A stretch of DNA of 34,728 bases from a virus: positions 1 to 34,728 of IMG/VR virus record IMGVR_UViG_3300025087_000221; one strand, given 5' to 3'. Positions 1-34,728 of this stretch are shown here, one piece after another. A program made the position numbers and the translations under genes. The notes beneath the pieces are model-generated. The model was not told where the DNA came from, did no database searches, and worked only from the letters and a program-made list of their open reading frames with translations. The stretch's first letter is position 1. Every line of letters starts with the position of its first letter.

Positions 1-211
1 CTTCTCCGATCATGATTTTATCCATGCCGATATATATCGCATGATGCAACTCACACGCTCGACAAACTAAATACGGTCCTTGTTGCCTCCAAGTGTGTCG
101 TCCTGGAGAAAACGTCCGCATATCTTCTGTGTTAAAGGTCTGTGTTTCCGGTTGGACTGACTCCTCCTCATCAGACTCAAACGGACTGGTGTTCACTGGC
201 ATCTTTGGCAT
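1..211 (-). CDS. Small acidic protein with a C-x2-C site, 3' end outside window
   Basis: The first 70 codons of a leftward gene run off the left edge. I chose the ATG at 211 because an AAAAGG ribosome site lies six bases upstream; a second ATG at 202 is in frame. The start overlaps the end of the preceding gene by 35 bases. The N-terminus is acidic (DEEE near residue 14). Near residue 52 comes CRACELHHA, a C-x2-C followed by a histidine pair, which suggests half of a zinc-binding site. It follows the portal gene in the same operon, so a minor structural or head-assembly role is possible, but I do not recognise the family. Confidence 0.65.
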   Translation of the reverse strand, partial: MPKMPVNTSPFESDEEESVQPETQTFNTEDMRTFSPGRHTWRQQGPYLVCRACELHHAIYIGMDKIMIGE

Positions 212-515
212 TCTCAACCTTTTCTATGACTTGTATGAGATACTTCTTTACAATCTCCGCAGTGATCGCCCGTTCTCCAATCTCTTCTCGAGTTGCTCCC
301 GCTTCCATCGCACTCCGCACCAAGGAATCAACGAAACTTGTCAATCCAACAATATAGTTCTTCAAATATGGCCACCCCTGTGTCTTGGAAAGATCACCAA
401 TCCACTGTTCCTCTTTGATCGCTTCATCCGTGGTCGTGGGTTCCTTTGCCACAAAAGATGCTCGAAAATCTTTAAAATAATCTGTGTGAATAGCGGTTGG
501 AACAGGTTTACCCAA
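177..515 (-). CDS. Small protein downstream of portal, unknown function
   Basis: A 112-residue, mostly helical, charged protein with no recognisable domain. Its start overlaps the end of the portal gene by eight bases, so the two are probably translationally coupled. Its own end overlaps the next gene. Position directly after the portal suggests a role in head assembly, but this is inference from order only. The reading frame is well coding and has no signal peptide or membrane segment. Confidence 0.75.
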   Translation of the reverse strand: MGKPVPTAIHTDYFKDFRASFVAKEPTTTDEAIKEEQWIGDLSKTQGWPYLKNYIVGLTSFVDSLVRSAMEAGATREEIGERAITAEIVKKYLIQVIEKVENAKDASEHQSV

Positions 516-2349
516 GTGGCCCTCCTGTCTGTTGTGGTGCTTGCCCCATCTGCTGAATCTGATCCGGTTGCGCTGGTATTTGGTTCATCCCCTGTTGTTG
601 TGTCATTTGTTGCATCACCTGCTGAAACTGTTGCGCGTGCTGTTGTAATGTTTGCTCCAGTTGATACCCCCGTTTATCTCCATGGGTTGCATCGGGAAGA
701 ATCTTATCCCATCCCTGTACGCCAGAATTCGAGAGAATACTCGTTACAAGTTCGGACACATTCACTTCACGCCCCTCTTGTTTCATCCGTTCAATCAATG
801 GAGACGTTGCCTGTCCTTGCTGATTAAGCGCTATCCCCTGGGTAAGAAGTGCAAGCATTGCAGAAAGATTCGCTTGTTGCTCTTGTTTGTCTGCAACAAA
901 TGTTGATCCCGACACAATTTCATAATCAAACAAACAGTTCGTAAACTGACTCTTTGAAATTTTAATCTTCCCTGTTTTTTCATCGTATTGCTGTTGAAAC
1001 TCTGGGTATTCTGCCATCAATTCATCAATCTCTTCCTTAAACAAACGAATTTGGAGCGCTTTTGGTTGTTTTTTCGTAATAAGATGAGCAAATCGCTTCA
1101 TGACTTTAGACAAAAACGACTCCATATAGAAACGATCTGCGGAATCTCTCGCCCCCTCACGGGCAATCTGCATTTTAAGCGCCTGAGGAGTTTTCCCCAT
1201 CTGCGTGTTATCACTAGAAGACATATTCGTAAATGATGTTCCAAACTGGGTTTGCAATGATCCTAAAATCGCTTGATGCGTATTGTTAAAGGTATTCACG
1301 CCTTGTGGAGTAAGATTAAGGACATTGGCAAAATTTGCATTCTTTCCAAGCCATTTTTCTGCCGGTCCCCATTTAATGGAACTCATCGCCGCGATCCCAT
1401 TCTTATCAAGCATGACGGGTGGGAAAATAGACATTTTAATTGCACCAGCGTAGAGATTCCACAATCCATTCAGTGCCATTTGCTGACTCTTTCCACGCTC
1501 ACTATCTCCCATCCCCATAAAATCATCGAGAAGCGGGAGGGAATACTTACATACCACTGGAAGTTCTCCATCATCGTTGGGATTGTCCATATCGCGTATG
1601 ACCACATCAGCCCCTGGAACATAGTCTACCCACCGATCGCGCTCGTACATGGAAAGGACTTTGAAAAACCCTGACTTCTTTGCGGAGATAGCATCTTGAT
1701 ACTCATGGTACTCTCGTGCTCCTTTATCCTTAAAACTCCGTGTTTCTTTTTCTCCCGCACGATCAGAGAATGTTGCAATCACTTTTTCCACGTCTTTGTA
1801 TCCCTCAACATCTTGAATGGAACGGAACCACTCCAACGACTTCCATGAGCGGATAATGACATAATCAGAATCTTCCAGAGAAACAGCGCCAACTTGAGGG
1901 AACACATCGCGAATGTTGATGAGCCACATATCCGGACCAACATATCCTTTGTCTTTGACCACCCAGTCAACAAACGCAAACATATTCCCATAGATATTGG
2001 AGTAGAGGTCTATCATTCTGCATTTTGTAAGAAAATCAAATTGAGAGATTGCGTTCGGGATCACATACCGATCAACCGTGAGGTTCATGAGTTTTGTAGA
2101 TGCCTCATCATCTTTACTCATGTTCTTATATTTCCCCACCATCAATTGTGCCATCACACGACAGGAACGCTCAATCTGCATCGTTGATAACACGGGGTCA
2201 AAAATATCGCTTTTGGTAAGAACAGACACACTATCCTGGAGTTCATTGGTAAAGAGTTTCTCGTAATCCGTCCATTTTGTACGTTTCGATTCAAGATACG
2301 TGTCCGCAGCATCATAGCGGGAAAGAAGTGTTTTTGCTTGATCTGTCAT
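508..2349 (-). CDS. Portal protein
   Basis: Predicted head-tail connector: a dodecameric ring at one capsid vertex through which DNA is packaged and ejected. The 613-residue length suits a podovirus-type portal. The N-terminal third is rich in aromatic and charged residues. The C-terminal end (from about residue 560) is strongly glutamine-rich, as in many portals. I set the start at the ATG at 2349, where a GAGGA site lies five bases upstream; the longer reading to 2379 would begin inside the terminator hairpin. It sits downstream of the terminase genes, the classic packaging order. The identification rests on size, composition and position rather than one diagnostic motif. Confidence 0.8.
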   Translation of the reverse strand: MTDQAKTLLSRYDAADTYLESKRTKWTDYEKLFTNELQDSVSVLTKSDIFDPVLSTMQIERSCRVMAQLMVGKYKNMSKDDEASTKLMNLTVDRYVIPNAISQFDFLTKCRMIDLYSNIYGNMFAFVDWVVKDKGYVGPDMWLINIRDVFPQVGAVSLEDSDYVIIRSWKSLEWFRSIQDVEGYKDVEKVIATFSDRAGEKETRSFKDKGAREYHEYQDAISAKKSGFFKVLSMYERDRWVDYVPGADVVIRDMDNPNDDGELPVVCKYSLPLLDDFMGMGDSERGKSQQMALNGLWNLYAGAIKMSIFPPVMLDKNGIAAMSSIKWGPAEKWLGKNANFANVLNLTPQGVNTFNNTHQAILGSLQTQFGTSFTNMSSSDNTQMGKTPQALKMQIAREGARDSADRFYMESFLSKVMKRFAHLITKKQPKALQIRLFKEEIDELMAEYPEFQQQYDEKTGKIKISKSQFTNCLFDYEIVSGSTFVADKQEQQANLSAMLALLTQGIALNQQGQATSPLIERMKQEGREVNVSELVTSILSNSGVQGWDKILPDATHGDKRGYQLEQTLQQHAQQFQQVMQQMTQQQGMNQIPAQPDQIQQMGQAPQQTGGPLG

Positions 2350-2361
2350 AAAAATCCTCAT

Positions 2362-2392
2362 AAAAAAACCCGCCACCATAGAGGTGCGGGTT
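2362..2392 (-). terminator. Intrinsic terminator directly before the portal ribosome site
   Basis: On the minus strand a roughly 10-bp GC-rich stem (AACCCGCACC paired with GGTGGCGGGTT, one bulged base) has a five-base loop and is followed by a run of T (2362-2368). It lies only about 13 bases before the portal start, so it should reduce transcription into the portal gene or serve as an RNA processing or stability hairpin. Confidence 0.7.
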
Positions 2393-2426
2393 CGAGTACG
2401 AACGCTCGTTTCCGATCACACAGAGT

Positions 2427-2624
2427 TTACGACTCCCGTGGCAGTCTGTCAAGCGATGTGCCAGGAACTTTATATTTTCTCCGCTTCATTTTCACAAGCC
2501 GAGCCGATTCCGTCAACGGAATGCCCTGCTTGACCAGAACCGTTAGAGAGAGCGTTCCAAACTTTTGATCGCGAATAGCATCATCGAGAAACTTGATGAG
2601 CTTTTGGTGTTGTAGGGTCAGCAT
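2427..2624 (-). CDS. Small basic protein, unknown function
   Basis: A 65-residue protein ending in a lysine/arginine-rich stretch (KMKRRKYK). The central segment, around LIKFLDDAI and GIPLTESARLV, looks like a small helix-turn-helix fold, but this is weak. The start at 2624 has a GGAG about ten bases upstream and overlaps the previous gene by 44 bases. The longer reading to 2735 has an unnatural tryptophan-rich N-terminus that is a shadow of the previous gene. Confidence 0.55.
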   Translation of the reverse strand: MLTLQHQKLIKFLDDAIRDQKFGTLSLTVLVKQGIPLTESARLVKMKRRKYKVPGTSLDRLPRES

Positions 2625-2808
2625 ACACGTCTTGCTCCACAACCACATAATCACAAATTGTTCCGTCGTTAATTTTAAATGTACACGTAAACACGCCGGT
2701 CTGCAAATGCGCCATATCACCCACCATATCCACATATGCTGGACTATTCAAGTTGTTATACATCGCTTGGACATACCAGCGCTCAATGACGGTGTGGACT
2801 TCAATCAT
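2581..2808 (-). CDS. Small protein between TerL and portal, unknown
   Basis: A 75-residue protein starting seven bases after the TerL stop, with TAGGAG just upstream. It is rich in beta-forming and acidic residues (FTCTFKINDG, VVVEQDVYAD). No known family is recognised. In tailed phages, small proteins between terminase and portal are often head-joining or head-decoration factors, but nothing here shows that. Confidence 0.65.
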   Translation of the reverse strand: MIEVHTVIERWYVQAMYNNLNSPAYVDMVGDMAHLQTGVFTCTFKINDGTICDYVVVEQDVYADPTTPKAHQVSR

Positions 2809-2814
2809 ACGCTC

Positions 2815-4110
2815 CTAAAAATAAATTGTATCATCAGGTAATGATGAGTCATCTTCCAATGTTTGGTAACTGACCGTAAAATACCGTAAACACGCCATAA
2901 GATCGCTATGCCCATGAGGGTCAACACCTTCATCAAGGAGAGGAAGCGTCGAACCCGTTGATGTTTCTTTCCACCGCAAATGTTCAATCTCTTCAATAAA
3001 GAGGGCATTTTCTGGTGTATTGAGGACTAACAATGTCGGGGCGTTTTCAATCACGCGTCCATCAGGAAGAAACACCGTATGTCCTGGGACAGGTTTTAAT
3101 CGCTGATTGATCTTTTCGACACCATACTCCACCCATCCACGAAATCCTTGCCCCACGACTTTATTTGCCGAGGTAATATGCAATCCATGCGTTGAAAACT
3201 CTTTCTCCCACTGATCCCCAGACGGGTCTCCATAGATCGGAATAAAATCATATCCATAATCCTGAGAAAGAATCGCGGTTGCATGATCTTTGATAAAGGC
3301 CGCACGATTCTTATAACACCGTTCGACAAACCAAGTATCATGGGTATCCACAGCGATACGGACTGAGGCGGTGGGATCGTTACTTCCATAATCAAATCCT
3401 CTCGCCCGTTGCCATGTTCGTGGAACATCAAACGGTTCGATCACATGGATTGCTCGATCCCAATTCTTATGTGCAAGTCCTACTGACTTTCTAAAATCAG
3501 CCATATATTCTTGCGCAAACGTATCTTCTGATAAATCATTTTTTGCCTGGTCTATTTCCTCTTTTTTGATATAGGGATTATCGTAGGACGTGAACCTCCA
3601 GCTTTTATACTCCCCCGCTGATTGTCCTTTTTGATAGAGATCATGGAAATGGTTATATCCTTTGGGGGTAGAAATAAATACAGCCGGTGATATATAGTCA
3701 GTAAGGGTAGGACGCAGAACTTCTGACCAAAGCCACTCCCAAGAACGAATCGAGGCAATTTCGTCAATAACCAGCCCACGCAGTTTAACGCCACGTAGGT
3801 TATCCGGATTTTCAGCGCCTTTAAGCTCAATGATCGAACCGTTAGCAAGTGTAAAACTAAGCTCCACTTCATTTTTCTTTGTAATAAGTTCACGTGGCAC
3901 CTCCCGTTGTAAATCTCTCCAATGAATCATTTTACTCTGTTTATAATTGGGCGACACGATCCAATACAGTCCAGGATTTTCCAGCGCCCACTTCAATACA
4001 ATCATACGACTTAATACCGATTTTCCCCACCGTCTTCCTGCACATAACACACGAAAGCGATGCAGATCGGTAGCGACCTCGTATTGTCCTGGATGAAGTT
4101 TAATCTGCAT
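2815..4110 (-). CDS. terL: Terminase large subunit (ATPase and nuclease)
   Basis: The DNA-packaging motor: an N-terminal ATPase pumps DNA into the prohead and a C-terminal RNase H-like nuclease cuts the concatemer. In the 431-residue protein I see Walker A AGRRWGKS (about 24-31), Walker B LVIDE (113-117), the coupling motif STPKG (147-151), and nuclease acidic residues in FDYGSND (239-245), GDPSGD (294-299) and DPHGHSD (397-403). The start at 4110 follows the stop of the preceding gene by four bases and has GAGGA and AAGGA upstream. The longer reading to 4227 overlaps that gene and adds no conserved sequence. The motifs make this call firm. Confidence 0.96.
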   Translation of the reverse strand: MQIKLHPGQYEVATDLHRFRVLCAGRRWGKSVLSRMIVLKWALENPGLYWIVSPNYKQSKMIHWRDLQREVPRELITKKNEVELSFTLANGSIIELKGAENPDNLRGVKLRGLVIDEIASIRSWEWLWSEVLRPTLTDYISPAVFISTPKGYNHFHDLYQKGQSAGEYKSWRFTSYDNPYIKKEEIDQAKNDLSEDTFAQEYMADFRKSVGLAHKNWDRAIHVIEPFDVPRTWQRARGFDYGSNDPTASVRIAVDTHDTWFVERCYKNRAAFIKDHATAILSQDYGYDFIPIYGDPSGDQWEKEFSTHGLHITSANKVVGQGFRGWVEYGVEKINQRLKPVPGHTVFLPDGRVIENAPTLLVLNTPENALFIEEIEHLRWKETSTGSTLPLLDEGVDPHGHSDLMACLRYFTVSYQTLEDDSSLPDDTIYF

Positions 4111-4114
4111 ATCC

Positions 4115-4324
4115 TTATATTTTTTCCTCTTCTCCCACAAATCGAATTTTTCTTGTCCGCGCTTCTGTAAGTATTTTTGCCATACGATCAAAACAGGATA
4201 TATGGTACATGCGCCCACTCTTTCCACGAGGTTCCGCTCCCCACATAAAGTGCTCTATACTCCCGCTCCACGTCCGTCTTTGTTCACACAGAAAACAGAC
4301 TGGGCATTCTACACGATCAGGCAT
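4115..4324 (-). CDS. Small zinc-finger-like protein between TerS and TerL
   Basis: A 69-residue protein with CPVCFLC near residue 8 and YHISCFDRM near residue 40, a cysteine/histidine set able to bind one zinc ion. The start ATG overlaps the terS stop codon by eight bases, so translation is probably coupled. It ends four bases before terL. Its place between the two terminase subunits suggests a packaging accessory or DNA-binding role. It could instead be an HNH-like remnant, but no HNH core is visible. Confidence 0.65.
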   Translation of the reverse strand: MPDRVECPVCFLCEQRRTWSGSIEHFMWGAEPRGKSGRMYHISCFDRMAKILTEARTRKIRFVGEEEKI

Positions 4325-4727
4325 GGGATGTTTCCCCCTCATCCATGACAAACTCAATAGATCGTAAATTGTTATTGACTTGCACGGCGACACCCGTTCC
4401 ACTTTTCCCTTCAAAGAACTCTCCCGCTTTCACCACTTGGTCAATACGGCGTTCCTTTGGAATCAGCTCTAAGAGCCGTTTTTGCACCAGTCCAATGCCT
4501 TTGCGCTTCATTTCTGCAATCGCTTCGGTAAAATCTACCTCAAACTGCTTTAATGCTTCTGGCGTTGCTTCTTTAAGCGCACGCCATGCTGTCGTGTCAT
4601 CAATGCCGAGCAATGATTCAAGGCGACGTGTTGAATATCCTTGATGATTCAAGACTTTTGCAGCAACTTTCTTTTCTGATGGTGACAGTGCATGAAATTC
4701 GTGTGTCATATGGTCTTGTATACCCAT
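4317..4727 (-). CDS. terS: Terminase small subunit-like DNA-binding protein
   Basis: A 136-residue protein upstream of terL. Small terminase subunits recognise viral DNA and control TerL cutting. Residues about 14-50 form a predicted helix-turn-helix (SPSEKKVAAKVLNHQGYSTR, then LLGIDDTTAWRAL), followed by a helical region suited to oligomerisation. No clear ribosome site precedes the ATG at 4727, and an in-frame TGA lies directly before it. ATG 4709 is the alternative. The call depends on the helix-turn-helix, the size and the position next to terL. Confidence 0.75.
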   Translation of the reverse strand: MGIQDHMTHEFHALSPSEKKVAAKVLNHQGYSTRRLESLLGIDDTTAWRALKEATPEALKQFEVDFTEAIAEMKRKGIGLVQKRLLELIPKERRIDQVVKAGEFFEGKSGTGVAVQVNNNLRSIEFVMDEGETSHA

Positions 4728-4741
4728 TCATACTTTTGGTT

Positions 4742-4909
4742 TCATACATGTTCTTTTTCAATCGTCACTCGCACAAGGGTGTCCGCAGGAAACTCCCCAA
4801 TCGTCAAAAGGATGGGATCATCAGTCGAAAGCGTCAAAGAAAACACACGGTCAAGGGAGAGCGATTTCTTCATATCTACCTTTTTGACTTCTGCGAGGAA
4901 AGAAACCAT
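4742..4909 (-). CDS. Small protein upstream of terS, unknown
   Basis: A 55-codon frame that fills the gap between terS and the replication gene. The translation is well balanced, with alternating hydrophobic residues (LSLDRVFSLTLST, then TLVRVTIEKEHV) that suggest a small beta fold. A better ribosome site (AAAGG, five bases spacing) precedes an internal ATG at 4873, so the true protein may be 43 residues. No family is recognised. Confidence 0.5.
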   Translation of the reverse strand: MVSFLAEVKKVDMKKSLSLDRVFSLTLSTDDPILLTIGEFPADTLVRVTIEKEHV

Positions 4910-4946
4910 GCCCTACTATACCACACCACGAAAAACCCCGCTTGAC

Positions 4947-5660
4947 TTACTGCAAGGTCATCTTTTCCCGCAAGACCTCAACCTTCCGTTGTAACGCATC
5001 TTGCTCTTCTTTCGTAAGATGAGCTGATGGCATGGGAACAGATGATGAAACGATTTTATGTGTTCCCGCATCTCGTTTAACCCAATTCCGTAACGCCGCA
5101 GCATAGTCTCTATACGTTTTCCCCTTTGCTTTGAGCCAGTTTTGCATATCATCGTACTTGCTTTGAACAAACGAGAAAGGAACGCGATATTGGATTGCGA
5201 TCTGTTCCATTTCTTTCGGCGATACATTCCCTTCTCTCACACTCTTATCCTTTATTATTATTGATTTATGATTATTAGGAGTATATATACTAGTATGGAT
5301 ACTAGTATCATACTCATCCAATACTCTATTTATTTCCTCTGGAATAAAAGAAATCTCTCGTTGAAGAGCAATTTCCATCTTTGGATTGGTTACATAGTTG
5401 TTATACCGTTCCGTGTGAAGGAGGCGTATCCACCCATTGTAAAACACCACCCGTTCATGGAGATCGGTTTTTGCTTGATCGAGCTGTTTTTGAGTCAACC
5501 CTATTTCAAAAAGCATAACCCGATCTGAACACTCAAATTTTCCACAGATGTTGTTATATGGACACGTTAAAAGATAGAGAAACACATGTTGACTTGAAAG
5601 CGAAAGTCGGCAAAACCATTCATCGTGCCATATCTTCGTATGAACAATGCGCGTTTTCAT
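4947..5660 (-). CDS. Replisome organiser-like replication initiation protein
   Basis: A 237-residue protein resembling phage replisome organisers, which bind the phage origin and recruit the helicase. The N-terminal half has the winged-helix pattern of this group (TKIWHDEWFCRLSLSSQHVF at about 8-27, then LTQKQLDQAK). The C-terminal part has the typical W-L-x-A-K-G-K-TYRDY-x-AALRNWVKR block (about 176-197). A strong AAGGAGG site precedes the ATG, which overlaps the preceding stop as ATGA. It lies in one operon with the terminase genes, an odd mix of early and late functions. The origin it would bind is not evident. Confidence 0.7.
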   Translation of the reverse strand: MKTRIVHTKIWHDEWFCRLSLSSQHVFLYLLTCPYNNICGKFECSDRVMLFEIGLTQKQLDQAKTDLHERVVFYNGWIRLLHTERYNNYVTNPKMEIALQREISFIPEEINRVLDEYDTSIHTSIYTPNNHKSIIIKDKSVREGNVSPKEMEQIAIQYRVPFSFVQSKYDDMQNWLKAKGKTYRDYAAALRNWVKRDAGTHKIVSSSVPMPSAHLTKEEQDALQRKVEVLREKMTLQ

Positions 5661-5845
5661 AGACCTCCTTGAAAGAGCGACTCCGGCGTCATGAGTTCTT
5701 TGAGTTTTTTCCGTAGTGGTTCTCGACTTGAAAACGGAGGAAGTTTGTACTTATTGATCGCAATAATGCACGCGACATTCTTTGGCTTATGTTTCTCCGT
5801 GATAAGCCAAAACGCTAAAGACGCTGCTTTGGATAGATCGTCCAT
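5657..5845 (-). CDS. Small protein, first gene of the leftward operon
   Basis: A 62-residue basic protein of unknown function with AAGGA seven bases before the ATG. It overlaps the replication gene by four bases (ATGA) and is the first gene behind the leftward promoter at 5961-5989. Length and position would suit a small regulator or replication accessory protein, but no motif supports either. Confidence 0.65.
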   Translation of the reverse strand: MDDLSKAASLAFWLITEKHKPKNVACIIAINKYKLPPFSSREPLRKKLKELMTPESLFQGGL

Positions 5846-5855
5846 AGCACATCCT

Positions 5856-6003
5856 TTCTACCAAAAGACCCGTCAAGCGGTTCTTGGTAGAAGGACTCAA
5901 CGGGTCATGTGGTATCTAGATCGTACAAAAAAACGAACCTCAAACCTTCTACCAATCAAAAGCATAAACTTCTTTCCACAAAAAGTCAACAGTTGTGGTA
6001 GAA
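5856..6003 (+). repeat. Four copies of a TTGGTAGAA-type motif (candidate operators)
   Basis: TTCTACCAA occurs at 5856-5864 and 5947-5955, its complement TTGGTAGAA at 5884-5892, and a one-mismatch copy GTGGTAGAA at 5995-6003. The first two form an inverted pair. Nested with it, GACCCGT (5867-5873) is complementary to ACGGGTC (5900-5906). One copy covers the expected start of the leftward transcript and another covers a possible rightward -10 box, as expected for repressor sites in a divergent control region. Confidence 0.55.
5961..5989 (-). promoter_or_regulatory. Leftward promoter (TTGACT-17-TATGCT)
   Basis: Read on the minus strand, TTGACT (5984-5989) and TATGCT (5961-5966) are 17 bases apart, a good sigma70-type promoter. 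It would drive the 5845-to-left operon with a leader of about 110 bases that contains three TTGGTAGAA-type motifs. Confidence 0.65.
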
Positions 6004-6004
6004 T

Positions 6005-6094
6005 AAGGGTGTGCGGAACGCTGGCAGGCAGTCGCGCACAAAGGGCAGTTGGTTATTCCCGGAGAGAAGATTGGGACAGACGAACTGCTTTTTT
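6005..6094 (+). ncRNA. Possible small RNA with two hairpins
   Basis: An extended -10-like TGGTAGAAT (5996-6004) precedes a 7-bp hairpin (6009-6015 with 6033-6039, one GU pair). A second hairpin follows (GCAGTT at 6045-6050 with AACTGC at 6083-6088, inner TCCC/GGGA) and ends in six T, as in an intrinsic terminator. No coding frame explains it. It would give a transcript of about 85 bases in the control region. Its promoter lacks a clear -35, so this is tentative. Confidence 0.4.
6045..6094 (+). terminator. Rightward intrinsic terminator before the early promoter
   Basis: A GCAGTT/AACTGC stem with an inner TCCC/GGGA stem is followed by TTTTTT at 6089-6094. It lies ten bases before the -35 of the 6104-6132 promoter and would insulate that promoter from upstream transcription. 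Confidence 0.5.
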
Positions 6095-6103
6095 GTTTCC
6101 CTA

Positions 6104-6132
6104 TTGACAACCAATGACAGTAGATGTAGAAT
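6104..6132 (+). promoter_or_regulatory. Rightward early promoter (TTGACA-17-TAGAAT), leaderless
   Basis: A perfect -35 TTGACA (6104-6109), a 17-base spacer and TAGAAT (6127-6132). The start codon at 6140 is only seven bases beyond the -10, so transcription should begin at or next to the ATG and leave no room for a ribosome-binding site. Confidence 0.8.
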
Positions 6133-6139
6133 CAGCAAT

Positions 6140-6682
6140 ATGAAATATCTTCTCACCAAAAACGGCAAGCTCGTTCCGGAAAATCATGTTGCTCTGCACC
6201 CCCGCAGAAAACGAAGTCTGCATGTGATCCGCATTCCCAAACCTGACCCCTCTGTCCTTGTTCCCCTCGCACTCTGGATCGTGGGACTTACGATTATTTT
6301 TTTCCTCTATCGGTATTATTCTGCACCTCTCTTAAATCCGATGGGAACAATGATTGTTCCTGTTGTACACGCCCAGGAAGCCCCACACAAGACTCCACGC
6401 GCGTTGATTGTCCAATTCTCCTATCTCTACGGCGTTCCCGAAAATCTGGCACTGTGCATCGCTAAGAACGAATCAGGATTTAACCCCGAGGCAGTTGGGG
6501 ATCACGGAAAAGCGGTTGGACTCTTTCAGTTTTGGGCAGGAACATGGACAATGTTTCGAAAAAAGATGGGGCTCTCTCCGGTTGATCTCAGGACCGATCC
6601 GCTGGAGAGTACCCGCACCGCGATGTGGGCGATTGCCAACGGCTACGGCAAACACTGGAGTACCTATCGGAGGTGTCTATGA
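6140..6682 (+). CDS. Membrane-anchored lytic transglycosylase-like protein
   Basis: A 180-residue protein. Residues 1-37 are basic and residues about 38-57 form one membrane helix. After a short linker, the C-terminal domain (from about 88) has the lysozyme-like SLT fold: SYLYGVP, then the catalytic glutamate E111 in NESGFNP, GKAVGLFQF (123-131), and a late AIANGYGKHW (164-173). SLT enzymes cleave the peptidoglycan glycan strand. The ATG at 6140 fits the membrane-anchor topology and the promoter, and upstream codons look non-coding. It is the first gene of the rightward early operon, unusual for a wall-cleaving enzyme. It may act in entry, superinfection control or release. Confidence 0.85.
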   Translation: MKYLLTKNGKLVPENHVALHPRRKRSLHVIRIPKPDPSVLVPLALWIVGLTIIFFLYRYYSAPLLNPMGTMIVPVVHAQEAPHKTPRALIVQFSYLYGVPENLALCIAKNESGFNPEAVGDHGKAVGLFQFWAGTWTMFRKKMGLSPVDLRTDPLESTRTAMWAIANGYGKHWSTYRRCL

Positions 6683-6825
6683 AAAAAGAACGAAAAAAAG
6701 TCTGTAAACATCAATGGGTTATTCTTCGATGGATAAGTAACGAGTATCAATCTTTTATGGGAAATGGATATATTACACAAGAAGTCATCTGCCCAAATTG
6801 TGGAAAAAAGAAACGCGTAATATGA
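6679..6825 (+). CDS. Small zinc-ribbon protein
   Basis: A 48-residue protein with a lysine-rich start, CKHQW near residue 9 and CPNCGKKK near residue 40, typical of half-ribbon microproteins in phage early regions. The ATG overlaps the previous stop by four bases (ATGA). It may bind zinc and perhaps nucleic acid; function is unknown. Confidence 0.7.
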   Translation: MKKERKKVCKHQWVILRWISNEYQSFMGNGYITQEVICPNCGKKKRVI

Positions 6826-6974
6826 ACATTCTCAATCGTCTCTTCCAATGGTTTTTGAAGCTCACTGAAGTCAGACAAGACCCCTGGGACGAATATGACG
6901 CCGATCACCGGTTCCACAAAATCAAGACGTTGGTAGACAAACAGGGGAAAAGAACGCAGAGGAAAACATCATGA
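6822..6974 (+). CDS. Small protein, unknown function
   Basis: A 50-residue protein with a hydrophobic/aromatic start (LNRLFQWFLKL) followed by an acidic-then-basic tail. It overlaps both neighbours by four bases, a sign of a genuine coupled gene. No family is recognised. The first helix could be amphipathic and membrane-associated. Confidence 0.6.
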   Translation: MNILNRLFQWFLKLTEVRQDPWDEYDADHRFHKIKTLVDKQGKRTQRKTS

Positions 6975-7483
6975 CCGAAGCCGTCCTCTCTATCTTCTAT
7001 ACCGCCTTTAATGGAAAAGTGTGCAAACGGGCGCAGGGGAAAGTTTATCATCTGGATGAGAAGCCCGTCTATCTTGCGGATATGGATGAAGGAAAAGTCA
7101 TACGTTTTTGTAACGGGTATGCAATCTCTACACAAATTCTTGACGCGCTCAAAGCACAAAAAGTCAGACGTATTCTCTATCGGAGGCGCGATCAACAGAG
7201 CATCTATGAAACGACTACACAAATGTTTTTAAAAAAGGGCATTGCACGACACTTAGGAGGGCATGGACAATTGATTCTCCCGATCTATTTCTTTGCACTG
7301 AAACCGATCTCCCTATCCCGCGAACCGAAAGACCTTCCGATTATGTCAGCCAAAGCATGGATGCACACCAAAGACCATGATCGTCTTGTTCCAGCAGAAC
7401 ACCCATCGTTTACCGTTCACGATCATATCTCTGCAATGCTCCGGTTACGACAGATAGCAATCCAGAAAGGCATTTTAGTATGA
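6971..7483 (+). CDS. 170-residue early protein, unknown
   Basis: Well-coding frame beginning at a four-base overlap with the previous gene. The first half looks like a small beta-rich fold (residues about 20-70); the second half contains SAKAWMHTKDHDR and a histidine-rich end. I recognise no catalytic motif. Four-base overlaps on both sides show it belongs to the early operon. Confidence 0.7.
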   Translation: MTEAVLSIFYTAFNGKVCKRAQGKVYHLDEKPVYLADMDEGKVIRFCNGYAISTQILDALKAQKVRRILYRRRDQQSIYETTTQMFLKKGIARHLGGHGQLILPIYFFALKPISLSREPKDLPIMSAKAWMHTKDHDRLVPAEHPSFTVHDHISAMLRLRQIAIQKGILV

Positions 7484-7653
7484 GCAAAGAACACATCGCG
7501 CGGAATCGCGCGCTCTATCATGACTACAAAACACTGAAAAAGATGGGTCGTCCCATGATCTCTCTTGTTCGAAAATATGGGATTACCACACAAACGATAT
7601 ATATCATTATCAAACGGTATGAACGGCGAGAAAAAATGGGAAGTATTGTTTAA
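7480..7653 (+). CDS. Small helix-turn-helix protein
   Basis: A 57-residue basic protein. Residues about 14-45 read as a helix-turn-helix: a first helix around YKTLKKMG, a second at SLVRKYG, a turn, and recognition helix TTQTIYIIIKRYERR. This resembles resolvase-tail or CENP-B-type modules. It is the last gene before a new promoter at 7671 and is a candidate regulator of the TTGGTAGAA-type sites at 5856-6003, but that link is only proposed. Confidence 0.7.
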   Translation: MSKEHIARNRALYHDYKTLKKMGRPMISLVRKYGITTQTIYIIIKRYERREKMGSIV

Positions 7654-7670
7654 TCAATTTATTCGTACTA

Positions 7671-7699
7671 TTGACAGCAGTTAAGAATAATGAGATACT
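7671..7699 (+). promoter_or_regulatory. Rightward promoter (TTGACA-17-GATACT)
   Basis: A perfect -35 TTGACA (7671-7676) and GATACT (7694-7699) 17 bases later. It lies in the only sizeable gap of this part of the operon. The next gene has a normal leader with AAAGG. Confidence 0.6.
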
Positions 7700-7717
7700 G
7701 AGCAAAGAAAGGAACCA

Positions 7718-7900
7718 ATGAAACAGAAACCCAGCGTCTATCCGAGGATTACCATCACGCTCAAAGATCAATTCGAAAACACCCTCTATGAACGTGAGGC
7801 ACCTTACTTTGATATTGCAGAGTTGTTTCTCGCTGATGCAGAAAAAGAGTGGTACGACAAAAAGGAAGGAGTCCAAGACTATGTTGCCAAATATCTATAA
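7718..7900 (+). CDS. Small acidic protein, unknown
   Basis: A 60-residue protein with AAAGG six bases before its ATG, the first gene after the 7671 promoter. It reads as a short beta segment (YPRITITLKD) followed by acidic helices. No family is recognised. Its 3' end overlaps the next gene by 20 bases. Confidence 0.65.
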   Translation: MKQKPSVYPRITITLKDQFENTLYEREAPYFDIAELFLADAEKEWYDKKEGVQDYVAKYL

Positions 7901-8090
7901 TGACCAACTCTCCGGCGCAACAGCCGAAGATTTTACGTTTCCCATCTCCCACCCTCTCGCGGGATTTTGCGCACACTGTGGTGTAGAAGATACACATTGT
8001 GGAGCATGGCACCCACTCTGCGAGCAGTGCGCCCTAGACCATCATCAGGCAATGGGCAGTGATGATGGAAGAGATAGTCGCTATTATTAA
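7881..8090 (+). CDS. Small zinc-binding protein
   Basis: A 69-residue protein whose middle holds CAHCG, THCGAWHP and LCEQC, two C-x2-C pairs plus histidines, suitable for one structural zinc. AAGGAG nine bases upstream fixes the start at 7881; the longer reading is out of phase with that site. It is directly upstream of the ssDNA-binding-like gene, so a replication or repair accessory role is plausible. Confidence 0.7.
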   Translation: MLPNIYNDQLSGATAEDFTFPISHPLAGFCAHCGVEDTHCGAWHPLCEQCALDHHQAMGSDDGRDSRYY

Positions 8091-8101
8091 GAAAGGAATA
8101 T

Positions 8102-8692
8102 ATGAGTTTTTTACCAAAAGAGTATACCGTTCCCTCAACCTCAAACTATATGCGGTTAGAAGAAGGAGATAATACGTTTCGCATTCTTGGCTCATTTGAG
8201 GATGGAACAGCCATCATGGGCATGGAATACTGGAAAACAGTAGGCGAAGGACGCAAACCTTTTCGTGTGCCAATGGGAAAAACGGTATCTATGAGTGAAC
8301 TCGAAGTTAATCCCCAAACCGGAGAGCTTGATATGCCCAAACATTTCTGGGCGATTCCGGTATGGAATTATACAGAGAAGAGAATCCAAATTCTTGAACT
8401 CAAGCAAAAAACCATTATGTTGGCGATCCGAAGTCTTGCAAACAATCCAAAATGGGGCGATCCACACACATACGACATCACGATCACTCGCAATGAAGAA
8501 GGGGGGAAAACAAGCTATACAACAACGCCAAACCCCAAAGAAGAACTCCCACCGGAAGCGCACGATGCCCTCAAAAAGACTCCGATTCGTATTGAAAAAC
8601 TCTTTACTGGAGAAGACCCATTTGCACAAACTTCGGGAGAAGACCTTGCGAATGATATTGAGGCATATCAGAAAAAGAAAAGAAAAACATAA
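8102..8692 (+). CDS. Single-stranded DNA-binding-like protein
   Basis: A 196-residue protein resembling phage OB-fold ssDNA-binding proteins, which coat single strands during replication and recombination. Visible features are the N-terminal SFLPKEYTVPS and EGDNTFRILG region, YWKTVGEGRKPFRVP (about 43-57), FWAIPVWNY with QILELKQKTI (about 82-105), then the WGDPHTYDITITR block (about 118-130). The C-terminus is acidic (about 170-188) and then lysine-rich. Acidic tails are usual for proteins of this role. A GAAAGGA site precedes the ATG. The call is by overall pattern, not a single catalytic motif. Confidence 0.65.
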   Translation: MSFLPKEYTVPSTSNYMRLEEGDNTFRILGSFEDGTAIMGMEYWKTVGEGRKPFRVPMGKTVSMSELEVNPQTGELDMPKHFWAIPVWNYTEKRIQILELKQKTIMLAIRSLANNPKWGDPHTYDITITRNEEGGKTSYTTTPNPKEELPPEAHDALKKTPIRIEKLFTGEDPFAQTSGEDLANDIEAYQKKKRKT

Positions 8693-8708
8693 AGGACAGG
8701 AGGTGTGT

Positions 8709-9020
8709 ATGTATACAAAAAGAGAATCTTCGATACGTTGGGAGGTCAATGATGTTGCTCTGCTCTGGTGGGCGAGAGAACACAGAACACCGAGGGTCGC
8801 ATTTGATGTGCTTCTTCCTCTGTTGGATCGAACACAGGCGGCGTGTGAAACATATCTCAGCGACTATCGGATCTATCTGAAAACAGGACAGACTAAAAAC
8901 AACAGACAAGCAGTTCTTTTCCCCAAGGTTGATCCCTTTTTAAGAAAGATTCACACCCCAGGCTTGTGTATGCAGAAAACATCCTCCACTGGGAAGAAAA
9001 GATTGCTGGGAAAATATTAA
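8709..9020 (+). CDS. Small early protein with an apparent -1 frameshift near its end
   Basis: Starts at 8709 behind AGGAGG. The first ~76 residues are clearly coding (WEVNDVALLWWAREHR). After CCCTTTTTAAG (8934-8944) the zero frame gives an implausible tail ending at 9020. The -1 frame continues convincingly (HPRLVYAENILHWEEK, then KENTWYILKDKNFQ) to a stop at 9077-9079. The intended product is probably about 124 residues covering 8709-9079. Either one T is missing from the T5 run, the gene is broken, or ribosomes slip at C-TTT-TTA. No enzymatic family is recognised. Confidence 0.6.
   Translation: MYTKRESSIRWEVNDVALLWWAREHRTPRVAFDVLLPLLDRTQAACETYLSDYRIYLKTGQTKNNRQAVLFPKVDPFLRKIHTPGLCMQKTSSTGKKRLLGKY
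8952..8994 (+). repeat. Imperfect repeat, copy 1 (partner at 14044)
   Basis: A 25-base block at 8952-8976 matches 14044-14068 at 23 of 25 positions. Both copies are followed, after 10 or 14 unrelated bases, by CACTGGGA. Within each copy CCCAG and CTGGG are complementary, so both could form a stem-loop. Confidence 0.5.
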
Positions 9021-9115
9021 AAGAAAACACCTGGTATATCTTAAAAGATAAGAATTTTCAGGAAAGTGAGAAGCAATAATTGAGAACGAGAAGGAAGAAA
9101 AATACAAGGAGAGTT

Positions 9116-9466
9116 ATGGGATTAGATCTACACGTCAAAGGACACACAAGTACAAACTCAAAGATTGGAAGTTATATTGGGTTTGGTGAGTTTCGCAAGG
9201 CATGGGCGAAACATCTCGGCTTCAACCTTTATGATATGGAGGGTTACAAAGGCACAAAAGCCTGGACAGAAGAACCCCTCCAATGTTTCTTTAATCATTC
9301 AGACTGCGATGGACAGTTGAGCGTTGATGAAGCACGAGAGATACTTGAACAAGCGAAAAAGGACTACCCAATGATACATGATAAACAATCAGACGACTCA
9401 TTTCCAATCCTTATGGAGTTTTGCCAAGCAAGTATAGACGAAGATCAACCGATAGAATTTAGCTAA
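9116..9466 (+). CDS. Early protein with an EF-hand-like loop
   Basis: A 116-residue protein with AAGGAG six bases before the ATG at 9116. The N-terminal part (GLDLHVKGHTS, then GEFRKAWAKHLG) precedes NHSDCDGQLSVDEA near residue 60. That segment resembles a calcium-binding EF-hand loop: D at positions 3 and 5, G at 6, L at 8, E at 12, but H at position 1. I believe this is a recurring small phage family of unknown function, but cannot confirm it here. Metal binding is possible but unproven. Confidence 0.65.
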   Translation: MGLDLHVKGHTSTNSKIGSYIGFGEFRKAWAKHLGFNLYDMEGYKGTKAWTEEPLQCFFNHSDCDGQLSVDEAREILEQAKKDYPMIHDKQSDDSFPILMEFCQASIDEDQPIEFS

Positions 9467-9479
9467 GGATACCCGCCCA

Positions 9480-9776
9480 ATGACCACAGACACCAAACCC
9501 CCCATCATCGAAGAAGCACTCAAGCAACTAGAAGATTGTTCCAGTCCATATTTTTGCAACCACGAAACAACAGAAAAACACTATGTTATCTGGAAAGACG
9601 AACTGGAAAAACTACTCATCCAAGCATATCACCAAGGAGAGGAAGCAGAACGAGAACGAATACTTAACCTCCCAAAACTACAGTTAGAAAAGTATGAGAC
9701 TACCGATTTTCCGATAAGAGATAAAGAAACCAGGAACCAAATACGAAGAATGATTACTAATGAGATTATCAAATGA
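9480..9776 (+). CDS. Small charged helical protein, unknown
   Basis: A 98-residue protein rich in glutamate and lysine, predicted to be mostly helical (IIEEALKQLED, then the EEAERERIL region). It overlaps the following methyltransferase by four bases. No clear ribosome site is seen. Coiled-coil-like character suggests a partner-binding role. Confidence 0.6.
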   Translation: MTTDTKPPIIEEALKQLEDCSSPYFCNHETTEKHYVIWKDELEKLLIQAYHQGEEAERERILNLPKLQLEKYETTDFPIRDKETRNQIRRMITNEIIK

Positions 9777-10426
9777 TTAGGTATAAAACAATTCTTGCTG
9801 ATCCACCCTGGCCGTATAAAGCGAGTAGGCCTTTTGGATCTACGAAAGAAGCCCGTCCTAAAAGCTACAATCACCCGACTTCTTCACCATCTGCTTTAGC
9901 GCGGTACAAACTTATGACTATTAAAGACATATCATCGCTTGCTATTCCATCAGAAGAAAACGCACACCTTTATCTTTGGACGACAAACGCCTTTATGGTT
10001 GAAGCTCACGCCGTTGCTCGTGCTTGGGGATTTACCCCAAAAACAATCATTACTTGGGTTAAAACAAGGAAAGGGAAAGACATCCCAAGTATGGGGATGG
10101 GGTATTATTTCCGAAACTCAACAGAACACCTCCTTTTTTGTGTAAAGGGTAAAATGCGACTAAAAAATATGATTCAACTTCCTACCGCTTTTGCTGTTAC
10201 TCGCCCGTTTAACCAACACAGTAAAAAGCCCGTGTTTTTCCATGAACTTATTGAGAAAGCAAGTCCTGGGAAATACCTCGAACTATTTGCTCGTTCTAAA
10301 CGTCCAGGGTGGGATGTTTGGGGAAACGAGGTCGAAAGCAATATTACTTTGGAAACTATAGAACCACCCCAGAAAGAACCCATACATACGGCTAGTATGC
10401 ACCCCCATACACGAGGAGAACAATGA
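9773..10426 (+). CDS. MT-A70 family adenine-N6 DNA methyltransferase
   Basis: A 217-residue enzyme of the MT-A70 group, which moves methyl from S-adenosylmethionine to adenine N6. The catalytic DPPW lies at 10-13 after the hydrophobic TILA strand. YKLMTIKDI (about 45-53), HLYLWTTNAF (65-74), WGFTPKTIITWVKT (86-99) and the late KYLELFARSKRPGWDVWGNE (166-185) are all typical; the last belongs to the cofactor pocket. No partner restriction gene is nearby, so the likely role is to mark phage DNA against host nucleases or in regulation. The final ~30 residues are poorly ordered. It overlaps both neighbours by four bases. Confidence 0.92.
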   Translation: MIRYKTILADPPWPYKASRPFGSTKEARPKSYNHPTSSPSALARYKLMTIKDISSLAIPSEENAHLYLWTTNAFMVEAHAVARAWGFTPKTIITWVKTRKGKDIPSMGMGYYFRNSTEHLLFCVKGKMRLKNMIQLPTAFAVTRPFNQHSKKPVFFHELIEKASPGKYLELFARSKRPGWDVWGNEVESNITLETIEPPQKEPIHTASMHPHTRGEQ

Positions 10427-10653
10427 GAATCACCAAAAAACTCTTTCGGGAGTGGTTGAACGAACGCTATGGGTTCGCTGATGATCGGTACGGGAAACGT
10501 GGAAACTATGGCGCAGTAAAACGCAACTATGGAGATTACCTGTACAACCAAGACCCCGTGATGTTTCAGATACTCATGGAAGAGAGAGTAGCCGACCCAA
10601 ACAGTGATTTTATGCAATGGGTAACTATTAAGACACGAGGAGAGCAAGAATGA
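10423..10653 (+). CDS. Small early protein, unknown
   Basis: A 76-residue protein rich in tyrosine, arginine and asparagine (GNYGAVKRNYGDYLYNQ). A good ribosome site (GAGGAG) lies just before the ATG, which overlaps the previous gene's stop. Four-base overlaps on both sides support it. No family recognised. Confidence 0.65.
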   Translation: MRITKKLFREWLNERYGFADDRYGKRGNYGAVKRNYGDYLYNQDPVMFQILMEERVADPNSDFMQWVTIKTRGEQE

Positions 10654-10790
10654 AAGACCTTTTATACCTTATTTTTATACTCGCCCTTATTGTTTTAGGA
10701 TGTTTTAGTTTCTATTTATACTGGCAAGCTCCATGTTCTGAGGTAAAAAACTATTGGTATTTGACTTACACTCCAGGAAGGTGTTTATGA
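10650..10790 (+). CDS. Small single-pass membrane protein
   Basis: A 46-residue protein with one N-terminal membrane helix (about 3-24), then CSEVKNYW and a terminal TYTPGRCL. Small phage membrane proteins with a closing P-x-R-C motif are common and mostly uncharacterised. The four-base overlap with the previous stop and an AGGAGAGC site support translation. Two cysteines outside the helix could form a disulfide. Confidence 0.65.
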   Translation: MKDLLYLIFILALIVLGCFSFYLYWQAPCSEVKNYWYLTYTPGRCL

Positions 10791-10814
10791 CCATCCACAC
10801 CCATCAGGAGGACT

Positions 10815-11354
10815 ATGCCTAAACAATCCGTTGTGTGTTCCATTTGCGGTACGCCTCGAACGATAATCAGGCATCGTAAAAGCCTCAGGACTGCCAGTTT
10901 CTGGTGTAGCGTCTGTAATAAAGATGTCCTATCCCCCCATCAGACACCCCCACCACCAGCGGAATGGGAAGCAGAGTTTGACGAGAAATTCTGTTACCGA
11001 GACGTTAGAGGTGAGAGAAGCCTATCTACAGCCAGGGGCATTCCAGGAAGAATCAAGAAGTTTATCCGCGCCATTCTCGCTACCCAAAGACACACGCTGG
11101 CAGAGCAAATTAAAGCAATGAAAAAGACAGGGGATGGAAGAACCCACGCACGAAAAGAGGCGTACAAGAGAACCTACAACAACTGCCCTGATTGTGGAGT
11201 AGATATAACCAACAGGCACATTTTTGCTTTACGGTGTTGCGATTGTGCGATAAAACGAAACAGCAAGCAGAGTCAGGGTTTTGGAAGTTATAACGAAGCA
11301 CTCGATGTAGTTCTCGCCCTCCTCGATACACACACGGAGGAATATGAGAAATAA
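10815..11354 (+). CDS. Double zinc-ribbon protein
   Basis: A 179-residue protein with a zinc ribbon at each end: CSICG (8-12) with CSVC (31-34), and CPDCG near 124 with CCDC near 141. Between them lies a basic helical segment (GIPGRIKKFIRAIL). AGGAGG sits before the ATG. The arrangement suits a nucleic-acid-binding protein, possibly a transcription or recombination factor. No nuclease motif is visible. Its end overlaps the next gene by 11 bases. Confidence 0.7.
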   Translation: MPKQSVVCSICGTPRTIIRHRKSLRTASFWCSVCNKDVLSPHQTPPPPAEWEAEFDEKFCYRDVRGERSLSTARGIPGRIKKFIRAILATQRHTLAEQIKAMKKTGDGRTHARKEAYKRTYNNCPDCGVDITNRHIFALRCCDCAIKRNSKQSQGFGSYNEALDVVLALLDTHTEEYEK

Positions 11355-11496
11355 ACCAGCAACGGATACCTTTGAGGGAGAATATACTACTCCCACCCAG
11401 AAAAACGAGAGAGGTTATTGGGAAACAGAAGAAGATCGCTGGTATAACCAAGCCTTAGACGATGTACTCACCAAGCTCACAGAAAGGATAATATGA
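11344..11496 (+). CDS. Small acidic protein, unknown
   Basis: A 50-residue frame starting inside the end of the previous gene with GGAGG just upstream. Composition is acidic with aromatic residues (GYWETEEDRWY). It ends in a four-base overlap with the next gene. Function unknown. Confidence 0.55.
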   Translation: MRNKPATDTFEGEYTTPTQKNERGYWETEEDRWYNQALDDVLTKLTERII

Positions 11497-11651
11497 TCGA
11501 GATCGAAAAAAAGGACAATGGGAAATATCTGCTTACGATGGGTTTTGGGTTCTCGTTTGAGTATGAACTTGAAGGGTTGATTGAACTCTACAACGCACTC
11601 GGAAAGTTTTTACATGACGAAACAGTACACACAGAAAGAGAAACCAAATGA
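11493..11651 (+). CDS. Small protein, unknown
   Basis: A 52-residue frame with an AAAGG site and four-base overlaps with both neighbours. It reads as beta strands (KYLLTMGFGFSFEYEL) followed by an amphipathic helix (GLIELYNALGKFLH). The strand-strand-helix order suggests a compact fold, but the family is unknown. Confidence 0.55.
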   Translation: MIEIEKKDNGKYLLTMGFGFSFEYELEGLIELYNALGKFLHDETVHTERETK

Positions 11652-11866
11652 AAATCCCACTCGGTACATCGTATCTCACCGCCTACTCTGATTACGTTCC
11701 GCATGGTCAAAAAGGACACCACAAACAGTGCGACATCTGTTTTCTCTGGTACGCAGGGTGGGGAGTACATATCTTTCGTTTCCTGTTTCTTAAGTTCTTG
11801 CTCTGGGAAAGTCCAAGATTAGCAAAGGGTACTATGCCAGAACACGGGGGGACACATGGCAAGTAA
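11648..11866 (+). CDS. Small protein with C-x2-C and a membrane-like segment
   Basis: A 72-residue protein. KQCDICF near residue 29 is a C-x2-C knuckle, followed by an aromatic hydrophobic stretch (WYAGWGVHIFRFLFLKFLLW, about 34-53) that could be a membrane helix. It overlaps the previous gene by four bases and the next by 11. Function unknown. Confidence 0.6.
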   Translation: MKIPLGTSYLTAYSDYVPHGQKGHHKQCDICFLWYAGWGVHIFRFLFLKFLLWESPRLAKGTMPEHGGTHGK

Positions 11867-12242
11867 CCCTCGCACACAAGTAGAGGAGATCTGCGAATCC
11901 CTATACGGAACAGGACTTAATGACGGGAAACATGGGATACACTATTTTCCTACTCCCGTGCAATTTAGAGTAAACCAACTTCTCTCCCTCATTGCGACCA
12001 TACGAAAAGAAGCACTAAAAAAGGGATTTACAAACGGATACAACAAGGGCAGAGTTCGGTGTTTACAACAACATTACAAAGACGAATTATCCGCTCTCGA
12101 AGATCGTATTCGAGAAGAAGAACGGCAATCAGTCCTACGCAAAGTTGAAGACATCTTGCCATACGGAGCAGGGTTTACTGGAAGATTTTACACATTAAAA
12201 GATGAACTCTCCCACCCCCCACTGAAAGGAACAGATGAGTAA
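11856..12242 (+). CDS. Helical early protein, unknown
   Basis: A 128-residue protein. The middle (about 45-95) is a long charged helix likely to form a coiled coil. No catalytic motif is seen. GGGGGG-type purines lie upstream of the ATG. It overlaps both neighbours by 8-11 bases, so it is an integral part of the early operon. Confidence 0.65.
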   Translation: MASNPRTQVEEICESLYGTGLNDGKHGIHYFPTPVQFRVNQLLSLIATIRKEALKKGFTNGYNKGRVRCLQQHYKDELSALEDRIREEERQSVLRKVEDILPYGAGFTGRFYTLKDELSHPPLKGTDE

Positions 12243-12474
12243 GAAAACAAACAAGAAACACGCATCAGTGATGGTGGGAAAAGGAAAGACAGTGGACATT
12301 GAAGATCCCGCAACGTTTGAGCATTTTATTGACTGTCCGCATTGTGGATGGTCATTTGATCCAGAGTTTTTCCCTACGCATGACTGCGGAGCAATGAACG
12401 CACCACAATCAAATGATCTTCCACATATACCCACTGGAGAAACGCAGTATCTTACGAAGAAAGGCTCACGATGA
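12235..12474 (+). CDS. Small zinc-finger-like protein
   Basis: A 79-residue protein with a basic start and CPHCGWSFDPEFFPTHDCG near residues 34-52, a C-x2-C plus H/C set that could hold zinc. It overlaps its neighbours by 4-8 bases. It is one of several single-zinc microproteins in this early region; function unknown. Confidence 0.65.
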   Translation: MSKKTNKKHASVMVGKGKTVDIEDPATFEHFIDCPHCGWSFDPEFFPTHDCGAMNAPQSNDLPHIPTGETQYLTKKGSR

Positions 12475-12860
12475 AGAAGACAGATGGCAGAGAGATAGAA
12501 ATTGCCATACTCAACAACGAGTACAAGGTTGTGGTGTGTTGGGGTAGTGAGTCTTTTTGTCGGCGCGTCCTAAAAAAGCGAGGGCATATCGCTAATGTTC
12601 AATTAAATGACTTTCGAGGTAGAACATACTATACTCGAGGCTACCATCCGCTTATTATCTTGCATGAACAGCCTACGACTACTGATTTACTCGGGACACT
12701 CGCGCACGAAGCGGTACACGCAATGGAATACATCTACGATACGATTGGAGAACAGCCATCAGGAGAGGTATTTGCTCATTCTGTAGGGGCAATCGTTCGC
12801 ATCACACTCCAGAAATCAAACAAGACTTCTAACAATATAGTAAAGACCACAAGAGGATGA
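12471..12860 (+). CDS. Zincin-like metallopeptidase domain protein
   Basis: A 129-residue protein with an HEAVH zinc-protease signature at 79-83 (TLAHEAVHAMEYIYD). The two histidines would bind zinc and E80 would activate water. A later glutamate (about E99 in SGEVFAH) could be the third ligand. The domain is small, as in SprT- or DUF-type phage zincins. It is embedded among DNA-modification genes, so cleavage of a host defence or DNA-bound protein is a reasonable guess. Substrate unknown. A four-base overlap links it to the previous gene. Confidence 0.7.
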   Translation: MKKTDGREIEIAILNNEYKVVVCWGSESFCRRVLKKRGHIANVQLNDFRGRTYYTRGYHPLIILHEQPTTTDLLGTLAHEAVHAMEYIYDTIGEQPSGEVFAHSVGAIVRITLQKSNKTSNNIVKTTRG

Positions 12861-13514
12861 ATGAAAAATAACGATAAAATAATACTAGACTTATGTGGTG
12901 GTACAGGTGCGTGGAGTCGTCCATATGCCGAGGCTGGATATGATGTCCGAGTTATCACCATCCCTGAACATGATGTGCGAACCTATATACCACCCAAAAA
13001 CGTCTATGGGATACTTGCAGCACCTCCATGCACGATGTTCTCTGATGCCCGAACTAACGCCAAAACTCCGAGAAATTTAGAAACAGGATGGGAGATTGTG
13101 GATGCGTGTTTGAAGATCATTAGAGGTTTTCAGTTTGATACCGAAAGCGACCAGCAGAAATACAGTCCCTTAAAGTTTTGGGCGTTGGAGAATCCCTGGT
13201 ATGGTAGACTCAAGTGGTTTATGGGACATCCCCCATTTGTTTTCTCTCCCTGGGAGTTTGGGGACGCCTACAAAAAGAAAACAGCTATTTGGGGTTACTT
13301 CAAAATTCCAGTGAAAATTGTAACGGATATATCTACCGTCAGGACGGTAGAGCAGATTGAGAAACACAAGACTTATTCGCAACAGTTACCGAAGTTCGAT
13401 TACATGAGAAGCAAGGATATTCACCCAGAAGCCTTTGGAAAGATGGATAGACAAGCTAGAAGGTCAATTACCCCTAGAGGATTTGCACAAGCATTTATGG
13501 AAGCAAATCAATAG
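12861..13514 (+). CDS. C5-cytosine DNA methyltransferase-like protein
   Basis: A 217-residue protein. Motif I (LDLCGGTGAWSRPYAEAG, 9-26) binds S-adenosylmethionine. AAPPCT with C57 matches the catalytic PC motif of cytosine-5 methyltransferases, and ENP at 110-112 matches motif VI. It is shorter than most Dcm enzymes and lacks an obvious large target-recognition domain, as in compact phage versions. It starts directly after the previous stop with GAGGATGA upstream. With the MT-A70 gene it gives the phage two methylation chemistries without a visible restriction nuclease. Confidence 0.85.
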   Translation: MKNNDKIILDLCGGTGAWSRPYAEAGYDVRVITIPEHDVRTYIPPKNVYGILAAPPCTMFSDARTNAKTPRNLETGWEIVDACLKIIRGFQFDTESDQQKYSPLKFWALENPWYGRLKWFMGHPPFVFSPWEFGDAYKKKTAIWGYFKIPVKIVTDISTVRTVEQIEKHKTYSQQLPKFDYMRSKDIHPEAFGKMDRQARRSITPRGFAQAFMEANQ

Positions 13515-13540
13515 ATAGAAGGATGACCCCCTGAGGGTGG

Positions 13541-13732
13541 ATGTGCTGGGTCGGTATGGGGAACAGAGGAAATAGCACGGTGCAATTCCGAGCCGTTGAA
13601 AAACGTAGTTTACAGCAAAAACGCCTCTCTACCCATACCATACCAGCACAGCCCCTCGGCAGGGAGAAAAAGGAAAAAGAGGAACATGATTATCCCTCAA
13701 TCAGAGTTTGCCCTCCAGTGCCAAGTGGTTGA
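13541..13732 (+). CDS. Possible 63-residue frame overlapping a folded RNA
   Basis: An ATG behind GAGGGTGG opens a 63-codon frame that overlaps the VRR-NUC gene by 47 bases. The product (GNRGNSTVQFRAVEKRS) is not recognisable. The same bases form a strong nested secondary structure, which better explains the region. I keep the frame only as an alternative. Confidence 0.25.
   Translation: MCWVGMGNRGNSTVQFRAVEKRSLQQKRLSTHTIPAQPLGREKKEKEEHDYPSIRVCPPVPSG
13542..13650 (+). ncRNA. Candidate structured RNA, family unknown
   Basis: Bases 13542-13549 pair perfectly with 13643-13650 (TGTGCTGG/CCAGCACA), and 13553-13560 with 13632-13639 (GGTATGGG/CCCATACC), separated by a symmetrical 3x3 internal loop. 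Inside, AGAGG (13565-13569) pairs with CCTCT (13624-13628). The enclosed region holds CGG-TGCAATT-CCG (13578-13590) and a CGTT-GAAA-AACG hairpin with a GNRA tetraloop (13594-13605). It sits in the 171-base gap between the cytosine methyltransferase and VRR-NUC genes and could be a cis-regulatory element or a small RNA. The lack of a terminator favours cis regulation or processing. Confidence 0.55.
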
Positions 13733-14039
13733 GTATCTCGAACTCTTAACACTCCAGAAAAAGGTTGTGTGTTTCTCTGCCATTCCTTCCAGTACATTCA
13801 CTCGTTCCTGGGGGGTCAAAATGAAGAATAAACGCTCAGGAGTGCGCCCAGGCGTTCCTGATCTTCTGATTGTCTTTCCCCATACGATTCTCTTCTTAGA
13901 ACTCAAACGAGAGAAAACAGGGGTACTCAGTGCCGCACAGAAGGCGTGGAGAGATGCGCTCACCCATGCGGGAATCACATCGAAAGTTGCGAGCGGATGG
14001 GAAGAGGCTCGGTCATGTATTGATACCATTGCACAATGA
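13686..14039 (+). CDS. VRR-NUC domain nuclease
   Basis: A 117-residue stand-alone VRR-NUC protein, a PD-(D/E)XK-type nuclease found in phages and DNA repair enzymes such as FAN1. Residues SEFALQCQVVEYLEL (6-20) form the first helix with the conserved glutamate, GVPDLLIV (about 56-63) supplies the catalytic aspartate, FLELKREKTG (69-78) the E-x-K pair, and SAAQKAW (81-87) the following glutamine helix. The start at 13686 has AGAGGAAC upstream. It may resolve branched DNA intermediates in replication or recombination. The longer reading back to 13596 overlaps the folded RNA. Confidence 0.85.
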   Translation: MIIPQSEFALQCQVVEYLELLTLQKKVVCFSAIPSSTFTRSWGVKMKNKRSGVRPGVPDLLIVFPHTILFLELKREKTGVLSAAQKAWRDALTHAGITSKVASGWEEARSCIDTIAQ

Positions 14040-14043
14040 TCCC

Positions 14044-14090
14044 CACATCCCAGGCTTGTATATGCAGACCATCATACGCAAACACTGGGA
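14044..14090 (+). repeat. Imperfect repeat, copy 2 (partner at 8952)
   Basis: Matches 8952-8976 at 23 of 25 positions and again carries CACTGGGA downstream. TCCCAG and CTGGGA are complementary and would close a stem-loop. It begins five bases after the VRR-NUC stop codon. Confidence 0.5.
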
Positions 14091-14093
14091 GTA

Positions 14094-14306
14094 GTGTGGT
14101 GCGCTGGTTCTTTTCACTCCGCATGGGGTATCAATCTATTCCCGTATCTAGAATGCGTTGTGTGCCAAACCGCTCCGATTGAGAGCGTCCATCCTGGTTT
14201 CCCTGGACGTTCATTGAACATTCGATCAGGCGGACTCGAATGCACGCACCACAACGAGTATATCACCTTTTCTTTCTTTGGAACATCTGCCACCCATTCT
14301 CCGTAG
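14094..14306 (+). CDS. Doubtful frame between VRR-NUC and HNH genes
   Basis: The region 14040-14353 holds no convincing gene. The best frame begins at GTG 14094 and gives 70 residues with ECVVC and ECTHHNEY, a cysteine/histidine spacing that could bind zinc. The GGGAG is too close to the start, and the frame extends unbroken upstream through the repeat at 14044. It may be a remnant of a gene related to the one at 8709-9079, whose shifted frame also reads HPRLVYA. Confidence 0.3.
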   Translation: MWCAGSFHSAWGINLFPYLECVVCQTAPIESVHPGFPGRSLNIRSGGLECTHHNEYITFSFFGTSATHSP

Positions 14307-14318
14307 CCCCGTCTGTTC

Positions 14319-14347
14319 TTGCATAATGATATATTATTATGTATAAT
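14319..14347 (+). promoter_or_regulatory. Promoter of the HNH gene (TTGCAT-17-TATAAT), leaderless
   Basis: TTGCAT (14319-14324), 17 bases, then a perfect TATAAT (14342-14347). The ATG at 14354 is six bases beyond, so the predicted transcript begins at the start codon. Confidence 0.7.
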
Positions 14348-14353
14348 TAAATT

Positions 14354-14905
14354 ATGAAACCAAGAAAAGGAAAAATTATTTCCTGTAAACAGTGTGGTAA
14401 AACATTTTACAAATCTCAATGTTATCTTGATAAATCAAAATATTGTTCTAGAAAATGTATGTATAGGTCTTTCATAAAAGAAAAAACAAAAATGATGTGT
14501 ATGTTTTGTAAAAAAGAGTATTTAATTTTTCCATCTTCCTATAAATGGAGAAAAATAAGAAAACATAAATTCAATTTTTGTTCTTCAAAGTGTCGCCAGT
14601 CTTATTTCATAGGAGAAAATAGTCCTAAATATAAAAAGAATATAAGGAAAATATATGAATATTATGTTCTTGTCAGAGCGCCAAAAAATTATCCGAATAA
14701 GATAGGAAGAATTTATGAATATGAACACAGATTTGTTATAGAAAAACATCTTGGTAGATATTTACAAAAAAAAGAAGTAGTACATCATATAAATGGAAAT
14801 AAAACTGATAATCGATTAGAAAATCTTATGATAATGAATGTTTCTGAACATGCTAAAATGCATCATAAAAAGAAAGAGATAACAACAGAAAAGTTTATTT
14901 CTTAA
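14354..14905 (+). CDS. HNH homing endonuclease-like protein with zinc ribbons
   Basis: A 183-residue protein. Two treble-clef/ribbon units come first (CKQCGKTF near 11 with CSRKC near 31; CMFCKKEY near 49 with CSSKC near 75). The C-terminal HNH nuclease follows (YEYEHRFVIEKHLGR, then VVHHINGNKTDNRLENLMIM, about 121-162, and SEHAKMHH). This is the phage mobile HNH type that nicks or cuts DNA and spreads by homing. Base composition is visibly AT-rich against its neighbours, and it has its own promoter, both signs of recent arrival. It converges with the leftward HNH gene and overlaps it by 11 bases. Confidence 0.88.
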   Translation: MKPRKGKIISCKQCGKTFYKSQCYLDKSKYCSRKCMYRSFIKEKTKMMCMFCKKEYLIFPSSYKWRKIRKHKFNFCSSKCRQSYFIGENSPKYKKNIRKIYEYYVLVRAPKNYPNKIGRIYEYEHRFVIEKHLGRYLQKKEVVHHINGNKTDNRLENLMIMNVSEHAKMHHKKKEITTEKFIS

Positions 14906-15440
14906 CATTTTTTCCATTTTTTAGAGGAAATTGATCTTTTGAACGTTGTGTATTCCGAATTGCGAGGGCATGGAAAATCCTATCATACATCGTATTCCAG
15001 TACGCCATTTTCTGTTCGACAAGAGTATTACGCTTCACAAAAACCTCCTCAATGGATGCGTGGTTTTCTCCATAGTAGGTTTTCGCTTCTCGAATGTCGG
15101 GATGAATACAGGGATCATCTGGGAATTTAGGGTTTCCCACATGGGCATTATCACAGAGTGCAATACCATTTTCTCCAAAATCAGCGTTTTCAATCCCAAT
15201 CGCCTCACAATAACGCTGGGGCAAAATATGATGAATGTGTTGATGTATCGTTCCTTTGTTCCATGAACATAAATGTTTGAATGGGGCTTGGCACGTCCGA
15301 TCTCGCGTTTTAATCCACTCCCGTTGTTTCTGGGAAAATGCCATTGCGAAAAAAACTGCGGATTGGAGAAAAACAGCAATGTCTGGTTTCACAAGTTCTT
15401 GTGCGAGATGACGTATGAAGGACATCTCGTAGGGAGTCAT
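14895..15440 (-). CDS. HNH endonuclease-like protein, end of the late operon
   Basis: A 181-residue protein with an HNH core: a cysteine pair region (RTCQAPFKHLC, about 48-58), HIHHILPQRY (about 68-77), NADFGENGIALCDNAHVGNP (about 84-103). Unlike the neighbouring rightward HNH gene its base composition matches the rest of the genome, so it looks resident. It is the last gene of the leftward block, behind the lysis genes. Phage HNH proteins may assist terminase cutting or act as free-standing homing nucleases. It starts in a four-base overlap with the preceding gene. Confidence 0.75.
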   Translation of the reverse strand: MTPYEMSFIRHLAQELVKPDIAVFLQSAVFFAMAFSQKQREWIKTRDRTCQAPFKHLCSWNKGTIHQHIHHILPQRYCEAIGIENADFGENGIALCDNAHVGNPKFPDDPCIHPDIREAKTYYGENHASIEEVFVKRNTLVEQKMAYWNTMYDRIFHALAIRNTQRSKDQFPLKNGKNVKK

Positions 15441-15676
15441 GGTGTGTAGTGGTACATGATAATCGTATGATCGGGATACTGTCTGTCATGAGTTTTTGCG
15501 ACACGAGTCATCGCTTCTTGTTCACCTTCTGAGAGTGGTTCTGTACTCTTACCATAGCCGTGGTGAATAGGTGGAACAAGGTGCTTTCCTCTCGTATGTT
15601 TCGTTCCACACGTTTCGCAGAACACCAGAAGACAGCTCACCCCTGATTCTGGACGGAGGCGATGTTCAACGGTCAT
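15437..15676 (-). CDS. Small protein with a C-x2-C site
   Basis: A 79-residue protein beginning at the ATG at 15676 (a longer TTG start at 15697 is possible). CETCGTKHTRGKH near residue 20 and several later histidines could bind zinc. It lies between the holin candidate and the HNH gene and overlaps the latter by four bases (ATGA). Function unknown. Confidence 0.55.
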   Translation of the reverse strand: MTVEHRLRPESGVSCLLVFCETCGTKHTRGKHLVPPIHHGYGKSTEPLSEGEQEAMTRVAKTHDRQYPDHTIIMYHYTP

Positions 15677-15700
15677 AGTTTGTCTTCCACGACACAATTC

Positions 15701-15952
15701 CTATTGTTTGAGTTGTGTATCTTGTTTGAGTTTCAAGAAAAAGTCGAGCAAAACGCCCAACGCCCAGACCTTAAAATAACTTGGGGCGTTCTCCAATCCT
15801 TTCCCCGCTTGGAGGTCAAGTAAGACCATCACAATCGGTGGTGAAAGGAACTTCAAGGCATTCGTCAAGTTTTTCTTGAGCTTTGCTTGAAAAGCGGGGT
15901 TTTTCACGTCAATCTCCCACGCTTTCGCTGTATACAGTGTCATTTTTGACAT
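15701..15952 (-). CDS. Holin candidate
   Basis: An 83-residue protein with a strong AAGGAGG site upstream of ATG 15952. A basic/amphipathic start (to about 32) is followed by two hydrophobic stretches (about 33-47, FLSPPIVMVLLDL, and 60-77, FKVWALGVLLDFFLKL), with a charged tail. Its place directly after the M23 endolysin gene supports a holin, the membrane protein that times lysis. The hydrophobic segments are short, so another membrane function remains possible. Confidence 0.5.
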   Translation of the reverse strand: MSKMTLYTAKAWEIDVKNPAFQAKLKKNLTNALKFLSPPIVMVLLDLQAGKGLENAPSYFKVWALGVLLDFFLKLKQDTQLKQ

Positions 15953-15962
15953 AGACGCCTCC

Positions 15963-16916
15963 TTAGTGTTTCCATTGGTCGAATACGGTGGTAAAAAACT
16001 CAATGAGTTTTTGGATCGGGGGCTTTTCAATGACCGCCTCGTGTAAGACCGCCTGATCCTGTAATTTCTGGACTTTCTCTTTGAGATCGGCAAGCGCTGT
16101 TTCCAGCGCAGTAATCTTGATTTGGGCTTCCACGAGGTGTGCCTGGTAGACTTGCGTTGCTTGGTCGTACATTTTCTGGAGTGAGATGACCTTATCCTCA
16201 TTCTGGGTCGCTTCGGTCAGGTACGACACCAATGCAGTCAAATCTCCCCGTTTGACACGCTCTGCGGGGGTGTTTTTGAGAATCGTATCCCACACAACAG
16301 ACAGGTTCGTATCCGATTGTTTCTTTGCTTCCTGTTCTTGTTCAAGAAGATTGCCTTTTTCCTCATTCCATCGAATCAGATCGTCCATGTAGACCACCAG
16401 ATCGGCAAGCGACCCTTTTCCATACTTTTGAAGGACTTGAGGAACTTCTGAAACAGGGACGTGCATCCACCGTTCGACAAACGCAATCGCAGACGTCCAC
16501 TTTTTGAGATCATCAAGCGTCTTTGCAACCCCATCAATGCCGGTAGGTGCAAGTTTGATCGCAAAATGGCAGTGTGTAGTCATGGAGTTGCCCGTATTCC
16601 CAAGCGTGGCAATCATCTGTCCTTCTTTGACACGATCGCCAACCGAAACAAAGATTTCATTGCAGTGTGCGTAATGGCTCCAGACTTCTCCCCACGGCCC
16701 ACGGTGGTTGATGTGGACGTGCTTTCCAAATCCTGTGGTATGGTCATGGACTGACGTTACTTCACCATCAGCAATCGCAAAAAGGGCTTGTCCGAGATCG
16801 GTATTCCCACCCGTCTTCAAATTGAGATCATCTCCGTCATGATAACCATACGCTGTTTTGGCACCATATCCTTGGGCAATGTACCACTTCGGATAGTCAT
16901 TCACAGGGTATCTCAT
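15963..16916 (-). CDS. M23-family peptidase endolysin with coiled-coil tail
   Basis: A 317-residue protein. The N-terminal ~130 residues are an M23 (LytM/lysostaphin-like) zinc peptidase: H26 and D30 in YHDGDDLN, HYAH at 81-84, and HCHFAIK at 115-121. These enzymes cut peptide bridges of peptidoglycan. Residues about 180-300 are helical with a strong coiled coil (from about 240), perhaps for oligomerisation or wall binding. GGAGAAAT precedes the ATG. Surrounding membrane proteins make this the lysis cassette. No signal peptide is visible, so export would need a holin. A tail-associated role is an alternative. Confidence 0.85.
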   Translation of the reverse strand: MRYPVNDYPKWYIAQGYGAKTAYGYHDGDDLNLKTGGNTDLGQALFAIADGEVTSVHDHTTGFGKHVHINHRGPWGEVWSHYAHCNEIFVSVGDRVKEGQMIATLGNTGNSMTTHCHFAIKLAPTGIDGVAKTLDDLKKWTSAIAFVERWMHVPVSEVPQVLQKYGKGSLADLVVYMDDLIRWNEEKGNLLEQEQEAKKQSDTNLSVVWDTILKNTPAERVKRGDLTALVSYLTEATQNEDKVISLQKMYDQATQVYQAHLVEAQIKITALETALADLKEKVQKLQDQAVLHEAVIEKPPIQKLIEFFTTVFDQWKH

Positions 16917-16925
16917 ATTTCTCCA

Positions 16926-17207
16926 TTATCGCATATTTATACGCGTTTCAAGCGTATTGACTTTGAGCGACAGTGTCCCATACCGACTCTCAATACTTTC
17001 ATATTTCTCAAGAATCCGTTGCTGTTGTGCAATCAATATGTCCATTTTTTCATTTTGTTGTTTTGAATCAATATCTTGTTTTTGGGCAAGAAGTTTTACT
17101 TGTGTTTGCAAGAGGAAAAACGAGGACGCAATCATCACGGCTGAGGCTACGAGCGGAACGACATTGTTGATGGTAAACCAAGTAATCGGATCAGTGGAAG
17201 AAGTCAT
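16926..17207 (-). CDS. Small membrane protein with coiled coil
   Basis: A 93-residue protein with one membrane helix (about 14-34) and a long coiled coil (about 38-90, heptads of Q, K and E). This topology resembles phage hemolysin XhlA-like or spanin-like lysis accessories. It sits ten bases upstream of the endolysin. The exact role is inferred from topology and position. Confidence 0.6.
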   Translation of the reverse strand: MTSSTDPITWFTINNVVPLVASAVMIASSFFLLQTQVKLLAQKQDIDSKQQNEKMDILIAQQQRILEKYESIESRYGTLSLKVNTLETRINMR

Positions 17208-17237
17208 TGTTGTGGTTCTCCAAATACAATCCTCACA

Positions 17238-17717
17238 TTATATTCCTAAAAACCGTACTATTAGAGTAATAACACCAATCAAGAAACCAACTAGGCCAAT
17301 GATATACGCAATCCCGTCTTTATTCCCTTGCCCCTTTCCTTCGATGGCGATGATGCGGTTTTCATTACTATCCGCTCGGGTGAAGAGGCCTTTAATCAAG
17401 ATTTCGACTTCAGAGCGTGGCATAAGATTGCGCTGCTGATCGGAGAGGGTATTGCGAAACTCGTTCACGCTCTCAAATCTCTTTTCTGCCGCAACCTCCG
17501 CTTTGGTGACTGCCTCTTTTTGTCCAGCAAGTGCCGCTGCCACCGCCTTATCAGCAGCAATAAGTGCAACGTCTACGGCAATTTTTGTATCATTAAATCG
17601 TTGCTCATACCGCTTATCGTTATTACCGATGACTGTAAGCAAAAACTCCTGGAGAGGAACACTTGTTGACTCATTGGACAGTTGGATGGTGGGCTGAGCA
17701 AGCGTTTGTTGTGCCAT
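17238..17717 (-). CDS. Coiled-coil protein with C-terminal membrane anchor
   Basis: A 159-residue protein starting at ATG 17717. An alanine/glutamate-rich coiled coil (about 35-85, DKAVAAALAGQKEAVTKAEV) leads into VNEFRNTLSDQQRNLMPRSE (about 84-103). A C-terminal membrane helix (about 138-156, YIIGLVGFLIGVITLIVRF) ends the protein. I recall this pattern recurring in uncultured phages near lysis genes, but cannot confirm it here. It may be a holin-like or spanin-like anchor. It overlaps nothing and has only a weak ribosome site. Confidence 0.65.
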   Translation of the reverse strand: MAQQTLAQPTIQLSNESTSVPLQEFLLTVIGNNDKRYEQRFNDTKIAVDVALIAADKAVAAALAGQKEAVTKAEVAAEKRFESVNEFRNTLSDQQRNLMPRSEVEILIKGLFTRADSNENRIIAIEGKGQGNKDGIAYIIGLVGFLIGVITLIVRFLGI

Positions 17718-17724
17718 ATTATGC

Positions 17725-18354
17725 TCACATGAATGCAAAAAAGTTTCCTGTAGCTGATAAAGTATAATTTACCACAATTTTTGGACGTTTTGTTGAGGTT
17801 GCAACAGTAGAATCATAAAATTGATACTGGTCGTCTGTTTCCGTATCCATTTGCAGAAGAAATCCATTATTGGTGAAACTTCCCCCCGTAATCATCTCTT
17901 GGATTTTGCTTGCTGTCAGCGTGATTGTTTTCTCTGATTCATCCGCATCCGTGGTCGCCATAGCTACCGTTCCAATATCGGTTGCTTCACGGTCTGTGGT
18001 CGTATTCCCCGCACCCGCTGTCCCCCAGTTATTTCCTGTCGAGTAGATATTCCATGTCGCCTGTGCTTCTACCCAGTTTTGTAAAAGACGATATGCCCTC
18101 ATCGTGCGATTGTTGCTCGCACGGAATGACCCTGCTTCTCGAAGGGTAAGATACAGTGTTGCAGAATCAATTGTTGATCCAGCAGGAATACTGGAAAGAT
18201 CAAATTGAATCAGCCCACGAGTAACAGAAACAGCGGCGTTATTTTCTCCCACAACCATATATCCGTTGCCATCGGTATTCGTTGTCGGGGAATCACTCAA
18301 AATGTACGCATCCTTTGCCGTGGTATCATCGGGCTGAAGAGTAAGCGTTGCCAT
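17725..18354 (-). CDS. DNRLRE-domain protein, probable virion surface protein
   Basis: A 209-residue beta-rich protein. DAYILSDSPTTNTDGN near the start, RGLIQFDLSSIPAGSTIDSATLYL (about 46-69), WNIY, and a closing RPKIVVNYTL are the hallmarks of DNRLRE/CBM-like domains. These are usually extracellular stalk or carbohydrate-binding modules. In a phage late operon it may decorate the tail or bind host sugars. An AAGGAGGAAGT site precedes the ATG. It lies between groES and the lysis cassette. Confidence 0.75.
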   Translation of the reverse strand: MATLTLQPDDTTAKDAYILSDSPTTNTDGNGYMVVGENNAAVSVTRGLIQFDLSSIPAGSTIDSATLYLTLREAGSFRASNNRTMRAYRLLQNWVEAQATWNIYSTGNNWGTAGAGNTTTDREATDIGTVAMATTDADESEKTITLTASKIQEMITGGSFTNNGFLLQMDTETDDQYQFYDSTVATSTKRPKIVVNYTLSATGNFFAFM

Positions 18355-18363
18355 ACTTCCTCC

Positions 18364-18675
18364 TTATTTCTCCACTACCGCTAAAATATCTTCAAACTTT
18401 AAGAACTGGTACTCGGTGGCGCCAATCTTGACGTCATTTCCGCCCCACTTTTTATACACCACCATGTTTCCTTTTTTTGCCGGCGATTTAATCGTCGCGC
18501 CGTGCTCCGTAACCCAGTCCGCGCCAACCGCGAGAACTGTTCCATATTGAGGCTTTTCATCATGAGAGTCTGGAAGATAAATACCACTGGAGGTCTGCGT
18601 TTGTTTGGACGCCGGCTCAACGAGCACGTATCCAGGCATCGGTTGAAGAGATTTAACAGAAAGATCAGACGACAT
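18364..18675 (-). CDS. groES: GroES-like co-chaperonin (Cpn10)
   Basis: A 103-residue Cpn10 protein starting at 18675 behind AAAGGAGGA. LQPMPGYVLVEPA (about 10-22) is the conserved first strand. The mobile loop reads TQTSSGIYLPD (about 26-36), with the GIYL tripeptide region that contacts GroEL. Then YGTVLAVG (about 43-50), KKGNMVVYKKWGG (67-79), and FLKFEDILAVVE at the end. GroES caps host GroEL; phage versions (as T4 gp31) replace the host cap to fold large capsid proteins. No groEL gene is in the window. Its place inside the structural operon fits a role in virion assembly. Confidence 0.9.
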   Translation of the reverse strand: MSSDLSVKSLQPMPGYVLVEPASKQTQTSSGIYLPDSHDEKPQYGTVLAVGADWVTEHGATIKSPAKKGNMVVYKKWGGNDVKIGATEYQFLKFEDILAVVEK

Positions 18676-18685
18676 ACTTCCTCCT

Positions 18686-19552
18686 TTATGCGGTTGACAC
18701 ACATCTCCACTTGCTCGACACAGAATTCCACACAAACCCAACATCAAGACGTGCCGTTGTGACTGTTGTCGTGGGAAGCGCAACTGTACTTGCTTCAAAA
18801 CTAGCTCCCCAGGTAATCGCTCGCGCCGCTGTTCCCGTAATGGCGATCCACAATGTTTGCCTTTCTGTTGGAGTTCCTGAAAGGTTTGTCGTAAACGAGG
18901 TAATCGCTTCTGTTTGTGCGGTGATCGAGTAAAAATCTACATTATCTGTATTGATGGTTGGCGTTGCGCTTGAGGTAGTCGTTCCAGTGCGAGCAGTATT
19001 ACGTTTATTGGTAAGCGTTTGTGTGTGTGCCTTAAACACAAACTCATCTGCTCCTGTTAACAACGGAAGCGTAACTATTCGATCTGCAGTAAGCTCTGAT
19101 ACTGCAAATACATACTGATGATCTGATGACGTATCATTAATTTGCGGAGTTGTTATCACGGGAGAAGGAAGTGCAAGCCCTGACTTATGTATGCCCGTTT
19201 GCTCATGTGCGATGAGAAGACCATCAATCGCATCATTCATGTCTTTAGCGTTAGGAATGTACTCGACCACTGGGGCGGTGTGTGCGGCATCAGAATTGCC
19301 ATCAGCTCCGCGACCTGTAGACGGAGATGTCCTGACCACAAAGTTTCCACCTGAAACCGTGCCAATAATACGCTCCATTGCACTCGGGGTTGCAGTTCCC
19401 GCAGAGTCAATGCGATCAAAGGTCAGCGTAATTTCTGTATCCGTTGGAAGTCCAGACACAGAGTTCGGAGTAATCGTAACGCCCGTTCCTGTCCCAAACG
19501 TGTTCGTTGTAGACGCATACAGGCTTTTTGTTTTCCGAAAATAGTCTGCCAT
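18686..19552 (-). CDS. Tail-fibre or baseplate-like structural protein
   Basis: A 288-residue protein rich in threonine, serine and alanine with a low-complexity beta pattern. It starts MADYFRKTKSLYAS behind AAGGAGAAAT, with a TATACT box (19568-19573) just upstream. Residues about 150-200 (FAVSELTADRIVTLP, HTQTLTNKRNTA) resemble trimeric tail-fibre shafts, where TLTNKR repeats occur. The C-terminal half reads as a beta-sandwich (AITSFTTNLSGTPTERQTLW) typical of fibre knobs. Adhesion to the host or to the tail is likely. It follows the tail-tubular B-like gene. Confidence 0.7.
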   Translation of the reverse strand: MADYFRKTKSLYASTTNTFGTGTGVTITPNSVSGLPTDTEITLTFDRIDSAGTATPSAMERIIGTVSGGNFVVRTSPSTGRGADGNSDAAHTAPVVEYIPNAKDMNDAIDGLLIAHEQTGIHKSGLALPSPVITTPQINDTSSDHQYVFAVSELTADRIVTLPLLTGADEFVFKAHTQTLTNKRNTARTGTTTSSATPTINTDNVDFYSITAQTEAITSFTTNLSGTPTERQTLWIAITGTAARAITWGASFEASTVALPTTTVTTARLDVGFVWNSVSSKWRCVSTA

Positions 19553-19573
19553 ATTTCTCCTTTTTTAAGTATA

Positions 19574-21526
19574 CTACGTTGCAAGTTTCCATGCTGATGG
19601 AGGATTGACCTTAATCAAATTCCCCTCAACAATAATTCCCTGTAACACATAATCCGCATCATACGCCGTTGATGATAAACTGAATTGAATATCGCGCAAC
19701 TTCTTCCGAACTTGAATATAGTGGGGGTCTGAGGTATCAGAAAATGTTTCCGGTGTTCCTGATGTATCCCCCAATTGAATAGACCCAAGCAAATCCCACC
19801 CTAAACCCGTATTTGCGGTTGTTGAGGTAATGGTTGCTGCGCCTAACGAACTAAACGGTGCGCTTTTTTGTGTTCCTAGTACTTCAAAACTCATTGATCC
19901 ACGAGGATTTCCAAGTTTAATAAATACACGTTTCACTTTCATAAAGTCTTTCCACAATTTTGATACTGGAAGACGACCAGATGTATACTGTGTTGAAAAT
20001 GCGACTCCCAAGTCCCCCCGAATATTCTCTGACATCTCAACAAGACGTGTTCCCGAAGCGGGAACGTACATAAAATGCGTTGTTTTATCAGTATCCGTAT
20101 ACTCAAAGAAACTTTTTGCACCGATTGTCCAATCCACTGTCCAATTCAATCGTTCAAGATCGTAAATAATGGTTCGCGTATTCCCTGTAGTCGTGGTCGG
20201 AACAGAAATAAAAACCTTTGAATCAAAAAAATAGGCACAGACATTTGGCATTAAACTCCCTTGCAATGACCGCCAATACGGGCGAATCTTAACACTGAGT
20301 TCATTCGTTCGGAGAATGCCATAGTAGTTCTTTTCCGGGCCAAGAGAATATACCCCACTCTTATTCGGAAATAAAATATCATTATTCGTTGCAACTACAC
20401 CCTGAATACTATCTGTTCCAAATGATCCAACAATTTTCATTGTAGTAGGAACAGAGAATTGAGTTGTCCCCACTGTTAATGAATCAATCGTAATTTGCCA
20501 AATAGACCCTTTTCCTTCTGGAGTCCGCGCAAAGATCGTTGCAATACCCGACCCCTGACCTGATTGATAATGAGTAACGGCTGTGGGCATTTCTCGACCA
20601 CCTTTTTCAAGATTGACCCAACCCCCTCCATAAAAGTCTGAGAACTTCCCAATGTCCGTCCCCGTTCCCGACCAATACACCATATACAGGTTATTTGGAT
20701 CGTTTGTTGCCCAAATTCTATTTCCCGATACACCCATTGATTTAAACTTTGGAGCCGCCGTCGTGTTTTGAAGGGGAACTTCAACAAAATCATTGATCTG
20801 AATAGACCCATCATCCACAAAAAACGTATTAGGTGTTGCAGCAAGTTTTCTCTCTCGTCCTGATGAATCTGAAATATACACTTGATAGGATGTTGCGCTT
20901 GCTACTGCTCCCCATGACCAAGAAATGCCTTTATCTGTTGCTGCAACCCAAGTATCCCGAGATTTATTGACCGTAAGAGATACCTCACTTGACCCAATCG
21001 TTTCTCCAATGGTATTAATCGCCGTTACTTCTCCATAATACGTATAGGTTCCCGATGATAACCCTGAGGCAACACGAGAAGCCACAAATGACGTAGGAGC
21101 ACTCAGTGATGTATACGTCGTAAGCGTTGATCCATCGTATCGAGCCAAGTTATCAGTTCCATTGGCAATATAAAGATACCCCGCAATCTGCATGAAAAAA
21201 CACTGCACATCTGCGGTAAACGTTGCTCCACTAATTGCAGTCCATGTCCCCCCATCGGTAGATTTGTACGCAACACCTCCAGAAATTGCAATCAGTTCTG
21301 TTGTGCCATCACTTTTGACATATTCTTTTGCTCCATCACACTGATCTCCAAGATCAGTCCCATAATATGCGCTTCCCCAGCGAGGTTTCCACAACCCATC
21401 TTCAACCTGAATAAGATTTGTTGCAGTTTTTGCTTCGTTGGGGGCAAGACGCGCTTCCGCCAACAAGAGATTTGACCCCCCCCGAAAGTCCTTCAATTCA
21501 ATCGCAACGGTATTTTTCTTTTGCAT
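19574..21526 (-). CDS. Tail tubular protein B-like / tail nozzle protein
   Basis: A 650-residue protein directly after the tail-tubular A-like gene, with ATG 21526 one base past that stop. The N-terminus (VAIELKDFRGGSNLL, then ARLAPNEAKTATNLI) and WKPRWGSAYYG are typical of podovirus nozzle/stabilisation proteins. Beta-propeller-like repeats follow (YVKSDGTTELIAIS, DGSTLTTYTSLS). A fibronectin-like segment occurs at about 145-235 (SGTYTYYGEVTAIN, SYQVYISDSSG). In T7-like phages gp12 forms the tail tip that DNA passes through. Order after the A-like gene and overall architecture support the same role here. Confidence 0.75.
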   Translation of the reverse strand: MQKKNTVAIELKDFRGGSNLLLAEARLAPNEAKTATNLIQVEDGLWKPRWGSAYYGTDLGDQCDGAKEYVKSDGTTELIAISGGVAYKSTDGGTWTAISGATFTADVQCFFMQIAGYLYIANGTDNLARYDGSTLTTYTSLSAPTSFVASRVASGLSSGTYTYYGEVTAINTIGETIGSSEVSLTVNKSRDTWVAATDKGISWSWGAVASATSYQVYISDSSGRERKLAATPNTFFVDDGSIQINDFVEVPLQNTTAAPKFKSMGVSGNRIWATNDPNNLYMVYWSGTGTDIGKFSDFYGGGWVNLEKGGREMPTAVTHYQSGQGSGIATIFARTPEGKGSIWQITIDSLTVGTTQFSVPTTMKIVGSFGTDSIQGVVATNNDILFPNKSGVYSLGPEKNYYGILRTNELSVKIRPYWRSLQGSLMPNVCAYFFDSKVFISVPTTTTGNTRTIIYDLERLNWTVDWTIGAKSFFEYTDTDKTTHFMYVPASGTRLVEMSENIRGDLGVAFSTQYTSGRLPVSKLWKDFMKVKRVFIKLGNPRGSMSFEVLGTQKSAPFSSLGAATITSTTANTGLGWDLLGSIQLGDTSGTPETFSDTSDPHYIQVRKKLRDIQFSLSSTAYDADYVLQGIIVEGNLIKVNPPSAWKLAT

Positions 21527-21527
21527 G

Positions 21528-22214
21528 TTAATTCCCAAATCCTGCTCCAAGATTTAATGGTTCTTCAATAGCATTTGAAATATCCCAATACCCTTTCATA
21601 TTTCGTGTAAGCATCTGATCCATAATTTCTCGGGCTTTTGCTTCCTCATATGAAAAATCCTCCCCATCATTTTTTAACAATCGTGCGAGTGCGTAATACA
21701 CACAGTAATACGGATCAGGAATTTCCGATGTTGTCGAAGCACCAGAATATTCAGTGGGAGTAATGTAATATTCATAGTTAATCGTATGTCCTGTAGTAAG
21801 CGTTTCTTTTGCATTAAAATTGAGATAAAATCCTCCCTTCACTGATCCTGTTATATAACAAAACTTCCCTGTCGTATTTGATCGTTTTGCAATCATTTCA
21901 TTCGGGATCACCTCCCAAAACGTCAAGGCACCCGCACTATCAAGCGTTCGCACCCAAGAAATAATGTAAGAAAAGTTCGTTGGACACACATACGCATACG
22001 TGCTCGCAGTAAGCGTTTTTGTTCCATCAGCAGCTGCCGTCAACGTAGCATAGAGATCGCGCCATGTTTCTCGTGATGCCCAGTCCCGAACAGCGGCATT
22101 ACAAAATGCTCGAGCTGTTACATATTCCGGAGTAGTCGTATCCCATCCTGTATCATCAGTTTCATACAAACTGTACAGAATATCTAAAACTTGGTTTTCA
22201 GTCAATGTAGCCAT
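21528..22214 (-). CDS. Tail tubular protein A-like / head-tail adaptor
   Basis: A 228-residue protein. It begins LTENQVLDILYSLYETD, a helical start seen in gp4/gp11-type adaptors, and continues with PEYVTARAFCNAAVRDWASRETW (about 28-50), then beta strands. The C-terminal YYCVYYALARLLKNDGEDFSYEEAKAREI (about 167-195) is the helical collar-binding end. Such adaptors attach below the portal and carry the tail nozzle. An AAAGGAG site precedes the ATG, and a terminator hairpin lies just before that. Confidence 0.75.
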   Translation of the reverse strand: MATLTENQVLDILYSLYETDDTGWDTTTPEYVTARAFCNAAVRDWASRETWRDLYATLTAAADGTKTLTASTYAYVCPTNFSYIISWVRTLDSAGALTFWEVIPNEMIAKRSNTTGKFCYITGSVKGGFYLNFNAKETLTTGHTINYEYYITPTEYSGASTTSEIPDPYYCVYYALARLLKNDGEDFSYEEAKAREIMDQMLTRNMKGYWDISNAIEEPLNLGAGFGN

Positions 22215-22230
22215 AGACTCCTTTCAATAC

Positions 22231-22258
22231 AAAAAAGACACCCCAAACGTGGAGTGCC
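22231..22258 (-). terminator. Intrinsic terminator before the tail-tubular A-like gene
   Basis: On the minus strand an 8-bp stem (GGCACTCC with GGGGTGTC, two GU pairs) has a six-base loop and is followed by six T (22231-22236). It ends the large internal virion gene but lies 17 bases before the next start codon. Confidence 0.7.
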
Positions 22259-22299
22259 TCCATATATCTCGAATATGTATCGCAAAAACAGTATACATC

Positions 22300-25200
22300 T
22301 TATCCTCGTACCGTCAATTTTTTCGGTTTGTATGCTTTGAATTTCAATTTCTTTGGGTTTTTGATCTTGATAGGCTTAAATATTGCGAGCTTAAACTTCT
22401 TATAGGTCGGAACTTTGATGGTAATCTTCTTCGGTTTTTTCCCTTTAATCTTTTTCAATTTCCCATTCAATGTGTAATCAATGTTTTTTAGCACTTTTCC
22501 TTGATCTTCTGTGATGTGCCCCTGATCTACCATTGTTGAAATCACTGCATCAGACAAGATCATTTTGCCATTTAGCGGAGTTCTCCACGCAATCAACTGG
22601 TCGTAAAGTTTTTGTCCTTGTAGTGTTCCCGCAGTATCAAGAACATACGCATATTTTTCTGCATCAGATGCACTTGCAATCGAGTAATATACCGCATCCT
22701 TTGATGAAACACCCAATGTTTTGATTATTTGATCTTGTTGTATTTGAGGCATACCACTCTGGGATAAAGTATTCACTATTTTCCACACCGCTTGTTCTTT
22801 TTGAACCTTCTCAAGATTCGTTGTATCCGGCATTTTTGTTATTTTTCCAATATCAACCGTTTTATAATTTCCCAAATCATCAACATAATCAAATGTCGTT
22901 CCAGAAGAAACGATTGGAGTAAATATAGATGAAGAAGGTGTTCCAGAAACAATCTGTTGTCCTGTGATATTTTTATATTTTTTTCTCGTATCTCCAACTA
23001 AAGCATCAATCGCTTTTACTTTATGTTCATCATCGAGTTGTTGGTATGTAGGAGAAGTTATAAGTGTCTCCAATTTTGGACGGAGAACTTCTCCAACCCC
23101 AGTTTCTAAAGTATTTAACTGGTCAAACGTGAGCTTAACTTTTTGTTTAAGAATGGTTTGATTTATTGTCAGTTTAGAAGGTGTTGCGTCATTTTCTCCC
23201 TGAGCAAGTCGAGAAAATTCTCGTACTATCGCAGTATCAATAGGAGTTTTTGAGTTAAATACATCAAAAAACGCACCCATTCCAGTAGGTTCTTGGGGCA
23301 CAACATTCCCCAACACATCACGTTTGGGTAAAAGCGTATTACGAACACCTGGAATACTTGATTTCATGTACTCAGCCAAAGTATTCGTTTCTCGTTGACT
23401 GGGATCAAATGCTTTTGAAATGTCTTTGACTATATTGGGAATAATAGAATTTGCAGTATTTCCAACATAACTCTTTCCATATCGTTGAGGATCAGTAAGT
23501 GCATTAATCGGTGCAGATATTCCTTGAACAAACGTTTGACTCAATTGGTCTTTTCCTAATCCCAAAGCGTATGTACTCAACGATCCATCGGTTTTTCCCA
23601 TTTCTTCTTGATATTTTGCTCCAGCCAATATCACAAGATTCTGTGGTCCCACAGAATTGATAGACCGCCATTTTCCTCCAATGAAAACAGAATTTGCCTG
23701 TTTCCCTTGTAGTTGCCACAATTGGGATTCTTTTGCATCTTTTGGCTGTCCTGTTATAAGTCCTTTACTCATAAGATATGCTCCTATACCAAAAAGGCCT
23801 GATCCTATGATGCCACGTCCTATTTCTTGTGAGGCTTGTCGTTGAAGTTCTGGAACATTCCCAACTAAAACTTTTCCAGCATCTACTGCTCCTTTAATAA
23901 GACCGATAGGAGAATATGCAAATGTTTTGCCTACGATAGATGATGGAACTCCCGTAAACGGAGCAAGTACTTCTGCGGGGAGTTGAGTGTACCATTTCTC
24001 TCCTGCCCACCGTTTCAATGCACTCGCCAATCCTGAAAGTTTCGTTTTATCATGGAATGTCGCATAGGTTGCATCCGTAGTTGCCGTTGTTAACATCTGT
24101 TCTGTGGGATTTTTCACAAGAGCATCTATTGATTTCCCCGTATTCTTTGAAATTGCTCCCGCCTGATCGTACAATGAACGCGCATATGCAACGTTATAAA
24201 AGGGTTTATCTTCTACAGAAAGTGTACGAAAAACAATGTTTGTATATTTTCGTAATACTTGTTCAATAGGACTCTTTCCCCAATTAATACGCTTGACCTC
24301 AAACTTTGAAATAGGTTGACTCAGATCATACCCAAGCTTAAGCGAGTCCGTGACCTGCTGTCGAGTTTCCTGAGAACCAAACTCTCCCAATCCCCTCAGT
24401 GTTGACGATTGTGTCCGTTGCCCCGTCTTAAGACTTAATAATTTGTCAGCAACCGTTGCAAATGGGTCTTTTGCTATTTCCGCAGCTCCCATAATCGTAT
24501 TCCCTAAAAGGTTTCTTTCATGCGTGCGGAGTGATGTTAACAGTCCCGCCTTCCATGCCGTAATAAATTTATCGGTGAGAGAAGACGGAATAAAATCATT
24601 AACCATATTTGAAAGTTCATTAATGGCAATGTTTTTCTCCCGACTTCCATTTTTTAATGTTCCGATATGTGTAACAGCATCACTCAACATCTTTTGTTGA
24701 TCTCCTGTAAGTTCGGGAATCTTCCGTGTCGCAGTGAGATTATATTTTTTGATCTTTCCCGCAGCAGACAATGCAATTGCTTCTGGACTCATTTTATTTA
24801 AGAGTGAAAACGCCTGTACTCCACGTCCTAACTCTGTTCCATGTTCCGAAAGATTGTTGTACAACGCGGCAGCGGCATCATGATTTCCCGCTTTATCGAG
24901 ATTGATCGCGTGTTGAATTGTTGCAGAGACCTTCTGATCGAGGTTTTTCGTGTTTTTGAAGTCTATGCTCGTTCCTTCATTGAGTAACGCTTGCGCTTCT
25001 CCCATAAGTTGTGTATTTGCTTTTGGTATATATCCACCCTTCACAAGTTTTTTTACACTCCCTGAAACTTTTGGCGTTTCTTGTACAGAAGTTACAAATC
25101 CGCGCTCTTTGACCCTTCGTGGTATACTTCCTTGCGATGAAAGAGATTGTCCTTTCTCTAGTATGGGGTTTATTAGGATTTGTTTTCCTTGTGGGATTAA

Positions 25201-26349
25201 TTTTTTTCCAGATATTTGTATTTTAGGATCTGCCCCTATCCGAGCAAATCCTTCTTGACCAATTTTTTTCCATTCCACTGTTGCTACTGCATTAAATGGT
25301 TTCACATCTTGAATAGAAATCTCACCGCGTTGAATCTTTGTAAATACTTCTAACGGAGTCAAAACTGTTACTTTATTTCCTTGTGTCACTGAGAATTGTG
25401 CAATATCCCCCTCAGGTTGAATGCGTTGTGTTCCCGCTGCCTCAAACCCTGTAATTTTCTTTCCCCATAGTTTACGTTGTCCGACTTGCGGTTGTGTCCC
25501 AATCTTACGTTCTCTTTGATATTGATTGTTCGCTAAATCATAAATTTTGTTTATTTTTCCACTGTCTTGGTTAACCGCAGCGCGAAGTCGCTCGTTATAT
25601 CGCCCTTGAAACAAGTTTGACCCCACATGAGTTATGCCCGCAAGTCCCGCCCCCACAACTCCACCCCCAACCGTTCCAGTAATTCCTTGTTGTGCAGCAA
25701 GTCCAAGTTGTTGAAGAATGGGATTGTTTTCTCCTTCTTTCAAACCAGAAAGAACGCCATACGATCCACCAAACGCCGCTCCACCTTTTGCTCCTGTTAT
25801 CAGTGCGTTTTTAAGTGATTGTTTCCCTGCTTGTGTGATAAATTTTTTCCCAAGACTCGGGAGACCAAGCAGAGACGCATCGAGAAGTCCTGTTCCAATA
25901 TCTCCAATAGCCCCTAACGCTCGACCCGCATTAACTTGATCTCCACGAATTCTTGTCCCAACTTGATCTCCAAGTCGTGTTGACCCGCGCACAACCGCAA
26001 TAGGAGCATTTGCAATACCCCGAACAATCCCCAAAGGCATCTGTGCAACAGTTTGGAGTGCTCCGCCAACCACCGGAGTCGTATATGCTCGATTCCCAAT
26101 CGCATTTGTCCATGACTGAAATGGTTGAAACAGTGCCTTTCCAACCCCCGTATCTTGGAAGTTGGGAAGATTTTGAAGTGTATGTTGCTCAAATCGTTGC
26201 AGTCCCGCTCCCGCGCGTAAAGCGATATTGGGAGTATAACCATAGGTATTATCATTCGTCCCAGAAATATATCGAATAATCGGGTTGTTTTGGACCGTGT
26301 GTGAACTTTTAGTAAAAAGATTTTTCGCAAGATCGAGAAGGGAAGCTAT
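22300..26349 (-). CDS. Large internal virion/ejection protein candidate, apparent AUA start
   Basis: A 1,349-residue frame, the largest in the window. The only strong ribosome site (GGAGG, five bases spacing) precedes ATA at 26347-26349. The 92 codons between it and the first usual start (GTG at 26073, no ribosome site) are good coding sequence (LLDLAKNLFTKSS, YGYTPNIALRAGAG). Glycine/alanine-rich hydrophobic segments occur near both ends of the first half and near residue 850 (GSGLFGIGAYLM), suggesting membrane insertion. The last ~55 residues are a lysine-proline repeat. Position before the tail genes and great length suggest an ejected core protein with a DNA-translocation role, like T7 gp15/gp16. 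No transglycosylase motif is visible. Confidence 0.7.
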   Translation of the reverse strand: MASLLDLAKNLFTKSSHTVQNNPIIRYISGTNDNTYGYTPNIALRAGAGLQRFEQHTLQNLPNFQDTGVGKALFQPFQSWTNAIGNRAYTTPVVGGALQTVAQMPLGIVRGIANAPIAVVRGSTRLGDQVGTRIRGDQVNAGRALGAIGDIGTGLLDASLLGLPSLGKKFITQAGKQSLKNALITGAKGGAAFGGSYGVLSGLKEGENNPILQQLGLAAQQGITGTVGGGVVGAGLAGITHVGSNLFQGRYNERLRAAVNQDSGKINKIYDLANNQYQRERKIGTQPQVGQRKLWGKKITGFEAAGTQRIQPEGDIAQFSVTQGNKVTVLTPLEVFTKIQRGEISIQDVKPFNAVATVEWKKIGQEGFARIGADPKIQISGKKLIPQGKQILINPILEKGQSLSSQGSIPRRVKERGFVTSVQETPKVSGSVKKLVKGGYIPKANTQLMGEAQALLNEGTSIDFKNTKNLDQKVSATIQHAINLDKAGNHDAAAALYNNLSEHGTELGRGVQAFSLLNKMSPEAIALSAAGKIKKYNLTATRKIPELTGDQQKMLSDAVTHIGTLKNGSREKNIAINELSNMVNDFIPSSLTDKFITAWKAGLLTSLRTHERNLLGNTIMGAAEIAKDPFATVADKLLSLKTGQRTQSSTLRGLGEFGSQETRQQVTDSLKLGYDLSQPISKFEVKRINWGKSPIEQVLRKYTNIVFRTLSVEDKPFYNVAYARSLYDQAGAISKNTGKSIDALVKNPTEQMLTTATTDATYATFHDKTKLSGLASALKRWAGEKWYTQLPAEVLAPFTGVPSSIVGKTFAYSPIGLIKGAVDAGKVLVGNVPELQRQASQEIGRGIIGSGLFGIGAYLMSKGLITGQPKDAKESQLWQLQGKQANSVFIGGKWRSINSVGPQNLVILAGAKYQEEMGKTDGSLSTYALGLGKDQLSQTFVQGISAPINALTDPQRYGKSYVGNTANSIIPNIVKDISKAFDPSQRETNTLAEYMKSSIPGVRNTLLPKRDVLGNVVPQEPTGMGAFFDVFNSKTPIDTAIVREFSRLAQGENDATPSKLTINQTILKQKVKLTFDQLNTLETGVGEVLRPKLETLITSPTYQQLDDEHKVKAIDALVGDTRKKYKNITGQQIVSGTPSSSIFTPIVSSGTTFDYVDDLGNYKTVDIGKITKMPDTTNLEKVQKEQAVWKIVNTLSQSGMPQIQQDQIIKTLGVSSKDAVYYSIASASDAEKYAYVLDTAGTLQGQKLYDQLIAWRTPLNGKMILSDAVISTMVDQGHITEDQGKVLKNIDYTLNGKLKKIKGKKPKKITIKVPTYKKFKLAIFKPIKIKNPKKLKFKAYKPKKLTVRG

Positions 26350-26358
26350 AGTAACCTC

Positions 26359-27567
26359 CTATCCTATAATCCGACCAAACATATCTCTTTTTCTGGTATC
26401 TTGTGCAGTCCCCATTCCTATCGCAGGTCCACTAAATGGAATACTTCCCCCACCCGTTGCGCTAAGTTGTGGCATCGTGGCCTGAAATTGTCCTGTTTGG
26501 GCAAGATTCGCTTTCAACTGAGTAAAGTTCTCCGAATGATTCATCGCCCAAGTATCGAGTGCAGATTTCTGCGCCACCGCTTGTTGTTGCACCTGTTGTG
26601 CCATTTGCATCGCATAACTCAATGCTTGTTGCGACTTTTGTAATGCTGCTTGGCCCTTTTGTGTTCGGAGGGCATTTTGTGCTTCTGCAAACCATTGGGA
26701 AATCTGTTGTAACTGACTATTTTTTGAAAGTTCAAGATTCTTTGTTTCCGTATCATAGGTATTCTTCAACTTAAACATATTCTGGTCATACTGTTGCTGA
26801 ATATCCCCACGGTTTTGATTCCCCATCTTTGTTAACGCATATGAATACTGTTGTGCCGCACTGGAATCTGATGCTCCCCGTGTTCCTAAATACGCATTCC
26901 CCTGTTGCCATGACTGAGTTAAATTATTTGCAAGATCACGAAGAGATTTTTCCCGAGAACCTGATAAATCCTGTTGCCCTTGTCCATACTGGCTATTGAC
27001 CGTGTTCAGTCCTTGATTAAACGTATTATTCGCAATCTGCTCTTGTGAACCACGTTGCGTATCCAGTCCCCCCATTTGTGCATCAAGATTTCGGAAGTAT
27101 TCATCGTATCCTGCATTCAGTTGTTGCTCCGCAGGAGATGGACCACCTCCACCATACCGTCCCGTTCCCCCCGTTTCAGCAAGAATGGTCTGCCATGATT
27201 TTTGAGCAGGATTTTGGTCTCCATAGTCTCCAGAATTGACCATTGTACTTAAACTTGTTGGCGCAGGTTGCTGCTGTGTTTGCGTTGTTGTTGTCGTTGG
27301 AGTTGGATTTGGGTATCCCTGAGTACTCTGAGCACCTTCATATGGACTCGTACTTAACGCCCCATCATACGCATTTGATTGAATATACGGATTTTTTAAT
27401 CCTCCAGAACTATTGTACTGAGTATTGGTTGTGGGACCGCCCGCGATCCACTCGGAAATTCCAAAATCTGGTGCTCCTATTTTTTTAAATGGAGTAGACA
27501 CAACGTCCAGCGTATTTCCCGCTGCCTGTCTCCACAAATTTGGATCTAACCATCCTGTATATGCCAT
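26359..27567 (-). CDS. Glutamine-rich internal virion protein candidate
   Basis: A 402-residue protein behind AAGGAGG. The N-terminus (YTGWLDPNLWRQAAG) leads into a proline/threonine/glutamine linker (about 85-110). From about 140 to 370 it is a long glutamine/alanine/asparagine-rich coiled coil. The C-terminus is glycine-rich and ends RKRDMFGRIIG. Such proteins are ejected core or tail components in podoviruses. Its TAG stop is in the same frame as the following giant gene, four codons before that gene's ATA start. Confidence 0.65.
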   Translation of the reverse strand: MAYTGWLDPNLWRQAAGNTLDVVSTPFKKIGAPDFGISEWIAGGPTTNTQYNSSGGLKNPYIQSNAYDGALSTSPYEGAQSTQGYPNPTPTTTTTQTQQQPAPTSLSTMVNSGDYGDQNPAQKSWQTILAETGGTGRYGGGGPSPAEQQLNAGYDEYFRNLDAQMGGLDTQRGSQEQIANNTFNQGLNTVNSQYGQGQQDLSGSREKSLRDLANNLTQSWQQGNAYLGTRGASDSSAAQQYSYALTKMGNQNRGDIQQQYDQNMFKLKNTYDTETKNLELSKNSQLQQISQWFAEAQNALRTQKGQAALQKSQQALSYAMQMAQQVQQQAVAQKSALDTWAMNHSENFTQLKANLAQTGQFQATMPQLSATGGGSIPFSGPAIGMGTAQDTRKRDMFGRIIG

Positions 27568-27581
27568 ATTATCCCTCCTTA

Positions 27582-27590
27582 TGATATACT
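27582..27590 (+). promoter_or_regulatory. Extended -10 promoter (TGATATACT), leaderless
   Basis: TG-A-TATACT ends six bases before the ATG at 27597. No clear -35 is visible, but the TGn extension can replace it. The transcript would begin at the start codon. Confidence 0.5.
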
Positions 27591-27596
27591 GTGTCT

Positions 27597-27779
27597 ATGC
27601 TTTTCTTCAAAAAACTTCTCATCTTCCTTGTCCTATTCCCTTTTGTTTTATATCCATTCTTTTGGGTGTACTATATTCTTCACCCTGAAAAAGAACCTGG
27701 ACTCCTTCCTGTTTCTATCGCGAGTCTCTTTTTATTTTGTTTTCTTCTCCCCATTGTTCATAAACTCCATACACGATAA
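27597..27779 (+). CDS. Rightward two-helix membrane protein inside the late block
   Basis: A 60-residue, very hydrophobic protein with two predicted membrane helices (about 6-28 and 39-56) joined by HPEKEPG, with a basic tail. It runs opposite to all genes from 14895 to the right edge. It ends one base from the end of the leftward 27781-28008 gene. A small membrane protein with its own promoter inside a late operon recalls superinfection-exclusion or accessory 'moron' genes, but this is inference. The strand choice rests on the filled gap, the promoter box and the hydrophobic pattern. Confidence 0.5.
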   Translation: MLFFKKLLIFLVLFPFVLYPFFWVYYILHPEKEPGLLPVSIASLFLFCFLLPIVHKLHTR

Positions 27780-27780
27780 T

Positions 27781-28008
27781 TTACTTCATCATCATTTCTG
27801 CTTGTTTCATCATCTTTTCCCCTTTTGCAATCATCGCCTTCCCCTTTATCATCATTGCTTTCGGACTCATCGTTTCTTTCCCCGATTCTTTTTTCTCTGA
27901 CTTCATTTTGGGTTCATAAAACTTTGGGTCAGAACTCGATAACGAGGGGTTCATGGTTCCTCGTTTTTTTGCAAGATATTGTGCTAAACCTTTTGGGAGT
28001 GATCCCAT
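27781..28008 (-). CDS. Small methionine/lysine-rich protein
   Basis: A 75-residue protein starting at 28008 behind AAAGGAGGC. The second half (about 47-75) is an unusual run of methionine, lysine and glutamate (PKAMMIKGKAMIAKGEKMMK) that would form one amphipathic helix. It is the first gene of the late structural run and is preceded by a terminator hairpin. It could be a scaffold-like or DNA-binding virion component; no family is known to me. Confidence 0.6.
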   Translation of the reverse strand: MGSLPKGLAQYLAKKRGTMNPSLSSSDPKFYEPKMKSEKKESGKETMSPKAMMIKGKAMIAKGEKMMKQAEMMMK

Positions 28009-28026
28009 ACACGCCTCCTTTAATAC

Positions 28027-28069
28027 AAAAAAGACACGCATATTTGGCTCAAAAGCCATCTATCGTGTC
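28027..28069 (-). terminator. Intrinsic terminator between sugar operon and late genes
   Basis: On the minus strand GACACG/CGTGTC (28033-28038 with 28064-28069), extended by ATA/TAT and an apical GGCT-CAAA-AGCC type hairpin, precedes six T (28027-28032). It closes the glycan operon 19 bases before the next start codon. Confidence 0.75.
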
Positions 28070-28082
28070 TCAAGACGTAATC

Positions 28083-29210
28083 TTATACGTTGGTGACAAA
28101 AACAGAGTACTCCTCTTTGACGGGACTGTCAAATACCAATTGAAAAAACGCTACATACCGTTTCACGTTATCTTCCATTTGCCAAAGATCGAACACCGTC
28201 TGAAAAGCCGCCCACCCCATCTTTTCTCGAAGATCAACAGAATCTACAAGCGTTTTCAGACAGGTATACCATTCCTCAGCCGTTGACGCTAAAAAGCCGT
28301 TTTTCCCATGATTGACAAGCTCCTGGTATTGTCGAATATCCTGATAGACTCCGGGTTTCATCGTTGAACTCATCTCTAAGAACTTAATCCCCGACTTTGC
28401 TTTACTGTATGGTGAATCAACCAATGGAACCGCAAAGATGTCAACCTTTCCCAACTTTTCCGGCATCATAGTGACCCACGTATAGAGATTTTGGTGTCCA
28501 AACGCTGTGGTATAGCGCATTCCGAACTTCTTTTTGAACTGCTGAATCATCGCCCCAATTGTATACAACTCAACATTGGGGTATTCAAGCATCAGTTTCT
28601 CAATCCCCGCAATAAAGTTCCGTTCTCCCAAGTCATTAAAGTGCGAACTTGATCCAAAATACCCAATCCGTACCGTTGGAGCTATTCGAAGTTTTGCTCT
28701 CCAAGTATAGAGTTTGAGATCAATATAATTAGGAAGAACAACAATCTTTTCATGACGTTTTTGTGTGTAATGGGCAATCCCATTTTTGAGATACGAATTT
28801 GTACACGTAATAAAATCTACTTCCCGACAAATATCTGTAACAACTGCTCGGCCCTCTGACCCTAGAGCATACGTCGAGTATGATGAATTATCTCCTTGAA
28901 TCTCCCAGATCAGATCATCAATATCAAGGACAATTTTTTTCTTGTATTTGCGAAACAACATTCCCACAAGTGAAAAATCCCACGGAAGCGTCAAATAGTT
29001 AATGTAAAGGATGTCATACTCCTGGGCGTAGCGATCCCAATCTCTCCATGTTAATGGTTTCTTCAATGTATTGGTATAAAAATGAACCTTAAATCTTTTG
29101 TCTTTTGCGAGTTCCTTCATCGGAAGTATAAGACGAACATAATCAACGCCAGGAGTGACTGTCTTAGAACAATGTGTGGGAAAGCAAAAAATCTTTATCG
29201 TCCTAGCCAT
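28083..29210 (-). CDS. Glycosyltransferase family 4-like (GT-B fold)
   Basis: A 375-residue protein starting at ATG 29210, eight bases inside the previous gene. The N-terminal domain includes TKTVTPG-type acceptor-side loops and VLDIDDLIWE (about 92-101), often seen in WsaF/GT4-like enzymes. The C-terminal domain has VRIGYFGSSSHFNDL (about 181-195), LEYPNVELYTIG, then VDIFAVPLVDSPYSKAKSGIKFLEM (about 280-304). This last segment carries the E-x7-E-like sugar-nucleotide pocket with K in SKAKSGIKFLE. It likely transfers a sugar from a nucleotide donor in the cytoplasm. It is the last gene of the glycan operon. Confidence 0.85.
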   Translation of the reverse strand: MARTIKIFCFPTHCSKTVTPGVDYVRLILPMKELAKDKRFKVHFYTNTLKKPLTWRDWDRYAQEYDILYINYLTLPWDFSLVGMLFRKYKKKIVLDIDDLIWEIQGDNSSYSTYALGSEGRAVVTDICREVDFITCTNSYLKNGIAHYTQKRHEKIVVLPNYIDLKLYTWRAKLRIAPTVRIGYFGSSSHFNDLGERNFIAGIEKLMLEYPNVELYTIGAMIQQFKKKFGMRYTTAFGHQNLYTWVTMMPEKLGKVDIFAVPLVDSPYSKAKSGIKFLEMSSTMKPGVYQDIRQYQELVNHGKNGFLASTAEEWYTCLKTLVDSVDLREKMGWAAFQTVFDLWQMEDNVKRYVAFFQLVFDSPVKEEYSVFVTNV

Positions 29211-29967
29211 GTTGCGTATCCTCAATAAAATAATCAAGTCTCTTTGAGAAGATCTCTCTCAATTCCTGATAATGAAACCGGAAGTTGAGGGGATCAAAGT
29301 CGCTGCCTTGTCCGAAATCAATCCCCTCAAGTCCAGGTTCATACTTCTTTAGTTCTCGCAAAGGATGACCACCAAAATAGCGCACAGGACACCCACACAG
29401 ACGTGCAATATCCATCATGGCAGAAATAGGATCGTAACAATACAGAGTTTGGCACTCGTTTAATACGAGTGCTAACGCCGCTTGGTCAGAAGCAAACACA
29501 CGCGTCAGTTCAAGAGAGTCAGATGGATGTTTGTGCTGATTGACTCCTTTCCCAACCAAATAACACGTTTTTGTACGTTTTTTCTTCAAATCCTTAAAAA
29601 GATGCAAGTTTATCACTGGACAAAACAAAATATGGTCATCATCTACTCCAAATGAGTCATACAAACGAGAAAATACATAGATTTTATCTGTTTTATCAAA
29701 ACTGGTTGGACCAGGAACACCGCCCGTTGCCATGACTCCCGGGGTTTGGAGAATATACCGCACCACCGTGTCTGCTTTTAGTCCATTCCCATGGTATATT
29801 TCTGGATATACTCCAATAAATGGAACATCAAACCGACTATTTATGAGCGCGATCTGACCTTTCGTTTCCAACCATGACTGAAATGCGTACATCACACGAA
29901 TGCCCCCACTCGTAATGTCATACGGTGGTGATGCAATACTATATGGTTTGTACTTATATGATGTCAT
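29203..29967 (-). CDS. Glycosyltransferase-like protein
   Basis: A 254-residue protein. YDITSGGIRVMYAF (about 16-29) is the glycine-rich N-terminal loop of GT4/rhamnosyltransferase-like proteins. YVFSRLYDSFG, CYLVGKGVNQH (about 135-145) and CQTLYCYDPISAMMDIARLCGCPVRYFGG (about 170-198) read as the donor-side Rossmann half. It is shorter than complete GT-B enzymes and may be a partial or specialised form. It overlaps both neighbours (8 and 14 bases). A longer GTG start at 29976 is possible. Confidence 0.65.
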   Translation of the reverse strand: MTSYKYKPYSIASPPYDITSGGIRVMYAFQSWLETKGQIALINSRFDVPFIGVYPEIYHGNGLKADTVVRYILQTPGVMATGGVPGPTSFDKTDKIYVFSRLYDSFGVDDDHILFCPVINLHLFKDLKKKRTKTCYLVGKGVNQHKHPSDSLELTRVFASDQAALALVLNECQTLYCYDPISAMMDIARLCGCPVRYFGGHPLRELKKYEPGLEGIDFGQGSDFDPLNFRFHYQELREIFSKRLDYFIEDTQHG

Positions 29968-30715
29968 AACACACACTTTTCCCGTAGTTTCCTACGAAGG
30001 TTGCGAATCCGATGACTTGATCGGAAAATCCATACGACTTCATCTTTTCAGGTGTGAGTTTTGGCATATTCGCAGGTCCTTTAGCGGCATGATAACATTT
30101 GACTTGTTCTCCCCGGCACATCACCTTATCCCCGTTCATCTTAAACTCTGTTTCACGTCCCAATGATTTACACCCGTAATACTCTGTGTCTTTGTCAAAG
30201 ATTTTGAGTTTCCACTCAGGATGTTCGTACACCACAAGGTTCAATGTATCATTTTCGGCACACATATATTTCCAGTTATCCCGAAGACTTCGCGCCATCC
30301 ATATGTCCCAAAACTCGGGAATACGCGAAGCAACAAGTCCTGCTTGAAGGTACATCTCATCAGTAATGCCCTCAATGTGCCGATTTTCATAGTCATTGAG
30401 ATTCATGACAGACCCAACGTCATACTCCTTCGTAAAGACCGCATCTAAACGTCCAAGAAAAATGGTATCTATATCAACATTCACCACAAGTTCATAGTGA
30501 TCGGTTAAAAGTTTGGCAAAAGCAGGTTTAGCATTAAGCCAATTAATACCAGTTGATATACCATCTCCGATGATTTGACTTACCATATCTTGTCGAAAAA
30601 TAACAAGAGGAATATCTGGGTGAAACCGTTTGAATGAATTAATCATTTGAGGAGCACCACAGGGATCGTAATAGTTATCAGAAACAAAACTATAAAAACA
30701 AACGGGCTTTTTCAT
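29954..30715 (-). CDS. GT-A fold glycosyltransferase (GT8-like)
   Basis: A 253-residue protein. The N-terminal strand CFYSFVSDNYY (6-16), KPAFAKLL (63-70), and the metal-binding DID at 81-83 in LVVNVDIDTIFLGRL mark a GT-A sugar transferase. YLQAGLVASRIPEFWDIW (about 121-138) and ENDTLNLVVYEHPEW (about 151-165) match the acceptor region, and CYHAAKG (about 214-220) the second metal-ligand histidine. An AGGAG site precedes ATG 30715, which overlaps the FkbM gene by four bases. Substrate unknown. Confidence 0.8.
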   Translation of the reverse strand: MKKPVCFYSFVSDNYYDPCGAPQMINSFKRFHPDIPLVIFRQDMVSQIIGDGISTGINWLNAKPAFAKLLTDHYELVVNVDIDTIFLGRLDAVFTKEYDVGSVMNLNDYENRHIEGITDEMYLQAGLVASRIPEFWDIWMARSLRDNWKYMCAENDTLNLVVYEHPEWKLKIFDKDTEYYGCKSLGRETEFKMNGDKVMCRGEQVKCYHAAKGPANMPKLTPEKMKSYGFSDQVIGFATFVGNYGKSVCYDII

Positions 30716-31344
30716 ATTCTCCTGGCTGTAAACTTTGAATGATGATGATCCACATACACACGAAATCCAAGCGTTTGAAGGATAGGAATAGGATCGTAAT
30801 TGTGATATTCCCCAATGATTATATGAATCATCGGTGCAATAGACGCAAATGATACGCTTTCGAAAATTTCTTGTTCTGCGCCTTCTACATCAATCTTGAG
30901 AACATCAATATAATCAAGCCCCTCTTCATCAACAAATTCTTTGATACTCTTTGTGGGGATCATTGTGTGAAAAGGTGACGATACGGGATGTAAATCCATG
31001 TGCCAATTCCCTTGAGACCCATCGGACTCAGCAAAAAAAGCACGATTTCCACCACTCCCCGATATACCATACTGTCGAGGTTTTATTTTTGTCAATCCAT
31101 TTGCTTCAATCGTTGCATTCAAACATGCAATATTTTGTGCAGATGGTTCAATCGCATAAATCACTCTCGCATGATCGTATATCCACAAACTAAAAGTTCC
31201 GATATTTGCTCCAAGATCAACAACCACAAGATCATCAAAAAGATCATGGTATTCATTTCCCACAATCACCTCGTTAATAAACCGAGGATTTTCATTGAAT
31301 ACTTCAATCGTTCTTCCGCCGATCATCACTGAGGTGTGGTTCAT
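30712..31344 (-). CDS. FkbM-family methyltransferase (first paralogue from left)
   Basis: A 210-residue SAM-dependent enzyme starting at ATG 31344, which overlaps the next gene's stop as ATGA. Motif I is VVDLGANIGTFSLW (41-54), the acidic ribose-binding motif is IYAIEPSAQN (about 62-71), and YIDVLKIDVEGAE (about 140-152) is the FkbM signature. FkbM enzymes O-methylate sugars or polyketides. Together with the second copy at 31341-32009 it suggests two methylation positions on the glycan. Confidence 0.9.
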   Translation of the reverse strand: MNHTSVMIGGRTIEVFNENPRFINEVIVGNEYHDLFDDLVVVDLGANIGTFSLWIYDHARVIYAIEPSAQNIACLNATIEANGLTKIKPRQYGISGSGGNRAFFAESDGSQGNWHMDLHPVSSPFHTMIPTKSIKEFVDEEGLDYIDVLKIDVEGAEQEIFESVSFASIAPMIHIIIGEYHNYDPIPILQTLGFRVYVDHHHSKFTARRI

Positions 31345-32009
31345 TTTGTAAATGCGATCACACACGCACTACACGTGTAGCGTCTCGCCTTGTATCCCAT
31401 CTTGATTAAATGATTCACGTGTTGGGTAAAGGTTGGAAAATGAAACTCAATTTCAAGACAATCAATCATTTTCGAGGCTTCTTCAAAATCTTTTGATGGT
31501 AAAATCAAATCTTCTCCTCCCTCCACATCCAGTTTCATAAAATCAACATGAGTAATGCCCGCTTCTTTGAAGAAACTCATGAGACTCTTTGTTTTGACTG
31601 TTTCTTTGATCCCATCTTTATAGTCTACGACAAGCGAGTTACACGTCAGATTTGACGGATTGTGCGTAAACGTCATTTTTCCATCTTTATCCGCAATTGC
31701 ATAATTAAAAATTTCTACATTATCCCATCCATTAAACTCTTTGTTTTTCTTCAATGCTTCAAAATGTTCTTGAGATGGTTCAACCGCGTAGACTTTTCCA
31801 TAATTACGAAAATGCTGAACCGTCACCCCGATATTTGCACCAATATCTACAATCACAGGATGTGTTTTCGTGTTTTCAAGGACAGTCATAATGTCCATAT
31901 AAATCCCATCAAAGTAAATTTCGTTATAAATATACGGAATAAACAATTCATCAAACTTAATAGGCTTCTCTGGTGTTCCTTTGGGATAAAACAAAGCGGC
32001 TAATGGCAT
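31341..32009 (-). CDS. FkbM-family methyltransferase (second paralogue)
   Basis: A 222-residue enzyme with VIVDIGANIGVTVQHF (about 52-67), VYAVEPSQEHFEAL (about 74-87) and VDFMKLDVEGGEDLI (about 156-170), the full FkbM pattern. An AAGGATTGT site precedes the ATG. Sequence differs clearly from the neighbouring copy, so they are not a recent duplication. Cysteines at the end (CSACVIAF) are unusual. It probably methylates a different hydroxyl on the same glycan. Confidence 0.9.
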   Translation of the reverse strand: MPLAALFYPKGTPEKPIKFDELFIPYIYNEIYFDGIYMDIMTVLENTKTHPVIVDIGANIGVTVQHFRNYGKVYAVEPSQEHFEALKKNKEFNGWDNVEIFNYAIADKDGKMTFTHNPSNLTCNSLVVDYKDGIKETVKTKSLMSFFKEAGITHVDFMKLDVEGGEDLILPSKDFEEASKMIDCLEIEFHFPTFTQHVNHLIKMGYKARRYTCSACVIAFTK

Positions 32010-32018
32010 ACAATCCTT

Positions 32019-32528
32019 TCAGCGTTTCATGCTAATAAATGATGGGCTTGACTCCGAGAGTAAGGTATGAAGCATGGAAACAACCTCGTCAGTGGTCTGT
32101 GGATAGTATTGCGTGATATTGGGCATACTTTTGAGAAAGTCTTGCGCGGCATATCCCATATGGCTTGGTCCATCATGTTTATAATCATCATCCCGACCAC
32201 CACCAACAAGTTTGACATTGAGCTTCTCATGGTTGATGTAGAGGCTAATGGTTTCCGCGGCCCGCAGATAAAACGAAGTAATGGTATAGACAACTGGAAT
32301 CTTTCCAGCAAGTGCGAGTCCCACTGCAATATCAAGCAAACACTGTTCCGCAGCTCCCGTATTGATGAACCGATCAGAAAAATCATTACGAATCTTGTCA
32401 AATTGTCCCCACCCCAAATCTCCTGTAAGAACAACAATCTTAGGATTATCAATCATCGCATTGTACAGGACTCCAGCAAAGAAACCTCGCTGGGATTGAT
32501 GAAAGTCTTTTGGGTCTACAGGTTTCAT
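32019..32528 (-). CDS. Transketolase-like subunit, pyrimidine-binding domain
   Basis: A 169-residue protein consisting of only the PYR domain of a thiamine-diphosphate enzyme. VLTGDLGWGQF (33-43), RFINTGAAEQCLLDIAVGLALAG (53-75) with the cofactor-activating glutamate E61, YLRAAETI, LVGGGRDDDYKHDGPSHMGYAAQDF and the PNITQYYPQT region all match transketolase. The usual C-terminal third domain (about 120 residues) is absent. It pairs with the PP-domain subunit at 32854-33471. Expected chemistry is transfer of a two-carbon ketol unit, here perhaps onto a sugar nucleotide. Confidence 0.85.
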   Translation of the reverse strand: MKPVDPKDFHQSQRGFFAGVLYNAMIDNPKIVVLTGDLGWGQFDKIRNDFSDRFINTGAAEQCLLDIAVGLALAGKIPVVYTITSFYLRAAETISLYINHEKLNVKLVGGGRDDDYKHDGPSHMGYAAQDFLKSMPNITQYYPQTTDEVVSMLHTLLSESSPSFISMKR

Positions 32529-32857
32529 GCTTTCCTTACCGAGAAACGAGTACCACGCTTAATGTTTCGTGCTTTCGTCTTCTCTGCAATCTCATATATA
32601 TGTTCTTTCATTACATCTCCCATTGTTGGCTCTTGAGGAAAGATAAGGTCATAAGTAGACTGGGTAATATGTCCGAGCTTTTTGTACTTTTTATAGTCTG
32701 AATACAGTCGGCTACCCTCTGCATAGGTAATGACAATGGGATCATCAAAACCGAGATTGAGAGCTTTTCGTTTTCTTTGTACTTCGTAAATAATTTCGTT
32801 CTTCCACCCTTTCAAAAATAAATCTTCTGTGATACGAGTATCGAGTGTGAGCATCAT
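32525..32857 (-). CDS. Unknown protein between the two transketolase subunits
   Basis: A 110-residue charged protein with no recognisable domain (ITEDLFLKGWKNEIIYEV, DDPIVITYAEGSR, ARNIKRGTRFSVRK). It overlaps both transketolase subunit genes by four bases, so all three are made together. Such placement suggests a partner or adaptor of the split enzyme, possibly replacing part of the missing C-terminal domain, but sequence gives no direct proof. A second ATG lies directly after the first. Confidence 0.7.
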   Translation of the reverse strand: MMLTLDTRITEDLFLKGWKNEIIYEVQRKRKALNLGFDDPIVITYAEGSRLYSDYKKYKKLGHITQSTYDLIFPQEPTMGDVMKEHIYEIAEKTKARNIKRGTRFSVRKA

Positions 32858-33471
32858 AATCCAACCTCCCGCGCTTTTTCTTTGGTATCAATTTTCACAT
32901 AATGTGCGCCATTCCCTTGAAGCCAGTCAGGGTAATTAAACATATTGGCTTTCACAATCAAAGTGGGGTAAAACCACTGTAATCGTTTTTCAAGAACTTC
33001 AATATCAATTGCTCCATATGCACCAAATCCATTGCAAATCACTGCGACACGAAGATTCTCAAGTCGGCAATCACCGGCAACCCGGAGCGACTCCCACACA
33101 CCTCCTTCCGCACATTCTCCATCTGACAATACGACATAGACATTCCGCGTTCTATCCGCCAGAGCCATGCCCACCGCAATACCAATTCCATGCCCTAGTG
33201 ACCCCGTAGATGCCCAAATTCCCCGTTCCATGTCCCTGTCGGGATGCGTGCCATACTTTGTTACCAAATCCTCTGCATCTCCAAATCCCCATGCCTCTAA
33301 CACGCAGTATTGAGCAAGTCCCATGTGTCCTGATGAAAGAATAAAAGGTTCATTTGGCTGTTTAACCTTATAGATCGCTTCGATGGGACCAACAGCAATG
33401 AGACACGAGCCAATATGCGAGAGTCCATGTCTATACGACAACTCCAATACCCGATGTTCTAACTGACTCAT
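32854..33471 (-). CDS. Transketolase-like subunit, TPP (PP) domain
   Basis: A 205-residue protein with the thiamine-diphosphate domain of transketolase. LSSGHMGLAQYCVLEAWGF (45-63), YGTHPDRD (73-80), IWASTGSLGHGIGIAVGMALA (85-105) are typical. The cofactor motif starts SDGECAEGGVWE (116-127), where the first base of the usual GDG is serine, and ends at N147 (AVICNGFG). At 205 residues it is shorter than ordinary N-terminal transketolase subunits (about 270). It overlaps both neighbours by four bases in the operon. Confidence 0.88.
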   Translation of the reverse strand: MSQLEHRVLELSYRHGLSHIGSCLIAVGPIEAIYKVKQPNEPFILSSGHMGLAQYCVLEAWGFGDAEDLVTKYGTHPDRDMERGIWASTGSLGHGIGIAVGMALADRTRNVYVVLSDGECAEGGVWESLRVAGDCRLENLRVAVICNGFGAYGAIDIEVLEKRLQWFYPTLIVKANMFNYPDWLQGNGAHYVKIDTKEKAREVGL

Positions 33472-34286
33472 ACGAATGTCTCCAGCGGTGTATGCAGTAG
33501 CACTTGTGTTAATCCTTCTTCAAGGGTGTATCGTGGAGTCCACCCGAGCGAGCGAACCTTTGTCGTATCAGCAACCCAATGATCGCTATCGTACCGATGA
33601 AGCGGTGGAATCACTGATTTTTCTGTTGTTTTATTCAAAAGTTTCTCAATGATTTCTACAAGTGCTTCATTTGATGTTTGTTTTTCCGTACCAAAATTAT
33701 AGATTTCCCCTGGATGTGGTTGAACAGACAATAAAAGAAGTCCGTCAATAAAATCATCTACGTGGATAAAATCATGGACACCAGGAGCAACAAGAAGTTT
33801 TTTGTGTTTCCGGATACTGCGGATAATCGTGGGAATAAAACGATGATCAAGTTCATGCACTCCATACAGACTAAATGGACGCGCAACCATCACCGGAACA
33901 CCGTATGACCGTGCGTATACCTGACATAAAAGAGATGCCGCTCCCTTTGTTGCTTCGTACATCGTCATCGGATCGAGAAAATCTGTCTCAGTCATCGGGT
34001 GATCTTTGCGTCCATATTCTGAGGAAGACCCAATCGCAATAAAGGCCTTGAGATGTGGAATCGAGCGAGATGCTTCTAAAAGCCGGTGGGTAAGAAGAAT
34101 GTTTGACTCCACCATGGTCTTTTCTTCATAAATCTCCCCCGCACAATGAAAAATATAGTCTGGTTGAAACTCAATCAGTCCATCCATGCTTTCATCTCGA
34201 GAAAAAAGGTACAGATTACCATGCAGTCTTTCACGAAGATGTGTTCCGAGAAACCCGTTTCCTCCCGTGATAAAGATTTTGGACAT
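33468..34286 (-). CDS. NAD-dependent sugar epimerase/dehydratase
   Basis: A 272-residue extended short-chain dehydrogenase acting on nucleotide sugars. GGNGFLG (8-14) binds NAD. FIAIGSSSEYG (about 82-92) holds the catalytic serine, and Y110-x3-K114 (MYEATKGAA) is the catalytic pair. ARPFSLYG (about 133-140), HDFIHVDDFIDGLL (about 169-182) and YNFGTEKQTSN follow in the usual order. It is slightly short for the family (about 310). The start at 34286 lacks a ribosome site but has TATACT six bases upstream, so the operon's first gene seems leaderless. It probably supplies the keto- or epimerised sugar for the transketolase-like pair. Confidence 0.9.
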   Translation of the reverse strand: MSKIFITGGNGFLGTHLRERLHGNLYLFSRDESMDGLIEFQPDYIFHCAGEIYEEKTMVESNILLTHRLLEASRSIPHLKAFIAIGSSSEYGRKDHPMTETDFLDPMTMYEATKGAASLLCQVYARSYGVPVMVARPFSLYGVHELDHRFIPTIIRSIRKHKKLLVAPGVHDFIHVDDFIDGLLLLSVQPHPGEIYNFGTEKQTSNEALVEIIEKLLNKTTEKSVIPPLHRYDSDHWVADTTKVRSLGWTPRYTLEEGLTQVLLHTPLETFV

Positions 34287-34292
34287 GGGTAT

Positions 34293-34298
34293 AGTATA
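34293..34298 (-). promoter_or_regulatory. -10 box (TATACT) of the sugar operon, leaderless
   Basis: On the minus strand TATACT is followed by exactly six bases and then the ATG at 34286. A good -35 is not visible at 16-18 bases. Another TATACT lies at 34351-34356. Confidence 0.45.
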
Positions 34299-34338
34299 CT
34301 CTATCTCCATCTGTTTGTACTTGAAGTATTATTTTGTG

Positions 34339-34728
34339 TTAGATGGAATTAGTATACTTCCTTTTTCCATCAATCTCGGTATGTATTCCTTTAATTTCTG
34401 CATGGTCTTGATTTCTCGTTGCTTCAATAAGATTTTCACGCATATCTCGTGATTCTTTGGATTCATGGGTAATTTGATACCGTGAACGTTTTATGGCGAT
34501 TCGTTCCTCATTATTCGATGCTCGTACATACATCCGATCAAGTTCCTTCATATCTGCCTCTCGTCCCAATCGTGCGTAATTCTTAAATGTCTTGGATGAA
34601 AAGTTAGACTGTGTTCGAAAAACCTCATGGCAAATCATACACTGATAGCGTGTACTAGTTCCTGTGTGTCGTTGAGTCCATAAAAACCGATGAAGATTCC
34701 CCGAAACAGGCCAATGGCCTGTTTTCCG
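34339..34728 (-). CDS. Zinc-knuckle and helical protein, 5' end outside window
   Basis: The open frame continues without a stop to the right edge, so the 5' end is missing. The visible 129 residues start HWPVSG, then the RYQCMICHEVFR knuckle (about residue 33 of the visible part), after which a long charged helix dominates (ARLGREADMKELDRMYVRAS, then ESRDMRENLIEATRNQ). A shorter start at 34638 would cut the C-x2-C motif. Related zinc-plus-coil proteins are seen in phage structural regions, but function is unknown. Confidence 0.6.
   Translation of the reverse strand, partial: RKTGHWPVSGNLHRFLWTQRHTGTSTRYQCMICHEVFRTQSNFSSKTFKNYARLGREADMKELDRMYVRASNNEERIAIKRSRYQITHESKESRDMRENLIEATRNQDHAEIKGIHTEIDGKRKYTNSI

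Follow-up and report, generated by a model that had tools for sequence, protein, structure and literature searches.

The stretch of DNA analysed here (the window) is the IMG/VR virus record IMGVR_UViG_3300025087_000221 at its full length of 34,728 bases (positions 1 to 34,728). Its minus strand carries a sugar-modification cassette headed by a gene for an SDR-type epimerase/reductase (33468-34310; 280 aa; Pfam Epimerase, 120 bits, 1.1e-34). The following genes encode the PP subunit of a split transketolase (32854-33471; 205 aa; Transketolase_N, PF00456, 43.6 bits against a cut-off of 22), a 110-aa protein related to the C-terminus of isoleucyl-tRNA synthetase (IleRS) and referred to below as X (32525-32857; DUF5915, PF19302, 30.3 bits, cut-off 27), and the PYR subunit of the transketolase (32019-32528; 169 aa; Transket_pyr, PF02779, 76.8 bits, cut-off 27). 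According to the ORF coordinates, four-base overlaps join SDR to PP, PP to X and X to PYR. This layout, i.e. a sugar epimerase as the first gene and separate PP and PYR genes with a 110-aa gene overlapping both of them by four bases, agrees with a preliminary description of the locus. The epimerase start given there, 34286, coincides with an internal ATG (yielding MSKIFITGGNG...) that is as plausible as 34310, although the ORF itself reaches 34310.

Downstream of PYR the operon runs on, on the same strand, to position 28083, with genes for two FkbM-family methyltransferases and three glycan genes. The first methyltransferase gene (31341-32009; TIGR01444, 93.6 bits) keeps its place in the gene order of relatives, and the second (30712-31365; TIGR01444, 77.3 bits) is present in a subset of them. 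GTa (29954-30715), a putative glycosyltransferase with a DxD motif and homologues at 52 viral loci, gave no match in the Pfam search and a weak similarity to WbbM (E 0.013) in profile comparison. GTb (29203-29976) is a conserved cassette protein of 257 aa with homologues at 44 viral loci; searches of Pfam and the PDB returned no convincing match. The last gene encodes a GT4-type glycosyltransferase (28083-29237; Glyco_trans_1_4, 31.9 bits; phrog_7162 glycosyltransferase, 70.7 bits). As the record also contains genes for a terminase, a head-tail adaptor, an SU10-type adaptor and an M23 peptidase, the cassette is part of a tailed-phage genome.

Both PP and PYR belong to the TPP-dependent transketolase superfamily by their Pfam domains, TPP/Mg2+ ligands, catalytic glutamate and fold, and in sequence searches the nearest solved structure for each of them was the split-gene transketolase of Carboxydothermus (6yak/6yaj). 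As judged from alignments, the two proteins retain the TPP, Mg2+ and catalytic residues. In PP, H19, H49, H76, D117, E122 and N147 are invariant in 50 of 50 relatives and H190 in 49 of 50, while E119 is replaced by Ala in 6 of the 50 sequences. R14, E61 and H123 of PYR are invariant in all 45 minimal relatives aligned, D119 and R169 in 44 of them, the latter being a conserved Arg that forms the C-terminal residue of the protein. We take H49, D117 and N147 of PP and E61 of PYR, mapped through the alignments, to be equivalent to the TPP/Mg2+ ligands and the catalytic glutamate of transketolase. Conservation of the active-site residues, E61 included, bears out the earlier proposal of a genuine split transketolase. 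The canonical three-domain architecture (PP, PYR and TKC) is not present, as PYR stops where TKC would begin. A search of the whole record for Transketolase_C (PF02780) gave no match, the same search being positive in 14 of 14 control genomes, in line with the absence of the third domain noted previously.

The AlphaFold model of the window PP (pLDDT 95.4, pTM 0.91) aligned with chain AAA of 6yak over 204 of its 205 residues (Z 22.7, rmsd 2.2). These are spread across 257 residues of the chain, which indicates that loops and one unit have been lost and that the core is complete. For the joint fold, a single chain was modelled from the relative L138 instead of the window pair: there, 126 bases separate PP from PYR and both share one reading frame, so that with stops read as residues a chain of 413 aa results (pLDDT 88.6, pTM 0.89). 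This chain aligned with residues 17-475 of human transketolase over 369 residues (Z 26.4, rmsd 2.9) and far more poorly with DXS (rmsd about 17), the tether between its two parts being artificial, and it ends at the point where the TKC domain would start. The model supports a transketolase-type packing of PP with PYR, as predicted by a program to which many transketolases are known. In transketolases the TPP site is formed where PP of one chain meets PYR of another, so this site is not visible in the single-chain model.

The reduction of the enzyme is evident from its lengths. PYR proteins of the minimal family have 147-196 aa (viral median 163.5 aa) versus 285-370 aa in full-size split relatives. 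The median PP protein has 208 aa in viruses versus 241.5 aa in cells of Patescibacteria and Omnitrophota, because some 22 residues containing a VDGH motif (a beta-alpha unit), which according to the alignment are kept in the cellular PP, are missing from the viral PP, including that of the window. With the TKC domain absent and the PP domain shortened, the viral enzyme has thus been reduced twice.

Scans of viral contigs returned 128 PYR and 107 PP relatives, which after removal of near-duplicates amounted to 92 distinct viral PP/PYR pairs. The adjacent PP and PYR genes characteristic of split-gene transketolases were found in 71 of the 92, where the two genes abut or overlap, most frequently by four bases (35 cases), whereas the window pair is parted by X. 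A C-terminal subunit bearing TKC, the other mark of such enzymes, was not found, and minimal and full-size PYR fall into separate clades: a tree of 123 PYR domains unites the 107 minimal ones in a single clade, with an SH-aLRT support of 98 for their separation from the split transketolases of full size. The short PYR proteins L185 and L186 group outside this clade, on the full-size side. If the tree is rooted between the minimal and the full-size domains, the cellular copies nest within the viral diversity, with weak support for the deep branches.

An SDR gene lies within 1.5 kb upstream in 73 of 83 scorable viral contigs, and the order SDR-PP-PYR-FkbM(-FkbM)-GTa-GTb-GT4 is kept in the nearest relatives. 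Over all contigs, FkbM, GTa, GTb and GT4 each occur within 5 kb downstream in just 17-20 of the 58 distinct viral ones that could be scored. The cassette is common to about ninety other uncultured viruses and some tiny Patescibacteria. This conserved setting, with SDR, FkbM methyltransferases and glycosyltransferases, confirms the sugar-modification context recognised in the preliminary description. The epimerase-PP-X-PYR gene order for which a search was suggested there is recurrent in its epimerase-PP-PYR part, but not with respect to X (see below). The closest matches in phage collections are human-gut and Listeria-associated fragments (26-43% identity), some of which may be bacterial contamination.

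A scan of cellular genomes returned 30 loci, and the minimal ones among them come nearly all from Patescibacteria or Omnitrophota. The Patescibacteria carriers include Collierbacteria, Levybacteria, Woesebacteria, Roizmanbacteria, Shapirobacteria and others, and in the three chromosomes examined the cellular copies adjoin GT2, GT4, methyltransferase and Wzy_C genes. In the class to which the Collierbacteria genome belongs, full-length matches scoring more than 200 bits occur in 22 of 374 genomes, the ORFs being 161-190 aa long; the matches of two more look like fragments, and the rest of the class has full-size PYR proteins scoring 130 bits or less. Of 19 genomes that encode a minimal PYR, 16 match Transketolase_C at another place, for the most part in ORFs 310-660 aa long; these genomes thus possess an ordinary transketolase too, and the minimal enzyme is specialised rather than housekeeping.

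The decisive phage-host link for the cassette is a prophage of Roizmanbacteria UBA1450. On a contig of 487 kb, the genes uvrB, uvrA, uvrC, a solute-binding protein gene, tRNA-Leu and a glycosyltransferase gene are followed by genes for an integrase, SDR, PP, a TylF-like methyltransferase, PYR, the small and large terminase subunits and a portal protein. This order identifies an integrated prophage that carries the cassette within a Patescibacteria chromosome. That the phage of the window has a host among the Patescibacteria too is a guess, albeit a rather likely one. In a further genome, G131 (Microgenomates), a region resembling a prophage encodes a head-tail connector, and no cassette was seen there within the 20 kb read; the terminase of G131 is 38% identical to that of the window.

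The first gene of the cassette gives some indication of the chemistry involved. The NAD motif of the SDR, GxxGxxG, and its YxxxK pair are invariant in seven relatives, and its best solved relatives are 6zl6 ('epimerase domain-containing protein') and 2pk3 (GDP-6-deoxy-D-lyxo-4-hexulose reductase). The acidic residue beside the catalytic serines is not conserved in the seven relatives aligned, which would favour an epimerase, oxidase or reductase and disfavour a 4,6-dehydratase. By its sequence, the protein appears to be an extended SDR of the NDP-sugar epimerase/4-keto-sugar reductase type.

Based on these observations, we consider it likely that PP and PYR constitute a minimal split transketolase that is functional and is used to make glycans. 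Like the Carboxydothermus enzyme, the two proteins would assemble into an alpha2beta2 heterotetramer that holds TPP where PP meets PYR, and they would take a glycolaldehyde (two-carbon ketol) unit from a ketose or from hydroxypyruvate. The SDR would make or use a keto-sugar, to which the ketol unit would then be added or from which it would be removed, and the FkbM methyltransferases and glycosyltransferases would finish the product and attach it to the virion or to a host-surface glycan. Catalysis would proceed without X. From the genomic context, with an SDR gene so regularly upstream, the acceptor may be the ketone of a nucleotide sugar or keto-sugar, the trait that marks branched-sugar ThDP enzymes (YerE-like, alpha-KADH2, the split transketolase of miharamycin). 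The cassette probably enables the virus to make an unusual sugar; that PP and PYR build a two-carbon-branched nucleotide sugar, an idea raised in the preliminary description, is a reasonable suggestion by analogy with systems proposed elsewhere (see below), and we put it forward tentatively, with somewhat less than even confidence. More doubtful is the broadest form of the proposal, in which virus-dominated two-domain transketolases accept ketones and produce branched sugars for virions or Patescibacteria surfaces, the cellular copies being derived from phages.

The enzyme might instead make sugar-phosphate precursors (sedoheptulose 7-phosphate, pentose phosphates) and never act on a nucleotide sugar; its products would then enter heptose or pentose glycans or boost the host nucleotide supply. 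The transketolase fold is consistent with this, as is the occurrence of two transketolase genes in a prasinovirus (PMC5454428). So too is the conservation of R14 and R169 of PYR, which, from the alignments, appear to be counterparts of the arginines that bind the substrate phosphate in transketolase. The phosphate ligands described for the human enzyme are R318, S345, H416 and R474, and it appears that only the two arginines are matched, S345 and H416 seeming to have no counterpart. Moreover, the position of the phosphate-contacting His of transketolase is occupied by Gly111 in PYR, with Arg112 beside it; with the histidine replaced and only two arginines kept, the substrate may differ from an ordinary sugar phosphate. 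These changed residues, the constant pairing with an SDR of the NDP-sugar type and the separate transketolase in most host genomes all argue against a sugar-phosphate product, and no pentose-phosphate genes besides PP and PYR were recognised in the window. We therefore regard it as unlikely.

It is improbable that the pair acts in glycan synthesis as a TPP-dependent lyase or decarboxylase, with a chemistry nearer to that of two-subunit enzymes such as sulfopyruvate decarboxylase than to that of transketolase. In sulfopyruvate decarboxylase, too, PP and PYR are minimal subunits of their own and a third domain is lacking; this shared layout, together with a weak match to TIGR03846 (15.3 bits), could be read in its favour, but both the sequence and the fold place the pair on the transketolase branch by a wide margin. 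About as improbable is that PP and PYR are decaying, non-catalytic remnants of a captured transketolase. Such decay might account for the loss of the TKC domain and of the PP beta-alpha unit, and the PYR frame is indeed broken in one relative (L011). However, the same domain boundaries recur in about 92 diverged viral pairs with invariant active-site residues, both frames stay open in relatives despite saturated synonymous sites (dN about 0.2-0.5), and the PP fold is predicted confidently and is complete.

Split transketolases, those with one or two domains, virus-borne ones and phage nucleotide-sugar genes are all already on record. The split-gene transketolase of Carboxydothermus hydrogenoformans, ChTK (PDB 6yaj/6yak), is an alpha2beta2 enzyme (PMC7661550) and the closest solved relative of both window proteins, with which it shares separate PP and PYR polypeptides and the absence of a PP-PYR linker. 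Unlike the window PYR, its C-terminal subunit ChTK-C includes TKC at residues 164-312, and the window PP is shorter than ChTK-N by about 100 residues. In addition, ChTK is the sole transketolase of its organism, whereas in cells the minimal pair mostly occurs beside an ordinary one. In miharamycin and amipurimycin biosynthesis, formation of a ketone by an SDR and addition of a two-carbon (hydroxyacetyl) unit by a split transketolase have been proposed, but not proven in vitro (review, PMC12247030). These systems of streptomycete secondary metabolism, unlike a phage cassette in setting, resemble the one described here in combining an oxidoreductase with a split transketolase, the likeness being drawn from their description. 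Likewise by description, the hypervariable glycan region of Fonsibacter (SAR11) contains transketolases with one or two of the three domains (PMC6811365) among glycosyltransferase, methyltransferase and epimerase genes; these are cellular and were not described as an enzyme family.

As for viruses, the prasinovirus MpV-SP1, with its two transketolase genes (PMC5454428), infects algae, yet it also bears transketolase-type genes. The best fold match in BFVD was CP21_041, a 'putative transketolase' of Campylobacter phage CP21 (TM 0.52); this 192-aa protein does not match Transketolase_N, and its gene is not surrounded by a sugar cassette. Phages of Patescibacteriota carry O-antigen nucleotide-sugar genes such as galE, rmlB and rmd (PMC12911398) and thus share the kind of host and the sugar-nucleotide genes; the main text of that report does not mention transketolase. 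In a literature search with most subscription journals outside its scope, no description of the two-domain viral family, the cassette or the Roizmanbacteria prophage was found, and queries on split transketolase and on transketolase combined with phage, FkbM and epimerase returned nothing. Within that literature, the earlier statement that no phage system of this composition had been described still holds.

Viruses thus keep, beside sugar-tailoring genes, a version of about 375 residues, encoded by two genes, of an enzyme that every textbook account of central metabolism includes; at least one of these viruses is a prophage of a Patescibacteria host, which is hard to study. If active, the minimal pair would show that a transketolase can dispense with its third domain and with the PP beta-alpha unit, its small proteins would be suited to testing the proposed ketone-acceptor chemistry, and the cassette would hint at an unknown glycan in the contact between Patescibacteria and their phages. 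Should the ketone-accepting reading be true, no smaller transketolase would be known to us, and the pair would be the first natural one demonstrated to act on ketones.

The remaining protein of the cassette, X, was initially described as unknown and was proposed to be an accessory subunit. Its residues 3-60 match DUF5915, the C-terminal part of IleRS, above the cut-off, and IleRS chains are its only matches in the PDB (E about 1). In 59 Patescibacteria genomes, DUF5915 matches lie almost all in ORFs of IleRS length (840-1010 aa), so that X, a free-standing ORF outside any full synthetase, looks like a copy of the C-terminal segment of IleRS. Among the relatives, X occurs in this virus and one 100% identical contig only, and the closest relatives L003 and L004 lack it. 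No DUF5915 match was found in 50 related viral records, and a link to other virus-borne DUF5915 proteins was rejected accordingly; a tblastn search against phages at E 0.01 gave no match to X. A remnant of X in the L004 gap at the same junction was considered and rejected too, as the gap contains a different small zinc-finger-like ORF. The four-base overlaps on both sides make it probable that PP, X and PYR are co-translated, but a three-protein enzyme with X as a subunit is scarcely credible: X does not co-occur with split transketolases elsewhere, which the preliminary description itself had named as grounds for refuting its proposal, and its similarity is to the C-terminus of IleRS and not to any domain of TPP enzymes. 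In other contigs PP and PYR are either directly adjacent or separated by a different gene each time, the junction being occupied by Cpn10-like, hexapeptide transferase, YopX, NinG, TylF, FkbM, glycosyltransferase or zinc-finger-like ORFs. X is a lineage-specific, recent passenger at a tolerant junction, not a conserved subunit, and its function is perhaps tRNA-related.

The junction between the genes for the PP and PYR subunits of the minimal split transketolase accommodates different genes in different viruses (loci L004, L022, L047, L067, L090, L170, L099 and L172, among others), including Cpn10-like, hexapeptide transferase, NinG, YopX, TylF, FkbM and zinc-finger-like ones. This variety makes the junction look like a hot spot at which passenger genes insert.

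As the short viral PYR proteins of loci L185 and L186 (159-160 aa) were placed among full-size split transketolases in the PYR tree, we suggest that the TKC domain was lost a second time, independently, in these two. CP21_041 of Campylobacter phage CP21 (192 aa, positions 25189-25767), which is annotated as a putative transketolase, gave only a weak match, to TPP_enzyme_C, and may be another phage protein with a reduced TPP domain.

The 257-aa protein of the cassette (window 29203-29976, minus strand) is conserved among 44 viral cassette loci and carries the motifs SGGIRVMYGLYGW and YPEI..GNP. Searches of Pfam, NCBIfam and PHROG gave no match, and none of the PDB matches was convincing; the protein possibly belongs to an undescribed glycosyltransferase family.

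The SDR-PP-PYR cassette also occurs in an integrated prophage near tRNA-Leu in Roizmanbacteria UBA1450 (L206, 8692-19901, and L207), together with integrase, terminase and portal genes; FkbM- and GTa-like genes and a gene for a lectin-domain protein lie further along this prophage.

Both ends of the window (1-2727 and 26857-34728) are 100% identical to contig IMGVR_UViG_3300009285_003455 (L123, L043). Because this contig joins the two ends through 2,016 bases that are absent from the window, the phage probably has a circular or circularly permuted genome of about 36.7 kb. A 195-aa gene is represented in the window by its truncated end, the ORF at 34339-34728. Two DNA methyltransferases (phrog_359, phrog_757) are encoded at 9773-10426 and 12861-13514, within the half of the phage genome whose genes lie on the plus strand.
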